From an uncultured Tenacibaculum sp. (GTDB lineage Bacteria > Bacteroidota > Bacteroidia > Flavobacteriales > Flavobacteriaceae), in NCBI RefSeq assembly GCF_947504135.1, contig NZ_CANNGG010000002.1, positions 532,363 to 596,362 on the forward strand: a stretch of 64,000 nt of DNA, in the 5' to 3' direction. Within the stretch, counting starts at the first letter, position 1; each line of letters begins with the position of its first letter. The translations under genes and the position numbers were made by a program. Below the pieces are notes generated by a model. It worked only from the letters and a program-made list of their open reading frames with translations, was not told where the DNA came from and did not search any database. Positions 1 through 64,000 of this stretch are shown here, one piece after another.

Positions 1-118
1 ATTAAACTCTAGAGATAGAGAGCTTAAAAGAAGACAATAAACTAAGACATATCACTTTCCATCAATTTTTACAATGAAGTCATCAATTATTTCCATAATG
101 AAAACGTTTATTATTTCG

Positions 119-126
119 TAAATTTG
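119..126 (+). promoter_or_regulatory. probable -7 box of mnmA promoter
   Basis: TAAATTTG matches the Bacteroidetes -7 consensus TAnnTTTG and ends 18 nt before the mnmA ATG. No good -33 TTG sits at the usual distance, so support is moderate. Confidence 0.4.
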
Positions 127-144
127 CAGCTTCAAAAGTACAAA

Positions 145-1332
145 ATGAAAAGAGTAGTAGTAGGACTTTCGGGTGGTGTAGATAGTAGTGTAACAGCGTA
201 TTTACTAAAAGAACAAGGATATGAAGTTATAGGGCTGTTTATGAAAAACTGGCACGATGATTCAGTAACTATTTCCGATGAATGTCCGTGGTTAGAAGAT
301 AGTAACGACGCCATGATTGTTGCAGAAAAATTAGGAATTCCATTTCAAACGGTTGATTTAAGCGAACAATACAAAGAACGTATCGTTGATTATATGTTTA
401 ACGAATATGAGAAAGGTCGTACTCCAAATCCAGATGTGTTATGTAATCGTGAAATTAAATTTGATGTGTTTATGGACATCGCATTAAGTTTAGGGGCCGA
501 TTATGTAGCTACAGGACATTACTGTAGAAAAGCAGAAGAAATTATTGACGGAAAACCTGTATACAAGTTATTAGCAGGAAAAGACACTAATAAAGATCAA
601 TCATACTTTTTATGTCAATTATCGCAAGAACAACTGTCAAAGGCATTATTTCCTATTGGGGAGTTGACAAAACCAGAAGTTCGCGAAATAGCCAAAGAAG
701 CAGATTTAATTACAGCCGATAAAAAAGACAGTCAAGGCTTGTGTTTTATAGGAAAAGTTAGGCTTCCAGATTTCTTACAACAAAAACTACAACCGAAAGA
801 AGGAGATATTGTCCGAATTCCAGATGAATTTGAGCAGTACAATCGCTCAGTTCCAGAATTTGAGAATAAAGAAGCGGAGTTAGTATATTTTTCAACAAAG
901 TTCTCTTATAACAAAGAGGATGGAAAAGTAGTAGGAAAGCATCAAGGAGCACATTATTTTACAAAAGGTCAGCGTAAAGGTTTAGCCGTTGGAGGAACCA
1001 AAGAACCATTGTTTGTAATTGAAACCGATGTAGATACTAACATTATTTATACAGGAGAAGGAAAAAATCACCAAGGATTGTATCGTAATGTTTTGTTTGT
1101 TTCTAATGAAGAATTGCATTGGGTACGAGAAGATTTAGCATTACAAACTGGTGAATCTATGGAAGTAGAAGCACGTATTCGTTACCGTCAACCTTTAGAA
1201 AAAGCAACGTTACATAAAGTAGAAAACGGATTGTATGTGGAGTTTGAAAACCCACAGTCTGCTATTCAAGAAGGACAATTTGTTGCTTGGTATACAAATG
1301 AAGAACTGTTAGGTTCTGGAGTGATCTCGTAG
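145..1332 (+). CDS. mnmA: tRNA 2-thiouridine(34) synthase MnmA
   Basis: This cytoplasmic enzyme thiolates uridine 34 of Lys, Glu and Gln tRNAs using sulfur passed on by a persulfide relay. The PP-loop GLSGGVDSS is at residues 7-15. The two catalytic cysteines are visible at Cys100 ([10 protein letters not shown]) and Cys200 (SQGLCFIGK). At 395 aa it is somewhat longer than the usual 360-370, owing to an insertion around residues 220-260, which I believe is common in flavobacterial versions. I chose the ATG at 145, because an upstream in-frame TTG at 124 lies inside the -7 box. Its partner in U34 modification, mnmE, is at the far end of the window. Identification is firm. Confidence 0.97.
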
Positions 1333-1351
1333 AAAAAGAAAAATATAAATT

Positions 1352-2161
1352 ATGAAAAAAATATTGCTATTGATTGTAGTATTCATTTGTGCTAATGGAT
1401 ACTCTCAAAAAGATTCTATTACAAGTTATTTAGATAGAGAATTAAAAATAACGACTAATAAAAATGAAGCTAAATATATTGAGACGATTGTAAAAAAAGA
1501 TTCTCTTTGGGAATTTGCACTCTATTATAGAGATGGTAAAATTTTTAAGAAAAGGTTCTCAAAAAATAATGTAGGAAAGAAATATGTAGGAAAATCTCTA
1601 GAATTTCACCGAAATGGAAAACTATCAAAAAGATCTTTTTATAATGTAGAAGGTGAATTAGAAGGGAAAATACTTACATTATTTGATAATGGAAATAAAA
1701 ATTACACAGGGTTTCATAAAAACGGAGTTCCTTCAGGCTTATGGAAGTATTATCACTACAATGGTAATTTAGCAGCAAAATTTTATCATGATGCAAATGG
1801 AGATATAGAAAAATATATCTTGTTTAATGAAAAAGGAGAAGAGCTTAAAGATGATGTTTATACAAAATTTAGAAAGCCTGTTTTTAAAAAAGGAGAAGAA
1901 GAGTTTAGTTCAAAAATAAATTACTTAATGGATAACCTAAGCTATGCTATTAATACTAAAATTGATATAAATTTTATTATTGATGTTGATGGTAGTATTC
2001 GAGATGTATGGGTAGCTAATACGATTCCAAATAAATTAGGAGAAGAGATAAGTAACTTTTTTGAATCGATTAAAGGATGGGAGCCTGCTGAAGAAATGAA
2101 TAGAAAAATACCATATATTTACAGTATTGCTCTTAATATAAAAACAAGAGTTATTGATTAG
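1352..2161 (+). CDS. secreted protein with MORN/YwqK-like repeats and a TonB-like C-terminus
   Basis: The 269-aa product starts with a clear signal peptide (MKKILLLIVVFICANGYS, cleavage before Q). Residues about 75-170 contain repeated G-x-x-x-x-(F/Y)-H/D-x-N-G-x motifs (LEFHRNGKLS, LTLFDNGNKN, WKYYHYNGNLA) typical of MORN-variant/YwqK repeats. The last 80 residues (INFIIDVDGSIRDV, then a G-W-x-P-A segment) resemble the TonB C-terminal fold found on many secreted flavobacterial proteins. It starts 19 nt after mnmA and may be co-transcribed with it; a strong terminator follows. The function is not known. Confidence 0.75.
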   Translation: MKKILLLIVVFICANGYSQKDSITSYLDRELKITTNKNEAKYIETIVKKDSLWEFALYYRDGKIFKKRFSKNNVGKKYVGKSLEFHRNGKLSKRSFYNVEGELEGKILTLFDNGNKNYTGFHKNGVPSGLWKYYHYNGNLAAKFYHDANGDIEKYILFNEKGEELKDDVYTKFRKPVFKKGEEEFSSKINYLMDNLSYAINTKIDINFIIDVDGSIRDVWVANTIPNKLGEEISNFFESIKGWEPAEEMNRKIPYIYSIALNIKTRVID

Positions 2162-2186
2162 ATAGCTTAATAATAAATAAAATAAG

Positions 2187-2211
2187 ACCTCGATTTTTTC
2201 GAGGTTTTTTT
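2187..2211 (+). terminator. rho-independent terminator after the YwqK-like gene
   Basis: A perfect 7-bp stem ACCTCGA/TCGAGGT (2187-2193, 2199-2205) with a T-only loop is followed by six T residues. Confidence 0.85.
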
Positions 2212-2240
2212 GTGCTTCCTAGCTAATGATTGTACATTTA
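2210..2240 (+). promoter_or_regulatory. candidate promoter of the nitronate monooxygenase gene
   Basis: TTG at 2210-2212, a 20-bp spacer and TACATTTA at 2233-2240 (one mismatch to TAnnTTTG) lie just before the ATG at 2245. The -33 element overlaps the tail of the previous terminator. Confidence 0.35.
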
Positions 2241-2244
2241 CGAG

Positions 2245-3183
2245 ATGCAAAATAAAATTACTAAACTATTTAATATACAGTATCCAATCGTTCAAGGTGG
2301 AATGATTTGGGTTTCAGGATGGAGACTAGCTTCAGCAGTATCTAATGCAGACGGATTAGGATTAATCGGAGCAGGTTCTATGTATCCTGATGTATTACGA
2401 GAACATATTCAAAAATGTAAAAAAGCAACAGATAAACCTTTCGGAGTAAACGTACCAATGTTATATCCTGATATTGAAAAAATCATGGATATCATTGTTG
2501 AAGAAGGAGTGAAGATTGTATTTACTTCTGCAGGCAATCCAAAAACATGGACCTCTTTTTTAAAGGAAAAAGGAATTACAGTAGTTCATGTGGTAAGTTC
2601 AGTAAAGTTTGCTTTAAAAGCAGAAGCTGCTGGAGTAGATGCTGTGGTATGTGAAGGATTTGAAGCTGGAGGTCATAATGGACGCGAAGAAACGACTACG
2701 TTTACGTTAATTCCGATGGTAAAAGAACAAGTGAAAATTCCAGTAATAGCGGCAGGAGGAATTGGATCGGGTAGAGGCATGTTAGCGGCGATGGTACTTG
2801 GTGCTGATGGAGTACAAATAGGAAGTCGTTTTGCAGCTACGGTAGAATCTTCTGCACATGAAAACTTCAAGAAAACTATTGTAGATGTAAAAGACGGTGG
2901 CACACATTTAACTTTAAAAGAATTAGCACCTGTTCGTTTGGTGAAAAATAAATTTTATCAAGAAGTGCAAGAATTATATCAACAAAATCCAACGATAGAA
3001 GATTTAAAAGAGCTGTTAGGACGTGCTCGTGCTAAACGAGGAATGTTTGAAGGAAACTTGGACGATGGAGAACTAGAAATAGGTCAAGTAGCAGGGCTTA
3101 TCCATGAAATTAAACCAGCAAAAGAAGTGTTAGAAGCAATAATTGCTGAATATAAGCAAGTAAAAAAAGAGCAGTTGTTTTAG
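2245..3183 (+). CDS. nitronate monooxygenase family flavoprotein (2-nitropropane dioxygenase-like)
   Basis: This is an FMN-dependent TIM-barrel protein of the nitronate monooxygenase/FabK family. Such enzymes oxidise alkyl nitronates to carbonyl compounds and nitrite, and some relatives are enoyl-ACP reductases, so the substrate is uncertain. Visible marks are the N-terminal YPIVQGGM, the FMN/substrate region EAGGHNGRE near residue 142, and the phosphate-binding segment AAGGIGSGRGMLAA followed by GADGVQIGSRF. The 312-aa length fits the family. The ATG at 2245 is preferred over an upstream TTG at 2230 that would lie in the promoter region. It is a stand-alone gene between a terminator and a palindromic repeat. 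Confidence 0.85.
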   Translation: MQNKITKLFNIQYPIVQGGMIWVSGWRLASAVSNADGLGLIGAGSMYPDVLREHIQKCKKATDKPFGVNVPMLYPDIEKIMDIIVEEGVKIVFTSAGNPKTWTSFLKEKGITVVHVVSSVKFALKAEAAGVDAVVCEGFEAGGHNGREETTTFTLIPMVKEQVKIPVIAAGGIGSGRGMLAAMVLGADGVQIGSRFAATVESSAHENFKKTIVDVKDGGTHLTLKELAPVRLVKNKFYQEVQELYQQNPTIEDLKELLGRARAKRGMFEGNLDDGELEIGQVAGLIHEIKPAKEVLEAIIAEYKQVKKEQLF

Positions 3184-3216
3184 TCACAGGGCGATTGCCA
3201 AAAAAATAAGAAATTC

Positions 3217-3301
3217 GTCATTCCGAACGAGGTACGAGGAGGAATCTTTTTTGAATGAAATAACTCATTTTCTTAAGATTTCTCTCTTCGTTCGAAATGA
3301 C
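3217..3301. repeat. 85-bp imperfect palindromic interspersed element
   Basis: The 14-bp arms GTCATTCCGAACGA (3217-3230) and TCGTTCGAAATGAC (3288-3301) pair with one mismatch. Inner segments GAGGAATCTT and AAGATTTCTC also pair nearly perfectly. It lies between the convergent ends of the monooxygenase gene and hutG and could fold in RNA from either strand. The GTCATTCCGAACGA motif is, from memory, a common dispersed intergenic palindrome in flavobacteria. Confidence 0.7.
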
Positions 3302-3307
3302 AACTTT

Positions 3308-4318
3308 TTATGAATTATTCTTAGCTTTAATAAAATCAGAAATTAGATAGCTGATATATTTTCCTACTTGTCCGTCAGCAATTTCATCTTTAACTACTGC
3401 AGGAGCACCTTCACAAATATGCAAATATGAGGCATTTTGTAGTTTTCCAAAATAATGTGTAAATCTACGTGCTTGTTGTGGGGTAAATCCACTAGGAGTC
3501 ATTGCACTACTTGGGAAATGTTGAATACAATCTAAGTCTATTTCAATACCAAAAGGTTGCTCTTGAATAAAGTTTTTAGCGCGTTGTAATTCACTTTCAA
3601 AAGAAGTAGACTGATATACTTCTAATTCTTCAAAAGTATTGTACTCTAGGTTTAAACTATCGTGAATCATTTCAAAAATATACTGAGGTGTATAGTTCTC
3701 ATGCAACCCGAACATAAAGTAATGGTTGATAAAACCTTCTTGTAAAGCATAAGAAAAACCATTACCACTATGACGTTCTTCTAAACGACGTAAATCGGTA
3801 TGTGCATCTAAGTTAATTACATTAACAGGTTGATTTTTCCCCTCAGAAAGTCCTTTAATATTTCCGTAAGCATTGTTATGACCACCACCAATAATGATTG
3901 GAGTTTTACCACTCTCAACAATTATTTTAATAAGCTTAGAAAGCTCTTTATCTATTGCTTTTACTAATAAATCACCTTTTTCTCTATCAGAAACATCAAA
4001 ATCATATACATCATCTAAACAGTCTAAATATCCTAAAACAAGAATATCATTTCCGTCGATAAATTGATTTTGTTGGGTGTTTAAAAACGATTTTAAAGCA
4101 GGAATAAAAGCAGTGTGTGCGCCACCATTTCCACCGTTCATGCGTACGCCAATATCTTCAGGAACACCTAAAATGACAAAAGAAGCATCTGAATTTTCAA
4201 GTGCTGATTGCAATTCTTTTTTAGGATTGATAACAGCAACACATTCTCCTAATTTTGTTTCTCCTTCACGCGGTGTTACAAACTCTTGTATGTCTTTTTC
4301 GTTAAATATTGTTAGCAT
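3308..4318 (-). CDS. hutG: formimidoylglutamase (arginase family)
   Basis: HutG hydrolyses N-formimino-glutamate to glutamate and formamide, the last step of one branch of histidine degradation. It shows the metal-binding motifs of the arginase/ureohydrolase fold: GGGHNNAYG, DAHTDLR and EIDLDCIQ, whose His and Asp residues bind two Mn ions. The 336-aa length is normal. The ATG at 4318 is chosen over an upstream TTG (4354) because it places the start 1 nt after the hutI stop, a tight operon junction. With hutI directly upstream on the same strand, assignment to histidine rather than arginine metabolism is well supported. Confidence 0.9.
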   Translation of the reverse strand: MLTIFNEKDIQEFVTPREGETKLGECVAVINPKKELQSALENSDASFVILGVPEDIGVRMNGGNGGAHTAFIPALKSFLNTQQNQFIDGNDILVLGYLDCLDDVYDFDVSDREKGDLLVKAIDKELSKLIKIIVESGKTPIIIGGGHNNAYGNIKGLSEGKNQPVNVINLDAHTDLRRLEERHSGNGFSYALQEGFINHYFMFGLHENYTPQYIFEMIHDSLNLEYNTFEELEVYQSTSFESELQRAKNFIQEQPFGIEIDLDCIQHFPSSAMTPSGFTPQQARRFTHYFGKLQNASYLHICEGAPAVVKDEIADGQVGKYISYLISDFIKAKNNS

Positions 4319-4319
4319 A

Positions 4320-5552
4320 TTAAACTTCCTTTCCGTTGATGAACATTGAATCAATTAAATTACTTCCGAATGAATACGGTAAAAACCCATACGAAGGAAT
4401 TTCTTTCGTTAGGATTAAATTCGCCTTTTTTCCCTTGGTAATACTTCCAACCTCGTTTGATAAATTCATCGCATACGCTCCGTTAATAGTTGCTGCATTA
4501 ATAGCCTCTTCTGGTGTCATTTTCATTTTAATACAAGCTGTTGCTACCACAAAATTCATATTTCCTGATGGGGTAGATCCTGGGTTGTAATCGGTAGCTA
4601 GTGCTAACGGTAATCCTGCATTCATAATATCACGAGCAGGTGTGTACGGAATACTTAAAAAGTACGAACACGATGGTAAGGCAACAGGCATAGTTTGTGT
4701 TCCTTTCAATGCTTCAATATCTTCAGGATTCATTATTTCTAAATGATCAACAGACAGCGCATTGTGTTTTATACTTACCTGAACTCCACCAATGGTAGTA
4801 AACTGATTTACGTGTACTTTTGGCGTTAATCCGTATTGTTGCGCAGCGGTTAAAATTCTGTCTGTATCTTCTACCGAGAAATATCCAGTTTCACAAAAAG
4901 CATCAACAAAATCCGCTAAATTTTCTTCGGCAACTTTAGGTAACATTTTCTCAATAATTAAATTGATGTACCCTTCTTTATTGTTTTTATATTCGGTAGG
5001 GAAAGCATGTGCTCCTAAAAAAGTAGCTTTGATAGGAATGTTGTAGTTTTCGCGTAGCTTTTTAATAACACGTAACATTTTTAACTCAGCATCAACAGTT
5101 AAACCATATCCTGATTTTATTTCAACCGCTCCCGTACCTAAAGCAATAACTTCCTCTAATCGTTTAGCTGATTGCTGGTATAGTTCTTCTTCTGAAGTTT
5201 CTTGTAATTTCTTGGCAGAATTTACAATACCACCACCACGATTGGCAATTTCTTCATAACTCAAACCGTTAATTCTATCTACAAACTCTTGTTCACGATT
5301 GCCTGCATATACAATATGTGTATGCGAATCGCACCAAGTAGGTAACATCATTTTACCAGTACAATCTACAGTTTTATCAGCAGAAGTAGGGGCTTTTTTC
5401 ATGCTGCCATAGTCGGTAATAATACCATTTTCAACCAATAAAAAAGCGTTTTTTATAGTAGGTAAAATGTTCATCGCATCTCCTGATACTTTTTTGGTAT
5501 CTGCTTCTCTGATTTGGATTAATTCTTTGATGTTTATGAATAAAGTTGTCAT
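4320..5552 (-). CDS. hutI: imidazolonepropionase
   Basis: HutI opens the imidazolone ring of 4-imidazolone-5-propanoate to give formiminoglutamate, the substrate of HutG encoded next to it. The amidohydrolase-fold marks are visible: the metal site CDSHTHIVYAGNR near residue 75, the downstream histidines in GAHAFP, KVHVNQFT and VDHLE, and the late aspartate in ATDYNPGSTPSGNM. The 410-aa length is typical. The ATG at 5552 lies behind a -7 box at 5576-5583. The hutH and hutU genes are not in this window, so the pathway must be completed elsewhere. Confidence 0.95.
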   Translation of the reverse strand: MTTLFINIKELIQIREADTKKVSGDAMNILPTIKNAFLLVENGIITDYGSMKKAPTSADKTVDCTGKMMLPTWCDSHTHIVYAGNREQEFVDRINGLSYEEIANRGGGIVNSAKKLQETSEEELYQQSAKRLEEVIALGTGAVEIKSGYGLTVDAELKMLRVIKKLRENYNIPIKATFLGAHAFPTEYKNNKEGYINLIIEKMLPKVAEENLADFVDAFCETGYFSVEDTDRILTAAQQYGLTPKVHVNQFTTIGGVQVSIKHNALSVDHLEIMNPEDIEALKGTQTMPVALPSCSYFLSIPYTPARDIMNAGLPLALATDYNPGSTPSGNMNFVVATACIKMKMTPEEAINAATINGAYAMNLSNEVGSITKGKKANLILTKEIPSYGFLPYSFGSNLIDSMFINGKEV

Positions 5553-5575
5553 GTTGAATGCTTAAATTTGTTAGA

Positions 5576-5583
5576 CAAACTTA
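5576..5583 (-). promoter_or_regulatory. probable -7 box of the hutI-hutG promoter
   Basis: On the minus strand TAAGTTTG fits TAnnTTTG exactly, 23 nt before the hutI ATG. No convincing -33 TTG was found at 19-20 bp, which could mean an activator is needed. Confidence 0.45.
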
Positions 5584-5619
5584 CGGTAAAAACTACAATT
5601 TAGGGTACATTTTTTAGGA

Positions 5620-6030
5620 GTGATTTGTGTTTTAATTCTCTTTTTTATCTCGTTAATTCACGTTTATTGGGCTTTTGGTGGAACTTTATGGGTAAATGCT
5701 GTAATACCAACCAAAACAGCAAATGAAAAAGCAATGAACCCGCCTAAACTACTAACGTTTGTAGTGGCTATGGTTATCAGTGGTTTTGCTGTTGTGTATG
5801 CAGAAAAAATACAACTATTTACGTTAGGTTCAATGTCCACATGGTTACAAGATTATGGACTTTATGTAGTGGCTAGTATTTTTTCTTATTAGAGTTATAG
5901 GCGATTTTAACTATGTCGGTTTTTTAAGAAAGTTACAACTACAGAGTTTGCCATAAACGATACCAAGTATTTTTCTCCGTTGTGTTTGTTTTTAGGGGGA
6001 GTTGGGTTGTTGATTGAGATTTTGCCGTAG
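5620..6030 (+). pseudogene. DUF3995 family small membrane protein, frameshifted
   Basis: The first 90 codons encode a multi-TM protein with the DUF3995-like start (SLIHVYWAFGGTLW). The frame is lost at a T6 run (5879-5884): removing one T restores ...ASIFLIRVIGDFNYVG. A second T6 run (5920-5925) needs one extra T to reach ...FFKKVTTTEFAINDTKYF and the end LLIEILP before TAG at 6028-6030. The family end, with the RxIGDF and NDTKYxSPLCLF motifs, is thus present but split by two compensating single-base indels. The start is probably GTG at 5620. These could be real decay or homopolymer sequencing errors. It is the last host gene before the integrated element. Confidence 0.75.
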
Positions 6031-6043
6031 ACTAAGTTTGATA

Positions 6044-6121
6044 ACGGTTCGTATAACCGTCAGTTACGAGTTTTAAGTTACTATTTTTCGATTAAGAAAT
6101 TGCGGTTATACATTGTTATAT
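6044..6121. repeat. dispersed intergenic repeat, left copy
   Basis: It begins with a small hairpin (ACGGTT/AACCGT, 6044-6060), continues as TTCGTATAACC...AGTTACGAG...TTTAAGT, and ends in GGTTATACATTGTT. The same ordered motifs, with substitutions, recur at 29399-29523 on the other side of the element, suggesting two diverged copies of one host repeat family. Confidence 0.45.
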
Positions 6122-6157
6122 AGTATTATCACTTATTTTCATTAAATTGCTCTTAAT

Positions 6158-6173
6158 CCCTTTATTTATAAGG
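6158..6173. repeat. attL core of the integrated element
   Basis: The 16-mer CCCTTTATTTATAAGG is repeated exactly and in the same orientation at 28532-28547. It lies 127 nt upstream of the integrase gene. It is intergenic and is not part of any tRNA I could recognise. Confidence 0.8.
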
Positions 6174-6190
6174 ATTTTGTGTTTTTATGT

Positions 6191-6252
6191 AATGCAAAAT
6201 AATGCAATAAAATGCTACTAAATGTTAGGTTTGTTGTACCTATTGTTGTACC
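6191..6252. repeat. 10-bp phased AATG repeats and paired TGTTGTACC sites (candidate integrase/excisionase arm sites)
   Basis: AATG recurs exactly every 10 bp at 6191, 6201, 6211 and 6221, the first three as AATGC. Then TGTTGTACC occurs at 6232-6240 and 6244-6252. The same TGTTRTACC pair lies just inside attR at 28489-28508. Helically phased repeats between an att core and an integrase gene are typical of accessory-protein and arm-binding sites. Confidence 0.55.
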
Positions 6253-6299
6253 TTAGTAACACGTTGCACCCAATTGCACAGCTTAAAAACCAGAGTTTT

Positions 6300-7517
6300 A
6301 TGTCTTCAATTAAAGTAGTTTTAAGAAAAAACAAGATAGATAAAGCAGGACTTGCACCGCTTTATTTACGAGTAATCAAAAACAGAAAAACTAAATTCAT
6401 TTCATTAAGCGTAAAATTGCAGCCCAATGAATGGGATGAAGATAAACAAAAAGTCAAGAAAAATCATAAATCTTCGGCAAGGTTAAACGCATACATTTCA
6501 AGAAAGATAGCAGATGCAGAAGGGGAAGTTGCTGACCTTGAAAGAAGAAATCAATCTACATCAGCAAGAAGAATAAAAGAAGCCATTAAAGGTAAACCCT
6601 TAATTAACTTTTTTGAGTTTGCTTATGATAGGTGCGAGAAGTTAAAAAATACAGTTGCGTTATCCACTTACAGAAGTTACAAAAGCAACATCGAAAAATT
6701 TGAAAGGTTTATAGGGCATCGTGAGTTAATGTTTGATGATATTACAGCAACTACCTTAAAAAACTATGCTTCACATTGTAGCTCAACTTGGAATAATAAT
6801 AACACAACTATAAACTATGCGTTTAGAATCCTAAATTTAATGTTTAGAGAGGCTAAAAGCGAAGATTTAATATCTAATGAACTTGCACCCTTTACAAAGT
6901 TTAAAGTAAAGAAAAACAAGACTACAAAGCGTTATTTAAACGAAGTGCAGTTTGAAGACTTTATGAATTTAGAAGTACCACAAGAACACAAAGCACAAGT
7001 TATCAAAGATATGTTTATCTTTTCTGTTTTTTCTGGAGGATTGCGTTTTGGCGATGTTATCGAATTACAATGGAAAAACTATGATGGCAAAAATCACAGA
7101 ATCACAAAAACGATACGTAAAACGAAAAGACAACACAGCATTAAAATAGGTCAAAAAGCGGTTGATATTTTAGAGAAGTACAAAACTAAAGACCAAAAGC
7201 AAAATGATATAATTTTTCCATTTGCTAAAGTTGACGAGTTATATTTTAAAGATAGAGAACATAGAAGTTTAATAACCAATAGAGCAATTTCATTAAGTAA
7301 TATGTATTTGAGTAGAATAGGAAAAGAACTAGAGCTACCCTTTAATTTATCCTTTCATATTAGCCGACATACATTTGCGACAAGGGCATTAAACAATGGT
7401 ATGCGTATAGAACACGTATCTAAATTAATGGATCATTCAGACATTGGTATTACGCAAGTATATGCAAAAATAATAGGTAGTGAATTAGATAACGCAGTAG
7501 ATAAATATATTAATTAG
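6300..7517 (+). CDS. site-specific tyrosine recombinase (integrase) of the element
   Basis: This 405-aa phage-type integrase probably integrates and excises the element at the CCCTTTATTTATAAGG core. An N-terminal arm-binding domain (residues 1-100) and a SAM-like core-binding domain (about 105-205) precede the catalytic domain. The catalytic residues are visible: Arg249 (GGLRFGD), His353 and Arg356 (HISRH), His379 (MDHSD) and Tyr388 (QVYAK). The ATG at 6300 is preferred to an upstream in-frame ATG at 6222, whose product would begin with an unrelated hydrophobic stretch across the arm-site repeats. Only 1 nt separates it from the next gene. Confidence 0.93.
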   Translation: MSSIKVVLRKNKIDKAGLAPLYLRVIKNRKTKFISLSVKLQPNEWDEDKQKVKKNHKSSARLNAYISRKIADAEGEVADLERRNQSTSARRIKEAIKGKPLINFFEFAYDRCEKLKNTVALSTYRSYKSNIEKFERFIGHRELMFDDITATTLKNYASHCSSTWNNNNTTINYAFRILNLMFREAKSEDLISNELAPFTKFKVKKNKTTKRYLNEVQFEDFMNLEVPQEHKAQVIKDMFIFSVFSGGLRFGDVIELQWKNYDGKNHRITKTIRKTKRQHSIKIGQKAVDILEKYKTKDQKQNDIIFPFAKVDELYFKDREHRSLITNRAISLSNMYLSRIGKELELPFNLSFHISRHTFATRALNNGMRIEHVSKLMDHSDIGITQVYAKIIGSELDNAVDKYIN

Positions 7518-7518
7518 T

Positions 7519-8856
7519 ATGAATAGAAATCCTCATTTTTTAGTTACAGGAATGCAGAAATACGATGTTTGTGGTTCCGAAATGATACACCTTAAAGGTT
7601 ATGCATATGAAAAGCCTTTTCCTATTCAATATTTCCCAAACCCAGAACATAACCTTGATAATTGTGAAGGCTGTAAAAACACACATCAAAAAATACTAAA
7701 AGAAGTAGGAGATTATTTTAAAGACTTTCCAAACTGTTGTGAAAGACATAAGAATTTAAACAAGCACAGTTTGTTTAAAAGTGATGATTTTAAAGACTTA
7801 GCTAAAATGGTAGCCGATAAAGTTATCTACACACATCATCATATATTAAATAATCTAGATCAAGATAATTGGGAAGAAGAAATAAATAATTATTTAGAAT
7901 ATGCTGTTACAAGTTTCGGTCAAACACCAGAAAATTGCGGAGAACCACCAGCACTAAGTTGGTTTATGGATTATACAAAAAGAATGCAGCTTAACCATAA
8001 GTTAGTTGGTAAAGATGCACAGTATAAACCCAGACAAGAAAAGGTTATAGATACAATCACAAATTTTTTTGAACCTAAAGGAAAAGAAAAGAAAGATTTT
8101 AATTTATTGTTGAGTACTTATGACAGGTGGTATAAATTTTTTCCTTTTGAAATAGCAATGTTTAGTAATCTCAAAAAACACTTTTCCAGAACACTTCCTG
8201 TTTTAGCAGAAAAACCAAAAACAAACCCTTACTTAGGTACAGCAAAAGTAGAGTTATTAACTCAAGCACAATTATTAAAAAACTTATCCAATATCACAAA
8301 CCATATTTTGCTAAGTATTGATACAACACAATTGCTAGAAAATGAATACATTACAGATAGTAAAAAATATGCTTTTGATTTAAAAAAGAAAGCGCACTCA
8401 CTAAATCAAAAAACATTATTAGAAAAGCCTACCAAAAACGAGAAAGAATATATAAAAACAATAAAAGCTTGGTTAAACAATGAAAAGAGTTTTATCAATG
8501 AAATAAAAGATGATATTAAAGCTTTGCCTGTAAAAAAGGAAGACGTTAAGCAAGATTTTTATACGATTATTAAAGACAAAGCAGTTCAAGAGTATGTATT
8601 ACAAATATTAAATGATTTAAGCATAACTGTAGAAGGAAAATCTGTTTTAACACCTAGAAAAAAAGGAGCACTTCGCGGAGTAGTAGAGGCGTTAAAACAA
8701 AAAAGAATTATTCCTAATATAGGCTTAGCAACACTTTGTAATGTAATAGCCGAAAAAATAAATCTCGAATTAAAATCAGAATTAGATGCTTCAAATATAT
8801 CAGAAGATTATTTAAATGATGCTTTAGATTATATAAAAAGGAATCCTTTGCACTAA
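7519..8856 (+). CDS. hypothetical protein co-encoded with the integrase
   Basis: I do not recognise this 445-aa protein. Its N-terminal 80 residues contain several Cys/His pairs (CEGCKNTHQ, then NCCERHKN), suggesting a metal site. The middle is charged and helix-rich. The C-terminal 75 residues (RKKGALRGVVEALKQ, then NIGLATLCNVIAEKIN) look like a compact helical domain reminiscent of C-terminal domains on Bacteroidetes element regulators. The start is 1 nt after the integrase stop, so the two are co-expressed and a role in recombination or its regulation is plausible. That role is inferred from position only. Confidence 0.6.
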   Translation: MNRNPHFLVTGMQKYDVCGSEMIHLKGYAYEKPFPIQYFPNPEHNLDNCEGCKNTHQKILKEVGDYFKDFPNCCERHKNLNKHSLFKSDDFKDLAKMVADKVIYTHHHILNNLDQDNWEEEINNYLEYAVTSFGQTPENCGEPPALSWFMDYTKRMQLNHKLVGKDAQYKPRQEKVIDTITNFFEPKGKEKKDFNLLLSTYDRWYKFFPFEIAMFSNLKKHFSRTLPVLAEKPKTNPYLGTAKVELLTQAQLLKNLSNITNHILLSIDTTQLLENEYITDSKKYAFDLKKKAHSLNQKTLLEKPTKNEKEYIKTIKAWLNNEKSFINEIKDDIKALPVKKEDVKQDFYTIIKDKAVQEYVLQILNDLSITVEGKSVLTPRKKGALRGVVEALKQKRIIPNIGLATLCNVIAEKINLELKSELDASNISEDYLNDALDYIKRNPLH

Positions 8857-8866
8857 ATTTTATTGA

Positions 8867-8905
8867 TTATAAGGGTTTTATAAGGGTGTGCTTTTAGCAC
8901 CCTAT
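8867..8905. repeat. att-like half-site repeats and hairpin
   Basis: TTATAAGGG occurs at 8867-8875 and again at 8878-8886 (11-bp period). It is the same nonamer that closes the attR core. It is followed by a GGGTG...CACCC hairpin (8884-8902) without a T-tract. This could be a protein-binding site upstream of the HTH gene at 8952. Confidence 0.35.
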
Positions 8906-8951
8906 CAATAATGACTTCTTGCGGTATTATTAATTTTAAAATGCATACCGT

Positions 8952-9245
8952 ATGGAAGCAATTATTTTAAGTACACAACAGTACACAGACTTAGTAAACC
9001 GTTTAGACGAGCTAAACAAAAAACTAGAAGAGAAACAGAAAAATCCTAAAGACACTTTTCTAGACAATCAAGAATTTCTTCAGCTAATGAATATTAGCAA
9101 ACGAACAGCCCAAACCTGGAGGGATGAAGGTGTTATTTCATTCTCACAAATAGGTTCAAAAATCTATTATCGTATGAGTGACGTGCAAAAGTTATTAGAC
9201 AATAACTACCGTAAAGCATTCACAACAAAAAGAAATAACTATTAA
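8952..9245 (+). CDS. helix-turn-helix (excisionase/MerR-like) DNA-binding protein
   Basis: This 97-aa protein has an N-terminal coiled-coil-like segment (LVNRLDELNKKLEEKQ) and then a winged-helix HTH_17-type domain: FLQLMNISKRTAQTWRDEG, followed by the wing QIGSKIYYRMSDVQKLL. Such proteins sit beside replication genes in Bacteroidetes integrative elements and act as excisionases or regulators. It lies 17 nt upstream of the DUF3987 gene and probably shares its operon. Confidence 0.8.
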   Translation: MEAIILSTQQYTDLVNRLDELNKKLEEKQKNPKDTFLDNQEFLQLMNISKRTAQTWRDEGVISFSQIGSKIYYRMSDVQKLLDNNYRKAFTTKRNNY

Positions 9246-9262
9246 CCTAAAACCTTATAGAG

Positions 9263-11518
9263 ATGACAGCAGCTGTATCAGTCTTTAGAGACTTTGTATA
9301 TAAGGTTTCAGATAAACCTTTAGTAGAAGTGCTTAACGATATTAAAACAGGTACTTATAAAACCGAAATCGACAAAATAAGACACTTAATGTCTTTAGAT
9401 AAAGAAGAGGAAGCCGAAAACCTAAAAAAGCAATTATTAGGATTTACCGTGTCTGGAGTATTCGATAATTATAGAAGTAGTGAAAACCTTGAAGTTTACA
9501 CGCAATACATAATTTTAGATATTGATAAACTATCAGAATCAGAACTTAACCGAATCATTCCTGTTATAAATGTAGCACCTTATACCTATGCGTGTTTTGT
9601 TAGTACGAGAGGTAAAGGTGTAAAATTTATTGTGCGTGTAAATTCAAATGTAGAACAACATAAAACGGTTTATAATCAAGTAGTAGATTATTACGAACAA
9701 GCATTAAATACGGTAGTAGATACTTCTGGAAGCGACTATGCAAGATTATGTTTTATGTCTTACGACGAAAATTGCTATATCAATACAGAAGCAACAATTT
9801 TTGAAATCCAAGAAGAAGAAAAACAAACAACAACAGTAAGTGATGTTAATGCTAATAGTTATCAACAATTATCTACTGTAGAAATATTAAATAATTGCGA
9901 AGCGTTTACTAATCAAAAAGGCGAGTATCACGAAGGAAACAGAAATAACTACATATATCTATTTTCGGCAAACGCTTGTAGGTTTGGAGTTATAGAAGAA
10001 GACGCTTATCAATACTGTATTGCAAATTTTGATTTATCAGAAAGAGAAATAAAAACAACGGTTAGAAGTGCTTATAAAAGCAACAATGCAGACTTTGCAA
10101 AGTTTGCAAAATTTGCAAACGCTACAGTTTCAGAAGAAACACAAAATCAAGACAACCAAAACTTAGAAAGTTTATCGCTTTTAACAACTACACCAACTAT
10201 TCCAAAAGACGTATATAATTCATTGCCAATAATATTTCAAAAAGGATTAGAAGTGCTAAAAACCCAACGCGAAAAAGATGTATTTCTTACAGGAGCATTA
10301 AGCATTCTATCGGGATGCTTACCTAATGTTTTAGGTTTGTATGGAGGTAAAGAAGTTTATCCCAATTTATTTTCATTTCTATTAGCACCAGCAGCTTCAG
10401 GAAAAGGAGCCTTAACATACGCTAAAATGTTAGCCGATAAATACCATCAAGCGGTAATTCAAAATTCTAAAGATGAAGAAGCAGATTATAAAAAAGAATT
10501 AGAAGCGCAAAAGCAAGCCAAAAAGTATCTTAAAAAAGGAGAAGAAGCACCAGAGGAGCCAGCACAACCGCCTTTTAAAGTGGTTTATATTCCTGCAAAT
10601 ACAAGTAATGCGAAAATGATAAAGCATATCGAAGATAACGAGGGTTTTGGTATTATATGCGAAACCGAAGCAGATACTTTAGGGCAAACCTTTAAAAACG
10701 ATTGGGGTTCATATTCAGATTTATTACGTAAAGCCTATCATAACGAAAAAATATCCATTTCTAGAAAAACCAATAACGAGTATTTCGAAATCGATAACCC
10801 AAGATTGTCGGTGGTGCTTTCCGGCACACCTAATCAAATACTAAACATCATACAATCGGCAGAAGATGGTTTGTTTAGTAGATTTATGTTCTATGTGTTT
10901 GCATCCAATCCAGAGTGGTTAGACCCATCACCAAAATCCAATCCAGTTAATTTAACCGAACATTTTAAATACCTTTCAGATGATGTCTATCGTATGGTAA
11001 GATATTTAGAAAATACGGTGACTAATATTCATTTGTCAGATGCACAATGGGGAAAATTCAATCCGTTATTTGATGAATATTTATTTAGAATCTACAACTT
11101 AGTAAGTAAAGATGCTACAAGTGTAGTAAAGCGTTTAGGCTTAATGGTATATCGTTTTTGTATGATATTTACAGCCATAAGAAAATACGAGTATCAATTA
11201 AAAGATACCGATTTAGAATGTACCGACCATGATTTTGAAAATGCACTAAAGTTAGCCGATGTCTACTTACAGCACAGTATATTGGTATTTAAAAACTTAC
11301 CAAATAACGCTACAAATATGCAGTTTAAACCTACCTCGCCTAAAGCTAATTTCTTTAAAGAATTACCACAAGAATTTAGCAGAAAACAAGCAGTAACCAT
11401 TGGTGATAAATTAAAAATTAAAGTGCGTACGGTAGATAATTATTTAGCAAAACTAGAACAAGCAGGCTACTTAGTAAAACCTAAAGCGGGTTATTATCAA
11501 AAATTAAAGAGTTTGTAA
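9263..11518 (+). CDS. VirE-N/BT4734-like and DUF3987 domain protein (replication/primase-helicase type)
   Basis: The 751-aa protein combines a BT4734/VirE N-terminal-like region with a primase-like palm (residues about 10-180; TQYIILDIDKL, then CFVSTRGKGVKFIVRV) and a DUF3987 helicase-like C-terminal half (residues about 310-640). The latter has a P-loop-like APAASGKGALTYAK near residue 370 and an acidic motif GIICETEAD. A winged-helix-like tail ends the protein (FSRKQAVTIGDKLKIKVRTVDNYLAKL). Proteins of this architecture are typical of Bacteroidetes mobile elements and are thought to prime or unwind element DNA. Three perfect 9-bp TTTGCAANN iterons lie within its coding sequence and three more directly after its stop. 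Confidence 0.8.
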   Translation: MTAAVSVFRDFVYKVSDKPLVEVLNDIKTGTYKTEIDKIRHLMSLDKEEEAENLKKQLLGFTVSGVFDNYRSSENLEVYTQYIILDIDKLSESELNRIIPVINVAPYTYACFVSTRGKGVKFIVRVNSNVEQHKTVYNQVVDYYEQALNTVVDTSGSDYARLCFMSYDENCYINTEATIFEIQEEEKQTTTVSDVNANSYQQLSTVEILNNCEAFTNQKGEYHEGNRNNYIYLFSANACRFGVIEEDAYQYCIANFDLSEREIKTTVRSAYKSNNADFAKFAKFANATVSEETQNQDNQNLESLSLLTTTPTIPKDVYNSLPIIFQKGLEVLKTQREKDVFLTGALSILSGCLPNVLGLYGGKEVYPNLFSFLLAPAASGKGALTYAKMLADKYHQAVIQNSKDEEADYKKELEAQKQAKKYLKKGEEAPEEPAQPPFKVVYIPANTSNAKMIKHIEDNEGFGIICETEADTLGQTFKNDWGSYSDLLRKAYHNEKISISRKTNNEYFEIDNPRLSVVLSGTPNQILNIIQSAEDGLFSRFMFYVFASNPEWLDPSPKSNPVNLTEHFKYLSDDVYRMVRYLENTVTNIHLSDAQWGKFNPLFDEYLFRIYNLVSKDATSVVKRLGLMVYRFCMIFTAIRKYEYQLKDTDLECTDHDFENALKLADVYLQHSILVFKNLPNNATNMQFKPTSPKANFFKELPQEFSRKQAVTIGDKLKIKVRTVDNYLAKLEQAGYLVKPKAGYYQKLKSL
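10094..10120. repeat. three tandem 9-bp iterons TTTGCAANN inside the DUF3987 gene
   Basis: TTTGCAAAG, TTTGCAAAA and TTTGCAAAC follow without spacers and encode the peptide repeat FAKFAKFAN. The same 9-bp unit repeats three times at 11521-11547, just after the gene. Confidence 0.7.
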
Positions 11519-11520
11519 GG

Positions 11521-11547
11521 TTTGCAATGTTTGCAAACTTTGCAAGG
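11521..11547. repeat. three tandem 9-bp iterons TTTGCAANN after the DUF3987 gene (candidate origin)
   Basis: TTTGCAATG, TTTGCAAAC and TTTGCAAGG directly follow the stop codon (TAA at 11516-11518). The following 90 bp are very AT-rich, which would suit an origin with an unwinding region. Function as an origin is inference. Confidence 0.6.
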
Positions 11548-11586
11548 TTAAGTGATAAGTATACATCAAAATATAACACAATACGT

Positions 11587-11615
11587 TATATAAATATTAA
11601 GCAAATATTTATATA
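11587..11615. promoter_or_regulatory. perfect 12-bp inverted repeat upstream of the XRE gene (candidate operator)
   Basis: TATATAAATATT (11587-11598) and AATATTTATATA (11604-11615) are perfectly complementary around the spacer AAGCA. The right arm overlaps a -7-like TATATTTA (11613-11620). The site ends 23 nt before the XRE gene, as expected for autoregulation by a controller protein. Confidence 0.6.
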
Positions 11616-11638
11616 TTTAACACTCAATTGCATTCCCT

Positions 11639-11830
11639 ATGAACCGAATTAAAGAAGTGCTGGAAGCCAAAGGCATAAAGCAAGTATGGTTAGCAGATAA
11701 ACTGGGTAAAAGTTTTAATACCGTTAATGGGTATGTGCAAAACAGAAAACAACCCAGTTTAGAAGTGTTATATGAAATAGCAGATATATTAAATGTAGAC
11801 CCAAAAGCATTGTTAGATACTAAAAAATAA
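11639..11830 (+). CDS. XRE-family HTH regulator (controller-like)
   Basis: This 63-aa protein is a single Cro/C1-type helix-turn-helix: an ALxxKGIKQxxLADKLGKSFNTVNGYVQNRKQPSLEVLYEIAD-like pattern, with the recognition helix around residues 27-38. It is the first gene of the restriction/defence block, 26 nt upstream of the methyltransferase gene, and a perfect inverted repeat lies over its promoter. By size, fold and position it resembles the controller (C) proteins that delay restriction relative to methylation after entry into a new host. That role is inferred. Confidence 0.85.
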   Translation: MNRIKEVLEAKGIKQVWLADKLGKSFNTVNGYVQNRKQPSLEVLYEIADILNVDPKALLDTKK

Positions 11831-11856
11831 ACCGCTTAATAAGCAGCAACTTACGT

Positions 11857-13881
11857 ATGAACAAAAAAGACATACTCAACAAAATAAAATCACTAGAAGG
11901 CCTAAACCAAGACGAACGTGCCTATTTGGTAAACTTGGTAAACACCAAAAAAAAATACGGCCTAGTATGGGAAGACAAACCAGAAGACGTAGAAGAGCAA
12001 CTACGCACTAAACTACCTGTACTGCAAGAGGTAAAAGAACGTGCCATTATTAACGATGCTGTCACCCTGAGCGTGGACACTGAGCGTAGTCGAAGTGCAG
12101 TCGAAGGGTCTAACCAAGAACCTAAAGCCAACCCAAACCACATCCTCATAGAAGGCGACAACCTACACGCTCTAACAGCACTTACCTTTACCCACGAAAA
12201 TAAAATAGACCTTATTTATATTGATCCACCTTATAACACTGGAGAGAAAGATTTTAGATACAATGATAGTTATGTTGATAAGGAAGATGCTTACCGTCAT
12301 AGCAAATGGTTGTCATTTATGGAAAAAAGGCTTCGAATAGCCAAAACGTTATTATCTGAAACGGGAGTAATGATTTGCCATATTGATGAGAATGAATATG
12401 ATAATTTGAGTATACTCACAAAAGAAATATTTAGTGAGCAAAATAATTTAGGTACAATAGTTTGGAATAAGAAAAACCCAAAAGGTGATGCTAAAGGAGT
12501 GGCTAATATGCACGAATATATCCTTTGTTTTGCAAGAAATCGTAAAGAATTTTTAAATCTTAATAATACATTATTAAAGGACAAGGAAAATGCCTCTTTA
12601 ATGATTAATAAGGCTAAAAGATTATATTCTAAAATCGGTAAAACAGAAATACCTAAAGAAATTAAAGATGTCTTAAAACCCTTTAATTTCTCTATAGATA
12701 TTTTGAAACAATTTGAAATTGAATATGATATTGAATTAGTAAATAAAGAATTCAAAGCTTGGTTGCAGAATCAGGATTTTTCAAAAGGAGAAAAAATGTA
12801 TAAATACATAGATAATGAAGGATTTGTTTATCGTGGTGTTTCAATGTCTTGGCCCAATAAACAAACAGCACCTGAAGATTACTTTATACCATTAAAACAT
12901 CCTATTACGAATAAAGATTGTCCTTTACCAAATAGAGGATGGAGAAACCCTTCAGCTACTATGAAAAAACTATTAGGAAACAAAGAGCCAATTAAAAACC
13001 CAGATGGTTCATTTTTGCAGGGAGAGATTTTATTTGGTAAAAATGAAAAAAAACAACCAGAAAGGAAATATAAACTTATTGAAAACCTAAAAGAGAATAC
13101 CTCATCTGTACTAAATTATGGTGGCAGTGATGATACCTTATTAGATAAATTAGATATTAATTTTCCTTATGTTAAACCAATTAATGTAGCTAAGTATTTA
13201 ATTAAATCTATTCATCCAAACCCTAATATTATATTAGATTTTTTTGCTGGAACAGGCTCTGTATTACACGCTACATTGGAAATTAACAAGCAAGATGATA
13301 ATAAAATAACTTGTTTTTTAGCAACTAATAATGAGGATAATATAGCAGAAGACTGCTATATTAGAAATAAAAGCGTAATCAACGGTGAAATTGATAACGA
13401 GAATTCAAATGAGAATCATTCTAACAACAACCTACGCTACTACAAAACCGCCTTTGTAGATAGAGAACCTTCTTTACAAAACAAACGACAGCTTACGCAA
13501 CTCGCTACAGAGCTACTGTGCATTAAAGAAGATTGTTATACAGAGGTGCAACACCAGTTAAGTATAAACCCAAAACAAGCACAAATATTTACCAACAACA
13601 AGGGTAAATACTTAGTGGCTATTTACCATTCCAGAAACCAACTGCAAGTACAAGAACAATTAATATCTTGGGTAGAGAGCTTAACCCACACCACAGAAAA
13701 AGTACGTTTGTATGCCTTTAGCCCAGAAAAAGAAGTACTGGCAGAAGAGTTTTACGAGGTGGCAGAAAAGGTAGAAGTGGTTCCTTTACCAGAAGCCATT
13801 TACAATGCGTATCTAAGTACCATAAAAGCGTTAAAATTAGATAAAAAACAAGTGTATAACAACAATACTGCTGAGGCATAA
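11857..13881 (+). CDS. mod: type III restriction-modification DNA methyltransferase (Mod)-like
   Basis: The protein (674 aa) is an amino-methyltransferase of the beta order: catalytic motif DPPY at residues 123-126 (IDLIYIDPPYNTGEKDF) precedes the AdoMet-binding motif FAGTGS at 463-468. The stretch between, about 230-450, is the expected target-recognition region and is AT-rich compared with the ends, as if exchanged. The length fits type III Mod subunits, and the next gene is a Res-like helicase-nuclease. Residues 69-85 are encoded by an inserted palindromic repeat (12061-12111). It probably methylates adenine in a short asymmetric site, but specificity cannot be read from sequence. Confidence 0.9.
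   Translation: MNKKDILNKIKSLEGLNQDERAYLVNLVNTKKKYGLVWEDKPEDVEEQLRTKLPVLQEVKERAIINDAVTLSVDTERSRSAVEGSNQEPKANPNHILIEGDNLHALTALTFTHENKIDLIYIDPPYNTGEKDFRYNDSYVDKEDAYRHSKWLSFMEKRLRIAKTLLSETGVMICHIDENEYDNLSILTKEIFSEQNNLGTIVWNKKNPKGDAKGVANMHEYILCFARNRKEFLNLNNTLLKDKENASLMINKAKRLYSKIGKTEIPKEIKDVLKPFNFSIDILKQFEIEYDIELVNKEFKAWLQNQDFSKGEKMYKYIDNEGFVYRGVSMSWPNKQTAPEDYFIPLKHPITNKDCPLPNRGWRNPSATMKKLLGNKEPIKNPDGSFLQGEILFGKNEKKQPERKYKLIENLKENTSSVLNYGGSDDTLLDKLDINFPYVKPINVAKYLIKSIHPNPNIILDFFAGTGSVLHATLEINKQDDNKITCFLATNNEDNIAEDCYIRNKSVINGEIDNENSNENHSNNNLRYYKTAFVDREPSLQNKRQLTQLATELLCIKEDCYTEVQHQLSINPKQAQIFTNNKGKYLVAIYHSRNQLQVQEQLISWVESLTHTTEKVRLYAFSPEKEVLAEEFYEVAEKVEVVPLPEAIYNAYLSTIKALKLDKKQVYNNNTAEA
12061..12111. 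repeat. palindromic interspersed repeat inserted in frame in mod
   Basis: The segment opens GTCACCCTGAGCG and closes GTCGAAGGGTCT, with an inner CACTGAGCGTAGTCGAAGTG. Nested inverted pairs ACCCT/AGGGT and CACT/AGTG are visible, and its base composition is GC-rich against its surroundings. It is translated as VTLSVDTERSRSAVEGS without breaking the frame. I remember this CCTGAGCGTAGTCGAAGGG type of repeat as widespread in Bacteroidetes intergenic regions. Confidence 0.75.
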
Positions 13882-13896
13882 AATTCTTAATTTACT

Positions 13897-16248
13897 ATGT
13901 ACATTTTAAAAGATTTTCAAGAAACAGCAGTCACCAGTTTGTTAGAAAACACCTATACTGCATTACAAGAACCTACCAAACAAACCCCTATTTTATTAGA
14001 ATCGCCAACAGGTTCGGGTAAAACCGTAATGATGGCATCGTATATAGAGCGGTTGGTAGACGAGCTACAACTTAAACCAGGCTATAACAGTAATATGGCT
14101 TTTGTATGGTTAGCACCCAACACGCTACATATACAAAGTTACCACGCTTTGCAAAATCTTTATAGCGATACCCAAAAACTAAATTGTATAGATTTAGACA
14201 ATCTAGGAAGCAATCCTATATTAAACGCTAAAGATTTATTGTTTCTTAATTGGAGTAGCATACATTCTGCCAAAAATATTTGGAGAAAAGACAACGAAAC
14301 CAATACCAACCTAGAAACCCTAATAGAAAACACACAGGCTAATGATACTAGTATAGTGCTAATAATAGACGAAGCGCATTTAAGTGCCTTTAGTGGCAAA
14401 CAAGCCATAGCAGTACGTAATTTAATAGAAGCAGATGTAGAAGTATTGGTAACCGCTACAGCACATAACATACAACGTCCTCAATTATCGGTATTTGTGC
14501 CAAGACAAAAAGTAGTAGAGCAAGAACTCATTAAAAAAGGAATTCGTTTAAATATTGGTTTAAATCCAGAAGAGCAAAACGGAGAAAATGTACATATGCA
14601 TTTGCTTCGCAAAGCCTTTCAGAAAAAAGAAGAATTAAAAGCGTTATATGCGCAAGAGTTAGGCGAAAACAAAGTAAATCCGTTATTGCTAATTCAATTA
14701 CCATCAGATAACGTTTCCTTAAGTTCAGAAGACAAGTCTATTAGAGATACCTTAGTAGGATTGTTAAATGCCGAGTACAACGTAACTACCCAAAACGGAA
14801 GACTGGCTATATGGCTAAGTGGCGAAAAAGATAAAGATGGTATTGAAGACATCAATGCAATGCAAGATGTAATGATTTTTAAACAAGCAGTAGCACAAGG
14901 TTGGGACTGTCCTAGAGCAGCCATATTGGTAAGTTATAGAACGGTTAATAGTCCTTCTTTTGGGATTCAAACCGTGGGTAGAATTTTACGTATGCCACAC
15001 CGTAAACACTACAATAACGACGATTTAAATTATGGATATGTTTATACCAATATAGAATCTACTCGTATTAACTTTGAACCTTCAGATGCAGATTTTATCA
15101 ATTTTCAATTGGCAAAAAGAAAAAAAGACAGAGGTTGGGTTTTTGATAAAATAAATTCTGCTCAAATAGTAAACGACCGTGCTGCAAAAGGGGTATTAAC
15201 CTCTACCTTTCAAACGCATTTTTTCAACCTAATGGAACAGCGTTTTAGTGTAGCTATGTTACCCGATGTAGATTTATTTACTACTGAAGTAGAGGAAAAT
15301 TTAAAAGAAGCAAAAGAAGCTAATTTATTAGCAATGCAACAAAATGGTTGGGAGTTCAAGGTAGACGATCACCAAATACCAATTCCTGTAGATATTGAGG
15401 CAGACCCATATATTGTAAATAGCATTATGGTAAATGCAGACCATACCAAGCAGTTTGCTATTACTATGAATCAGTTTAATACAATGTTCGAGCGTTTTTG
15501 TTATGACAATATAACTAGGCTTAACCGTTCCAAAAGCTGGAAAAAACTAAGAGATGTGTTACTCTTTTTTGCCGAATATTATTTAGGATTGTTTGAGCAC
15601 GAAGCCAAACGTATCTATTTATTTCCTCAAAATAGAAGATTACTAGAAGAGTTAATTGTAGTAGCATTAGAACGTTTTGAGCAATGGCAAAAAGCAAAAG
15701 GAAACGAAAAACGAAGAGTGGAATACGCAAGTTGGGAAGTGCCAGAATATCGTTACTATAGCGAAAATTTCAACAAGCAATATATAGATAGTCACGCTAT
15801 GGAGCCTTTTTATGAATACATAAGCGTATCTAGTCCAGAAAAAAAATTCAAAGAGTTTTTAGAAGCCAACAACGAACATATAGAATGGTGGTACAAAAAT
15901 GGAGATGCAGGAAAAGAACATTTTGCTGTACCTTATATAAAACAAGTAGACGAAAAGCTAGAAAGACCTAGCCTATTTTATGTAGATTTTGTAATAAAGT
16001 TCAAATCTGGTAAAATGGGGTTATTCGATACCAAAACAAAACGTTCAGACTTAGATGCACCTAAAAAGCACAACGCACTTCTAGAGTATATAGAAAAAGC
16101 CAACCAAGAGGCTAACAATGAAAATTTATTGGGTGGTGTGTTAATAGAAGAACCCATAGACTCTAATCATTGGAGGTTTTGTGCGAATAGAATAGAAGAT
16201 ACAAAAGACTTAACAGGTTGGGAGTTTTTAAAACCAGAATTACTTTAA
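13897..16248 (+). CDS. res: type III restriction-like DEAD/DEAH helicase-endonuclease (Res)
   Basis: This 783-aa superfamily 2 helicase has Walker A SPTGSGKT at residues 36-43, the Walker B box DEAH at 158-161, motif III TATAHN, and motif VI QTVGRILRMPHRK. Near the C-terminus a possible PD-(D/E)xK nuclease core is visible as Asp697 (YVDFVI) and Asp711-Thr-Lys713 (LFDTKTKR). That order fits type III Res subunits, which translocate and cleave after meeting unmodified sites. It follows mod by 15 nt. The nuclease assignment rests on the short motif only. Confidence 0.88.
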   Translation: MYILKDFQETAVTSLLENTYTALQEPTKQTPILLESPTGSGKTVMMASYIERLVDELQLKPGYNSNMAFVWLAPNTLHIQSYHALQNLYSDTQKLNCIDLDNLGSNPILNAKDLLFLNWSSIHSAKNIWRKDNETNTNLETLIENTQANDTSIVLIIDEAHLSAFSGKQAIAVRNLIEADVEVLVTATAHNIQRPQLSVFVPRQKVVEQELIKKGIRLNIGLNPEEQNGENVHMHLLRKAFQKKEELKALYAQELGENKVNPLLLIQLPSDNVSLSSEDKSIRDTLVGLLNAEYNVTTQNGRLAIWLSGEKDKDGIEDINAMQDVMIFKQAVAQGWDCPRAAILVSYRTVNSPSFGIQTVGRILRMPHRKHYNNDDLNYGYVYTNIESTRINFEPSDADFINFQLAKRKKDRGWVFDKINSAQIVNDRAAKGVLTSTFQTHFFNLMEQRFSVAMLPDVDLFTTEVEENLKEAKEANLLAMQQNGWEFKVDDHQIPIPVDIEADPYIVNSIMVNADHTKQFAITMNQFNTMFERFCYDNITRLNRSKSWKKLRDVLLFFAEYYLGLFEHEAKRIYLFPQNRRLLEELIVVALERFEQWQKAKGNEKRRVEYASWEVPEYRYYSENFNKQYIDSHAMEPFYEYISVSSPEKKFKEFLEANNEHIEWWYKNGDAGKEHFAVPYIKQVDEKLERPSLFYVDFVIKFKSGKMGLFDTKTKRSDLDAPKKHNALLEYIEKANQEANNENLLGGVLIEEPIDSNHWRFCANRIEDTKDLTGWEFLKPELL

Positions 16249-16266
16249 AACTTAAATAGCCTATAA

Positions 16267-17250
16267 ATGGAAAAAGGAGATATTTTAATCTATACCAACC
16301 AAGAGGGGAACATCAAAATAGATGTGCGCCTTCAAGAAGAAACCGTTTGGTTAACCCAAGAACAAATGGCTTTACTCTTTAATAGAGATAGAAGTGTAAT
16401 AACCAAGCATATAGGTAAAATTTTTAGTGAAGGTGAGCTAGATGAAAAAAGCAATGTGCAAAAAATGCACATTAGTACTTCAGATAAACCTATAAAAATT
16501 TACAACTTAGATGTCGTTATTTCTGTAGGTTATAGAGTAAAATCACAACAAGGTACACAATTTCGTATTTGGGCAACACAGCGTTTAAAAGAATACATCA
16601 TAAAAGGTTTTACACTTAATGATGACCGTTTTAAAACAGGAACCTCTATGAACTATTTTAACGAACTGCAAAACCGCATTCGTGAAATACGTATCTCAGA
16701 AAAATTCTTTTATCAAAAAATAAAAGACATTTATGCCACCAGTATAGATTATAATCCTAAAGACGAAAAAACCATTCAATTCTTTAAAATTGTACAAAAC
16801 AAATTGCTTTGGGCTATTAGTCAAAAAACAGCTGCAGAGTTAGTGTATAGGCGTGTAGATGCATCATTACCTTTAATGGGAATGTTAGCGTACGACAAAA
16901 AAAACAAATCGGTTACAAAATCCGAAGCAGGTATTGCTAAAAACTACTTAAACGAAGATGAAATGCGTTTACTAGGACTTATTGTAGAACAATACTTAGC
17001 GTTTGCCGAAACTATGGCGCAACAACAAACACCAATGTATATGAAAGATTGGGTGCAACGGTTAGATGCTATTTTACAATTAAACGGTAGAGAGCTGTTA
17101 ACCCACGCTGGTAAAATAAGTCAAGAAATGGCTAAGAATAAAGTGGCTAAAGAGTATCAAAAATACAAAGAAGAAAACAAGCGATTATCTTACGAAAAAA
17201 GCCTTAAAGAGTTAGAAAAAGACATAAAAAAACTAAAAGACAAAAAATAA
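16267..17250 (+). CDS. RhuM family protein
   Basis: The 327-aa product carries the RhuM-family pattern: VRLQEETVWLTQEQMALLF (a helix-turn-helix-like start), the block VISVGYRVKSQQGTQFRIWA and TQRLKEYIIKGF, then a helical C-terminal half and a lysine/glutamate-rich tail. The name comes from a Salmonella pathogenicity-island gene, but these proteins are frequent within restriction-modification and other defence islands, often between methylase and restriction genes. The biochemical activity is unknown. It lies 18 nt after res and is in the same operon. Confidence 0.85.
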   Translation: MEKGDILIYTNQEGNIKIDVRLQEETVWLTQEQMALLFNRDRSVITKHIGKIFSEGELDEKSNVQKMHISTSDKPIKIYNLDVVISVGYRVKSQQGTQFRIWATQRLKEYIIKGFTLNDDRFKTGTSMNYFNELQNRIREIRISEKFFYQKIKDIYATSIDYNPKDEKTIQFFKIVQNKLLWAISQKTAAELVYRRVDASLPLMGMLAYDKKNKSVTKSEAGIAKNYLNEDEMRLLGLIVEQYLAFAETMAQQQTPMYMKDWVQRLDAILQLNGRELLTHAGKISQEMAKNKVAKEYQKYKEENKRLSYEKSLKELEKDIKKLKDKK

Positions 17251-17283
17251 GGTAATCACCTTAGGCAATATAAAAATAGTATT

Positions 17284-17502
17284 ATGAGCAACAAAGGACT
17301 AGATTCTCTATTTATACATTACGGCATACGTAAAGACGATATGGTAACCATAGAGACTATTTGCGAAAAGTATGAGGTTGAAGCAGAATGGCTAAAAGAA
17401 TATTTCTTAAAAGCCTATCACGAGAAAAAAATTAAAAATGAAGACTTAGACGAAAAGGCATTAAAAAAGCTAATGGAAAAAGCACTTCAAAAAATAAAAT
17501 AG
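17284..17502 (+). CDS. small acidic/basic helical protein of the DndD-like operon
   Basis: This 72-aa protein has a short hydrophobic core (LDSLFIHYGI) and a charged helical C-terminus rich in Lys and Glu. It sits 2 nt before the DndD-like gene, so the two are surely co-translated. Similar small proteins accompany DndD-like genes in other DNA-modification-type defence loci, as far as I remember. A role as an adaptor of the ATPase is a guess. Confidence 0.65.
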   Translation: MSNKGLDSLFIHYGIRKDDMVTIETICEKYEVEAEWLKEYFLKAYHEKKIKNEDLDEKALKKLMEKALQKIK

Positions 17503-17504
17503 TT

Positions 17505-19505
17505 ATGTTAATAAAAAGAATAAGAGCTAAAAATTTTAAAACATATCTAGAACTCGATATAAATCTAGAAACAGACCCAGACAAACCTATTGTATTAATA
17601 GGTGGTGCTAATGGTGGTGGTAAAACAACTTTTTTTGATGCTATTTACGGTGCATTGTATGGCTTAAACATATCCAACGATAAAGAATTTAACGAGTTGC
17701 TTAATGCTGGTGCTTTGGGTAAAATTGAAGAAAAAATTGAATTAGAATTATTTTTTTCAGGCAGAGTACTAAACCAAGAACAGTCCTATGTGCTTACAAG
17801 AACCTATATGCTCAATACAGCCAAAAAACCTGTAGAAAGTGTAAAGCTAAATATGAATGGTTCCATTTTTCAATACGGTACTGCAACACCTACAGCGCAA
17901 AGAGCAGAACAAGAAGCGCAAGTAAATAAAATTATAAAAGGAAATCTACCTGAAGAGTTAAGTCGCTATTTCTTATTTGATGCTATGGAGGCTGGGAGCC
18001 TTTTAAAAGAAGACCGCCTTAATCGTGTAATTCGTGAAAATATTGAAAATGTTATGGGCTTCAATAGATACTTGTCGTTTGCTAAAGCAGCCGAAAGTCT
18101 TACACAAGATTATACAGCTCAAATGCTCGATTTAGAAAACGAAAAGAAAGAATATTTACAATTAGTAGAACAAAAACGTAAAGAAGAAGAAGCTTTAACC
18201 GAGTTAAAAGGAAAACGTAAAGAAGCGCTAGATTTTTCAGTATCTAATAAAGATTTGTACGATACGTTAAAGGCAGGTATGAATGAAGAATCTACACTAA
18301 ACAATAAGGTAAAACAGTTAGAAGAAGAGCTAAGTAATCTAGATAAAGAGGAAAAGCAATACAAAACTGATGTAAACGATTTTATTAAAAATTTTGAAAT
18401 GCACGTAAGCTTACCAAAATTAGCTGAGGTGTTACAAAATGATATAGCCTTAATTATAAACGAACGTGAAACTTCCAATGCAGATGCCTACACGCATTTA
18501 AACAAAGAAGTGATAGAAAACGTATTGATAAAAGCTGTAAACGTACTTGCCGATAAAGGACATAATTTAAAAGACGTGTCAGTAAGTCAATTAGCAGATA
18601 AAGTATTAAAATCATTAGAAGATAAAAACACAGATTTAGAATACGATTATTTTCAAATTTCAGAAATTGAAGCTTTAAAAAAATTAGCAAATGGTAATTA
18701 TCAAAATCCTTACAATTCTATTACTCACCGTAAAGAAAATCTAGATAAAGATATTGCCAACGCGCACAAGATTAAAAAACAAATAGAAGATTTAAAAGCA
18801 CAAATTACAGGAAAAGACTATTCTTTAATTAAAGCCTATGAAGAGAATGAAAGTGCAATTAAAACCTTGAAATCTGAAATTGAGGATAAGGATAAAGAAG
18901 TAAAAAAGATAGCAAAACGTTTACAACAATTTGATATTCCAACTACAGAAGAACCAGACCCTAAATTTGAAGCTTTAAAAAAATTACAACCCTTGTTTGA
19001 TGAAATAGCAAATACGTTGCTTAAAAACAAAAAAGATAAAATAGAAGATAAAATGAAACACGATTTAAACGTTAATCTTGCGGCTTATCAAGATGTTATA
19101 GATCGTGTAGAGTTATCAGAAGATTTAAAAGATCTAAACTTTAGTATTTATCATAAAGCAGGTAACGAAATCTATTTAAGTCAACTAAACACAGCGTCTA
19201 CACAAGTAGTGGTACAAGTGCTATTAAAGGCGTTGCACGAATTTGGCGATTACGACCCACCTGTAATGATAGATACAGTTATGGGTGTATTAGATGAAAC
19301 AAGCCGAAGCACCTTGTTAGAAAATTACTTTCCAGAATTATCACATCAAACCATATTATTAAGTTCTGATAGTGAGGTAAGACCTAATTCAGATTTGCAA
19401 AAAATAGAACCTTTTGTAGCCAAAGCATATACATTACTTAGAGATAAAGAAGCTCAAAAAACAAATGTTACAGAAGGGTATTTTGGTAATTCTATAAACA
19501 ATTAA
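17505..19505 (+). CDS. DndD-like SMC/Rad50-type ATPase
   Basis: The 666-aa protein resembles DndD, the ATPase of phosphorothioation systems, in length and in its ends. The N-terminal Walker A is GGANGGGKT at residues 33-41 (PIVLIGGANGGGKTTFFDA). Long coiled coils fill about 195-530. The C-terminal ATPase half carries a degenerate signature segment (SQLNTASTQVVVQVLL) and Walker B with the catalytic acidic pair in VMIDTVMGVLDE (584-598). No DndA, DndB or DndC gene is nearby, so it is unlikely to act in sulfur modification here. A DNA-end or structure-sensing role in restriction is more plausible. Its stop codon overlaps the start of the next gene. Confidence 0.82.
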   Translation: MLIKRIRAKNFKTYLELDINLETDPDKPIVLIGGANGGGKTTFFDAIYGALYGLNISNDKEFNELLNAGALGKIEEKIELELFFSGRVLNQEQSYVLTRTYMLNTAKKPVESVKLNMNGSIFQYGTATPTAQRAEQEAQVNKIIKGNLPEELSRYFLFDAMEAGSLLKEDRLNRVIRENIENVMGFNRYLSFAKAAESLTQDYTAQMLDLENEKKEYLQLVEQKRKEEEALTELKGKRKEALDFSVSNKDLYDTLKAGMNEESTLNNKVKQLEEELSNLDKEEKQYKTDVNDFIKNFEMHVSLPKLAEVLQNDIALIINERETSNADAYTHLNKEVIENVLIKAVNVLADKGHNLKDVSVSQLADKVLKSLEDKNTDLEYDYFQISEIEALKKLANGNYQNPYNSITHRKENLDKDIANAHKIKKQIEDLKAQITGKDYSLIKAYEENESAIKTLKSEIEDKDKEVKKIAKRLQQFDIPTTEEPDPKFEALKKLQPLFDEIANTLLKNKKDKIEDKMKHDLNVNLAAYQDVIDRVELSEDLKDLNFSIYHKAGNEIYLSQLNTASTQVVVQVLLKALHEFGDYDPPVMIDTVMGVLDETSRSTLLENYFPELSHQTILLSSDSEVRPNSDLQKIEPFVAKAYTLLRDKEAQKTNVTEGYFGNSINN

Positions 19506-21094
19506 TGATGGAAGAAATAGCATTACATAATATAAGGCAAAGCGAAGGGTTAATTGATAGCCTATTACCTTTAAAACATAAAATTGAAAAAAAATTAAAC
19601 CTAAAAGAATATCGTAAAGAAGCAAAACAGTTAACGTTAAACAATAATTTATTACAACGTTTAACATTAGCAGCAGGTTTAAGTCAAAATCACAAACGAT
19701 CTTGGTCAGACATCGAAAAGGTAGCAATGGATAGTTTAAGAATCCACGAAACAACCTTTACTAAATTCAACTTACAAGTAATGTGGTCAAGTCTTATAAA
19801 ATATCGATATAATCATATAGATATAGATTGGTCAGTAGCTGCTAATCGTAGTCGTATAATCAATTACGAGATGCAACAAGGCTTAAAATATTTAATGGAT
19901 GATAATAATCTTGATAATTGGTTAACAATTACTGCTAAATCTGGTAATACTTCATTTGGCACAGTACCATTCTTAGATTTAAATATTGGGTTATTTGAAG
20001 GTGATATGCCGGCAACCTTAAACCTAAACGGTAGGCAAATACCTAACACACAAATTTTAATTGCAGGTTCAACAGGTTCTGGTAAATCAAACCTTTTAGC
20101 GGTATTAATGCGTGAAATGCGTACCTTAACAGTAGAAACAGCATATCCAGTAAACTTTTTATTTTTCGATTATAAAGGAGAATTTTCAGACCCTGCCAAT
20201 CGCTCTTGGTTTAATCACTTTGAAATTGATGATGATGCTGTTCTAGACCCAATAAAAAAACCTTTACCTTTTTCACCTTTTAAAAATTTTGAAGGAAAAA
20301 CTCAAAATGAAATTAACCTATACGCTACAGAACTAGCCAATGCTATCTGTGCAATAGACAATGCACGTATGAGTGCAAATATGAGTAATAGATTGGCAGA
20401 AGCAGTAATTGCTTCATACAGAAAGACAAAAAACAAACCTGTTTCATTTCAAATTATTCTAGATCAATACAATCATTTACAAAACGAAAAAGACCGTCAA
20501 AAAGACGATAGTATCAAATCAGTATTAAAGCAATTAATTAGAAATAACTTATTTGCAACAGAAGATAATATCGATTTAATTAACAATAGTTTTATTGTGA
20601 AAATGGATGGTTATCCCAAAGATGGTCCATTGGCAAAAGCAATTGTATATTTTATCATTTCTAAATTAAATACGATTTATGAAAAACTGCCAAAACAAGA
20701 AGTAACTGAAGAATGTGTAGAAATTCGACATTTTACAATTATAGACGAAGCACATTATATGTTAGATTTTGATAATAAGCCATTAAGAGATTTAATAGCT
20801 GTAGGAAGAAATAAAGGGTTAAGTATCATCTTGGCAACACAAAATATGGATAGTTACAAGTCTAAATATTTTGACTTCTATGCTAATGCACAATATCCTT
20901 TAATAATGAAACAGCAATCCATTACAGATGCTGTGATCAAAGATTTATTTGGGGTTTCAGGTAACGAGTTTCAAGAAATAAAAGAAGCAATTGCAGGTTT
21001 AGCACTAGGGGAATTAATCATTAAAGACAATACAAATATTGTATTAGGTATGGGTAAAAAGTTCAAAAAAATTAAGGTAAATAGGTTTATATAA
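19505..21094 (+). CDS. HerA/FtsK-like ATPase with an N-terminal DndE-like region
   Basis: This 529-aa P-loop motor protein has Walker A GSTGSGKS at residues 188-195 and Walker B FTIIDEAHYM (Asp414, Glu415). The following segment, LRDLIAVGRNKGLSIILATQN, is typical of HerA/VirB4/FtsK ATPases. The first 120 residues are helical and lie where DndE would be in a Dnd operon; I can see only weak likeness, so that name is tentative. Translation is coupled to the DndD-like gene through a 1-nt TAATG overlap, arguing for fixed stoichiometry. It probably forms a ring that moves DNA for the nucleases of the cluster. Confidence 0.8.
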   Translation: MMEEIALHNIRQSEGLIDSLLPLKHKIEKKLNLKEYRKEAKQLTLNNNLLQRLTLAAGLSQNHKRSWSDIEKVAMDSLRIHETTFTKFNLQVMWSSLIKYRYNHIDIDWSVAANRSRIINYEMQQGLKYLMDDNNLDNWLTITAKSGNTSFGTVPFLDLNIGLFEGDMPATLNLNGRQIPNTQILIAGSTGSGKSNLLAVLMREMRTLTVETAYPVNFLFFDYKGEFSDPANRSWFNHFEIDDDAVLDPIKKPLPFSPFKNFEGKTQNEINLYATELANAICAIDNARMSANMSNRLAEAVIASYRKTKNKPVSFQIILDQYNHLQNEKDRQKDDSIKSVLKQLIRNNLFATEDNIDLINNSFIVKMDGYPKDGPLAKAIVYFIISKLNTIYEKLPKQEVTEECVEIRHFTIIDEAHYMLDFDNKPLRDLIAVGRNKGLSIILATQNMDSYKSKYFDFYANAQYPLIMKQQSITDAVIKDLFGVSGNEFQEIKEAIAGLALGELIIKDNTNIVLGMGKKFKKIKVNRFI

Positions 21095-21112
21095 TCAAGC
21101 TAAAATTAATTT

Positions 21113-22591
21113 ATGCACCAACTCACCAAAACAGATTTTAAGTATTATTTAGACTGTCCAGAGTCTATTTGGTTATTAAAAAATAAGCCAGAGGTATATC
21201 CTAAAGGTGAGTTTTCGTTATTTGCAGAAAAGTTAATAAAAGAAGGTTACGAAGTAGAAGCCTATGCAAAACAATTATTTCCAAACGGTGTAAACTTACC
21301 AGAATATGGCAGTCCTACAGCAACACAAAACGCATTAACAGATACACATAGTGTTTATTTTCAGCCATCATTTAGCACAAATAAAGATGTATTTGCACGT
21401 ATAGATATATTAGAGCGGTTAGCAGATGGTACGTGGCATATCTATGAAGTAAAATCTTCTACCTCAATAAAAAAAGATAGAAAGCATAGACAAATAGAAG
21501 ATGCCTGTTTTCAGAAATATGTATTGACTGAATGTGGTTACGTAGTTTCTAAAGTATCTATTATCCATTTAAACAAAGAGTATTTAAAAAAAGGTGATAT
21601 TGTAGCTAATGAGTTGTTAGAAATTGCAGATATAACAGATGCAGTAGATAACATCTATTCAAGTGTAGTCAATCAAATTAATGCAGCTTCTAATTTTATA
21701 AATAAGGCAATCATAAATGAAACTGTATGTTCTTGTAAGTATAAAACAAGGTCTAATCATTGTGATGCTTTTAACTATTTTAATACCACTATTCCAGACT
21801 ATAGTATTTATGAAATAGGTCGTATTTCAGCTAAAAAAGTAGGTTTATTAGCAGATAATGAGCAATTAGCAATTATTGATATTCCTTTAGATTTTGAGTT
21901 AAATGTAAATCAACAAACCCAAGTAAAATCTGTAAAACAAGAGCAACCTATAATCAATCAATCTAATATCAAAAGAGAGTTAAGTAAATTAAAATTTCCA
22001 CTACATTTTATAGATTATGAAACCTATGCAAGTGCTATCCCAAGATTAGATGGTTTAAGTCCACATAAACATTTAACTTTTCAAGTATCTATTCATACAC
22101 TTACAGAAGATGATACTTTAACTCATTTTGAATATTTATTGGATGCTATGAATATGCCAAAAGATATGCTACAAGCAATGCAAGACTTTACAGGTAGTAC
22201 AGGAACGTTTGTTTCGTGGCACGCAAGTTTTGAAATTGGCAGAAATAAAGACTTAATAGAATGGTTGCCACGGTTTACCAATTATCTTACTTACATTAAC
22301 GAGCATACGTTTGATTTAGAAACTATTTTCAAAAAAGACTACATAGACTATCGTTTTCACGGTTCAAGTTCCATTAAAAAAGTATTACCTGTATTGTGCC
22401 CAGATATAAGCTACTCAGATTTAGATGTTAATAATGGCACTATGGCATTAGATACTTGGGGAAGAATGGTTTTAGACCCAAATTTTAATGAAGATATAGA
22501 AGCAACAAGAAAAAAACTTTTAGACTACTGCGAATTAGATACTTTGGCAATGGTTAAAATTTATGAGGTGTTAACTAAAATCATATCTTAA
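21113..22591 (+). CDS. Cas4-like / DnaQ-like fusion nuclease (DUF2779)
   Basis: The 492-aa protein seems to join two nuclease folds. The N-terminal half looks like Cas4/RecB-type PD-(D/E)xK: ARIDILERLADG, then IYEVKSST give the Asp...Glu-x-Lys core. Cys14 (YLDCPES) together with the CSCKYKTRSNHC cluster near residue 205 could hold an Fe-S cluster. The C-terminal DUF2779 half has RNase H-like exonuclease motifs FIDYETY (DxE), WHASFEIGR, FDLETIF and YCELDTLAM. It would suit degradation of cleaved foreign DNA. It follows the HerA-like gene by 18 nt. Confidence 0.8.
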   Translation: MHQLTKTDFKYYLDCPESIWLLKNKPEVYPKGEFSLFAEKLIKEGYEVEAYAKQLFPNGVNLPEYGSPTATQNALTDTHSVYFQPSFSTNKDVFARIDILERLADGTWHIYEVKSSTSIKKDRKHRQIEDACFQKYVLTECGYVVSKVSIIHLNKEYLKKGDIVANELLEIADITDAVDNIYSSVVNQINAASNFINKAIINETVCSCKYKTRSNHCDAFNYFNTTIPDYSIYEIGRISAKKVGLLADNEQLAIIDIPLDFELNVNQQTQVKSVKQEQPIINQSNIKRELSKLKFPLHFIDYETYASAIPRLDGLSPHKHLTFQVSIHTLTEDDTLTHFEYLLDAMNMPKDMLQAMQDFTGSTGTFVSWHASFEIGRNKDLIEWLPRFTNYLTYINEHTFDLETIFKKDYIDYRFHGSSSIKKVLPVLCPDISYSDLDVNNGTMALDTWGRMVLDPNFNEDIEATRKKLLDYCELDTLAMVKIYEVLTKIIS

Positions 22592-23346
22592 TGTATCATT
22601 ACGAAGAATACATAAAATTTAAAGAGCGTTATATAAATAATATAAAATCAATTAAGGAAATAGTTAAGTATCCGAAAATATCTATAGCTGATAAACCAAA
22701 CATTGAACTAAAACAGTCTGTTTCATCATATGAGTTGATTTTTGATAGGGTTGGCAGATTGTTGCTTGTTCAAAAACTCAATAGTAATTACTCTTATGTT
22801 TATAGCTATAATGAAAAACAGTTAGAATCTATTGAAGAACTATGTAATGGTAGAGTTACAATGATTAATAAAATTAATTATGATAACAGTAGTAGGATAA
22901 TAGAAGAGGATATTCAAGAGACTTTTCAAGATAAAGACAGTCGTATTGAAAACCTCTCGTATAAATATATAAATGGAAACACTGTTATTATTAATAAAGT
23001 GACCACGATGGATGATGCTGATTTTATTGCAACTGAAACTTATAATGATAAGAGACAGCTGATAAGTCAGAAATTAGAAGATGAAAAGGAAGTTATTTAC
23101 TTTGATTTTTTTGAATATGACCTAAACGGTTTTAAAACAAAACAAATAATGGCGAATGCTGACGGCTCATACGATTTGAATGATATAAGGAAATACAACT
23201 ATAATGGTAAAGGCCTTATTATTTCTGAAGATGGTATTATAACTTATGAGTATAAGTATAACTCATTAGGTGATTGGATTGAACGTATAAGATATAAAGA
23301 AGGTATTTTACAATATGTAACTCATCGCCAATTAGAGTATTATTAA
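22591..23346 (+). CDS. YD/RHS-repeat-like protein, last gene of the defence block
   Basis: This 251-aa protein has no signal peptide. It contains repeated aromatic-Asn/Asp motifs (YSYNEKQLES, TYNDKRQLIS, YNYNGKGLII, YKYNSLGDWIE) of the kind that build RHS/YD-type beta-strand repeats. Its ATG overlaps the stop of the nuclease gene by 1 nt (TAATG), so it belongs to the cassette's transcript. I do not recognise a catalytic domain; it could be a binding or sensor protein, or a hitch-hiking gene. Confidence 0.6.
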   Translation: MYHYEEYIKFKERYINNIKSIKEIVKYPKISIADKPNIELKQSVSSYELIFDRVGRLLLVQKLNSNYSYVYSYNEKQLESIEELCNGRVTMINKINYDNSSRIIEEDIQETFQDKDSRIENLSYKYINGNTVIINKVTTMDDADFIATETYNDKRQLISQKLEDEKEVIYFDFFEYDLNGFKTKQIMANADGSYDLNDIRKYNYNGKGLIISEDGIITYEYKYNSLGDWIERIRYKEGILQYVTHRQLEYY

Positions 23347-23558
23347 GTCCCCACAACCCAAAACCCAGTTTTTTCGTGCCTCAAAATCTTCTGTCTTTTA
23401 TTTTGTTCCGCTCGCCAACGCGCTTGTAGTTTTTGGTTGCCAACCCTCATACAGCACATTACTTGTTTTATTTAAGCGTTTATATTTTATTAAATCGGTA
23501 CAATAAAAAAGTAAAAAGCTGTTGCCAACGCGCACACCAAAAACTACCCAAAGCTATG

Positions 23559-23654
23559 TTTACATAATACAAGTTATAGTAGCAAACGGCACTTTTCAAT
23601 GGTTTGCTATCGCAGTGTTAATGTATTTTGTAGCTATAACTGGTATTATGTAAA
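23559..23654. repeat. 96-nt large stem-loop (nested inverted repeats)
   Basis: The outer arms of 21 nt (23559-23579 and 23634-23654) pair with a single mismatch. An inner pair TAGCAAAC (23580-23587) and GTTTGCTA (23602-23609) extends the left side of the structure. Confidence 0.65.
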
Positions 23655-23692
23655 ATATCCGCTCTGCCTTTACGCTCAACACCGTTAATAAA

Positions 23693-23738
23693 TTGAAAGT
23701 TTCAATATAAAAAACGAAAACCTTTTTATATAACTTTG
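23693..23738 (+). promoter_or_regulatory. candidate SOS operator and -7 box of umuD
   Basis: TTGAAAGTTTCAA (23693-23705) is a perfect odd palindrome. TAACTTTG (23731-23738) fits the -7 consensus and ends 4 nt before the umuD ATG, so the mRNA may be nearly leaderless. That the palindrome is a LexA-type box is inference. Confidence 0.4.
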
Positions 23739-23742
23739 CAAT

Positions 23743-24192
23743 ATGCAAGTCAGAAAATTATATAATACAAGAGCAATTGAATTTTATGGTGCAGATGTTT
23801 CAACACATCTAAAATTGCCTTTTGTGGCTAATGGTATAAGCGCAGGGTTTCCATCCCCAGCAGATGATTTTTTAGATATAAACATAGACCTCAATAAACA
23901 TCTAATTAAAAACCCAAGCACAACATTTTACGGTCGTGTTCGTGGTGATTCAATGATAGATGCAGGTATTCACGATGGTGATTTACTAATTATTGATAAA
24001 AGTTTAGAACCTACAAATAACAAAATAGCTGTTTGTTTTATAGATGGTGAATTTACAGTTAAGCGCATCAGCATAGAAAAAGACTGTGTTTGGTTAATTG
24101 CAGAGAATCAAAATTACAAACCTATACAAGTCACTAAAGACAATGATTTTATCATTTGGGGTATTGTTACTAACGTAATCAAAAACCTATGA
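23743..24192 (+). CDS. umuD: UmuD-like S24 autoproteolytic protein (DNA polymerase V accessory subunit)
   Basis: UmuD is cleaved with RecA filament help, and the short form activates UmuC for translesion synthesis. The likely cleavage site is Ala34-Gly35 in ISAGFPSPADDF, with the Ser70 nucleophile in RGDSMIDAG and Lys107 in FTVKRIS. The 149-aa length fits. Its stop is 1 nt before umuC, so the pair forms an operon. LexA-type repressors share this fold, but the lack of a DNA-binding domain and the umuC neighbour make UmuD the right call. Confidence 0.93.
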   Translation: MQVRKLYNTRAIEFYGADVSTHLKLPFVANGISAGFPSPADDFLDINIDLNKHLIKNPSTTFYGRVRGDSMIDAGIHDGDLLIIDKSLEPTNNKIAVCFIDGEFTVKRISIEKDCVWLIAENQNYKPIQVTKDNDFIIWGIVTNVIKNL

Positions 24193-24193
24193 T

Positions 24194-25453
24194 ATGTTCG
24201 CACTCGTTGACTGCAATAACTTTTACGCTTCCTGTGAGCGTGTTTTTAACCCATCATTAAATGGTAAACCTGTTGTGGTTTTGTCAAACAATGATGGTTG
24301 TGTTATTGCAAGATCCAACGAGGCAAAAGCGTTAGGTATTCCAATGGGCGCACCTGCATTTGAATATTCTAAAACATTTGAAAAACAAAACGTAAACGTT
24401 TTTTCTTCAAATTACGCTTTATATGGCGATATGAGTAGCAGAGTGATGAATCTACTTTCAGAGTTTACACCAGAAGTTGAAATATACAGTATCGACGAAG
24501 CATTTTTAAAGTTTATAGGTTTTGAACTTTTTAGCCTTCAGGAAATAGGTGAAACAATGCGTAATCGTGTAACAAAAGGTACAGGTATTCCAATAAGTAT
24601 TGGCTTTGCACCAACAAAAGCATTATCTAAAGTTGCCAATAAAATAGCAAAGAAATTCCCAGAACGTACTAACAATGTTTATGTAATAGATGATGAAGAA
24701 AAGCGCATAAAAGCCTTAAAGTGGTTACCAATCGAAGATGTTTGGGGTATTGGTAGGCAACATACCAAAAGACTAAAAAACTTAAATATTCATAATGCTT
24801 TTCAATTTTCCCAACTGTCAGATGATTGGGTGCGTAAAAATATGTCTGTTGTTGGTTTACGTCTAAAACACGATTTAGAGGGTAAACCTACTTTAGATTT
24901 AGAAACTACTGCAAACAAGAAAATGATAGTAACAACACGTTCATTTGAGGGTATGCTAACATCATATCAAGATATTAGAGAACGTGTATCTACTTTTGCT
25001 GTGTCCTGTGCAGAAAAACTTCGTAATCAAAAATCACAATGCAATATGCTTATGGTATTTTTGCATACCAACGGTTTCCGAAAAGATTTACCTCAATATG
25101 GTAGAAACATTGCAGTAAAAACACACTATCCAACCAATTCGAGCATTGATTTAGTTAAATATGCAGAAGCAGGGTTACAAGCAATTTATAGAGAGGGCTT
25201 TCATTATAAAAAAGCAGGGGTTATTGTAATGGGTTTAACCCCAAGTAATCAAAAACAATTCACACTATTTACTTCCGAAAACCCAAAGCACCAACCTATA
25301 ATGAATATCGTAGATAGGCTAAATAAAGCTTACGGTAACAATAAAATAAAGTTTGGTAGTCAATCATTAGGTAGGCAATGGAAAATGAAACAAGAACGCC
25401 TATCCCCACGATATTCAACCAACATTAATGAAATAATCGACATAAGAGTTTAA
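24194..25453 (+). CDS. umuC: Y-family DNA polymerase UmuC (polymerase V catalytic subunit)
   Basis: This 419-aa error-prone polymerase copies past DNA lesions. It has the palm motifs FALVDCNNFYASCERVF at the start and YSIDEAFL near residue 99 (the catalytic Asp-Glu pair), then the helix-hairpin-helix region (WGIGRQHTKRLKNL), the little-finger domain, and a UmuC C-terminal extension (GSQSLGRQWKMKQERLSPRYST). It follows umuD by 1 nt. It lies on the mobile element, so it would add damage-induced mutagenesis to a new host. Confidence 0.95.
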   Translation: MFALVDCNNFYASCERVFNPSLNGKPVVVLSNNDGCVIARSNEAKALGIPMGAPAFEYSKTFEKQNVNVFSSNYALYGDMSSRVMNLLSEFTPEVEIYSIDEAFLKFIGFELFSLQEIGETMRNRVTKGTGIPISIGFAPTKALSKVANKIAKKFPERTNNVYVIDDEEKRIKALKWLPIEDVWGIGRQHTKRLKNLNIHNAFQFSQLSDDWVRKNMSVVGLRLKHDLEGKPTLDLETTANKKMIVTTRSFEGMLTSYQDIRERVSTFAVSCAEKLRNQKSQCNMLMVFLHTNGFRKDLPQYGRNIAVKTHYPTNSSIDLVKYAEAGLQAIYREGFHYKKAGVIVMGLTPSNQKQFTLFTSENPKHQPIMNIVDRLNKAYGNNKIKFGSQSLGRQWKMKQERLSPRYSTNINEIIDIRV

Positions 25454-25484
25454 TTAGTATATTTAGTAACCTAAATAAAACCTT

Positions 25485-26216
25485 ATGTGTTTCCATACTT
25501 CTCAAACAAAAAAAGTAATTGAGCTTGAAAACCGCTATGATGTTTCATTGACAAGGGATGATGCAAGAGAAGCTTATGATATTCCAAGATACCACTTAAA
25601 CGGTTTTTCTCATCCTGATATGCTGATAATACCACAAGAAGGTCCATCAGCTTTAGCACCTGCATTATGGGGTATAGTTCCAGGCAATAAAAAACCTGAA
25701 CATTTAACCGATTATTACAAAGAAGCTGTTCGGTATGGTGGTGGTCTTAATGCTCAATCCGAAAAATTATTTAATCATTTTATATACAAACATTCAGCCT
25801 TAACAAGACGTTGTATAATTCCAGTAACAGGATTTTTTGAACCTCACGAGTACAAAGGAAAAAAATATCCATTTCATATAAAGAACAAAAACAACGATGT
25901 TTTGTCTTTAGCTGGGTTATATACAATAATTGGGGATGTTGTTACCTTTACTATTCTTACTAAAAAAGCATCACCATTATTTGCAAAAATTCATAATAAA
26001 AAAAATAGACAACCGGTAATACTTCAAAAGGACTTTGAACAAGAATGGTTAAAAGATGATTTAAACGAAAACGGCATTAATGAATTAATTAATCTTAATT
26101 ACAATGAGAACGAGTTAAGCACATATACAGTTAGTCGTGATTTATTTCAAATTAAAATTAACACAGATACAGAATCAATTATTGATGAAGTAAAATATGA
26201 AGGTGTAATAATTTAA
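25485..26216 (+). CDS. SOS response-associated peptidase family protein (SRAP, YedK/HMCES-like)
   Basis: SRAP proteins crosslink covalently to abasic sites in single-stranded DNA through the N-terminal cysteine exposed after Met removal. Here Cys2 (MCFHTSQ) is present, as are the glutamate in TGFFEPHEY and the histidine in FAKIHNKKNRQPVIL. The usual NAR(S/A)E motif reads NAQSEK, an Arg-to-Gln change. At 243 aa it is a normal size. It lies 31 nt after umuC and completes a three-gene SOS set. Confidence 0.9.
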   Translation: MCFHTSQTKKVIELENRYDVSLTRDDAREAYDIPRYHLNGFSHPDMLIIPQEGPSALAPALWGIVPGNKKPEHLTDYYKEAVRYGGGLNAQSEKLFNHFIYKHSALTRRCIIPVTGFFEPHEYKGKKYPFHIKNKNNDVLSLAGLYTIIGDVVTFTILTKKASPLFAKIHNKKNRQPVILQKDFEQEWLKDDLNENGINELINLNYNENELSTYTVSRDLFQIKINTDTESIIDEVKYEGVII

Positions 26217-26573
26217 TTTGTTTTAATTATTAGTTATCTCATTCAAGCTGCACAAAACCATCGTTAAGTCCAAGTATTCCTTACCTCAAGTATTTGTTTG
26301 TTTCATTTCGTTAACTAATATCATAGTCCACTTTTCCCCACCACCCAAGTCAGCGGTTATAAAAAAATAGGTTTATAAAATGTAGTAATACGCCATAGCA
26401 CATTACTTTTTATCGTACCTCAAAAAAGCAATAAGCTATTGTCTAAAAGTCCTGTATAAGTAGCTTGTTTAAATGCTGTTTTATCAAACAACTATTTAAA
26501 ACGCTACCCATACAAACGCTTCATCCAAAGCTCAATACGGTACTAAAACCTATTTTTTTAAGTGTTACTTCCC
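26217..26573. other. 357-bp structured non-coding region between SRAP and HTH genes
   Basis: No credible ORF is seen. A perfect 15-bp inverted pair, TAAAAAAATAGGTTT (26360-26374) and AAACCTATTTTTTTA (26546-26560), encloses about 170 bp that fold further. AGCACATTACTT (26397-26408) is shared with the region upstream of umuD, and both copies lie near a CGT(A/G)CCTCAAAA motif. Confidence 0.6.
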
Positions 26574-26906
26574 CTAAAAGTGTTTTCCTTTTTTAATCAA
26601 ATAATCAGCAGCTTGTTTTTCAATATCATCTTGCGTCCAAATTTTATGTTCTAACACCCAATTATTAATAGTTTCTTTATCAAAATAAAGTCTTTTGCCT
26701 CTTTTAGAATGCGGAATACTATGAGTACTTGTTAATTTATAAATATGTGATTTCGATAAACCTAAATAATCAGATAATTGTTCAATATCCATAATCTTGG
26801 AAGTGATAATATTAGTTTCATTTCTTCCAATATTAGAATAGATGTTTTCAAGTAAGTTTTCAATGTTTCTTAATCTCTCATTAATAATTTCAAAAGGGTT
26901 TTCCAT
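26574..26906 (-). CDS. helix-turn-helix (excisionase-like) protein
   Basis: This 110-aa protein begins with a coiled-coil-like helix (INERLRNIENLLENIY) and has an HTH_17-type winged helix in its second half: LSDYLGLSKSHIYKLTS, then the wing RGKRLYFDKETINNWV. It is divergent from the genes around it and is the only minus-strand gene of the element. It may be the excisionase or a regulator of the right end. Similar proteins lie next to Bacteroidetes integrative elements. Confidence 0.82.
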   Translation of the reverse strand: MENPFEIINERLRNIENLLENIYSNIGRNETNIITSKIMDIEQLSDYLGLSKSHIYKLTSTHSIPHSKRGKRLYFDKETINNWVLEHKIWTQDDIEKQAADYLIKKGKHF

Positions 26907-27174
26907 AGTATATAAGTATTAAAATAAAAAAAGGTAGCAAATATATGTGGCTAACATAGCCAACGCGCAAGGCTATAAAGGTCAAGCCCTACGGGTTTTG
27001 AATAAAACTTTTTCAAGATATTTTATCTATTTCATTAAACATTTTAACTCAAAAAACTTTTATCCAAAAACCTTGACAGCCTCATCCACGCCACAACAAT
27101 AGAGGCTATCTTTTTTTCTTTTCAAAAAAAATAATGGTGCGAAGCGTAGCGAAGCAATTTTAAATTGGATAGCT
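26907..27174. other. 268-bp intergenic region between divergent genes
   Basis: It contains a small hairpin TGGCTA-ACA-TAGCCA (26948-26962) overlapping a third GCCAACGCGC (26959-26968). It also holds a long-loop hairpin AGCCTC/GAGGCT (near 27080-27110) before a T7 run, and the short repeat GCGAAGCGTAGCGAAGC (27138-27154). No ORF is supported. Confidence 0.45.
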
Positions 27175-27615
27175 ATGTCAACTTTTGAACTGAAAACTCA
27201 CCAAATCGGAAGAACCTACTCGAACCCTCATTTTTTTATCCTAAACAAAGGACTTAACAGCGGGAAACCGCTTTCAAATCCTTGTCCTAACTGTTTAGTA
27301 GTAATCACAAAAACCGAAACAGATAAAAACACGCTTTTTCATTTATCTATGATGTTGCAAATAGGCGGTTTTTACGCTTATTTTTTAAAGGGTAGTGTTA
27401 TTCCGTTTATTTCTGTAGATGATTGCAGAAAAACGCTTAAAAAAGGTTTAAAATCTACTTCAAAGATAAGCGACCAGATGCAAAAACACATAAAAGCGGT
27501 TGAGGTTATCAGTAAAAAAGAAAAAGAGCTTCAAAATGTCATTGATAAAATGGCAGTTTTAAAGGTTGCATACATTCGTAACTGTTTCAAACTAATGCAA
27601 ATTAAAGAAGCCTAA
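27175..27615 (+). CDS. DUF6943-like hypothetical protein
   Basis: This 146-aa protein has a characteristic N-terminus (THQIGRTYSNPHFFILNKGLNSGKP followed by PCPNCLVV; cysteines two residues apart). A central hydrophobic region ends in YFLKGSVIPFISVDDCRK, and the C-terminus is a helical, lysine-rich stretch. I recall this pattern from the DUF6943 family of Bacteroidetes mobile elements. The function is unknown. It is one of two plus-strand accessory genes beside attR. Confidence 0.6.
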   Translation: MSTFELKTHQIGRTYSNPHFFILNKGLNSGKPLSNPCPNCLVVITKTETDKNTLFHLSMMLQIGGFYAYFLKGSVIPFISVDDCRKTLKKGLKSTSKISDQMQKHIKAVEVISKKEKELQNVIDKMAVLKVAYIRNCFKLMQIKEA

Positions 27616-27752
27616 TGCAAAGGCATCGTAACGCCTTAAAACAGTAACAAAATGGCATTATTTTGGTTATATTTATAGTGAAATAAAGGTTTTAAAGCAA
27701 TATAAAGTCCGTACCAAATCCAAAGGAGTTTAATTTTAAATTGTTTTATATT

Positions 27753-28394
27753 ATGGGAAAGATTTCTCAAGGAATTTTAGGCGGATTATCTGGAAAAGTA
27801 GGTAATGTCATCGGTGGTAGTTGGAAAGGTATTGACTACATCAGAATTAAGCCATCAAGTGTGGCGAATCCTCGAACAGAGGGGCAAGTAAACCAACGTA
27901 ATAAATTTACGGTTACATTGGAATATTTACAGCCAAACAAAGAGTTTTTAAAAGTCGGTTACAAGTCTTTTGCGACAAAGAAAACTGAATTTAATGCTGC
28001 AATGTCTTATGTATTAAATAATGCAGTAGGAGGGATTGCACCTAACTTCACAATCGATTATTCTTTAGCTTTATTGAGTAGAGGTTCTTTATCTGGAGTG
28101 TTAAACGGTACTACTGACTTAACAACACCTGGACAAGTGGATTTTGGTTGGGGTGATAACTCGGCAGAGGGTAACGCAAATGCAACAGATAAAGCAATGT
28201 TGTTAGTTTACAATCCAAGTAAAAAAGAATCTGTTTATATTTTAGATGGTGCAGGCAGAACAGCAGGTTCTCAATCGGTAACAATTCCAAACACCTATGC
28301 AGGAGACACAGTAGAGCTATTTATGGCGTTTGTTTCTGCTGATGGTAGTCAAGTATCAAATAGTGTGTATTTAGGCTCTGGTACGGCTGCTTAA
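27753..28394 (+). CDS. DUF6266 family protein
   Basis: The 213-aa product starts MGKISQGILGGLSGKVGNVI, then WKGIDYIRIKPSSVANPRTEGQ, which is the hallmark of DUF6266. The rest is beta-rich, Gly/Ser/Thr-rich and without a signal peptide. Family members are common in Bacteroidetes, often near mobile DNA, and have no known role. The ATG at 27753 (MGK) is preferred over an in-frame upstream start at 27741. An AAAGGAGTT motif lies about 23 nt upstream. A strong terminator follows, and attR is 137 nt further on. Confidence 0.85.
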   Translation: MGKISQGILGGLSGKVGNVIGGSWKGIDYIRIKPSSVANPRTEGQVNQRNKFTVTLEYLQPNKEFLKVGYKSFATKKTEFNAAMSYVLNNAVGGIAPNFTIDYSLALLSRGSLSGVLNGTTDLTTPGQVDFGWGDNSAEGNANATDKAMLLVYNPSKKESVYILDGAGRTAGSQSVTIPNTYAGDTVELFMAFVSADGSQVSNSVYLGSGTAA

Positions 28395-28418
28395 TAACTT
28401 TAAGTTTAAATACATTTT

Positions 28419-28454
28419 AAAAACCGTTTCTATTAATTTAGAAGCGGTTTTTTT
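28419..28454 (+). terminator. rho-independent terminator after the DUF6266 gene
   Basis: AAAACCGTTTCTA pairs with TAGAAGCGGTTTT (one G-U pair) and runs into seven T residues. Confidence 0.85.
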
Positions 28455-28488
28455 ATGCCTTTAGATCACTTCTACTTGTAGGTTATAA

Positions 28489-28508
28489 TGTTATACCTAT
28501 GTTGTACC
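28489..28508. repeat. paired TGTTRTACC sites inside attR (candidate integrase arm sites)
   Basis: TGTTATACC (28489-28497) and TGTTGTACC (28500-28508) match the TGTTGTACC pair at 6232-6252 near attL, in the same orientation, and end 23 bp before the attR core. Confidence 0.5.
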
Positions 28509-28531
28509 CTTTTTAAATTAATCTTTTTGAG

Positions 28532-28547
28532 CCCTTTATTTATAAGG
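28532..28547. repeat. attR core of the integrated element
   Basis: CCCTTTATTTATAAGG is identical to attL at 6158-6173. Here one more G makes it an imperfect palindrome CCCTT-N7-AAGGG. Confidence 0.8.
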
Positions 28548-28596
28548 GTTGCTTGATTTAATTAATATAATGCATTGTCACCACCAGTTAATTTTT

Positions 28597-29384
28597 TCAT
28601 AGGTAGTATTGACTTAAAAAACCTTGATTTCCCTTTTCATTCGGATAAAAATAAATTCCGATTAGAAATTTACTGTTTTCAGGAACTTTATTTTTTACTC
28701 CTTTGTCAAAACTTGTCCATTGTGTTTTTTAAATTATTTCAACTAACTTTTTGTCGATTGGATTTTCAAAACCACTTATTTCAATTACGTTTTTTATACT
28801 CAATTCAGACGAAAAAGTTATTTCATAAATACCATAACTTTTCTCAAGTTCAATTCCTTTAAATTGTTGTAATTCTTTATGCAGTTTTGCTTTTTCTCTG
28901 TAATTTATTCTGTCGGTGAAATTTATATTTTTTGATTTAAAAGTTTGCAGAATTTCTAATTCTCTTTTTTGTCTTTCCAGCTCTTTGTTGTTCTTTAAAG
29001 TTTTTTTCTGTAATATCCTGAATAATCAAGATACATTATTCCGGAACACATTCCAATTCCATAGTTTCCTTCACTATTTTTTATCGCATAAGCTATAAGT
29101 TTTGTATTCGCTGGAATATGAATATCACAAGAACTTCCAATTCCATTATCGCTTCTTCCGTAAACATAAATTGATTTTAAGTTTTCTCCTTTGTATAATT
29201 CATTAATCTTAATATCCGCTTTGTATCCTTTTTCATTCTTTTGGTTTGGATAGATTTTGAGGATTGTAACATTAGCAACAAAATCAGATTGAGTATATTT
29301 TTTAGTTATTTTCGGCGGATCACAATCGCAAGCAAAAACTCCGATTGAAAACAGAAAGATTGTTATTTGCAGGATTTTTTTCAT
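28597..29384 (-). pseudogene. secreted protein with CDC-PP start, broken by a frameshift and a nonsense codon
   Basis: A signal peptide (MKKILQITIFLFSIGVFA) is followed by CDCDPPKI and a beta-rich domain with a second cysteine pair, resembling small secreted NTR/TIMP-like proteins of Bacteroidetes. The frame ends early at an A7 run (29001-29007). With one more A it continues as KTLKNNKELERQKRELEILQ... through a domain ending in a TonB-C-like QWTSFDKGVKNK segment. That extension is itself cut by an in-frame TAA at 28729-28731 and would end at TGA 28597-28599. Two independent lesions make true decay likely, although the A7 run alone could be a sequencing slip. Confidence 0.72.
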
Positions 29385-29398
29385 AATTGGTGGCAACG

Positions 29399-29523
29399 TG
29401 TTTGTATAAGGAAAGTTGCGTGATTTAAGTACTAAATTAGCAAATAAATCACAGATAGAAAGTCCGCAAGGACTTTCGTAAGTAGGCTATAACTAGCAAT
29501 GAATTATACATGGTGTTGTAATT
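29399..29523. repeat. dispersed intergenic repeat, right copy, with GNRA hairpin
   Basis: It carries TTTGTATAAGG...AGTTGCGTG.TTTAAGT...TTATACATGGTGTTG, in the same order as the copy at 6044-6121. Inside is a perfect 8-bp hairpin GAAAGTCC-GCAA-GGACTTTC (29458-29477) with a GNRA loop. Confidence 0.5.
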
Positions 29524-29528
29524 AGTTA

Positions 29529-30038
29529 TTATTTAATCGAATCTCTCATTTCCCAATATTTTCTATAGAATTTATCCTTGCTAAGAGCCGTTTTTTTAGT
29601 TCCATAATAAAACATACTAACCAAAGTATCTTTTAGTTTTGAATTTTCAGCTAGTAAATCAATATTATCTTTGTTTTGAACTATTACTGAAGAATACATT
29701 TCTTTCCTGCTTTCAACTCCAGAAGCAGCAACGGTATAAAATTCTACTTTTTCATCAAAAAGTTTACAATTTTCCCAAATAAGATAATACTGATAATCAT
29801 TTATTTTTATAACTTTATCCCAATGTCCAAATTTTTTAAACATATATTTTTTTGTGTATAAGGCAGAAGAAAGGTGAAGTCTTAATTCATTAAAATATAG
29901 TGAATCATTGTTGTTGATAGTCAAAACTTTGGCTATTTCGATATCTTTATTATTCTGCAATAATTCTTTTCCATTTTGTTTTATGGCAGTACAACTTAAA
30001 GCCAATAATGCTAAAATATATGGTATTGTCTTTTTCAT
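29529..30038 (-). CDS. hypothetical lipoprotein
   Basis: The 169-aa product has an N-terminal signal ending in a lipobox-like LALSC, so it is probably lipidated at Cys16. The mature part contains scattered aromatic residues and ends with a charged helix. I do not recognise a family. No neighbour on its strand is close enough to suggest an operon. Confidence 0.6.
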   Translation of the reverse strand: MKKTIPYILALLALSCTAIKQNGKELLQNNKDIEIAKVLTINNNDSLYFNELRLHLSSALYTKKYMFKKFGHWDKVIKINDYQYYLIWENCKLFDEKVEFYTVAASGVESRKEMYSSVIVQNKDNIDLLAENSKLKDTLVSMFYYGTKKTALSKDKFYRKYWEMRDSIK

Positions 30039-30248
30039 AATTAACTATAACTTGTAATATGTCAAACTTTATTTGTTTTATACCGACAATAACATGGGAT
30101 ATAATAAAGTTTAGCAATTTTTATTCTTTCAAATATAAAAAAATAAATAGAAGAAAGAAGGTAATTTTTTGTTGAGGAGAAGTCCTAAGTTTAAAGTGAG
30201 TGATAAAAATGAATAAAAGTGTTTACTGCTTCACTAAAAAAGGAGCTA

Positions 30249-30280
30249 AAAAAAATCCCCTTGTAAAAATACAAAGGGAA
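30249..30280 (-). terminator. terminator of guaD
   Basis: On the minus strand TCCCTTTGT pairs with ACAAGGGGA (one G-U pair) and is followed by a run of T residues. Confidence 0.8.
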
Positions 30281-30288
30281 TTTACTTT

Positions 30289-30762
30289 TTAATATTCTAT
30301 TTTATCTTCTTTCTCAGACCATTTCTGAAAAGGTTCTAAGGCAATGTTACGTCCAATTTGCTCAAACGGAATACTTCTTTTTTCGTATGGTAACGGAATT
30401 TCTTTGTAAATAAATTCATCATCAAAACCAATATTAGCAGCATCTTGCTGGTTACTTCCGTAAAAAACTTTATCAGGACGTGCCCAATAAATAGCGCCTA
30501 AACACATAGGGCAAGGTTCGCAAGAGGTATATACAATACATCCATCTAATTGAAAAGAACCTATATTTTTACAAGCATCACGAATGGCTGTTACTTCTGC
30601 GTGTGCAGTTGGGTCGTTGGTAGAAGTAACCTTATTGTTTCCTCTTCCGATGATTTTTCCATCTTTAACAACAATACAACCAAAAGGTCCTCCTTCGTTG
30701 CTCTGCATTCCTTTTAAAGCTGCTTTTACAGCTTCACTCATATATTCTTCGTGTGTATTCAT
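30289..30762 (-). CDS. guaD: guanine deaminase (cytidine-deaminase-like fold)
   Basis: This enzyme hydrolyses guanine to xanthine and ammonia in purine salvage. The zinc and catalytic motifs are HAEVTAIRDAC (His and the proton-shuttling Glu) and the CEPCPMCLGAIYWARP segment with two zinc cysteines. The order and wording match the Bacillus-type GuaD, including GFDDEFIYKEI in the C-terminal part that closes the active site. That makes GuaD more likely than the tRNA deaminase TadA. I chose the ATG at 30762; an ATG one codon earlier (30765) is equally possible. A GTG further upstream lies inside the fumC terminator. Confidence 0.9.
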   Translation of the reverse strand: MNTHEEYMSEAVKAALKGMQSNEGGPFGCIVVKDGKIIGRGNNKVTSTNDPTAHAEVTAIRDACKNIGSFQLDGCIVYTSCEPCPMCLGAIYWARPDKVFYGSNQQDAANIGFDDEFIYKEIPLPYEKRSIPFEQIGRNIALEPFQKWSEKEDKIEY

Positions 30763-30778
30763 CATTTTAAATTTATAG

Positions 30779-30805
30779 CAAAAAAAAGCCACAATTAAGT
30801 GGCTT
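30779..30805 (-). terminator. terminator of fumC
   Basis: Perfect 7-bp stem AAGCCAC/GTGGCTT (30786-30792, 30799-30805) with loop AATTAA and a T-run on the minus strand. Confidence 0.85.
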
Positions 30806-30817
30806 AAAAATATGTTT

Positions 30818-32218
30818 TTACTTTAAGCTTCCAATCATGTCTTCTGGTCTTACCCATTCGTCATATTGTTCTGGAGTTACGTATCCTAAACGTACTGCTT
30901 CTTCTTTTAAAGTAGTTCCGTTTGCGTGTGCTGTATTTGCAATTTCAGCAGCTTTGTAATATCCAATTTTAGTATTTAATGCCGTAACTAACATTAAAGA
31001 GTTGTTTAATAACTCAGTAATTCTTGTTTGGTTTGGTTCTATACCAGCAGCACAATTTACATCAAACGATACACAGGCATCTCCAATTAATTGAGCTGAT
31101 TGTAATACGTTAGCTGCCATCATAGGTTTAAAAACGTTTAATTCGTAGTGACCTTGAGTACCACCAACAGTTACTGCAACATCATTACCCATTACTTGTG
31201 CACAAACCATAGTCATAGCTTCTGCTTGTGTTGGGTTTACTTTTCCTGGCATGATAGAAGATCCTGGCTCGTTAGCAGGAATAATAATTTCACCAATTCC
31301 AGAACGAGGTCCAGACGCCATTAAACGAATGTCGTTTGCTATTTTATTTAATGAAACAGCTAATTGTTTTAACGCTCCGTGTGTTTCAACTAAAGCATCG
31401 TGCGCTGCTAAAGCTTCAAATTTATTTTCAGCAGTTACAAATGGTAATCCTGTAAACTCAGCAATGTATTTAGCAACTAACACATCGTAACCAGCAGGAG
31501 TGTTTAATCCTGTTCCAACCGCAGTTCCTCCTAAAGCTAATTGCGCTAAATGCGCTAAGGTGTTTTTTAAAGCGTTTAATCCGAAGTTTAATTGCGCTAC
31601 ATATCCAGAAAATTCTTGTCCTAAGGTTAGGGGAGTAGCATCCATTAAGTGCGTACGTCCAATTTTTACAATATCTTTAAAAGCTTCTGCTTTTGCTTGT
31701 AAGGTATCACGTAATTGCTCAACACCAGGAATGGTTACTTCTACAATTTTTTTGTAGGCAGCAATGTGCATACCCGTTGGGAAAGTATCGTTAGACGATT
31801 GCGATTTGTTTACGTCATCGTTCGGTTGGATAGTTTTTTCACCTTCACCAATTACTTTTCCAGCAATTTCATGCGCACGGTTTGCAATAACCTCGTTAAC
31901 GTTCATGTTACTTTGTGTACCAGAACCTGTTTGCCAAATTACTAAAGGGAATTGATCATCGTGCTTTCCTTCTAAAATTTCATCACATACTTGTGCAATT
32001 AAATCACGTTTTTCAGCAGCTAAAACACCTAACTCTGCGTTAGTGAAAGCAGCTGCTTTTTTTAAGTATGCAAATCCATATACAACTTCTAATGGCATAG
32101 AGGCAGCAGGACCAATTTTAAAATTATTACGAGAACGCTCAGTTTGTGCTCCCCAATATTTATCAGCAGGTACTTCTACCTGTCCCATAGTGTCTTTCTC
32201 AATTCTATATTTTGTCAT
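30818..32218 (-). CDS. fumC: class II fumarate hydratase
   Basis: FumC interconverts fumarate and malate in the TCA cycle without an Fe-S cluster. The 466-aa length is exact for the family. Family motifs seen are [19 protein letters not shown] near residue 96, the substrate-binding [24 protein letters not shown], and the signature [11 protein letters not shown]. The ATG at 32218 follows a -7-like TAATTTTG at 32256-32263 on the minus strand. Identification is certain at the family level. Confidence 0.97.
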
Positions 32219-32305
32219 TATGAAATGATTTAAAATGCTAAAAATTAATGATGTCCAAAATTACAAATTCTTATAGTTTTTACGAGTTATTTTTATTAGA
32301 TTTTA

Positions 32306-32336
32306 TTGGAAGAAAAGAAAAATAGTTATAATTTTG
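32306..32336 (+). promoter_or_regulatory. promoter of the 58-aa membrane protein gene
   Basis: TTG (32306-32308), a 20-bp spacer and TAATTTTG (32329-32336) make a near-ideal Bacteroidetes promoter 28 nt before the ATG. Confidence 0.65.
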
Positions 32337-32364
32337 TGGCATAACAATTATTAACAAGAAACAA

Positions 32365-32541
32365 ATGTTAGATTTTTCAGAATTCTCAGGATTAGTATTA
32401 TTCATGTTTATTTTTACAGCTGGATTTTGGCTGTTAATTTTCTTATTAACATTTGTAGTTCCTTACTGGATTGGCGGAACTATCTGGGAAAACATGAAGT
32501 TAAAAAGAGAAGCTAAAAGAGCTGCCGAAGAAGGTAAGTAA
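32365..32541 (+). CDS. small membrane protein (58 aa)
   Basis: This short gene encodes MLDFSEFSGLVLFMFIF followed by a second hydrophobic stretch (WLLIFLLTFVVPYWIGG) and a basic, charged tail (KLKREAKRAAEEGK). It would form one long or two short membrane helices with a cytoplasmic tail. Its reality is supported by a good promoter upstream and a strong terminator 27 nt after the stop. The function is unknown. Confidence 0.75.
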   Translation: MLDFSEFSGLVLFMFIFTAGFWLLIFLLTFVVPYWIGGTIWENMKLKREAKRAAEEGK

Positions 32542-32567
32542 TCTTTAGATATCATAAAAAAATATTT

Positions 32568-32594
32568 AAACCACGTTATTTACGTGGTTTTTTT
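32568..32594 (+). terminator. terminator of the small membrane protein gene
   Basis: AAACCACGT (32568-32576) pairs with ACGTGGTTT (32582-32590), and a T-run follows. Confidence 0.9.
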
Positions 32595-32643
32595 GTGCCT
32601 TTATTTAACTAGAAATAAGTTTGTCAACCTAAGTTTTTACAAC

Positions 32644-32677
32644 AAAAAAGAGAGCTGATTGTTCAGCTCTCTTTTTA
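32644..32677. terminator. bidirectional terminator after the outer-membrane receptor gene
   Basis: Nine GC-containing pairs GAGAGCTGA/TCAGCTCTC (32650-32658, 32663-32671) are flanked by A-runs on the left and T-runs on the right, so it can end transcripts on both strands. Confidence 0.85.
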
Positions 32678-32698
32678 TTATTGTATTTGAATGAAGTA

Positions 32699-35134
32699 TT
32701 AAAACCCTTCACCACCACCATCGAAATCTCCGTTTCGTTCAGGACGTTCACGTTTTTTCTTTTGATTAAATCTATAAGTAAAGCTTAGTGTAATTTGACG
32801 CTCTCTCCATTGAAATTCTTGATAAGACATTACTCTAGCTGTATTCGTGTAGCTTTTTCTTTTACGTTCGTTAAATAGGTCACTAACGTTTAAAACTAAT
32901 GAGGCCTTGTCCTTGAATATATCTTTACTGAATGCTAAGTTGGTAACAAAAATACCTTCTCTACTACCTTGTGCATCATCTTGTGGTCCTCGATACATAA
33001 TACGTGTTTGCCAATCTATTTTCGCAGGTAAAGTTATTCTAGAGTTAAAACGAGCAAACCAACTGCTACTATTTACTTCAGGTAAAGACTCAGTTTCGGT
33101 TATTAGATCACCATTGATAGGATTAGTATAAGAATAAGTGTAGTCGAAAGCATCTGTTCTAAACTTAAAATAGTTAAAAGTTGCTGATAAACGTGCCCAT
33201 TTTACTGGATTATAATTTGTTGTTAGTTCAAGTCCGTAACGATCTTCATCATTTAGGTTTAAGAACTGACGTACGAAAACATTTCCTTTATCTCTTGTTT
33301 CAATTCTAGAAACAGGTCTGATTAAATCAGTTGAAAATTGATAGTACAAAGAAGAGTTTAAGGTTACTTTGCTAACTCGTGTAGTATACCCTAAGTCAAA
33401 AGAACTAGTATATGTAGGGTTTAAGTCTGGGTTTCCTTTAAATACATACGTATCTGAACTACGTGTTTCGAATGGGTTTAAAAACCAGTGACGTGGTCTT
33501 CGTAATCTACGAGCATACCCTAAAGTTAAGTTATCTGTTTCACTAAATTCATATCCTAAATTAACGGTAGGGAACCATTCCGTATAGTTTTTATCAGAAA
33601 AATCACCAGTATTTAATACTGTTAAATCAATATCAGTGTATTCTGCACGTAATCCTAATAGGTATGAAAATTTATCTATTTTACTACCATATTGGGCGTA
33701 ATAAGCGTAGATATATTGTTTAAAATCTATAGCATTCGAAGGATCAAAATCAAAAGGTTGTCCATTTTCATCACGAACTCTAAAATCAGAAGTTAAATCT
33801 TGTAAATCCGCTTTATGACCTAATTCTAATTGACTTTTCTCTCCTAATGGAAGTACATAGTCTATTTGTAATAATCTATTTTTAGATTTAGTAACTTGAC
33901 TATTTTGTTCAGCTAAAATGTTGTTGTTAGTAATATTAGCAAGTTCATCTTCTTCGTTTTCGCTATACTGTAAGTCAATAATTAATTTTTGACCTTTGTC
34001 ATCAATATTATTGGTATAGTTTAACGAATATTGAGTATCAATATCGTCTTCAGTTTCAGTTTCTAATCTTTTTAAACTTCTGATAGGGTCGTTAGCAGGA
34101 GAAAAAACATCTGTATTGTTTGTGGCAATATCTTTACCGTCATTATTTCTATAAAAAACTGTTCCTGTAAGAGAGCTTTTATCGTTTAAATAATATTCCA
34201 AACCAAAAGAACCGTTAAAATTTTTATTTTTTCGGTCATAGTCTCTTTTTTCAATACTTAGACTATCGATAACACCGTCGGTTAAATATGTAAAATCACT
34301 AAAGGCATTTCCTGGACCTTTTCTATAAGAGTAACCAAGATTTGAAAAAATATTGAACTTTTTTGTACGGTAGTTTAAATTACTACTAACCCTGTACAAA
34401 TCAGGATTACCTACAGAAAAGTTTAGAGAACCATTGAAGCCTCTTACTTTTCCTTTTCTAAGAATAATATTTAAAATACCTGCAGTACCCTCAGCATCAT
34501 ATCGAGCAGAAGGAGAGGTGATTACTTCTACCTTTTCAATAGCATCAGCAGGTAGGTTTCTTAAGGCGTCTGTACCTGTTAATCCTACTAAGGCAGAAGG
34601 TTTACCATCAATTAAAATACGAACGTTTTCATTTCCTCGTAAGCTTACAGCTCCCTCAGCATCTACGTTTACAGAAGGTACGTTATCTAGCACATCAGAA
34701 GCATTACCTCCTTTAACAGTCATATCTTTACCAACATTGTAAATCTTTTTGTCTAATCGAATTTCTACGGTTGATTTTTCTGCAATAATTTCAACTTCAT
34801 CTAAGGTTTCGGTATCTTCTGAAAGAGAAATTACACCTAAGTTTTTATTTTCGGTTAGTGTGTGGTTTCCTAAGTTCTTAGATTTAAAACCAATAAATTC
34901 AACTTTTACATCATAAGTACCCGATGAAGCATCTATAGAAAAGTTTCCATTAGCATCAGTTACTCCTCCAACAACTTGTTGAGTGCTGGTGTTTGTAAGT
35001 ACTAATGTTGCGTATTCTAATGGTTGTTTTGAGTTGGTTTCAACAACTTTTCCTGTTAAAGTAATTTTTGAACCACGTTGGGCAAAAGTTGTAAAACTAA
35101 TTAGTAAAATAATAAGTAAGGTAAATTTCTTCAT
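32699..35134 (-). CDS. TonB-dependent receptor-like outer-membrane beta-barrel protein
   Basis: The 811-aa protein has a signal peptide (ends TTFAQ), then a carboxypeptidase-regulatory-like domain (residues about 25-105, TGKVVETNSKQPLEYATL). A plug domain (about 125-225) contains SVNVDAEGAVSLRGNENVRI and the GTAGILNIILRKG motif, and a large barrel of the outer-membrane beta-barrel type 3 family follows. Family members import unknown ligands across the outer membrane. The C-terminus is Gly/Glu/Arg-rich (NGDFDGGGEGF), which is unusual since barrels usually end in an aromatic strand. The ATG at 35134 is well placed. No substrate clue is visible. Confidence 0.88.
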   Translation of the reverse strand: MKKFTLLIILLISFTTFAQRGSKITLTGKVVETNSKQPLEYATLVLTNTSTQQVVGGVTDANGNFSIDASSGTYDVKVEFIGFKSKNLGNHTLTENKNLGVISLSEDTETLDEVEIIAEKSTVEIRLDKKIYNVGKDMTVKGGNASDVLDNVPSVNVDAEGAVSLRGNENVRILIDGKPSALVGLTGTDALRNLPADAIEKVEVITSPSARYDAEGTAGILNIILRKGKVRGFNGSLNFSVGNPDLYRVSSNLNYRTKKFNIFSNLGYSYRKGPGNAFSDFTYLTDGVIDSLSIEKRDYDRKNKNFNGSFGLEYYLNDKSSLTGTVFYRNNDGKDIATNNTDVFSPANDPIRSLKRLETETEDDIDTQYSLNYTNNIDDKGQKLIIDLQYSENEEDELANITNNNILAEQNSQVTKSKNRLLQIDYVLPLGEKSQLELGHKADLQDLTSDFRVRDENGQPFDFDPSNAIDFKQYIYAYYAQYGSKIDKFSYLLGLRAEYTDIDLTVLNTGDFSDKNYTEWFPTVNLGYEFSETDNLTLGYARRLRRPRHWFLNPFETRSSDTYVFKGNPDLNPTYTSSFDLGYTTRVSKVTLNSSLYYQFSTDLIRPVSRIETRDKGNVFVRQFLNLNDEDRYGLELTTNYNPVKWARLSATFNYFKFRTDAFDYTYSYTNPINGDLITETESLPEVNSSSWFARFNSRITLPAKIDWQTRIMYRGPQDDAQGSREGIFVTNLAFSKDIFKDKASLVLNVSDLFNERKRKSYTNTARVMSYQEFQWRERQITLSFTYRFNQKKKRERPERNGDFDGGGEGF

Positions 35135-35268
35135 TACGTTGATTTATAAAACATGTTTGACTGCAAATTTCCCGAAAGGTTTAATGGTGTTTAGTTAAAA
35201 GAATGTTAAATCAGAAATGGAAGTGAAAAAGAAGAAATTAACAACGAAAAATAGAAAGGGTAAAAATG

Positions 35269-35310
35269 AAAAACCAACTTTTTCATCGAGTAGAAAAAAG
35301 TTGGTTTTTT
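35269..35310 (-). terminator. terminator of yidC
   Basis: A long stem AAAACCAACTTTTT / AAAAAGTTGGTTTT (35270-35283, 35294-35307) closes a 10-nt loop. T-runs on the minus strand follow. Confidence 0.85.
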
Positions 35311-35338
35311 AAAATTGAATAACCTAAAGGTAGGTAAT

Positions 35339-37210
35339 TTATTTTTTCTTAGCGCGTTGTTGTGCAGCTTGTTGTTCTTGAGCCTGCTTCATTGCAGCGT
35401 CTAAACGCTCACGGAATTTACTTTTTTTAACAGGCTTCTTTTTGTTTTCTTCTATCTGAGCGTGAATTTTATCTTCATCAATTACGTAGTTTTTAATTAT
35501 AAACATAATTGCAATAGTTAACAAGTTAGAAATGAAATAGTATAAACTTAATCCACTTGCATAGTTGTTAAAGAAGAATAACATCATGATAGGAGAGAAG
35601 TAAATCATCCATTTCATCATTTTGCTCATATCTGGCATTCCTTCTTGCGTAGGTGCTTGCATGTTAGCTTGTTGACTTTGGTTCATTTTCATATAAAAGA
35701 AAATCGCCACAGATGCTAAAATTGGGAATAAACTTACGTGATCTCCATAAAATGGAATCTTAAAAGGAAGTTGAAAAACCGTATCATAAGAAGATAAGTC
35801 AGTAGCCCATAAGAATCCTTTTTGTCTAAAATCAATATTGGTAGGGAAAAATTTGAATAAAGCAAAGAACACAGGCATTTGCATTAATGCGGGTATACAA
35901 CCAGACATCATGTTCACTCCTGCTTTTCGCTGTACAGCCATAATTTCTTGCTGACGCTTCATAGCGTTTTCTTTCCCAGGATACTTTTTATTGATTTCTT
36001 CCATTTCTGGACGAATCACTTTCATTTTAGCACTTGATAGGTACGATTTGTATAATACAGGAGACATTAGTATACGAACAACAATCGTCATTAAAATGAT
36101 GATTAATCCGTAGTTACCAATAAATCCTTTTAACATGTTAAAAACAGGGTAAAATATTGTACGGTTTAAGAAACCGAAGATTCCCCAACCTAAATCAGCA
36201 ATTTCATCAAGACTAGTTCCTTCATAAGATTTTAATAAATTATAATCCGTTGGTCCGTAAAACCACTGCATGTTATAATTTAATTCTCCGTTTGTTAAAG
36301 CTAAAGGAGCTTTTAATCCAAAGGTTTTAGTATAAACGCTATCTACATCTTCACCTGCAAAATCAACAGATTTTAAAGTAGCATTGTTCAAAGGAGTTTC
36401 TGAAGTCAATACAGATGAGAAGAAATGTTGTTTAAACGCAACCCAATCAATATCACTTACTACATCATCATCATTCATTTGTAAGTAATCTACTTCGTCA
36501 TCAGCTTTATAATAGTAGTAAGAATACATGTTTTCGGTTTTTAAACTTTTTTCGTGTCTAAAACCTTTTAAGTTCCAATCTAAGTTGATTTCTTGAGAGC
36601 TATTAATAACATTACTCAAACCTTGTGAACGAACAGCGAAACCTACGCGGTAATCGCCCTCTTTCATTTCATAACGGTACTCTAAGAATTTATCTTCAGC
36701 AACCTTTAATTTCATAGAAAGTACTTGCGTATCTCCATTTTTAGTAAGGGTAGGAGTAAATAGTAAGTCTTTGGTGTTTAAAATTCGGTTGTCAGTAGTA
36801 CCGAAGTTGATATTGAACGATGCGTTTTTGTCTTTAACTAAGTATAAAGGTAACGAATCGTACGTTTTATAGTTTTTTACTAAGGCTTCAATAATTTGTC
36901 CCCCTTTGTTATCTACCGTTAACTTTACTAGATCATTTTCAAGTGTAGTATTTCCTTCTTGGCTTTTTGAAGCTCCGTATGCAAAGGCACCAAACTTATT
37001 TTGTAAAGCAATTTGCTGTAACGAATCGTTTAAAACGGTGTTTTCAGTTAAGTTGTTCTGAACGTTTTCGGTAGCGTTAGTGGTTTGTTCTGTTTGAGTA
37101 GTGGCTTCAGGAGTTTCGTCTGGTCTTTGGGTATTCATCCACCAAAGCATAATTCCTCCTAATAAAAGCATTCCTATAAAGGAATTTAAATCAAATTTTT
37201 TTTGTTCCAT
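35339..37210 (-). CDS. yidC: membrane protein insertase YidC
   Basis: YidC inserts and folds inner-membrane proteins with or without SecYEG. The 623-aa protein has the Gram-negative layout: an N-terminal TM anchor (SFIGMLLLGGIMLWWMN), a large periplasmic beta domain (about 90-345), and a five-helix C-terminal core with the hallmark arginine region (PVLYKSYLSSAKMKVIRPEMEEI) and MSGCIPALMQMPVFFALFKFF. The C-terminal tail is very basic (KKKPVKKSKFRERL), typical of ribosome contact. The start is ATG at 37210. Confidence 0.96.
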   Translation of the reverse strand: MEQKKFDLNSFIGMLLLGGIMLWWMNTQRPDETPEATTQTEQTTNATENVQNNLTENTVLNDSLQQIALQNKFGAFAYGASKSQEGNTTLENDLVKLTVDNKGGQIIEALVKNYKTYDSLPLYLVKDKNASFNINFGTTDNRILNTKDLLFTPTLTKNGDTQVLSMKLKVAEDKFLEYRYEMKEGDYRVGFAVRSQGLSNVINSSQEINLDWNLKGFRHEKSLKTENMYSYYYYKADDEVDYLQMNDDDVVSDIDWVAFKQHFFSSVLTSETPLNNATLKSVDFAGEDVDSVYTKTFGLKAPLALTNGELNYNMQWFYGPTDYNLLKSYEGTSLDEIADLGWGIFGFLNRTIFYPVFNMLKGFIGNYGLIIILMTIVVRILMSPVLYKSYLSSAKMKVIRPEMEEINKKYPGKENAMKRQQEIMAVQRKAGVNMMSGCIPALMQMPVFFALFKFFPTNIDFRQKGFLWATDLSSYDTVFQLPFKIPFYGDHVSLFPILASVAIFFYMKMNQSQQANMQAPTQEGMPDMSKMMKWMIYFSPIMMLFFFNNYASGLSLYYFISNLLTIAIMFIIKNYVIDEDKIHAQIEENKKKPVKKSKFRERLDAAMKQAQEQQAAQQRAKKK

Positions 37211-37368
37211 TGATATATGTTAAAATGTCAACTTGTCACTTAAAGTTTTTCTAGTTGTCTGAAAAACCCGACAAAGGTAGTAAAACCCCAAAGATTATTA
37301 GAGGATTTACAATGATTAATTTTGTTAAGAATGGTAGTTCAAACAGTATTCCAATTTTATTGAGAAAT

Positions 37369-37402
37369 AAAAAATCCTGTAATTTTAGTTACAGGATTTT
37401 TG
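37369..37402 (-). terminator. terminator of pyrG
   Basis: 13-bp perfect stem AAAAATCCTGTAA/TTACAGGATTTTT (37370-37382, 37389-37401) with a 6-nt loop. Confidence 0.88.
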
Positions 37403-37405
37403 AAA

Positions 37406-39074
<1,669 letters not shown>

Positions 39075-39152
39075 TAAAAAAGATAAAAAACGTGCAGAAA
39101 AATTATGTATGTTTGTCAAACAAACTTTTTTTAAAAAAAAATAAAATAAGGG

Positions 39153-39183
39153 TTTGTCAGACTGAAAAACTGTTGTATATTTG
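39153..39183 (+). promoter_or_regulatory. promoter of rpmH
   Basis: TTTG (39153-39156), 19 bp, then TATATTTG (39176-39183) matches the Bacteroidetes consensus fully. The leader is about 65 nt. Confidence 0.75.
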
Positions 39184-39254
39184 CCCACGCTTTTAGCAGA
39201 CGGAATTTCACAAAAGCAAAACATTTTTAAAGAAGATATTTAAGATATACTGTA

Positions 39255-39416
39255 ATGAGTAAAAGAACGTACCAACCATCGAAGAGAAAAAGAAGAAACA
39301 AACACGGTTTCCGCGAAAGAATGGCTTCTGCTAATGGACGTAAAGTATTAGCTAGAAGAAGAGCAAAAGGAAGAAAGAAGTTGTCTGTTTCATCTGAATC
39401 TAGACCAAAGAAATAA
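39255..39416 (+). CDS. rpmH: 50S ribosomal protein L34
   Basis: This 53-aa, very basic protein has the L34 pattern [20 protein letters not shown], then [21 protein letters not shown]. The short Ser/Lys tail after the core is normal for Bacteroidetes. It has its own consensus promoter and terminator, so it is a single-gene unit. In many bacteria rpmH is next to rnpA and dnaA, which is not the case here. Confidence 0.97.
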
Positions 39417-39439
39417 TGATTAACTATTGTTAATTTTTT

Positions 39440-39472
39440 AAAGGCGTTACTATTAAGTATCGCCTTTTTTTA
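39440..39472 (+). terminator. terminator of rpmH
   Basis: AAGGCG pairs with CGCCTT, and an inner TACT pairs with AGTA. A run of seven T follows. Confidence 0.8.
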
Positions 39473-39519
39473 TAACCAAACAATTTTTATTTTTACATCA
39501 CAACACAACACGAACTAAA

Positions 39520-42372
39520 ATGCCTAAAAGACAAGACCTTAAATCGATTTTAATTATTGGATCTGGACCAATTGTTATTGGTCAAGCATGTGAATTTGAT
39601 TATTCAGGTTCTCAAGCGTTAAGATCTTTGAGAGAAGATGGAATTGAAACCATCTTAATTAATTCGAATCCTGCAACTATTATGACAGACCCTTCGATGG
39701 CTGATCATGTATATTTGTTGCCGCTTAACACGAAGTCTATTGTTCAAATCTTAAAAGAACATCCACAGATTGATGCTGTTTTACCTACTATGGGAGGGCA
39801 AACTGCATTAAACCTTTGTATCGAAGCTGATGAAAAAGGAATTTGGGAAGACTTTGATGTTGAAATAATAGGAGTAGATATTGACGCTATTAATATTACA
39901 GAAGATAGAGATAAGTTTCGTCTATTAATGGAGGAAATAGGGGTGCCTATGGCTCCTCAAGCAACTGCAACATCATTCTTAAAAGGAAAAGAGATTGCAC
40001 AAGAATTCGGATTTCCATTATGTATTAGAGCGTCGTTTACTTTAGGAGGAGCGGGAGCATCTATCGTATATGATGAAAAAGAATTTGAAGAATCATTATC
40101 TAGAGGATTAGAAATTTCTCCGATTCACGAAGTAATGATTGATAAAGCAATGATGGGATGGAAAGAATACGAATTAGAATTATTACGTGATGATAATGAT
40201 AATGTTGTAATTATCTGTTCTATTGAAAACATGGACCCAATGGGAATCCATACAGGAGATTCTATTACAGTAGCTCCAGCCATGACGTTATCGGACAAAA
40301 CGTTCCAAAAAATGCGTGACATGGCAATTAAAATGATGCGTTCTATTGGTGAGTTTGCAGGAGGATGTAACGTTCAGTTTGCGGTTTCTCCAGATGAAAA
40401 TGAAGATATTATAGCTATTGAGATTAATCCACGTGTATCTCGTTCATCAGCATTAGCATCAAAAGCAACTGGGTACCCAATTGCAAAGATTGCTGCTAAA
40501 TTAGCAACTGGTTATACTTTAGATGAGTTAGATAATCAAATAACGAAGTCTACTTCAGCTTTATTTGAACCAACATTAGACTATGTAATCGTGAAAATAC
40601 CTCGTTGGAATTTTGACAAGTTTGAAGGTTCTGATAGAACGTTAGGCTTACAAATGAAAGCAGTTGGAGAAGTAATGGGAATTGGACGTTCGTTCCAAGA
40701 AGCATTACACAAAGCAACACAATCGTTAGAAATTAAACGTAACGGAATAGGAGCTGACGGTAAAAGTTATAAAGATTACAACCAAATTAAAGACAAGTTA
40801 AAATATGCTTCTTGGGATCGTGTATTTGCTATTTATGACGCTATTCAAATAGGAATGCCGTTGAGTAAAATTCACGAAATCACTAAGATTGATATGTGGT
40901 ACTTACGTCAATATGAAGAGTTGTATATGTTAGAAAAAGAAATTTCTACTTATACAATTGATACACTTGATAGAGAATTGTTATTGGAAGCTAAACAAAA
41001 AGGATATGGTGATCGTCAAATCGCTCACATGTTAGGTTGTTTAGAAAGTGAAGTGTATAAAAAACGTGAAGAGTTAAAAATAAAACGTGTTTATAAATTA
41101 GTAGATACTTGTGCTGCTGAGTTTAAAGCACAAACTCCTTATTACTATTCTACTTTTGAAAGTGAAATAGAAACAGTAGAAGGTGAAGTTTCTGTATCAA
41201 ATGAAAGTGTAGTTTCTGATAAGAAAAAAGTAATTGTATTAGGTTCTGGACCAAACCGAATTGGTCAAGGAATTGAATTTGATTACTGTTGTGTTCATGG
41301 GGTATATGCAGCAAAAGAATGTGGTTATGAAACCATTATGATTAACTGTAACCCTGAAACTGTTTCAACTGATTTTGATACGGCAGATAAATTATACTTT
41401 GAGCCAGTTTTTTGGGAACATATCTACGATATCATTAAGCATGAGAAACCAGAAGGAGTTATAGTTCAGTTAGGAGGGCAAACAGCTTTAAAATTAGCAG
41501 AAAAGTTAGAGCGTTACGGAATTCCTATTTTAGGAACTAGCTACAAAGCGTTAGATTTAGCTGAAGATCGTGGAAGTTTTTCAAGTTTATTAAAAGAAAA
41601 CAATATTCCTTATCCAGAGTTTGGAGTTGCAGAGAATGCTGATGAAGCTTTAGCTTTAGCTGACGAGTTAGACTTTCCAATTTTAGTACGTCCATCATAT
41701 GTACTTGGAGGGCAAGGAATGAAAATTGTGATTAATAAAGAGGAGTTATTAGAACATGTAGTAGATTTACTACGTAAGATTCCTAATAACAAATTATTAT
41801 TAGATCACTACTTAGAAGGAGCAATTGAAGCAGAAGCTGATGCTATTTGTGACGGTGAAAATGTGTATATCATCGGTATTATGGAGCATATTGAGCCTTG
41901 TGGAATTCACTCAGGAGATTCAAATGCAACTTTACCAGCGTTCAACTTAGGGGAATTAGTATTAGAGCAAATTAGAGAGTACACTAAAACAATTGCTTTA
42001 GCACTTGATACTGTTGGGTTGATTAACATTCAGTTTGCGATCAAAGACGATAAAGTATATATTATTGAAGCAAATCCACGTGCTTCTCGTACGGTTCCAT
42101 TTATAGCAAAAGCTTATAAAGAGCCTTATGTAAACTATGCAACAAAGGTAATGTTAGGAGAGAAAAAAGTAACTGATTTTGATTTCAATCCTCAGTTAGA
42201 AGGTTTTGCAATTAAGCAGCCTGTATTCTCTTTTAATAAGTTCCCGAATGTAAATAAGAACTTAGGTCCAGAAATGAAATCAACAGGAGAAAGTATTTTA
42301 TTTATAGATTCACTTAGAGATGATGCCTTTTACGATTTATATGCAAGACGTAAAATGTACTTGAGTAAGTAA
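39520..42372 (+). CDS. carB: carbamoyl-phosphate synthase large subunit
   Basis: CarB makes carbamoyl phosphate from bicarbonate, ATP and ammonia tunnelled from CarA, feeding pyrimidine and arginine synthesis. Two homologous ATP-grasp halves are visible: SILIIGSGPIVIGQACEFDY at the start and VIVLGSGPNRIGQGIEFDY at about residue 570. Each is followed by a grasp domain ending in IEINPRVSRSSALASKATGY or IEANPRASRTVPFIAKA. At 950 aa it is shorter than the enteric 1073 because the C-terminal allosteric MGS domain is reduced or absent after residue 930. That form is, I believe, usual in flavobacteria. carA is not in the window. Confidence 0.95.
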   Translation: MPKRQDLKSILIIGSGPIVIGQACEFDYSGSQALRSLREDGIETILINSNPATIMTDPSMADHVYLLPLNTKSIVQILKEHPQIDAVLPTMGGQTALNLCIEADEKGIWEDFDVEIIGVDIDAINITEDRDKFRLLMEEIGVPMAPQATATSFLKGKEIAQEFGFPLCIRASFTLGGAGASIVYDEKEFEESLSRGLEISPIHEVMIDKAMMGWKEYELELLRDDNDNVVIICSIENMDPMGIHTGDSITVAPAMTLSDKTFQKMRDMAIKMMRSIGEFAGGCNVQFAVSPDENEDIIAIEINPRVSRSSALASKATGYPIAKIAAKLATGYTLDELDNQITKSTSALFEPTLDYVIVKIPRWNFDKFEGSDRTLGLQMKAVGEVMGIGRSFQEALHKATQSLEIKRNGIGADGKSYKDYNQIKDKLKYASWDRVFAIYDAIQIGMPLSKIHEITKIDMWYLRQYEELYMLEKEISTYTIDTLDRELLLEAKQKGYGDRQIAHMLGCLESEVYKKREELKIKRVYKLVDTCAAEFKAQTPYYYSTFESEIETVEGEVSVSNESVVSDKKKVIVLGSGPNRIGQGIEFDYCCVHGVYAAKECGYETIMINCNPETVSTDFDTADKLYFEPVFWEHIYDIIKHEKPEGVIVQLGGQTALKLAEKLERYGIPILGTSYKALDLAEDRGSFSSLLKENNIPYPEFGVAENADEALALADELDFPILVRPSYVLGGQGMKIVINKEELLEHVVDLLRKIPNNKLLLDHYLEGAIEAEADAICDGENVYIIGIMEHIEPCGIHSGDSNATLPAFNLGELVLEQIREYTKTIALALDTVGLINIQFAIKDDKVYIIEANPRASRTVPFIAKAYKEPYVNYATKVMLGEKKVTDFDFNPQLEGFAIKQPVFSFNKFPNVNKNLGPEMKSTGESILFIDSLRDDAFYDLYARRKMYLSK

Positions 42373-42399
42373 TTCTTTTTAGAGAATAGAAAATAGACT

Positions 42400-42434
42400 A
42401 AAAAATCCGAAGTAAATTTACTTCGGATTTTTTT
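42400..42434. terminator. terminator after carB (perfect palindrome)
   Basis: Residues 42401-42432 are a perfect 32-bp palindrome around AAATTT, with ATCCGAAGT arms and T-run. It can act in both directions, serving carB and the convergent pseudogene. Confidence 0.88.
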
Positions 42435-43124
42435 ATTCAAAAATAGCGACGGCTCTTACTGGCGATCCTGTTCCGCCTCTAATTTTTAAAGGTAAGGCTA
42501 TAAGTGAAACCTGCCTCTGCCTATTAATTTATCAAGGTTTATCATGTTTTCATAATGAGTAAACCCCATTTTACGACAAATGTGATGTACCTTCTTATTA
42601 GATATTTTAGGAACTCCTAGAGACATAGTTTCTACACCAAAAGCTGCAATTTTTTGTTCACCAAACCAAGTAGCACATTCAGCTGTAATACCTAGACCTT
42701 TTCACTAGTTTTCAGTATCAAAATGTTTAGTGTAGTGCTTTGTGCAAATAAGAACTGTATCACCTTCTTTTATACTAAGTTTTTCTTTTTCTAACTGTTC
42801 TTTAACTTCTTCAGAAGTAATTAATTCCTGTAAGTTTTTATGAGAAAAATCTAAACAAATACCTTCAGTATAAAACATACTAAGAGGCATGGTGTCTATA
42901 GATTTACCTTCATGTTTAGCTGCCATATGGTTTAAAGCATCAACATGAGTTCCTGTATGTTTACCCATTTCTAGTTTATATACAGCAGGAGTTTTAGTAG
43001 TAGGATTTTTAATTCCATCCCATTCTTCATGGGTGTTATGCACAGACACTTTAACTTGTGGAAGACTTTTATAAACAGGCATTCAATCAAAAATACCTTG
43101 ACTTAGGTCTACAATTTCAGGCAT
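42433..43124 (-). pseudogene. cyclase family (kynurenine formamidase-like) gene, multiply disrupted
   Basis: From ATG 43124 the reading frame gives MPEIVDLSQGIFD, then TGA (43083-43085). It resumes as MPVYKSLPQVKV and carries the family metal motif HTGTHVDALNHM. It is cut again by adjacent TAG and TGA (42702-42707), then resumes as GLGITAECATWFGEQKI. After DKLIGRGR a frameshift leads to SLIALPLKIRGGTGSPVRAVAIFE and TAA at 42433. Three stop codons and one frameshift, with the rest of the protein still readable, show recent inactivation. It follows the thioesterase gene by 1 nt, so it was once co-transcribed. Confidence 0.85.
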
Positions 43125-43125
43125 A

Positions 43126-43671
43126 TTATAATTCAATCTTTACATTGTATTTTTCTAAATCTTCAATGTAATCTTCAGCAACAAAATTATCGCTGTTAAA
43201 TTCTTCTTGTCGTTTCTTTTTCATTTCTAAGCGTTTTATAGCTTCTAAAAAACGACGCATTTCTTTTTCATTATTAATAATGATTCCAGGAACAGTTACT
43301 TGTTTTTTTTCATCATTTTTAGCAACCATAGTAAAGTAAGAAGAGTTACAGTGCTTAACCTTACCAGTTTGTATATTTTGTGATTCAACACGAATACCTA
43401 CCACCATAGAGGTTCTGCCTACATAATTGATAGAAGCTTTCATGGTAACCAACTCACCAACATCTATTGGGTTTAAAAAATCAACCGTATCTACTGACGC
43501 TGTAACACAATAAGTACCAGAGTGTTTTGATGCACAAGCAAAAGCTATTTGATCCATTAGTTTTAAAATGTACCCACCGTGAATTTTGCCGCTAAAGTTA
43601 GCATGAGATGGAAGCATTAGCTCAGAAATGCTAATGCGAGTGTCTTCTATATTTCTAAAAATATTATTCAT
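43126..43671 (-). CDS. acyl-CoA thioesterase (hotdog fold, YciA/BFIT-like)
   Basis: The 181-aa protein is a single hotdog-fold thioesterase: LMLPSHANFSGKIHGGYILKLMDQIAFACA includes the Asn and Asp/Gln residues used in catalysis by this family. TASVDTVDFLNPIDVGELV and SINYVGRTSMVVGIRVES complete the fold. A charged C-terminal helix follows (RLEMKKKRQEEF). Such enzymes hydrolyse acyl-CoA esters in the cytoplasm; chain-length preference cannot be read. It overlaps the upstream small gene by 8 nt. Confidence 0.88.
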   Translation of the reverse strand: MNNIFRNIEDTRISISELMLPSHANFSGKIHGGYILKLMDQIAFACASKHSGTYCVTASVDTVDFLNPIDVGELVTMKASINYVGRTSMVVGIRVESQNIQTGKVKHCNSSYFTMVAKNDEKKQVTVPGIIINNEKEMRRFLEAIKRLEMKKKRQEEFNSDNFVAEDYIEDLEKYNVKIEL

Positions 43672-44047
43672 TATTATTGTTTATTCCTCTAAAATGAGGA
43701 GATTGCTCTTCTTCAACATGTGTTATAAAGTATTTGGTATCACCAAGCCAAAAGAAAGTACCAAAACGTTCTTTGTAAGTAACTTTGACATAACGACCTT
43801 GGAGTTTTTGAAGTTTATCAATAACTTCCTTTTGATTGTCTTCTACAGAAAAAGCAAAAATTTGAGCGCCAGAAATTCCTTGGCTAATTTCTCCTTCCCA
43901 AGTTTTTACTGCTACACCTTTATAACTAATTTTTATGAGTTCACCAGAACGAACTCCTTCGCTATAAGGAATAAAATAAATAAAAGCATAGTATAATGCA
44001 GCTATAAGAGCAATACCAATTAAAATTAGACCTAAAATTTTTTTCAT
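43664..44047 (-). CDS. single-TM conserved hypothetical protein
   Basis: This 127-aa protein has one N-terminal membrane segment (LGLILIGIALIAALYYAFIYFI) and a beta-rich extracytoplasmic domain (SGELIKISYKGVAVKTWEGE, YVKVTYKERFGTFFWLGDTKYFITHVE). Homologues in flavobacteria are sometimes labelled 6-phosphogluconate dehydrogenase, but no NADP-binding or substrate motif exists here, so that name should not be carried over. The start at ATG 44047 is preferred over an upstream start at 44077. Its 3' end overlaps the thioesterase gene by 8 nt. Confidence 0.75.
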   Translation of the reverse strand: MKKILGLILIGIALIAALYYAFIYFIPYSEGVRSGELIKISYKGVAVKTWEGEISQGISGAQIFAFSVEDNQKEVIDKLQKLQGRYVKVTYKERFGTFFWLGDTKYFITHVEEEQSPHFRGINNNNE

Positions 44048-44098
44048 AGTGTTTGATTGAAGAATGTATAATAACAAAAGTAAGATTTATATTTTGAC

Positions 44099-44128
44099 TT
44101 GTAAAATGAATTGAAAGTGGTAAGTTTG
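44099..44128 (+). promoter_or_regulatory. promoter of the GlmU-like gene
   Basis: TTG (44099-44101), 19 bp, then TAAGTTTG (44121-44128) fits the consensus. The ATG at 44152 is 23 nt downstream. Confidence 0.65.
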
Positions 44129-44151
44129 TGTTGCTTCAAAAAATGATTAAT

Positions 44152-45327
44152 ATGAATTATATTTTATTTGATGGTGATGTGCGTAAAGCTTTACTACCAT
44201 TTACATATACACGACCAGTAGCTGATATTAGAGTAGGTATTTTGACTATCAGAGAAAAGTGGGAGAAATACTTAGGTTTAACAACAACGACCGTAACAGA
44301 AGAGTATTTAGAAGAGAAGTACCCTATGGTTGAAATGGAAGAGAATGTATTATTAAATGCTTCTTTCTTACCAACGAAGCCTTTGGTTGAAATGGTAAAG
44401 AATTTACAAGAAAATCAAGCGATATTTAAAGGAGAAGATGTAATAGCTTTTTTTACTTCAGATAATCAAGAAGAAGTAGACTTTTCTTCTTATGAGCATT
44501 TAGAATTTGAAGATGATATAATTCAAATAAAAAATACTTGGGATATTTTTTCTTTAAATGATAAGGCTATTCGTGCTGATTTTGACCTAATAACTGAAGG
44601 CAGAAAGTCGCAACCAATTCCAGAAACGGTTAACTGTGTTAATAGAAATGACATTTTTGTAGAGAAAGGAGCAAAGTTAACTTTTGCTACATTAAATGCT
44701 TCAACAGGACCTATTTATGTTGGTAAGAACGCTGAAATTATGGAAGGCGTTGTAGTACGCGGATCGTTAGCAATGTGTGAACATTCAGTGTTAAAATTAG
44801 GAGCGAAAATATATGGAGCAACTACCTTAGGTCCTCATAGTAAAGTGGGAGGAGAGGTGAATAATTCTGTGTTATTTGGATATTCTAACAAAGGACATGA
44901 TGGATTTTTAGGAAATTCGGTTTTAGGAGAATGGTGTAATATTGGAGCTGATAGTAACAACTCGAATTTGAAAAACAATTATGCTGAAGTTCGTTTATGG
45001 AATTACGAAACTGGCCGTTTCGCTAAAACTGGATTACAATTCTGTGGTTTGATGATGGGAGATCATTCAAAATGTGGAATTAATACCATGTTTAATACAG
45101 GTACTGTTGTAGGTGTTTCTGCTAATATTTTTGGAAGTGGATTTCCAAGAAATTTTGTTCCGTCGTTTAGTTGGGGAGGCGCATCAGGTTTTACAGAATT
45201 CAAAACGAATAAAGTTTTTGAAGTAGCCGAAGTGGTAATGCAAAGACGTGGTATTGTATTCGATGATCAAGAAAAACAGATTTTAGAACACGTTTTTGAA
45301 GAAACGAAACAATATAGAAATTATTAA
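44152..45327 (+). CDS. GlmU family sugar nucleotidyltransferase/acetyltransferase-like protein
   Basis: The 391-aa protein begins MNYILFDGDVRKALLPFTYT, the start of a Bacteroidetes GlmU-like family, and has an N-terminal nucleotidyltransferase-like half. From about residue 195 it has a left-handed beta-helix (GPIYVGKNAEIMEGVVVRGS, GATTLGPHSKVGGEVNNSVL, GADSNNSNLKNNYAEVRLW) as in hexapeptide acyltransferases. It probably makes or modifies a sugar nucleotide for the cell envelope. Two more ATG/TTG starts lie 9-24 nt upstream, but the MNYILFDG start matches the family. It is a single gene with its own promoter and terminator. Confidence 0.82.
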   Translation: MNYILFDGDVRKALLPFTYTRPVADIRVGILTIREKWEKYLGLTTTTVTEEYLEEKYPMVEMEENVLLNASFLPTKPLVEMVKNLQENQAIFKGEDVIAFFTSDNQEEVDFSSYEHLEFEDDIIQIKNTWDIFSLNDKAIRADFDLITEGRKSQPIPETVNCVNRNDIFVEKGAKLTFATLNASTGPIYVGKNAEIMEGVVVRGSLAMCEHSVLKLGAKIYGATTLGPHSKVGGEVNNSVLFGYSNKGHDGFLGNSVLGEWCNIGADSNNSNLKNNYAEVRLWNYETGRFAKTGLQFCGLMMGDHSKCGINTMFNTGTVVGVSANIFGSGFPRNFVPSFSWGGASGFTEFKTNKVFEVAEVVMQRRGIVFDDQEKQILEHVFEETKQYRNY

Positions 45328-45331
45328 CATC

Positions 45332-45365
45332 AAAGGCCTTACTTTTTAGTAGGGCCTTTTTTATT
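45332..45365. terminator. terminator between the GlmU-like gene and the TonB receptor gene
   Basis: AAAGGCCTTACT pairs with AGTAGGGCCTTT (one G-U pair), with T-run on the plus strand; it overlaps the end of the convergent receptor gene. Confidence 0.8.
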
Positions 45366-47736
45366 AAAAGCTAACGCGAAAAACTAAATTAGGTGTTATT
45401 CCTAAAGAAACTTTGTCAACTTGCTCCAGTTGGTATTCAAGCTCGTTATCTGAGTTTATAGTAGGAATAGCGTTGTAAGTTCTACTTAATATATTTTTTT
45501 GGTTGTAAATGTTTAAAACAGATACTCCTAATTTACCTTTCCATTTTTCAGAAAAATTAAACGTGTAAGTCATAGAAGCGTCTAAACGATGGTAATTAGG
45601 GAGTCTAAGAGCGTTAATATTGTCTGTGTCTATATCAACAACCGGAAAACCATTATCGGTTACATAAAAATCTCTTAAAGCAGTATAAGGATTTCCTGTT
45701 CTGTAAATCCAACCTAAAGAAAATTCATAAGCGTTTAATGTATAGGCATGAGACCATGAAAAATAATTTGTGATATCATGATTGGCAGGAAAATACTTGT
45801 TTTCTAAATCTAAAAATTTAAACCTGTTTTTGGTGTACGAATAGTTAACCCAAGTTCTGTAATTATTAATTTTTTTATTGATTAATATATCAATACCATA
45901 TATTTTACCTATTCCGTCAGAAAAATCGTTGGTCTGATCGTTATAACCGCTCGTTAGCGAGGTCATACCAGTAACTTTTTTGTAGTAAGGTTCAATATCT
46001 ATTTTCCAATTATCTTTGTTAAAAATAATTCCTGTAGAAACTTGTAAACTTTTTTGAAGAGGAATGTCATCATTGTTTACCTGTGCCCAAATTTGGTTTT
46101 CTAAATCAAACCCTAAACTAGAGGTTTGAAATTCTATTATTTGGCTAAGTGTTTGATGTTTTTGCTCAAATGAAGTTTTAAAGCTAAAAGCTGGGCTTAA
46201 CTTCTTTTCAAGGTATAATCTAGGTTCTAAAACAAATTTATTAATTTTAGAAAAGTAATTAAAACGTATTCCAGTATTTATATTCCAGTAATAAGAGTCG
46301 TATAAATACTCTCCAAAAATAGAATGTGTATCGTTTGAACTTTGCTCGTCTTGTTGAGAGTTAAATTGATTTACTCCTTGTAAACTGTAAGAGTATTTTA
46401 AATCATATTCAGCATCGGTATATGTATAATCATACCCTAAAAGTATATCTGTTTTAGTGTTAAGAGAGTAGTTTAAATTATAAGAAAGTCCTACATCATT
46501 TAAAATATTTTTTTTGCTAGAAAACTCTTCAAGATAATTTTCAAAGTAGCTGTAATTAGCGCTATAGTCTAATGTAAAAGTAGAAAAATAACCTTTCAGG
46601 TTATGTGTAACTGTTTCATTAGTTTCCTTTTTCCAATTAAGGCTCATACCAGTGTTTTTAATATTTATCTGGTCGTTGTACTTGTCTTTATAGTCAGGAA
46701 CAGTAAAATCATTGTACATTTTGTTTTTAGTATGTAAAAAGCTAAAAGTTAAAGATTCTTTTTCAGAAGGATTAGTGATGAATTTTGCTGTGTAATCTGA
46801 AAAATTAAACTGATTATCTCTACTAAATTTTATATTTTTATCAATAATGTTGTTTTCTTGATTATTATTATATGTTTGAAATACTCTTGTGGATAATTTA
46901 TTAAATGTAAAAGTTTTTAAAATATTAGAATAAGAGCTTCGAGCTGAAAAGGATAAAGCTGTTTGTTTCGATAATGGAATGTCAATAAAAGCATCAGCAT
47001 GTGTCATGTTTAGCCCAAAGCTTCCAGTAATTTTATCAGGGATTTCATCAGAGGTCTTTATGTCAATTACTCCAGAAACTCTATTTCCATATCTGGCATT
47101 TGTACCACTTTTAGATAAAACAACTTCTTTTGTGGTGTATGGGTTGAAAGCAGAAATCATTCCAAAAAAATGACCTAAGTAGTAGGTTTTTATACCGTCC
47201 CAAAGTACTAAATTTTGGTTAGGAGTTCCTCCTCTAATGTATATTCCAGCGGCAGTTTCATCTGGGCTTTGTACACCAGGAATAATTTTTAAGCTTTCTA
47301 AAACATCAGGTTCGGTTAATCCAGGTAGCACCCCAAGTTGTTTGGGTAAAATAGAAATAGCTCCACTTTTCTTTTTGTTAATTCCTGACGTAATATAATT
47401 GGTAACAAGAATTTCATTAAGAAGTGTGTAATTTTCTTTGTTAAGAGCTGTTTTTGTAGTTATATAGTAGTAACGATCGTTTATCTTTTGAAAAAAAAAG
47501 GAAGTTTGATGCTCAATTTCACCTAAGAGGTATACTAATTCACAGTTTTTTTTAGAAAATGAAATAATATCTTTTTGAAGTATTTCAGCATTATACGAAA
47601 ATTTTACTCCAAAATTAGCTTCGGTTTGTTTTAAAACGTCTAATAAAGGAGTTTCTATAAAAGAAATGTCTATTTTTTCCTGAGAAAAAATAGACATCGC
47701 TAAGCATATAAAAAGTATACTTAATTTTATTTTCAT
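45364..47736 (-). CDS. TonB-dependent receptor with N-terminal STN signalling domain
   Basis: After a signal peptide (CLAMSIFSQ) lies an STN domain (residues about 20-90, ISFIETPLLDVLKQTEANFGVKFSYN), which passes a ligand signal to a FecR protein. A plug domain follows (residues about 110-230, GVLPGLTEPDVLESLKIIPG, then TAAGIYIRGGTPNQNLVLWDG), and a 22-strand barrel ends in Phe (LVFRVSF). Its ATG overlaps the fecR stop by 1 nt. The order sigma, FecR and receptor identifies a cell-surface signalling set, although the ligand is unknown. Confidence 0.92.
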   Translation of the reverse strand: MKIKLSILFICLAMSIFSQEKIDISFIETPLLDVLKQTEANFGVKFSYNAEILQKDIISFSKKNCELVYLLGEIEHQTSFFFQKINDRYYYITTKTALNKENYTLLNEILVTNYITSGINKKKSGAISILPKQLGVLPGLTEPDVLESLKIIPGVQSPDETAAGIYIRGGTPNQNLVLWDGIKTYYLGHFFGMISAFNPYTTKEVVLSKSGTNARYGNRVSGVIDIKTSDEIPDKITGSFGLNMTHADAFIDIPLSKQTALSFSARSSYSNILKTFTFNKLSTRVFQTYNNNQENNIIDKNIKFSRDNQFNFSDYTAKFITNPSEKESLTFSFLHTKNKMYNDFTVPDYKDKYNDQINIKNTGMSLNWKKETNETVTHNLKGYFSTFTLDYSANYSYFENYLEEFSSKKNILNDVGLSYNLNYSLNTKTDILLGYDYTYTDAEYDLKYSYSLQGVNQFNSQQDEQSSNDTHSIFGEYLYDSYYWNINTGIRFNYFSKINKFVLEPRLYLEKKLSPAFSFKTSFEQKHQTLSQIIEFQTSSLGFDLENQIWAQVNNDDIPLQKSLQVSTGIIFNKDNWKIDIEPYYKKVTGMTSLTSGYNDQTNDFSDGIGKIYGIDILINKKINNYRTWVNYSYTKNRFKFLDLENKYFPANHDITNYFSWSHAYTLNAYEFSLGWIYRTGNPYTALRDFYVTDNGFPVVDIDTDNINALRLPNYHRLDASMTYTFNFSEKWKGKLGVSVLNIYNQKNILSRTYNAIPTINSDNELEYQLEQVDKVSLGITPNLVFRVSF

Positions 47737-48653
47737 TAATTATATGTCAATACAACGGTACTATTTTTTGCTAATTTATAAGAAATTTTCATAGGAGCAA
47801 AAACAGTTTGTAATGCTATATTAACATCTTTATGTGTAAATGTACCTGTAAATCGTTTTTCGGTATCGATTTTGGAAGAATCAAATTTTAAATTAAATTG
47901 GTTTTCTAAAGCTTTAATTACTTGATATAATGGAGTGTTCATGAAAGAACTCTCTCCTTTCAACCAAGAAGGGGTGTTTGAATTAAAAGTCCATTCTTCA
48001 ATATTTTCATTATAATTTCTGTAAGCTTTACCTAAAGTTAAAATTATTTCATTATTCCTTTTAGAAGTAACTTTCACTTTTCCTTCGTAGCATAGAACTT
48101 CAAAATACTTTTCAGAAGTATTAACTGTAAATTTAGTTCCTAAAACAGTAACGTTACTTTCAGTAGTATTTACGGTGAAAGATCTACCCTTTTCAACTTC
48201 AAAAAAAGCTTTTCCTTTTAAAGATAATTCCCTTTTATCCTCCCATCTGTAATTTTTATAACTAATGGTAGAGTTAGGAGAGAGATGTACAGTTGAATTG
48301 TCTGGTAAAGTTATAGTTGAATACTCTCCGTAACTTGTAGAAATATTAGTTGTACTGTAATTAAAGTAAAAAAAGCTAATTAATAAAGCGATAGAAGCAG
48401 CAGCGCCGTAGATCCAATAAGGAATTAATTTTACAACTTTTTTATCTGACTTTTTTGACTGTAATTTATTTTGAATTTGAGTAAGAACTTCTTTCTGATT
48501 ATAATCAGGGGCTTTTAACAACTGAGAAGCATCATCAATAGCTTTAAATTGATGATAAACATCAGACTGTTGAAATTCTTCTAGCTCTTTAGTGGAAAGC
48601 TCATTGGCTATCCATCTGGCTAAAAAAGTTTCATCCTTATAATTTATTTTCAT
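47736..48653 (-). CDS. FecR family anti-sigma regulator
   Basis: The 305-aa protein has an N-terminal cytoplasmic domain (DETFLARWIANELSTKELEEFQ), one TM helix (YWIYGAAASIALLISFFYF), and a periplasmic FecR domain (residues about 110-210, EYSTITLPDNSTVHLSPNSTISYK). A C-terminal STN-like domain (FTGTFTHKDVNIALQTVF) completes it. It would hold or activate the ECF sigma factor encoded just upstream, and receive the signal from the receptor encoded just downstream. Translation is coupled to the receptor through TAATG. Confidence 0.93.
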   Translation of the reverse strand: MKINYKDETFLARWIANELSTKELEEFQQSDVYHQFKAIDDASQLLKAPDYNQKEVLTQIQNKLQSKKSDKKVVKLIPYWIYGAAASIALLISFFYFNYSTTNISTSYGEYSTITLPDNSTVHLSPNSTISYKNYRWEDKRELSLKGKAFFEVEKGRSFTVNTTESNVTVLGTKFTVNTSEKYFEVLCYEGKVKVTSKRNNEIILTLGKAYRNYNENIEEWTFNSNTPSWLKGESSFMNTPLYQVIKALENQFNLKFDSSKIDTEKRFTGTFTHKDVNIALQTVFAPMKISYKLAKNSTVVLTYN

Positions 48654-48726
48654 TTCCTATTATTCGTGCTATTTGTATTAAAAACAAGTAAAAAACTAAT
48701 TACCCTACTACAAATAGTATTTTTTA

Positions 48727-49245
48727 TTACACTTTACCTATTTGTTCTTTTAAAGTAAGTAATGCCTTACTCATTCTTTTCTCTACAGCTTTTACAGATA
48801 TACCTACTATATCTGCAATTTCACTGTATTTTTTCTTGTCTATTCTGCTTAGTAAAAAAACTTCTCGTTGCCTTTCAGGAAGGTCAGCTATCACTTTTTT
48901 TAATTTTTGATGAAATTCATCTTCTTCCAATATAAATTGAGGAGTTTCTATTGATGTATTATTGGTAGCATTTTGTTTTTGATATTCTAATACTACTTTT
49001 TTATGCGCCACTTCATTTAAAAAGTGATTATTAGCTACAGTATATAAAAAGGACTTAGCCTTTTCAAAAATTACTTTCGCGCAGTTGTTCCACAGTTTAA
49101 TATAGGCTTCCTGAACGATATCTTCAGCTTGCTGAGTATCGCCACATTTATAGTAGATATAATTTCGTAAGGTTTGTGAATGTTTGTTGAAGATTTCTTC
49201 AAAATTTTTTTGCTCACAAACAGATTTTAATGGGTTTTTATTCAT
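48727..49245 (-). CDS. ECF-type RNA polymerase sigma-70 factor
   Basis: The 172-aa product has sigma region 2 (FNKHSQTLRNYIYYKCGDT, QQAEDIVQEAYIKLW) and region 4 (KVIADLPERQREVFLLSRI, then YSEIADIVGISVKAVEKRM). It is of the FecI-like type found with FecR and TonB receptors, and should direct transcription of the downstream signalling genes. A -7-like TACATTTG lies upstream at 49270-49277 on the minus strand. Confidence 0.94.
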   Translation of the reverse strand: MNKNPLKSVCEQKNFEEIFNKHSQTLRNYIYYKCGDTQQAEDIVQEAYIKLWNNCAKVIFEKAKSFLYTVANNHFLNEVAHKKVVLEYQKQNATNNTSIETPQFILEEDEFHQKLKKVIADLPERQREVFLLSRIDKKKYSEIADIVGISVKAVEKRMSKALLTLKEQIGKV

Positions 49246-49307
49246 TTAAATCAAGTTCCTAATCGGTGACAAATGTATGAAAATGTAACTAAGAGGTTAA
49301 AAAATTA

Positions 49308-51056
49308 TCAATATAACTTATAAATTGGTAATTTCTTATGAGCTTTTTCATAATGAGGTGTTTTTTTATAAACCCAATATAATTGTGTTTGCGGATTTTT
49401 AGCAAAATCTTCTTCAGACTTTAACTTTTCTGAAAATTCTTGTTTTACAATAGGACTGTTGTTTAAAAAGTCCTCAGCAATATCTTCAAAAACGTAAGAA
49501 GAGTATCCTTCTTTTTGTTGTAAGATAGTATCAAAGAAATTCCAGTTGAAGAAAGAATCAATAGCTTCAGCTTCCAAGGTCTCTATAATATAACGTATTC
49601 CTGTTTGGTTTGTAGGAATATAAATATCTCCATTATTAAATTTAACTTGTAGACCTCTTGTTTGGGTAACTTCAGTATTGTAGTGTAAATAATGACCTTC
49701 GTATGCCGTTTTTCGAGTTTCAAATTCTTTGATGTGCTGAACTTCTACAGTTAATAAGGTATCCTTTTCAAAACGAGTAAATTCAATTTTATTATTTTCT
49801 AATCGTTCTACAACGTCATGCCAACCTTGTTCTAATATATAGGCCTTGGGTATGGCGATTTCTTTGGTAGGAACAAAGTAGTTATAATAAGAAACTTTTT
49901 TATTGTAAGGTTTTGTTCTATCATAAAACAAACGTTTTCCATTGGTAACTTTACTGTCTATAAAAGTTCCTTCGTATCCTTTAAAATGAAGAGCTGTAGG
50001 ATTATTCTTATCAACTGTAAATAGAATAGGATATGTTTTTTTGTTTATTATTTCTTCAACAGCATTTTTTCGTAAATCTTTTATTTTGTTACTGTTTTCT
50101 TTGGAAAAATCTAAAGCAGAAAACAGCAATTCATAGGTTTGTTCTACTCTAATTTTATACGGTTTCAACATATGAGTTTCAACCATTAATCCTAAGGTAT
50201 TGAAGAGGGTAGTGTACCCAGTAGAATATCTAGGTGAATCGAAAAACTGTGACCAACCACTTTCTGGAGTTGTTCCCCAAACATTTACATAAGGAGTAAT
50301 AATAATGCCTTTCTCAGCCAAAGAATGTTCTATTTCAGGACGCATTTTTGTTTCAATAAACTCACCTAAATTTCCTCCCAATTTATTGTGTTGTGTAAAT
50401 AGATGTGTAATTGCGTACTGATAATCTGCTCCATTACTTACGTGGTTATCTATAAAAACATCTGGATTTACAGTGTGAAAAATCTCAGCAAATGTAGCGG
50501 CATTTTTAGTATCTTGTTTAATAAAATCACGATTTAAGTCGTAGTTACGAGCATTTCCTCTAAAACCGTATTCTTTTGGACCATTTTGATTGGCTCTTGT
50601 GTGTGAGTTTCTGTTTAGGGAGCCACCAATATTGTATATGGGAATAACACAAATTAAAGAATTTTTGTACTTGTTTTTTAAAGAATCATTTTGAACAATG
50701 TCTCGTAATAATAGCATCGAAGCATCAATTCCGTCAGATTCCCCCGGATGAATACCGTTATTGATTAAAATTCTATTTTTTGAAGAATTTTTAAGTTCTT
50801 CAATATTGGTTTTTCCATCAGTATTAAAAACAACTAAATGTAAAGGTTTTCCAATATCTGTAGTACCTATTTCAAACAATGAAATTTCAAGGTAAGTGTT
50901 AGCCAACTCTTCATAAAAAGAAATAACCTCTTTATAAGTAGGAGTCTCCGTTCCGTTTGATGTTTCAAACAGTGTAGTGAAATCGTTATTCTTTTTTGTT
51001 GATTCTGGTTTACAAGCAACAGTAATTATTAGGAGTAGTACAAATAGTTTTTTCAA
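49308..51056 (-). CDS. M14 family zinc carboxypeptidase-like lipoprotein/secreted protein
   Basis: The 582-aa protein has a short signal ending in VAC, probably a lipoprotein. Zinc-binding motifs of the M14 family are NNGIHPGESDG (His, Glu) and IDNHVSNGAD (the later His), with DLNRDFIKQ as the Asn-Arg substrate-binding pair. Such proteins trim C-terminal residues or peptidoglycan peptides outside the cytoplasmic membrane. The catalytic glutamate could be within VETHMLKPYKIRVEQTYE, but I cannot pin it down. It precedes the coaD-ddl genes in the opposite order on the same strand and need not be linked to them. Confidence 0.85.
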   Translation of the reverse strand: MKKLFVLLLIITVACKPESTKKNNDFTTLFETSNGTETPTYKEVISFYEELANTYLEISLFEIGTTDIGKPLHLVVFNTDGKTNIEELKNSSKNRILINNGIHPGESDGIDASMLLLRDIVQNDSLKNKYKNSLICVIPIYNIGGSLNRNSHTRANQNGPKEYGFRGNARNYDLNRDFIKQDTKNAATFAEIFHTVNPDVFIDNHVSNGADYQYAITHLFTQHNKLGGNLGEFIETKMRPEIEHSLAEKGIIITPYVNVWGTTPESGWSQFFDSPRYSTGYTTLFNTLGLMVETHMLKPYKIRVEQTYELLFSALDFSKENSNKIKDLRKNAVEEIINKKTYPILFTVDKNNPTALHFKGYEGTFIDSKVTNGKRLFYDRTKPYNKKVSYYNYFVPTKEIAIPKAYILEQGWHDVVERLENNKIEFTRFEKDTLLTVEVQHIKEFETRKTAYEGHYLHYNTEVTQTRGLQVKFNNGDIYIPTNQTGIRYIIETLEAEAIDSFFNWNFFDTILQQKEGYSSYVFEDIAEDFLNNSPIVKQEFSEKLKSEEDFAKNPQTQLYWVYKKTPHYEKAHKKLPIYKLY

Positions 51057-51074
51057 AGTAACGTATTTAAAAGT

Positions 51075-51527
51075 TTAAATTCTAACTGCGTCAGGTACTA
51101 ATCCTGTATAGTCACCATTATTTCTGATTACATCTCTTACAATTGATGAAGAAATATAGCTTTTACCTGAAGAGGTTAGTAAAAACACAGTTTCAATTTC
51201 AGAAAGTTTTCTATTAGTATGTGCAATGGCTTTTTCAAACTCAAAATCGGCAGGATTACGTAAACCTCTTAAAATAAATTGAGCGTCTTGTTCTTTACAA
51301 AAGTTTACAGTAAGTCCACTATAAGTAAGTACTTTTATTTTTGGCTCATGCTTAAAAGTTTCTTCAATAAAACGTTGACGCTCCTCTAGAGAAAACATAT
51401 ATTTTTTATCGGCATTCACCCCAATTGCAATAATTAATTCATCAAAAAGGGTAACACCACGTTCAATAATATCTAAGTGTCCTAAAGTAATTGGATCGAA
51501 AGATCCAGGAAAAATTGCTCTTTTCAT
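51075..51527 (-). CDS. coaD: phosphopantetheine adenylyltransferase
   Basis: CoaD joins 4'-phosphopantetheine and ATP into dephospho-CoA, the fourth step of CoA synthesis. The nucleotidyltransferase motif GSFDPITLGHLDIIERG (with TxGH) is at residues 8-24, and the second motif SSGKSYISSSIVRD closes the ATP site. The 150-aa length is normal. Its ATG overlaps the ddl stop by 1 nt. Confidence 0.96.
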   Translation of the reverse strand: MKRAIFPGSFDPITLGHLDIIERGVTLFDELIIAIGVNADKKYMFSLEERQRFIEETFKHEPKIKVLTYSGLTVNFCKEQDAQFILRGLRNPADFEFEKAIAHTNRKLSEIETVFLLTSSGKSYISSSIVRDVIRNNGDYTGLVPDAVRI

Positions 51528-52510
51528 TATATCTTGTCATTTAAAGCCATTTCAATAGCGTTTCCAAATAATTCAGTTAAAGAAATACCCGCATGATTGG
51601 CTTGCTGTGGTAAAATACTTGCTTCTGTTAATCCAGGAACAGTATTCATTTCTATAAAATGTGGTTCATCGTTAACTAAAATATATTCAGAGCGAGAAAA
51701 ACCACGCATATTTAAAATTTCATATACACGTTTGGCTACTTCTTTAACTCTCTTTCTTTGAGAATCAGTTAAACGTGCAGGAGTGATTTCTTGAGATTGA
51801 CCTTCATATTTAGCTTTATAATCGAAGAAATCATTTTCAGAAACAATTTCTGTTATTGGAAGTACTTTTGTTTCTCCTTTGTATTGAATTACTCCAACAG
51901 AAACCTCAGTTCCATCTAAAAAGCTTTCAATTAATATTTCAGTATCTTCTTCGTATGCTTTTTCTATAGCAGGAATTAACTCTTCTTTAGTATACACTTT
52001 AGATATGCCAAAACTAGAACCTGCTCCGTTTGGTTTTACAAAGCAAGGAAGTCCTACTTTTTTAATAAAAGCATCACAATCAACCTCATCACCTTTGTTT
52101 AGATATATAGAAACAGCTGTTGCTACTCCGTATTGTTTCACTACACTTAAGGTATCACGCTTATTAAAGGTTAAAGCCATTTGGTAGAATGGGGCAGAGG
52201 TGTGTTTTAAACCAATAAGATCAAAGTAAGCTAAGATAATACCGTTTTCTCCTGGTGTACCATGAATAGCGTTAAAAACACAATCAAATGTAATTTTTTG
52301 ACCTTTAATTTCAATTGAAAAATCTTCTTTGTTTATTGGATATTCTTGTTCATTATCATCAACATACACCCATTTATTTTCTAAAATATGAACTTTGTAC
52401 GCGTTATATTTTTCTGTATTAATATGTTTGTAAACTACATTACCACTTTTTAGAGAAATTCCTACTTCTGAGGAATAACCTCCCATAATAATAGCGATGT
52501 TTTTTTTCAC
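51527..52510 (-). CDS. ddl: D-alanine--D-alanine ligase
   Basis: Ddl makes the D-Ala-D-Ala dipeptide of peptidoglycan. The 327-aa ATP-grasp protein has the N-terminal IAIIMGGYSSEVGISL, the ATP-binding KPNGAGSSFGISKV, and the metal-binding GFSRSEYILVND and FIEMNTVPGLTEASILP. The start codon is GTG at 52510, because the conserved MKKNIAIIMGG start has no ATG; an ATG alternative would cut off the Rossmann strand. It is co-transcribed with coaD through a TAATG overlap. A -7-like box lies at 52574-52581. Confidence 0.95.
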   Translation of the reverse strand: MKKNIAIIMGGYSSEVGISLKSGNVVYKHINTEKYNAYKVHILENKWVYVDDNEQEYPINKEDFSIEIKGQKITFDCVFNAIHGTPGENGIILAYFDLIGLKHTSAPFYQMALTFNKRDTLSVVKQYGVATAVSIYLNKGDEVDCDAFIKKVGLPCFVKPNGAGSSFGISKVYTKEELIPAIEKAYEEDTEILIESFLDGTEVSVGVIQYKGETKVLPITEIVSENDFFDYKAKYEGQSQEITPARLTDSQRKRVKEVAKRVYEILNMRGFSRSEYILVNDEPHFIEMNTVPGLTEASILPQQANHAGISLTELFGNAIEMALNDKI

Positions 52511-52573
52511 TTCAAATGTATTTCAATTACTGTTTTTATCATTGTTTATCTAAAATCCAATCGTTGGATTATA

Positions 52574-52581
52574 CAAACTTA
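52574..52581 (-). promoter_or_regulatory. probable -7 box of the ddl-coaD promoter
   Basis: Minus-strand TAAGTTTG, an exact TAnnTTTG match, 63 nt before the GTG start. A second match (52513-52520) is too near to serve. Confidence 0.4.
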
Positions 52582-52634
52582 CCAAAAAAACTCGTTTAAG
52601 ACTTGTTGAATTTAAAATAGTAATATTTTTACTG

Positions 52635-52642
52635 TAAATTTG
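52635..52642 (+). promoter_or_regulatory. probable -7 box of the PASTA/rluD operon
   Basis: TAAATTTG matches TAnnTTTG exactly, 22 nt before the ATG at 52665. The -33 element is unclear. Confidence 0.45.
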
Positions 52643-52664
52643 TGCGATCTTACAAAAAAATGAT

Positions 52665-53246
52665 ATGAGTAATTTAACAGGAAAATCTGGAGGTTTATTT
52701 GAATTTATTAAAAGTAAATCTTTTTTAAAAAATATAATTATAGCAGTTGTTTCAATACTAGTTTTTGTATTTGTTCTACAATGGTGGTTAGGAGTTACAA
52801 CAAACCATAATCAAAAAATACAAGTACCTGACCTACACAAAATGTCGTTAGCTGATGTTGAGCAAAAATTAAGTGAATTAAATTTAGATTTTGTGGTAAT
52901 TGACAGTGCAAGTTATAATCCAGATTATCCTAAGAAGTCAATTATTGAGCAAGATCCGGAAGCAGGTGATTTTGTAAAAGAAAAGCGTAAAATATACTTA
53001 ACCTTAAATCCGTCAAAGTATAGAGATATAGAAGTGCCTAATTTAAATGGACGTACCAGACGACAGGCAACAACACACCTACGTTCAATAGGGTTTAAAG
53101 TAGGAACTAAGGTTACTTGGGTACACGATATAGGAAAAGATGTGGTTCGTGGATTAAAGTATAACGGACAAAAAATTGAACCGGGAGCTAAATTACCAAA
53201 ACAAACAACCATCGACTTGATTTTAGGGGATGGTAACGGATACTAA
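52665..53246 (+). CDS. PASTA domain membrane protein
   Basis: The 193-aa protein has one N-terminal TM helix (KNIIIAVVSILVFVFVLQWWL) and two to three extracytoplasmic PASTA repeats (IQVPDLHKMSLADVEQKLSE, IEVPNLNGRTRRQATTHLRS, then a third partial one). PASTA domains bind muropeptides or beta-lactam-like ligands in other phyla. There is no kinase domain, so it is not a PknB-type receptor. It is followed by the pseudouridine synthase gene after 17 nt, and that pair is, as far as I remember, conserved in flavobacteria. Confidence 0.88.
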   Translation: MSNLTGKSGGLFEFIKSKSFLKNIIIAVVSILVFVFVLQWWLGVTTNHNQKIQVPDLHKMSLADVEQKLSELNLDFVVIDSASYNPDYPKKSIIEQDPEAGDFVKEKRKIYLTLNPSKYRDIEVPNLNGRTRRQATTHLRSIGFKVGTKVTWVHDIGKDVVRGLKYNGQKIEPGAKLPKQTTIDLILGDGNGY

Positions 53247-53263
53247 TTTTTATAAATTGATTG

Positions 53264-54298
53264 ATGCAGGAAGATAACACTCCAGAGATAGAAAATGATG
53301 ATTTATACGAGCACCATAGGTTTGTAGCAACAGATGGTCAAGTACCATTGCGAGTAGATAAGTTTTTAATGAACTTTATTGAAAATGCTACTCGAAATAA
53401 AATACAGCAAGCAGCTAAAGCAGGTAATGTTTTAGTTAATGATGTGGCAGTAAAGTCTAACTATAAGGTAAAACCAAAAGATGTAGTTAGAGTGGTGTTA
53501 ACATATCCTCCTCACGAAAACTTATTAGTAGCAGAAGATATTCCTATTGATATAGTGTATGAAGATGATGAAGTGATAGTGGTAAACAAGCCAGCAGGAA
53601 TGGTAGTTCACCCAGGTCATGGAAATTACTCTGGAACATTAGTGAACGGACTAATTCATCACATAGAAAACTTACCCACCAACTCTAACGAGCGACCAGG
53701 TTTAGTACATCGTATTGATAAAGATACAAGCGGATTATTGGTAGTTGCAAAAACAGAATACGCAATGGCACATTTGTCTAAGCAGTTTTTTGACCGTACT
53801 ACAGAACGGTTATATTATGCGTTAGTTTGGGGAAATATTGAAGAGGATGAAGGAACTATTGAAGGAAATATAGGACGTAGTTTTAAAAATCGCTTACAAA
53901 TGGATGTCTTCCCTGATGGTGAGCATGGTAAGCATGCTGTTACTCATTATAAAGTACTTGAAAGACTTACGTATGTAACCTTGGTACAATGTAAGTTAGA
54001 AACGGGTAGAACGCATCAAATTAGAGCTCACTTTAAACACATTGGACATACACTTTTTAACGATGAACGTTATGGTGGGAATGCTATTTTAAAGGGAACT
54101 ACGTTTACTAAATACAAACAATTTGTAGATAATTGCTTTAAAGTGTTGCCAAGACAAGCTTTGCATGCAAAAACTTTAGGTTTTACACATCCAACAACAG
54201 GAGAGTTTTTACAATTTAACTCTGAAGTACCAGAAGATATTACCGCTTGTTTAGAGAAATGGCGTACGTATTCTGAACATTCTAAATTGGAAGAGTAA
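53264..54298 (+). CDS. rluD: RluD-type 23S rRNA pseudouridine synthase
   Basis: The 344-aa enzyme isomerises uridines in 23S rRNA (RluA/RluD family). It has an S4 RNA-binding domain (residues about 20-85, RVDKFLMNFIENATRNKIQQ) and a catalytic domain with the family motif PGLVHRIDKDTSGLLVVAK, whose aspartate is the nucleophile, and CKLETGRTHQIRAHF near the end of the fold. The ATG at 53264 is preferred over a TTG one codon earlier. RluD is the most probable member by length and S4 domain, but close paralogues (RluC, TruC) cannot be excluded. Confidence 0.9.
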   Translation: MQEDNTPEIENDDLYEHHRFVATDGQVPLRVDKFLMNFIENATRNKIQQAAKAGNVLVNDVAVKSNYKVKPKDVVRVVLTYPPHENLLVAEDIPIDIVYEDDEVIVVNKPAGMVVHPGHGNYSGTLVNGLIHHIENLPTNSNERPGLVHRIDKDTSGLLVVAKTEYAMAHLSKQFFDRTTERLYYALVWGNIEEDEGTIEGNIGRSFKNRLQMDVFPDGEHGKHAVTHYKVLERLTYVTLVQCKLETGRTHQIRAHFKHIGHTLFNDERYGGNAILKGTTFTKYKQFVDNCFKVLPRQALHAKTLGFTHPTTGEFLQFNSEVPEDITACLEKWRTYSEHSKLEE

Positions 54299-54308
54299 AC
54301 CAGTAAGG

Positions 54309-56660
54309 TTAATTACTTTTCTCCAACAAATTCTTAGGGTTGTGTTTTCTAATTTTAATTTTAACGTGTTTAGAAGCAGGCATATTACTCCCTTTTACGG
54401 TATTGTGAATTGAAACCAATACATTGGTTTCAGGGAAGTAAGTAACCGTGTTTTTTTCAGGAATAGGGTATTCAACAATAATAAACAGCGGTGCGATACG
54501 TTCTGTGTCATTATCATAATTATATAAATCTACCTTATCACCAGATTTAAAACCAGCTTTTTCTATATCGTTTTTATTCATAAAAACTACACGACGTTCA
54601 TTATAAACACCACGATAACGATCATTTAATCCATAGATAGTAGTGTTAAACTGATCATGTGTTCTAACTGTAGCCATTAAGTATTCATCTTCGGCTAGTT
54701 TATTTTCAGGTAAAGAAGTTAAAGAAAACGGAACACGTTCTCCAAATTCTTTTGTTTTGAAGTTTCCTTCACGAGCACCATTAGGTAAATAAAAACCACC
54801 TTTTTGTTTTATACGAACATTGTAGTTATCAAAACCAGGAATACATTTTTCTATATCATCTCTTACAGCATCGTAACTATTCATATACCGATCCCAATCA
54901 ACTACACTTTTACTTCCTAAAGTAGCTTTTGCCATTCTACAAACAATATGTGTTTCGTTGATAAGCTTGTCAGAAATAGGTTTTAATACTCCTTTAGACC
55001 ATTCAACAATTCCCATAGCATTTTCTGCACTTGTATACTGATGCTTACCATTAACTATATCAATTTCACTTTTCGAAATTGTAGGTAAAATTAAAGCCTC
55101 TTTTCCATGAATCAAATGGGTTCTATTAAGTTTAGTAGAAACAGAAACAGATAAGTCTAGTTGTCTTAATCCTTTAGCTGTATAGGTAGTGTCTGGAGTT
55201 GCTGATAAGAAATTTCCTCCCATGCTAAAATGTACTTTAACTTTCCCTTCATTCATAGCCTTTATGGTATCTACAACATCATAACCGTTCTCTCTTGGCG
55301 GGTTAAAACCAAAAACTTCCTTAAGCTTATCCAATTGTTCTTGGGAAGGATGATTATTAATTAACATTGTTCTATTTCCTTGTACATTACTATGACCTCT
55401 TACTGGACAAGAACCCGCTCCAGGTTTACCAATACTTCCTTTTAAGAATAACAGGTTAAGAACTTCTTTTAAAATATCAACTCCGTTGGGCTGTTGCGTA
55501 AGTCCCATTCCCCAGCAAATAATAATTCGGTTTTTATAAGCTAACATTTCAGCAGCTTTTTGAATATCTTCTTTTAAAATACCCGATGCTTTCGCCAATT
55601 CATCTAAATCATAGCTTTCAATTTGTTTTTTTAAATCCTCGTAGCCAACTGTTTTATTATTGATAAATTCTTGATCGAAAACCTTACCAGGAGTTTCTTT
55701 TTCAAAATGTAATAGTAACTGTTCGATTGCTTTTAGTAGCGCTAAATCTCCATTAATTCTAACAGGAAGGTGTAAATCGGCAAGTTGAATTCCTTTTCCT
55801 AAAATACCGTTTATTTTTTGAGGATCTCGGAATCCCATTAAGCCAGCTTCGGGAAGAGGGTTAACAGCAATAATTTTAGCGCCGTTCTTTTTTCCTTTCT
55901 CTAAAGCACTTAACATTCGTGGAGAGTTCGTCCCTGGATTTTGACCAATAATCATGATGATATCGGTATCGTAGAAGTCTTTTAAAGTAGCAGTTCCTTT
56001 TCCTATACCTGTAACTGAGGCTAAGGTAAAACCAGAGGTTTCGTGACACATATTAGAACAATCAGGGAAGTTGTTAGTTCCAAATTCACGCACAAAAAGC
56101 TGATATGCAAAAGAAGCTTCATTACTTGTTCTACCAGAGGTGTAAAAAGCAGCATTATCTGGAGACTCTAACCTATTTAAGTGTTCGGCAATTTTTGCAA
56201 AAGCATTGTCCCAGCTAATAGGTTCATAATGTGTACCATTTTTAGGAAGGTACATAGGCTCAGAAAGACGACCTAAATGTCCAATTTCATAATCAGTTAA
56301 TTGAGAAAGTTCATAAACAGAATTTTGTTTAAAAAAGTCAGCAGTAATTCTTTTACTAGTAGCCTCTTCAGCTATAGCTTTTGCACCATTTTCACAATAC
56401 TCAGCAATGGGAGAGCGTTCATCATCAGGATCAGGCCAACCACAACTAGGACAATCAAAACCATCAAGCTGATTCATTTTAAACAAAGCTTTTCCTCCTC
56501 TAACTAAAGCTTTATCGTTTATTAAACTCTTTATAGCGTTTGTGACTCCAGGGATACCTGCAGCCCAATCTTTTGGTTTACCAGTTCTTAAGCTTAATAG
56601 TTTGTATGGAGGCTCAGCAGAAGGTTGTTTATCAGTTTGTTTTTTTGGTTTGTTATCCAT
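54309..56660 (-). CDS. FdhF/YdeP family molybdopterin oxidoreductase
   Basis: The 783-aa protein has the YdeP-type N-terminus with the CPSCGWPDPDD motif in place of a full 4Fe-4S site. A molybdopterin-binding body (YTSGRTSNEASFAYQLFVRE, IGQNPGTNSPRM, GNRTMLINNHPS) is followed by the cofactor-dinucleotide C-terminal domain (TVRTHDQFNTTIYGLNDRYRG). E. coli YdeP is linked to acid resistance; the electron donor and substrate are unknown. The real formate dehydrogenases bear Cys or Sec in the active site, which I do not see at the expected position. No accessory cofactor genes are adjacent. Confidence 0.88.
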   Translation of the reverse strand: MDNKPKKQTDKQPSAEPPYKLLSLRTGKPKDWAAGIPGVTNAIKSLINDKALVRGGKALFKMNQLDGFDCPSCGWPDPDDERSPIAEYCENGAKAIAEEATSKRITADFFKQNSVYELSQLTDYEIGHLGRLSEPMYLPKNGTHYEPISWDNAFAKIAEHLNRLESPDNAAFYTSGRTSNEASFAYQLFVREFGTNNFPDCSNMCHETSGFTLASVTGIGKGTATLKDFYDTDIIMIIGQNPGTNSPRMLSALEKGKKNGAKIIAVNPLPEAGLMGFRDPQKINGILGKGIQLADLHLPVRINGDLALLKAIEQLLLHFEKETPGKVFDQEFINNKTVGYEDLKKQIESYDLDELAKASGILKEDIQKAAEMLAYKNRIIICWGMGLTQQPNGVDILKEVLNLLFLKGSIGKPGAGSCPVRGHSNVQGNRTMLINNHPSQEQLDKLKEVFGFNPPRENGYDVVDTIKAMNEGKVKVHFSMGGNFLSATPDTTYTAKGLRQLDLSVSVSTKLNRTHLIHGKEALILPTISKSEIDIVNGKHQYTSAENAMGIVEWSKGVLKPISDKLINETHIVCRMAKATLGSKSVVDWDRYMNSYDAVRDDIEKCIPGFDNYNVRIKQKGGFYLPNGAREGNFKTKEFGERVPFSLTSLPENKLAEDEYLMATVRTHDQFNTTIYGLNDRYRGVYNERRVVFMNKNDIEKAGFKSGDKVDLYNYDNDTERIAPLFIIVEYPIPEKNTVTYFPETNVLVSIHNTVKGSNMPASKHVKIKIRKHNPKNLLEKSN

Positions 56661-56755
56661 TATTTTTTCTACAGTCTTAGAGGGATAAAGTTAAGAAAAA
56701 ATAAAGGAGATTGTAGTAGGTTGAGAGATATTGAATAATGTAACCTATAATAGAA

Positions 56756-57196
56756 TTAACTTTTAAGAACTACTTTTTTAAGCAGCTTCTTTTTCTTTTT
56801 TGAGGCTTTTAAAAGTCGGATAAGATTGTTTATTCCAATAACAACTAAGATAGAAATACAAGCAGCTGTTCCTAATGCGCCTCCATAACCATTAAAAAAA
56901 TCAGGACTAACCGTATATATGAATCCGAAAACTATTCCTGCGAAAATAATTGAAATATAGTTTCGAGTAAGTTTTCCAGAGGTCATACCAACGAAAGAAG
57001 CTCCAAAAAAGACCCAAGGAATTTGGTTGGTTATATCTTCTGAAAATATCTTAGGAAAAAGGAAGCATACACCAGCAACAATAAGTGTTAATAGGGCAGA
57101 GGCTCTAACTGGACCTTGTTTGTATTTTGTGCTTACTAAAAAGGTTAAAAAAGCTCCGAGTATGCTTGTTAAATATATTGATATGGTAGTTAGCAT
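56756..57196 (-). CDS. tandem paralogous membrane protein, second copy
   Basis: This 146-aa protein has about four to five TM helices and a basic tail (LLKASKKKKKLLKKV). Its core FVGMTSGKLTRNYISIIFAG, then DFFNGYGGALGTAACIS, matches that of the gene upstream (FVGMSQKHVAIDYSFILIAG, then NLFHGVGGKLGTLAFGS). The two therefore arose by duplication or form a heteromer, like small two-component permeases. The function is unknown. Its ATG overlaps the previous stop codon (TAATG). Confidence 0.75.
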   Translation of the reverse strand: MLTTISIYLTSILGAFLTFLVSTKYKQGPVRASALLTLIVAGVCFLFPKIFSEDITNQIPWVFFGASFVGMTSGKLTRNYISIIFAGIVFGFIYTVSPDFFNGYGGALGTAACISILVVIGINNLIRLLKASKKKKKLLKKVVLKS

Positions 57197-57747
57197 TATG
57201 AGAGAATTAACAATAATAATGATGAGATAACAACGCTACCAAAAGCAAGAGTACCTAGTTTACCACCAACTCCATGAAACAGATTTTTTGAAAACATATA
57301 AAAGATACCAGCAATCATACCTGCAATGAGTATAAAACTATAATCAATAGCAACGTGTTTTTGTGACATTCCTACAAAACAACCACAGTACATGGCATTA
57401 GGAATATTTTGTAAAACCTTGGATTTTTTATTCAAGTTGGGTAAAAAAGAAGCGATTGTTCCGATAAGTGTTGCAGCTAAAACAGAATTTAAAGGAGTAA
57501 AAAGATGCAAATAACTTGTAAGTAACGCACCAGCAATAACAAAAATCATTACATAGAATGGCTCAAAATCTACTTCTTTAATTTTAAAAAATTTTATGTA
57601 GGTGTAAATTATGAGTGCTGTAATAAGTGTTGTTAAGAATATTACCGTTAAAACATTTTTGTGTTCTAGTAATAACGCAGTAATAAATGCGAATTGAGTA
57701 AGAACTAAAAAGATGATTGAAAAAAAGTGAAAATATTTTTGTCTCAA
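57196..57747 (-). CDS. tandem paralogous membrane protein, first copy
   Basis: The 183-aa protein has about six TM helices; the second half is homologous to the following gene through the motif F-x-G-x-GG-x-LGT-x-A. Translational coupling and shared cores suggest one two-subunit membrane complex. I do not recognise a family name with certainty. A short, hydrophobic, Met-rich N-terminus is present. Confidence 0.75.
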   Translation of the reverse strand: MRQKYFHFFSIIFLVLTQFAFITALLLEHKNVLTVIFLTTLITALIIYTYIKFFKIKEVDFEPFYVMIFVIAGALLTSYLHLFTPLNSVLAATLIGTIASFLPNLNKKSKVLQNIPNAMYCGCFVGMSQKHVAIDYSFILIAGMIAGIFYMFSKNLFHGVGGKLGTLAFGSVVISSLLLLILS

Positions 57748-57810
57748 ACCTGAGTAACGCTGCTTTTAAAATAGAGTTGCAAATTTACGACATATACAGC
57801 GATTTCTCGA

Positions 57811-58806
57811 TTAATTTCCTTGAATTCTAATCCAAAGATCATTTACAAGTTCTTTAGCTTTTTCTATGTTTCTAGGAGCTTCATCAATAACCACTTTATT
57901 ATCTTCTTCAGTTATTTTAAAACTAAAAGCAAACTGTTGAAAATTCGGAGCTACACTAAGTAGTCCGAAGCGTAAATCATTTAAATAAAGAGTATTGTTT
58001 TTTTCTGAAATAGTATACCAACCTTTAGTAATTTTTATAAGTCGTTTTACAGAAACATCATCTTTATAATCACCTAGTAAATTATGATTTTTAGGATAGG
58101 AGTAAAACTCAATCGGTTTGGTGTCAAAAAAAGAATAATAACCAATCAGATAAGCATCGTCAGTTTCTACATTTGCAGACCATAAAACAGTGTTAAAAGG
58201 TGTAGGTTTGGTTTCTATTTCTTTATAAACTATTCCTTGTTCTTTTAAAGCATGCGCAAATTTAGTATAGGTAATTCCTTTGATAACAATAGTGATTGCC
58301 ATGTAAGAACTACTAATTATAAGTCCCAGGTTGTTATACTTTCTCCTTTTTGCTGTTCCTTTACGCTGAAACATTGCCATTAACAGGAACACTAAGAAAG
58401 GCAATGTGTATAGAGGATCAATTACAAAAATGTTTTTAAAAGCCAATCGTATGTCGAGAGGCCAAAAAAGTTGAGTTCCCCAAGTGGTATGGGCATCTAG
58501 AATTGGATGCGTAATAAATCCCCAAAACATAAGTAGTGCCCATTCTTTTGTGGAGGCTTTTTTCTCATACAAGGAAATAAGCCAACCGAAAATCCACCCA
58601 AAAATGATTGCAAAAAAAACAGAATGTGTAAAACCTCTGTGTATTTCTAGAGCAGTAACAGTATCGAAAAGTTTTCCAATATATACATCTAAATCAGGAA
58701 TTGTACCAGCAATAGCACCATAAAACATTGCTTTATTACCAACTTTTTTTCCTAATACAGCCTCTCCAACTGCAGCACCCAAAACAATTTGCGTAAGTGA
58801 ATCCAT
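57811..58806 (-). CDS. YdjM-like metal-dependent hydrolase family membrane protein
   Basis: This 331-aa protein starts MDSLTQIVLGAAVGEAVLGK, the start of the YdjM/DUF457 family (LexA-regulated, inner-membrane, hydrolase-like). The putative metal ligands lie in IPDLDVYIGK, EIHRGFTHSVFF and GFITHPILDAHTTWGTQLFWP. About five TM helices carry these motifs and a soluble C-terminal domain of roughly 150 residues follows. The physiological reaction is not known. Confidence 0.85.
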   Translation of the reverse strand: MDSLTQIVLGAAVGEAVLGKKVGNKAMFYGAIAGTIPDLDVYIGKLFDTVTALEIHRGFTHSVFFAIIFGWIFGWLISLYEKKASTKEWALLMFWGFITHPILDAHTTWGTQLFWPLDIRLAFKNIFVIDPLYTLPFLVFLLMAMFQRKGTAKRRKYNNLGLIISSSYMAITIVIKGITYTKFAHALKEQGIVYKEIETKPTPFNTVLWSANVETDDAYLIGYYSFFDTKPIEFYSYPKNHNLLGDYKDDVSVKRLIKITKGWYTISEKNNTLYLNDLRFGLLSVAPNFQQFAFSFKITEEDNKVVIDEAPRNIEKAKELVNDLWIRIQGN

Positions 58807-58830
58807 AAAGCAAAAATACTTATAAAATTA

Positions 58831-59628
58831 TTAGTAAATAGAGCTATAATATTCATCAACCCATTCCTTAGAATATTTATTATATAGGTCGTTAAGAAGT
58901 AGTTTATTTGCTTCGGTATTAGAGAAATCTTCATAGAAACTACCAAGAACCCAAACAGTTTCTCTAGGTAAATCGGTTTTATGATACTCTAAAAGAACTT
59001 GTTTTGAAGTTTTTGAAGAGTCAACCAATAGCAGAACCAAGGCTCCAGCAGTTTCAAAATTGAATTTATTAAAGAAAGGAGTCATTTTTTGAGCCCTTTT
59101 TAAAAGTATAGGATTTTCTAAGAAAAGAGAAGCTTTTAATTTTCTTCGTAAACTAGGATAACTCGTATAAGAGTTAACTTTAATAACAAACTTTAAATTT
59201 TCTAAAAACTCATTATACTTTGTGTTGTATAGGTTTTCTATGTCATTTAGTGAGTTCACACCAAAGAGTAAATATACCGTACTAGGTCTTAAAACATTAA
59301 TATTATATCCTTCACCAAGAGATGATAGTGTTTTTTCAATTCCTTTTAAGAAAAGAGGGTAATTGTCTTCTCTTACTTTTACTATAATTCCCAACCTAGA
59401 GGCGTGAAAATAAGCATCAATAATTTTTTGCTTGTCTATTCCTTTTAAAGCTTTTGTTAGTGTTGCGTTAATATCATAATGGCGATAAGGATAAAATTGC
59501 CCCTGGAATTTATAGTGTAAAGCTTCGTTTTCACTTTCGATAAAGAGGTCAATAATTTTACTTGTAGTAAGTTTTCCTACGGATTGATATTTTTTTTCTT
59601 GCAATTTTAATTTTTTGTCTTTTTCCAT
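58831..59628 (-). CDS. conserved hypothetical protein, helix-rich
   Basis: I do not recognise this 265-aa soluble protein. It has a lysine-rich start (MEKDKKLKLQEKKYQS), a region with aromatic and His residues (LHYKFQGQFYPYRHYD) and a helical second half (SLRRKLKASLFLENPILLK, FETAGALVLLLVDSSKTSKQ). No nucleotide- or metal-binding motif is obvious. The gene lies 24 nt upstream of the YdjM-like gene on the same strand and is probably co-transcribed with it. Confidence 0.6.
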   Translation of the reverse strand: MEKDKKLKLQEKKYQSVGKLTTSKIIDLFIESENEALHYKFQGQFYPYRHYDINATLTKALKGIDKQKIIDAYFHASRLGIIVKVREDNYPLFLKGIEKTLSSLGEGYNINVLRPSTVYLLFGVNSLNDIENLYNTKYNEFLENLKFVIKVNSYTSYPSLRRKLKASLFLENPILLKRAQKMTPFFNKFNFETAGALVLLLVDSSKTSKQVLLEYHKTDLPRETVWVLGSFYEDFSNTEANKLLLNDLYNKYSKEWVDEYYSSIY

Positions 59629-59752
59629 GAATGTAAGATTGAGTCTAGGACTAGTAAAATTATAAACTCCGTCGAAATAATAATAATCTGTTTTATAAGC
59701 GTAGTTAACCGCTATAAATTTGAAGATTTAAGCTAAATTGAAGCTGTAATCA

Positions 59753-59782
59753 AAACAAGGAGTTTGCTTAAAACTCCTTGTT
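59753..59782 (-). terminator. terminator of the GreA/GreB-like gene
   Basis: A 12-bp perfect stem AACAAGGAGTTT/AAACTCCTTGTT (59754-59765, 59771-59782) with loop GCTTA, followed on the minus strand by TTTG. Confidence 0.75.
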
Positions 59783-59802
59783 GAGGTAATAGATTTTTAG
59801 AT

Positions 59803-60186
59803 TTAAAGCTGCTCGAAAGGAGTTACTTTTAAAATTTCAACTTTTTTATTTCCTTTTTTAAAAGGCCAGTCAATAATATCACCTTCTTTATAGCCAACAG
59901 TGGCTAAAGCCATATCTGAAAGGATTGAAAACTTTCTTTTTTGAAGTTTAGTTTTATTTGTAGAAACAAAAATGTATTCTTTTTCTTGTTGGTCTGAATG
60001 GTCTAAAATTAAGACTCTTCTGTTTACGGTAACTACATCCTCAGGAAGTTCTCTTCGTCTTACTTGTTTAGCGCCTTTTAGTTCTGCTAGTAAGCGGTTT
60101 TCTTCTTCAAGAGTTACTTTTTTTCTTCTAACGTGGTCTTTTATAAGATCGTATATACCTGTGGTTACTATAATATTTTTTGTCAT
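59803..60186 (-). CDS. GreA/GreB family elongation factor-like protein (Rnk-like)
   Basis: This 127-aa protein has a short N-terminal helical part (IYDLIKDHVRRKKVTLEEENRL) and a C-terminal GreA/GreB FKBP-like domain (VTVNRRVLILDHSDQQEKEYIFV, SDMALATVGYKEGDIIDWPF). The full coiled coil of GreA is lacking, so it resembles Rnk or the short Bacteroidetes Gre-like proteins. These bind RNA polymerase but may not cleave nascent RNA. The ATG at 60186 is preferred to an upstream start at 60240, which is followed by a non-family stretch. Confidence 0.8.
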   Translation of the reverse strand: MTKNIIVTTGIYDLIKDHVRRKKVTLEEENRLLAELKGAKQVRRRELPEDVVTVNRRVLILDHSDQQEKEYIFVSTNKTKLQKRKFSILSDMALATVGYKEGDIIDWPFKKGNKKVEILKVTPFEQL

Positions 60187-60579
60187 TATTTTATAATTAT
60201 TGATGAATAGAAATAAACCATCACTAGGTATAAAAAACACCTAGGATTTAGTTTAAATTAATTAAAACTAAAGTTGTCCCTACCTTTAAAATGGGTAGGG
60301 CTTAAATAATAAACTCTTTAGAATTTTTTAAAAATATATCATCAAGCAGGTAGCGCAAAGAAGCAATTAGCTTTTGCGCAACGTTTTTTTGAAATGTAAA
60401 TATTGCAGTCATGTATCATTTACACTTAGAGAATACAAATTTACTGCTTATTTATTGAATTAAAAAGTGGTATTTAAACTCCCTAATTTTCTTTGTTTTA
60501 CAGAGAATGTGAGGTTGTTTAAAAAGAGATGATTTTATAAAACTGAAAACAGCTGTCTTTTTAATTAAAGGAAGTGTAA
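60187..60579. other. intergenic region upstream of the Gre-like gene
   Basis: No ORF is supported. It holds an inverted repeat CTAGGT/ACCTAG (60224-60229, 60239-60244) and a hairpin CCCTACC/GGTAGGG (60278-60284, 60294-60300). Neither is followed by a convincing T-run, so they may be operators or leader structures. Confidence 0.4.
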
Positions 60580-61974
60580 TTACTTTCCGATACAGAAGTT
60601 TCCGAAAATGTGACCTAAAATATCTTTATCTACATCGTATTCACCAGTAATATTTCCTAAATGACGCAAACACTCACGAATATCAATAGCAAATAAATCA
60701 GAAGAAATATCTAACTCAATACCGTTTTTAACCGAATTAATACTTTCCAGAGCTAAAGTTAATGCTTCAAAATGACGAGAGTTGGTAACAATTGTTTCAT
60801 TATTACTCAAAGCTCCAGTATTCACTAATGAAATGAGTTCTTGTTTTAACTCATCAACGCCAATATTTTGCTTGGCAGAAAGTAAGATTAAATTATCTAT
60901 TTCTGATTGTAAAATAGAAGAATCATGGCAAGATAATGTATCTATCTTATTAGCAATAACTAATAGACGTTTGTTAGGAAAACGTTGCTTTATGGTCTCA
61001 ATTTCCTCTAAGAATAAGTCTTTAGAATGTATATACTTATTGGAGTCAATTAAAAATATAATTAATTGTGCGTTTTCTGCTTTTTCATATGCTTTTTTGA
61101 TACCGATGTTTTCAACAACATCTTCAGTTTCTCTAATTCCAGCGGTATCAATAAAACGAAAAACAACACCATCAATAATTAATTCATCTTCAATAGCATC
61201 ACGAGTTGTACCAGCAATATCAGATACGATAGCCTTTTCTTCATTAAGCAAAGCATTTAATAGAGTAGATTTTCCAACATTTGGTTCACCAATAATAGCA
61301 ACAGGAATTCCATTTTTCATAGCATTCCCAAAAGCAAAAGAATCAATTAAGCGCTTTAAAACAGCTGATATTTTAGCTACTAATTCTTTAAATTTAGTTC
61401 TATCAGCAAACTCTACATCTTCACCAGAAAAATCTAATTCAAGCTCAATTAAAGCTGCAAAATCTAGTAGTTGCCCTCTTAATTCTTTTAGTTCATTGGT
61501 AATTCCTCCACGCATTTGCTGAATTGCCATTTGATGAGAAGCAGCAGAATTAGAAGCAATCACATCAGCCACAGCTTCCGCTTGCGATAAATCCATTTTA
61601 CCATTTAAAAAGGCACGCATTGTAAATTCACCGTTATCAGCCATTCTACAACCATTTTGTAAGAAAAGTTGGATGATTTCTTGTTGAATAAAGCTTGAAC
61701 CGTGACAAGAAATTTCTACAACGTTTTCGCCTGTATACGAATGTGGGTTTTTAAAAATAGATACTAAAACTTGATCAATGACAGTTTCATTATTTACTAT
61801 ATGACCTAAATGTAGTGTATGAGATTTTTGGTCGCTTAGCGACTTATGGTGTTTAATAGATTTAAAATATGAGTCAACTATTTTTATTGAATTTTCTCCA
61901 GAAAGTCTAATAACAGCAATAGCACCAACACCTGCAGGTGTAGCTAAAGCAATAATTGTATCGTTTTGTATCAT
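60580..61974 (-). CDS. mnmE: tRNA modification GTPase MnmE
   Basis: MnmE works with MnmG to install the 5-carboxymethylaminomethyl group on wobble U34 of tRNA. The three domains are visible: the tetrahydrofolate-binding N-terminal domain (DTIIALATPAGVGAIAVIRLSG), the helical domain, and an inserted G domain with P-loop GEPNVGKS (229-236), TTRD (256-259), DTAG (276-279) and NKID. The invariant C-terminal FCIGK cysteine is at residue 461. The 464-aa length is right. MnmA, which thiolates the same base, is encoded at the other end of the window. Confidence 0.97.
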   Translation of the reverse strand: MIQNDTIIALATPAGVGAIAVIRLSGENSIKIVDSYFKSIKHHKSLSDQKSHTLHLGHIVNNETVIDQVLVSIFKNPHSYTGENVVEISCHGSSFIQQEIIQLFLQNGCRMADNGEFTMRAFLNGKMDLSQAEAVADVIASNSAASHQMAIQQMRGGITNELKELRGQLLDFAALIELELDFSGEDVEFADRTKFKELVAKISAVLKRLIDSFAFGNAMKNGIPVAIIGEPNVGKSTLLNALLNEEKAIVSDIAGTTRDAIEDELIIDGVVFRFIDTAGIRETEDVVENIGIKKAYEKAENAQLIIFLIDSNKYIHSKDLFLEEIETIKQRFPNKRLLVIANKIDTLSCHDSSILQSEIDNLILLSAKQNIGVDELKQELISLVNTGALSNNETIVTNSRHFEALTLALESINSVKNGIELDISSDLFAIDIRECLRHLGNITGEYDVDKDILGHIFGNFCIGK

Positions 61975-62385
61975 GTTACAAAATTACCTAATTATAAAAG
62001 AAGTTTGTTAAAATATTTTAGTTCTGTTTTTTTCCTTTACTGCTTAAGGTAAAACCCCCTTTTTTTAATTTGGGTTTTTTGAATCTAAAAATTAACACTA
62101 CTTTTATCCTAAAGTTTTTAGAACTTTAAAAACGTTAATCCCTCAAAATAATACAATTCCCAATCAGTATTATTTTATTTTCCTCAATTAAAATTTATTG
62201 AACATCCTTGTGTATTAAGTATTGCCAAAAAGCAGTGCTTGGACGTGTGTAACCCTTAATTACCCCATCCCCATTTACCCCATCCCCGTATGGTTTTAGG
62301 TAAAGTCTAAAACTTTTATAAGTATGTGTTTTCTAGATAAAGTCTAGAAAAAATATTAAAAAAAGTTAATTTAAAAGTAAAGGTA
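61975..62385. other. 411-bp intergenic region with short repeats upstream of the adhesin gene
   Basis: TACCCCATCCCC is repeated directly (62261-62272, 62276-62287). AAAGTCTA occurs at 62302-62309 and again near 62341-62348, where it lies in an inverted repeat TTCTAGA-N6-TCTAGAA (62331-62350) 36 nt before the ATG. No ORF or RNA gene was found. Confidence 0.45.
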
Positions 62386-64000
62386 TGGGAATGAAAACTA
62401 CTCATTTTAAAAAATTAATTCTTGCCTTATTGTTGTTTAGTGCGAATTATGTTTTTTCGCAAACAACAGTATCTATGCAGAGTCCCTGTAGCCTTTCTGG
62501 GTGTGGAGCTCAGGATGTTGAAATAGGGAGTGTTTATATAGGAGACCTAAATGGAAATCCAATAAGCACGTGTACAGTAGGGCAACAGCTCTCTAATGTT
62601 TATCTATACGTAGATATATCAAAAGCAGCAAGTAAAAAAGATCTGTATATGCAATTCTATTTGATGAATGGTGCAGATAAAATTGATAAAGACGGAAATG
62701 TTTATGTAGGTACTAATAAGATTAGTATTGGAATCTTAGGAACAATTATCCCTGGTACCTATCAAATGTTTGAGTTAATGAACTATACTTGTGGTGATGA
62801 ATTAACTTTAACCGACGTATATCTTTCTTGGCAAACCCCAGGTAGTACTTCAGGACCAGGATGTGCTACACAAACTTCAAAGTGTTCAGGAGAAAATTTA
62901 CCACCAATTGATGTACAAACACCAATAGCACCAGACTTTACATTTGTTTATGATTGTGGCGCTAATGGTAGCGGTTTTCAAGGAGTAACTTTTACAAATG
63001 CTTCTACAGGAGGAGATGGAGTTTTAACCTATCAATGGAGTTTTGGAGCAGATTCGTCTCCATCAGAGGAAACATCAGAAGGCCCTCATCATGTTGATTA
63101 TAGCAGTTCAGGTATAAAGTCAGTAATATTAACAGTTACAGATGAAGATGGAGACACAAATTCAATAACAAAAGACATTACTATTGATAGTACCCCCACA
63201 GCAGCCATTATAGGAACAAATGTATCTTGTAATGGAGAAAACGATGGAGCTGCTGATTTAACAGTAACAGGAGGTAAAGCACCTTATACGTACTCATGGA
63301 ATACAGGAGCATCGACTGAAGATTTGAATAGTTTAACTATAGGAAATTATAGTGTTACGGTAACAGATGCTAATGGATGTATAGCATTGGCCAACGTAAC
63401 TATAACAGAACCTTTAGTGTTATCGCTTTCTCTTTTAGGAAGTGATTTAAGTTGTGGAGGAAGTGATGGAGCAATTGACTTAACTGTGTCAGGAGGAACA
63501 GCTCCTTATACGTATTCGTGGAATACAGGAGATACTACGGAAGACCTTAGCGGTTTAATAGCAGGAACTTATACTGTTACAGTAACCGACGCAAATGGTT
63601 GTCAAAATGTAGGTTCTAAAACTTTAGTTTCTAACGATAACCAAGATCCTATTATTAGCGTTCCGGAAACTTTAGGGTTAGAAGGTTGTGATGAAAATGA
63701 TATAACAAGTTTAAATGCTAGATATCCTTTTAATTTAACACCATCTTCTGATATTAAAGACAGTTTTACTACAACTGATTATACTGTTTCAGATGATGGA
63801 ACAATAGCTAATATTAGTTACATAGATGAAATTACTTCAGATGATGGATGTATAACCACTGTAACAAGAACTTTTACAGTTACCGACACATGTGGAAAAA
63901 CAGGAACAGATACAATGGTAATTACCATAGTAGATACCACAGATCCGGTATGGGTAAATGAGCCAACGGATATGATAAGTGTAGAGTGTGATCCATCGAC
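62386..64000 (+). CDS. large secreted adhesin with PKD and SprB-type repeats (3' end outside the window)
   Basis: The reading frame is open from the ATG at 62386 to the end of the window (538 codons). A signal peptide (LILALLLFSANYVFSQ) leads to a Cys-containing beta-rich region, then a PKD domain (residues about 185-265, FTNASTGGDGVLTYQWSFGA). Two SprB-like repeats follow, each with the core GG-x-APYTYSWNTG and TVTDANGC, then more Ig-like Cys-containing repeats. It resembles T9SS-exported gliding and adhesion proteins of flavobacteria. A second ATG (62392) is also possible. The C-terminal T9SS sorting signal, if any, is not visible. Confidence 0.85.

Follow-up and report, generated by a model that had tools for sequence, protein, structure and literature searches.

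Five adjacent genes of an uncultured Tenacibaculum sp., encoding a type III DNA methylase (Mod), its restriction partner (Res), a small protein, a DndD-like ATPase and a DndE-HerA fusion, make up a recurrent cassette rather than being neighbours by chance, as judged by their order, completeness and clustering across loci. The set is likely an antiviral system that spares host DNA by methyl marks rather than by sulfur. A fuller reading, whose chances we put as even, is that the five genes are one conserved cassette, likely for methylation-based restriction, in which Res is predicted to cut DNA with the help, or under the gating, of the DndD/DndE-HerA motor. The association of Mod/Res with DndD-HerA had been proposed in a preliminary description of the window (the whole stretch of 64,000 nucleotides that was analysed), and that part of the proposal is supported.

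The nine-gene stretch and the genes outside the core

The core lies within a stretch of nine open reading frames (11639..23346), all on the + strand and exactly at the coordinates given in the preliminary description. The intergenic gaps are 26 nt (XRE-Mod), 15 nt (Mod-Res), 18 nt (Res-RhuM), 33 nt (RhuM-small protein), 2 nt (small protein-DndD) and 18 nt (HerA-DUF2779), and DndD-HerA and DUF2779-last gene each overlap by 1 nt, so the described layout of nine same-strand genes with gaps of 2-33 nt or 1-nt overlaps was borne out. In a consensus scan of the + strand no terminator-like sites were found between the nine genes; one lay within Res and another within a gene at 24194. The same type of scan returned 49 promoter-like sites, fewer than the mean of 58.7 in shuffled sequence, and is therefore uninformative on separate promoters. 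As a single unit the nine-gene block did not hold up: XRE, DUF2779 and the last gene are rare or absent beside other DndD-like genes, and such a unit was ruled out by gene clustering, the neighbour survey and the limits of the DNA match to Algibacter pectinivorans.

Family searches (Pfam, PADLOC, NCBIfam) named eight of the nine proteins. The earlier labels XRE, Mod, Res, RhuM, DndD-like, HerA and DUF2779 were recovered, and only the YD-repeat label was not; the last gene (22591..23346, + strand, 251 aa) had no match at 1e-3 in any of the three collections, which leaves that label unconfirmed, and occurs in none of the other DndD loci. The XRE-type HTH regulator (11639..11830, + strand, 63 aa; Pfam HTH_3 4.5e-12) is a probable controller of the operon, outside the conserved core. 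One other DndD locus (L005) has such a gene, separated from the downstream Mod by 4 kb, and XRE genes of a similar kind lie directly 5' of the stand-alone Mod-Res pairs L072, L090 and L091. The DUF2779 protein (21113..22591, + strand, 492 aa) has an RNase H-like domain (DUF2779 1.9e-29; RNase_H_2 1.8e-6) and its gene is possibly cotranscribed with the cassette. It had been called Cas4-DnaQ-like, a label for which these two domains were found and the Cas4 match was weak (PADLOC 1e-4). Since it recurs in one other locus only, 7 kb downstream of HerA, it was ruled out as the cassette nuclease, and the earlier suggestion of extra nucleases added to the system is doubtful because Res alone is a recognised nuclease in the core and DUF2779 is seldom linked.

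RhuM (16267..17250, + strand, 327 aa; Virulence_RhuM 5.7e-97) is an accessory gene, found between Res and the small protein also in L002, L034 and L035 and in no other locus. The slots of other loci hold various genes, making RhuM one cargo among many. A protein of the Abi_2 family lies between core genes in seven loci (L028 checked by Pfam, the remaining six assigned by clustering), and other slot genes are Schlafen AlbA_2 (L015), Fic (L037), DUF1016 (L036), an AAA_21 ATPase pair (L045), Panacea/MqsA (L053) and, in L033, an SF1 helicase, a PIN protein and an AAA protein. The abortive-infection- and toxin-antitoxin-type genes among these (Abi_2, Fic, Schlafen AlbA_2, RhuM, Panacea/MqsA) indicate that layered defence is habitual at these loci, which would suit a role of DndD/DndE-HerA as a back-up, active only once a phage anti-restriction protein inhibits Mod-Res; PrrC beside type I enzymes is a back-up of this kind. 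However, the DndD-HerA block is without a recognised toxin or nuclease and is itself core, not a slot gene, and we consider a back-up role improbable.

The five core proteins

Mod (11857..13881, + strand, 674 aa), the first core gene, is a beta-class adenine-type DNA methylase (N6_N4_Mtase 4.1e-32; PADLOC MTase_III 2.5e-72) with DPPY followed by an FAGTG motif. Of the 33 Mod proteins longer than 550 aa across loci, all have DPPY and 30 have the second motif (FxGxG) too, the two motifs being spaced by 264-343 residues in those 30. The variable middle of the gene (12322..13422, + strand), the target recognition region, is replaced relative to Algibacter pectinivorans (blastn gap 12321-13423), and it contains the stretch of Mod that is least conserved across 31 loci. 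Res (13897..16248, + strand, 783 aa; ResIII 1.7e-15), core gene 2, combines an SF2 helicase with a C-terminal PD-(D/E)XK nuclease, matched only REase_III in PADLOC and is the sole recognised nuclease of the conserved core. Its Walker A, DExH and D697...D711-x-K713 do not vary among the 13 Res that were aligned; all three motif patterns were present in 35 of 39 DndD-linked Res, and 4 of the 39 miss one. By sequence motifs, both type III RM components are thus represented, Mod by DPPY before FxGxG and a variable middle and Res by its SF2 and PD-(D/E)XK parts. Type III RM requires Mod and Res only and is taught as a class of two-protein machines. The EcoP15I-like enzymes share the Mod and Res motifs and the leading position of Mod, whereas here three more conserved genes follow, among them two motors.

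The third core gene (17284..17502, + strand) encodes the 72-aa protein that the preliminary description had left unexplained. It belongs to the Sp-DndD family (Pfam PF20306, 4e-10, 40.1 bits versus a cut-off of 27.2), described by Pfam as a small protein of certain Dnd DNA modification systems; it is without a PADLOC match and is similar to PbeB in size and position. The DndD-like ABC ATPase (17505..19505, + strand, 666 aa), core gene 4, matched the PADLOC models DndD (3.3e-59) and PbeC (1.6e-51), scored 185.6 bits against NCBIfam DndD (TIGR03185), under the cut-off of 245.85, and aligned to canonical DndD with an hhalign probability of 97.5%. Walker A and B are kept in 36 of 36 DndD-like proteins, none of the 36 has a CxC/CxxC zinc hook, and the signature motif is atypical (LN[TA]ASxQ).

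Core gene 5 (19505..21094, + strand, 529 aa) is the DndE-HerA fusion (HerA: DUF87 1e-9). As with Mod and Res, the catalytic motifs of HerA are seen in its sequence. Fold prediction indicates that the HerA protein carries a DndE-like double ribbon-helix-helix domain at its N-terminus (19505..19942, + strand). This assignment was decided by a predicted-fold search with the N-terminal part alone, as a search with the whole protein did not show DndE. No DndE sequence model was among the matches listed for the N-terminus, PF08870 (DndE) had no match in the organism's own genome, and hhalign against a single DndE gave a probability of only 1.5% (P 0.034).

Recurrence of the cassette and exchange of its parts

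The DndD-like protein was scanned against one genome per species, yielding 57 loci, mostly from Bacteroidota. The counts use 56 loci, with the window added and L048 (a duplicate of L010) and L058 (a 54-residue match) dropped, and the presence of each gene was scored by tblastn. Of the 56 loci, 36, the window among them, carried the full set on one strand, ordered Mod, Res, small protein, DndD, HerA. Another seven carried the last four genes in that sequence, Mod not being seen, and none of the 56 had a different order. Counting for each gene only the loci whose DNA extends far enough, Mod was present in 32 of 36 loci, Res in 36 of 40, the small protein in 47 of 51 and HerA in 51 of 54. Gene clustering placed the five families in 41-60 loci each and the next neighbour family in only 7, counts which take in the window, duplicates and four stand-alone Mod-Res loci. 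The median gaps were 6 nt for Mod-Res (31 pairs), 6 nt for Res-small protein (28), 5 nt for small protein-DndD (35) and 3 nt for DndD-HerA (50). The preliminary description had called for a survey of gene order across Bacteroidota and had named halves that occur mostly apart as grounds for giving up the linkage. In the survey the five-gene core recurs and the nine-gene set does not, and counted from DndD the halves are mostly together, with all four DndD partners in 32 of the 36 loci that have long flanks on both sides. The exceptions are L033, L031 and two distant relatives from Ignavibacteriota/Kapabacteria (L040 and L044); in L033 Mod was not seen because Res is cut at the edge of the fetched DNA.

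The cassette was also sought beyond these genomes. A phage-labelled faecal record has the same five genes after a relaxase-like and an integrase-like gene (those two labels assigned by eye), viral contigs scanned with a DndD alignment contained no relatives, and on plasmids the only DndD found were distant ones (at best 23.6% across the full length). In broad genome samples, the own genome counted, DndD was found in 1 of 59 (the own genome only) and 3 of 395, and Res in 5 of 395 and 7 of 299.

The DNA match of Algibacter pectinivorans (L002; an isolate, DSM 25730), the nearest relative, to window bases 1-30000 is confined to 11857-12321 (two pieces, 87 and 78%) and 13423-21094 (94.4% over the last 7.7 kb), so that its limits are the Mod ATG (11857) and the HerA stop (21094), and it leaves out XRE, DUF2779 and the last gene. 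The Aequorivita locus (L025) matches in four pieces of Mod at 73-85% and over 17275-21094, covering the small protein, DndD and HerA, at 79.5%, and its Res is of a different subtype. This pattern suggests that parts of the cassette were exchanged yet kept together.

Gene trees were built from the 31 loci in which all four genes are long and from 39 linked Res; genes with * and those under 600 aa (Res, DndD) or 480 aa (Mod, HerA) were left out, and split genes were represented by their longer open reading frame. The DndD and HerA trees agree, with 19 of 28 splits in common and r 0.78 over the 31 loci. The other pairs have fewer common splits (Res-Mod 6, Res-DndD 9, Res-HerA 8, Mod-DndD 3, Mod-HerA 3), but the distances are correlated for every pair (r 0.34-0.54, Mantel p 0.001). 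The correlation for Res-DndD (r 0.34) suggests that exchange was only partial, and the exchange of parts without the set breaking up argues for a joint function. Additionally, the 39 full-length DndD-linked Res and 6 stand-alone Res fell on opposite sides of a 100/98 branch in all 200 bootstrap trees, in a Res tree that is biased because linked Res were collected via DndD and that drew a long-branch warning from the tool.

Some loci are decoupled. L031 has the small protein, DndD and HerA without Mod/Res in either locus or genome, and L027 is similar but lies on a short contig. Among 11 genomes with a Res-less locus, nine had no Res elsewhere, one had a Res of the stand-alone type, and in one Res lies 248 nt before the end of its contig, as at an assembly break. 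Several of the Res-less loci either break off at DndD or belong to distant Ignavibacteriota/Kapabacteria relatives (L040, L044, L050), beside other genes. A tiny Res-anchored sample of nine other genomes gave two in-clade Res, L087 with the DndD block and L089 without it. L087 and L024 have contigs of equal length and are probably one genome. DndD was not found in the L089 genome, which is 88% complete and whose Res is a fragment, in an eight-genome check that held no known positive. A Res clade strictly exclusive to DndD is broken by this L089 fragment.

These observations bear on whether the operon is instead two independent modules, a type III RM pair and a small protein-DndD-DndE-HerA block that would sense invading DNA on its own, joined only by selection on mobile defence islands. 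The conflict between the histories of the DndD-HerA block and Mod/Res is in keeping with this, as are L031 and L027, which retain the block alone, L089 with its in-clade Res and no block, and the Ignavibacteriota/Kapabacteria relatives without Mod/Res. However, the set has a single order in all loci that show it, gaps of a few nt and near-complete membership in the long-flank loci; the 39 linked Res form one clade; and the block, two motors, has no recognised nuclease of its own. Two separate modules are therefore rather unlikely, though this is the rival to which we give most weight.

A proposed methyl mark in place of sulfur

The preliminary description had held DndA-E to be absent. This stands for DndC (TIGR03183), which had no match in the whole genome of the organism, and does not stand for DndD, present as a relative, or for DndE, whose predicted fold lies inside HerA. 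DndC was likewise not found in 22 of 25 carrier genomes, and the other three have it on other contigs. Searches by tblastn with DndC, DndB, DndE and PbeC from a Bacteroidota genome (L074) gave no match at 1e-4 to the window, to L075 or to any of the 57 loci, using queries that do recover themselves but that, as single queries, may miss distant relatives. As to canonical Dnd features, then, DndC was not found and DndD is under its curated cut-off. Given a recurrent cassette and no sulfur-marking gene in its loci, the natural reading of the gene content is that methylation would stand in for phosphorothioate as the mark.

Rakesh et al. 2024 (PMC10853773) put DndE-fused HerA ('HerA clade-3') among phosphorothioate-modification systems, and together with the three carriers that have DndC on another contig this would allow the block to act on sulfur-marked DNA, as a Dnd variant served by DndC and DndA encoded at other sites of the genome. 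We regard this as very improbable, as DndC was found neither in the own genome, nor in most carriers, nor in any locus, and the operon has a methylase instead. By description, the HerA clade-3 pair of DndE-HerA beside a DndD-related ATPase is the same protein pair as here; the difference is that here it is tied to an adenine-type Mod-Res, without DndC, a linkage that the available portion of PMC10853773 does not mention.

The closest parallel is DndCDEA-PbeABCD, which has, like the cassette, an SF2-helicase restriction protein, a small protein of ~70 aa, an ABC ATPase of the DndD/CxC kind and DndE, in the same order. PbeA is an HKD/PLD nuclease fused to an SF2 helicase whereas Res here is type III with PD-(D/E)XK; PbeC has a CxC hook whereas the DndD-like ATPase lacks CxC, although PbeC models match it; and in comparison with PbeD, DndE is fused to HerA, with Mod in place of DndCDEA. 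According to Xiong et al. 2019 (PMC6459918), PbeA has a Res-like domain and a helicase, PbeB is 66 aa and PbeD 152 aa, PbeB, PbeC and PbeD are each essential, PbeA is partly so, protection requires the mark, and cleavage of viral DNA by the archaeal PbeABCD was not seen. The same authors suggest that PbeABCD may also pair with methylases, and among 320 solitary PbeAC pairs they count 155 with methylases nearby. PMC10853773 counts DndCDEA-PbeABCD as CxC-ABC ATPase-DndE systems and notes that cytosine methylases occur with CxC systems.

Other systems are more distant. The nine proteins include no DndF, DndG or DndH-sized multidomain protein, and in comparison with DndFGH/DptFGH only the HerA protein matches, solely to the C-terminal HerA domain of DndH, a large protein that also has inactive methylase and nuclease domains. 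MADS, whose gene set is mad1-mad8, is, as here, methylase-linked with a HerA/FtsK-like ATPase, and mad8 matched at 3e-18; no other mad model at 1e-3 was among the matches listed for the nine proteins. The cassette is filed as a variant of the ABC ATPase-DndE anchored systems. Its combination of adenine-type Mod-Res, DndD and DndE-HerA was not met in the literature searched; the first classification of these ATPases, reportedly that of Krishnan et al. 2020, may contain the linkage.

Returning to the methylation-based cassette, a more specific model, to which we give slightly less than even chances, is a Bacteroidota system with type III Mod m6A as the self-mark of a Dnd/Pbe-like machine, in which Res, the small protein, DndD and DndE-HerA would form one complex that loads on, pumps and cuts unmethylated DNA, and in which recognition regions and Res subtypes would be swapped between stable cassettes. 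In the broader reading, the one given even chances, we infer every step from marking through cutting. Mod would put N6-methyladenine on its target site as the self mark, and Mod-Res would read the unmethylated sites of invading DNA. DndD dimers may clamp DNA in a Rad50/SMC-like manner with DndE as a DNA-binding partner, and a HerA ring would pump the DNA. HerA motors often act with a partner nuclease, and Res, being the one nuclease recognised in the core, is the presumed cutter. By analogy, the 72-aa protein, like PbeB, may be an obligatory coupler or brake, and the whole could be the methylation counterpart of PbeABCD, with Res corresponding to PbeA, the small protein to PbeB, DndD to PbeC, DndE-HerA to PbeD and Mod to DndCDEA. 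Counted against this best explanation are the decoupled loci, the motif gaps in 4 of 39 Res, the atypical DndD signature and a PbeABCD without seen cleavage.

DndD/DndE-HerA proteins are taught as sulfur-marking machinery. A conserved operon joining type III RM to DndD/DndE-HerA makes a role of the DndD-DndE core without sulfur testable, and would let the same motor be examined with a mark, m6A, that is ordinary and can be sequenced. With it, the idea that Pbe-type modules pair with methylases, as put forward by Xiong et al. 2019, becomes a concrete, recurrent gene set.

ABC signature motif of the DndD-like ATPase

The DndD-like ABC ATPase encoded by the fourth core gene of the cassette (window 17505-19505, 666 aa) belongs to a clade that departs from the usual ABC signature, which is of the LSxGxxQ kind and in which Ser and Gly are the usual ATP contacts. 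All 36 members of this clade (36/36) have LN[TA]ASxQ instead, at residues 561-567 of the window protein, so that both the Ser and the Gly are substituted. The canonical DndD of the Bacteroidota genome L074 has LSKGEQQ, a signature of the LSxGxxQ kind, unlike the window clade.

Relatives of DndD and HerA

A DndD homologue that is 43% identical was seen in a Kapabacteria genome (L044, 7890-12067), where it lies behind the cobalamin-type genes DBI_PRT and CobS. Mod and Res were not found beside this homologue, which is possibly a housekeeping relative. Public sets contain at least 1303 relatives of HerA at 1e-20. Among the 120 listed, several are named EcfA2, VirB4 component or the like in their source records, which is probably misannotation.

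Repeated parts and surroundings of the cassette

One contig of Pontibacter arcticus (NZ_QMDV01000006.1) contains the same 22-kb cassette neighbourhood twice (18388-40376 and 92725-114713) with identical gene lists. Either the segment was duplicated or the assembly is at fault. At three other loci (L023, L024 and L032) at least two tandem Mod genes or pieces precede Res, as if two specificities were kept simultaneously.

In a record from human faeces named 'Bacteriophage sp.' (L075, MT835906.1), the five-gene cassette directly follows relaxase-like and integrase-like genes (both labelled by eye). This phage-labelled record has the look of a mobilisable element. In the window, umuD-like, umuC-like and YedK/SRAP-like genes (labelled by eye; 23743-26216) lie downstream of the nine-gene block, separated from its end by 396 nt. 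Upstream of the cassette (6222-11518) are genes for a tyrosine integrase (PF00589), a 445-aa companion with no family match, an HTH_17 protein and a DUF3987/BT4734-like protein, and this arrangement suggests an integrative element.
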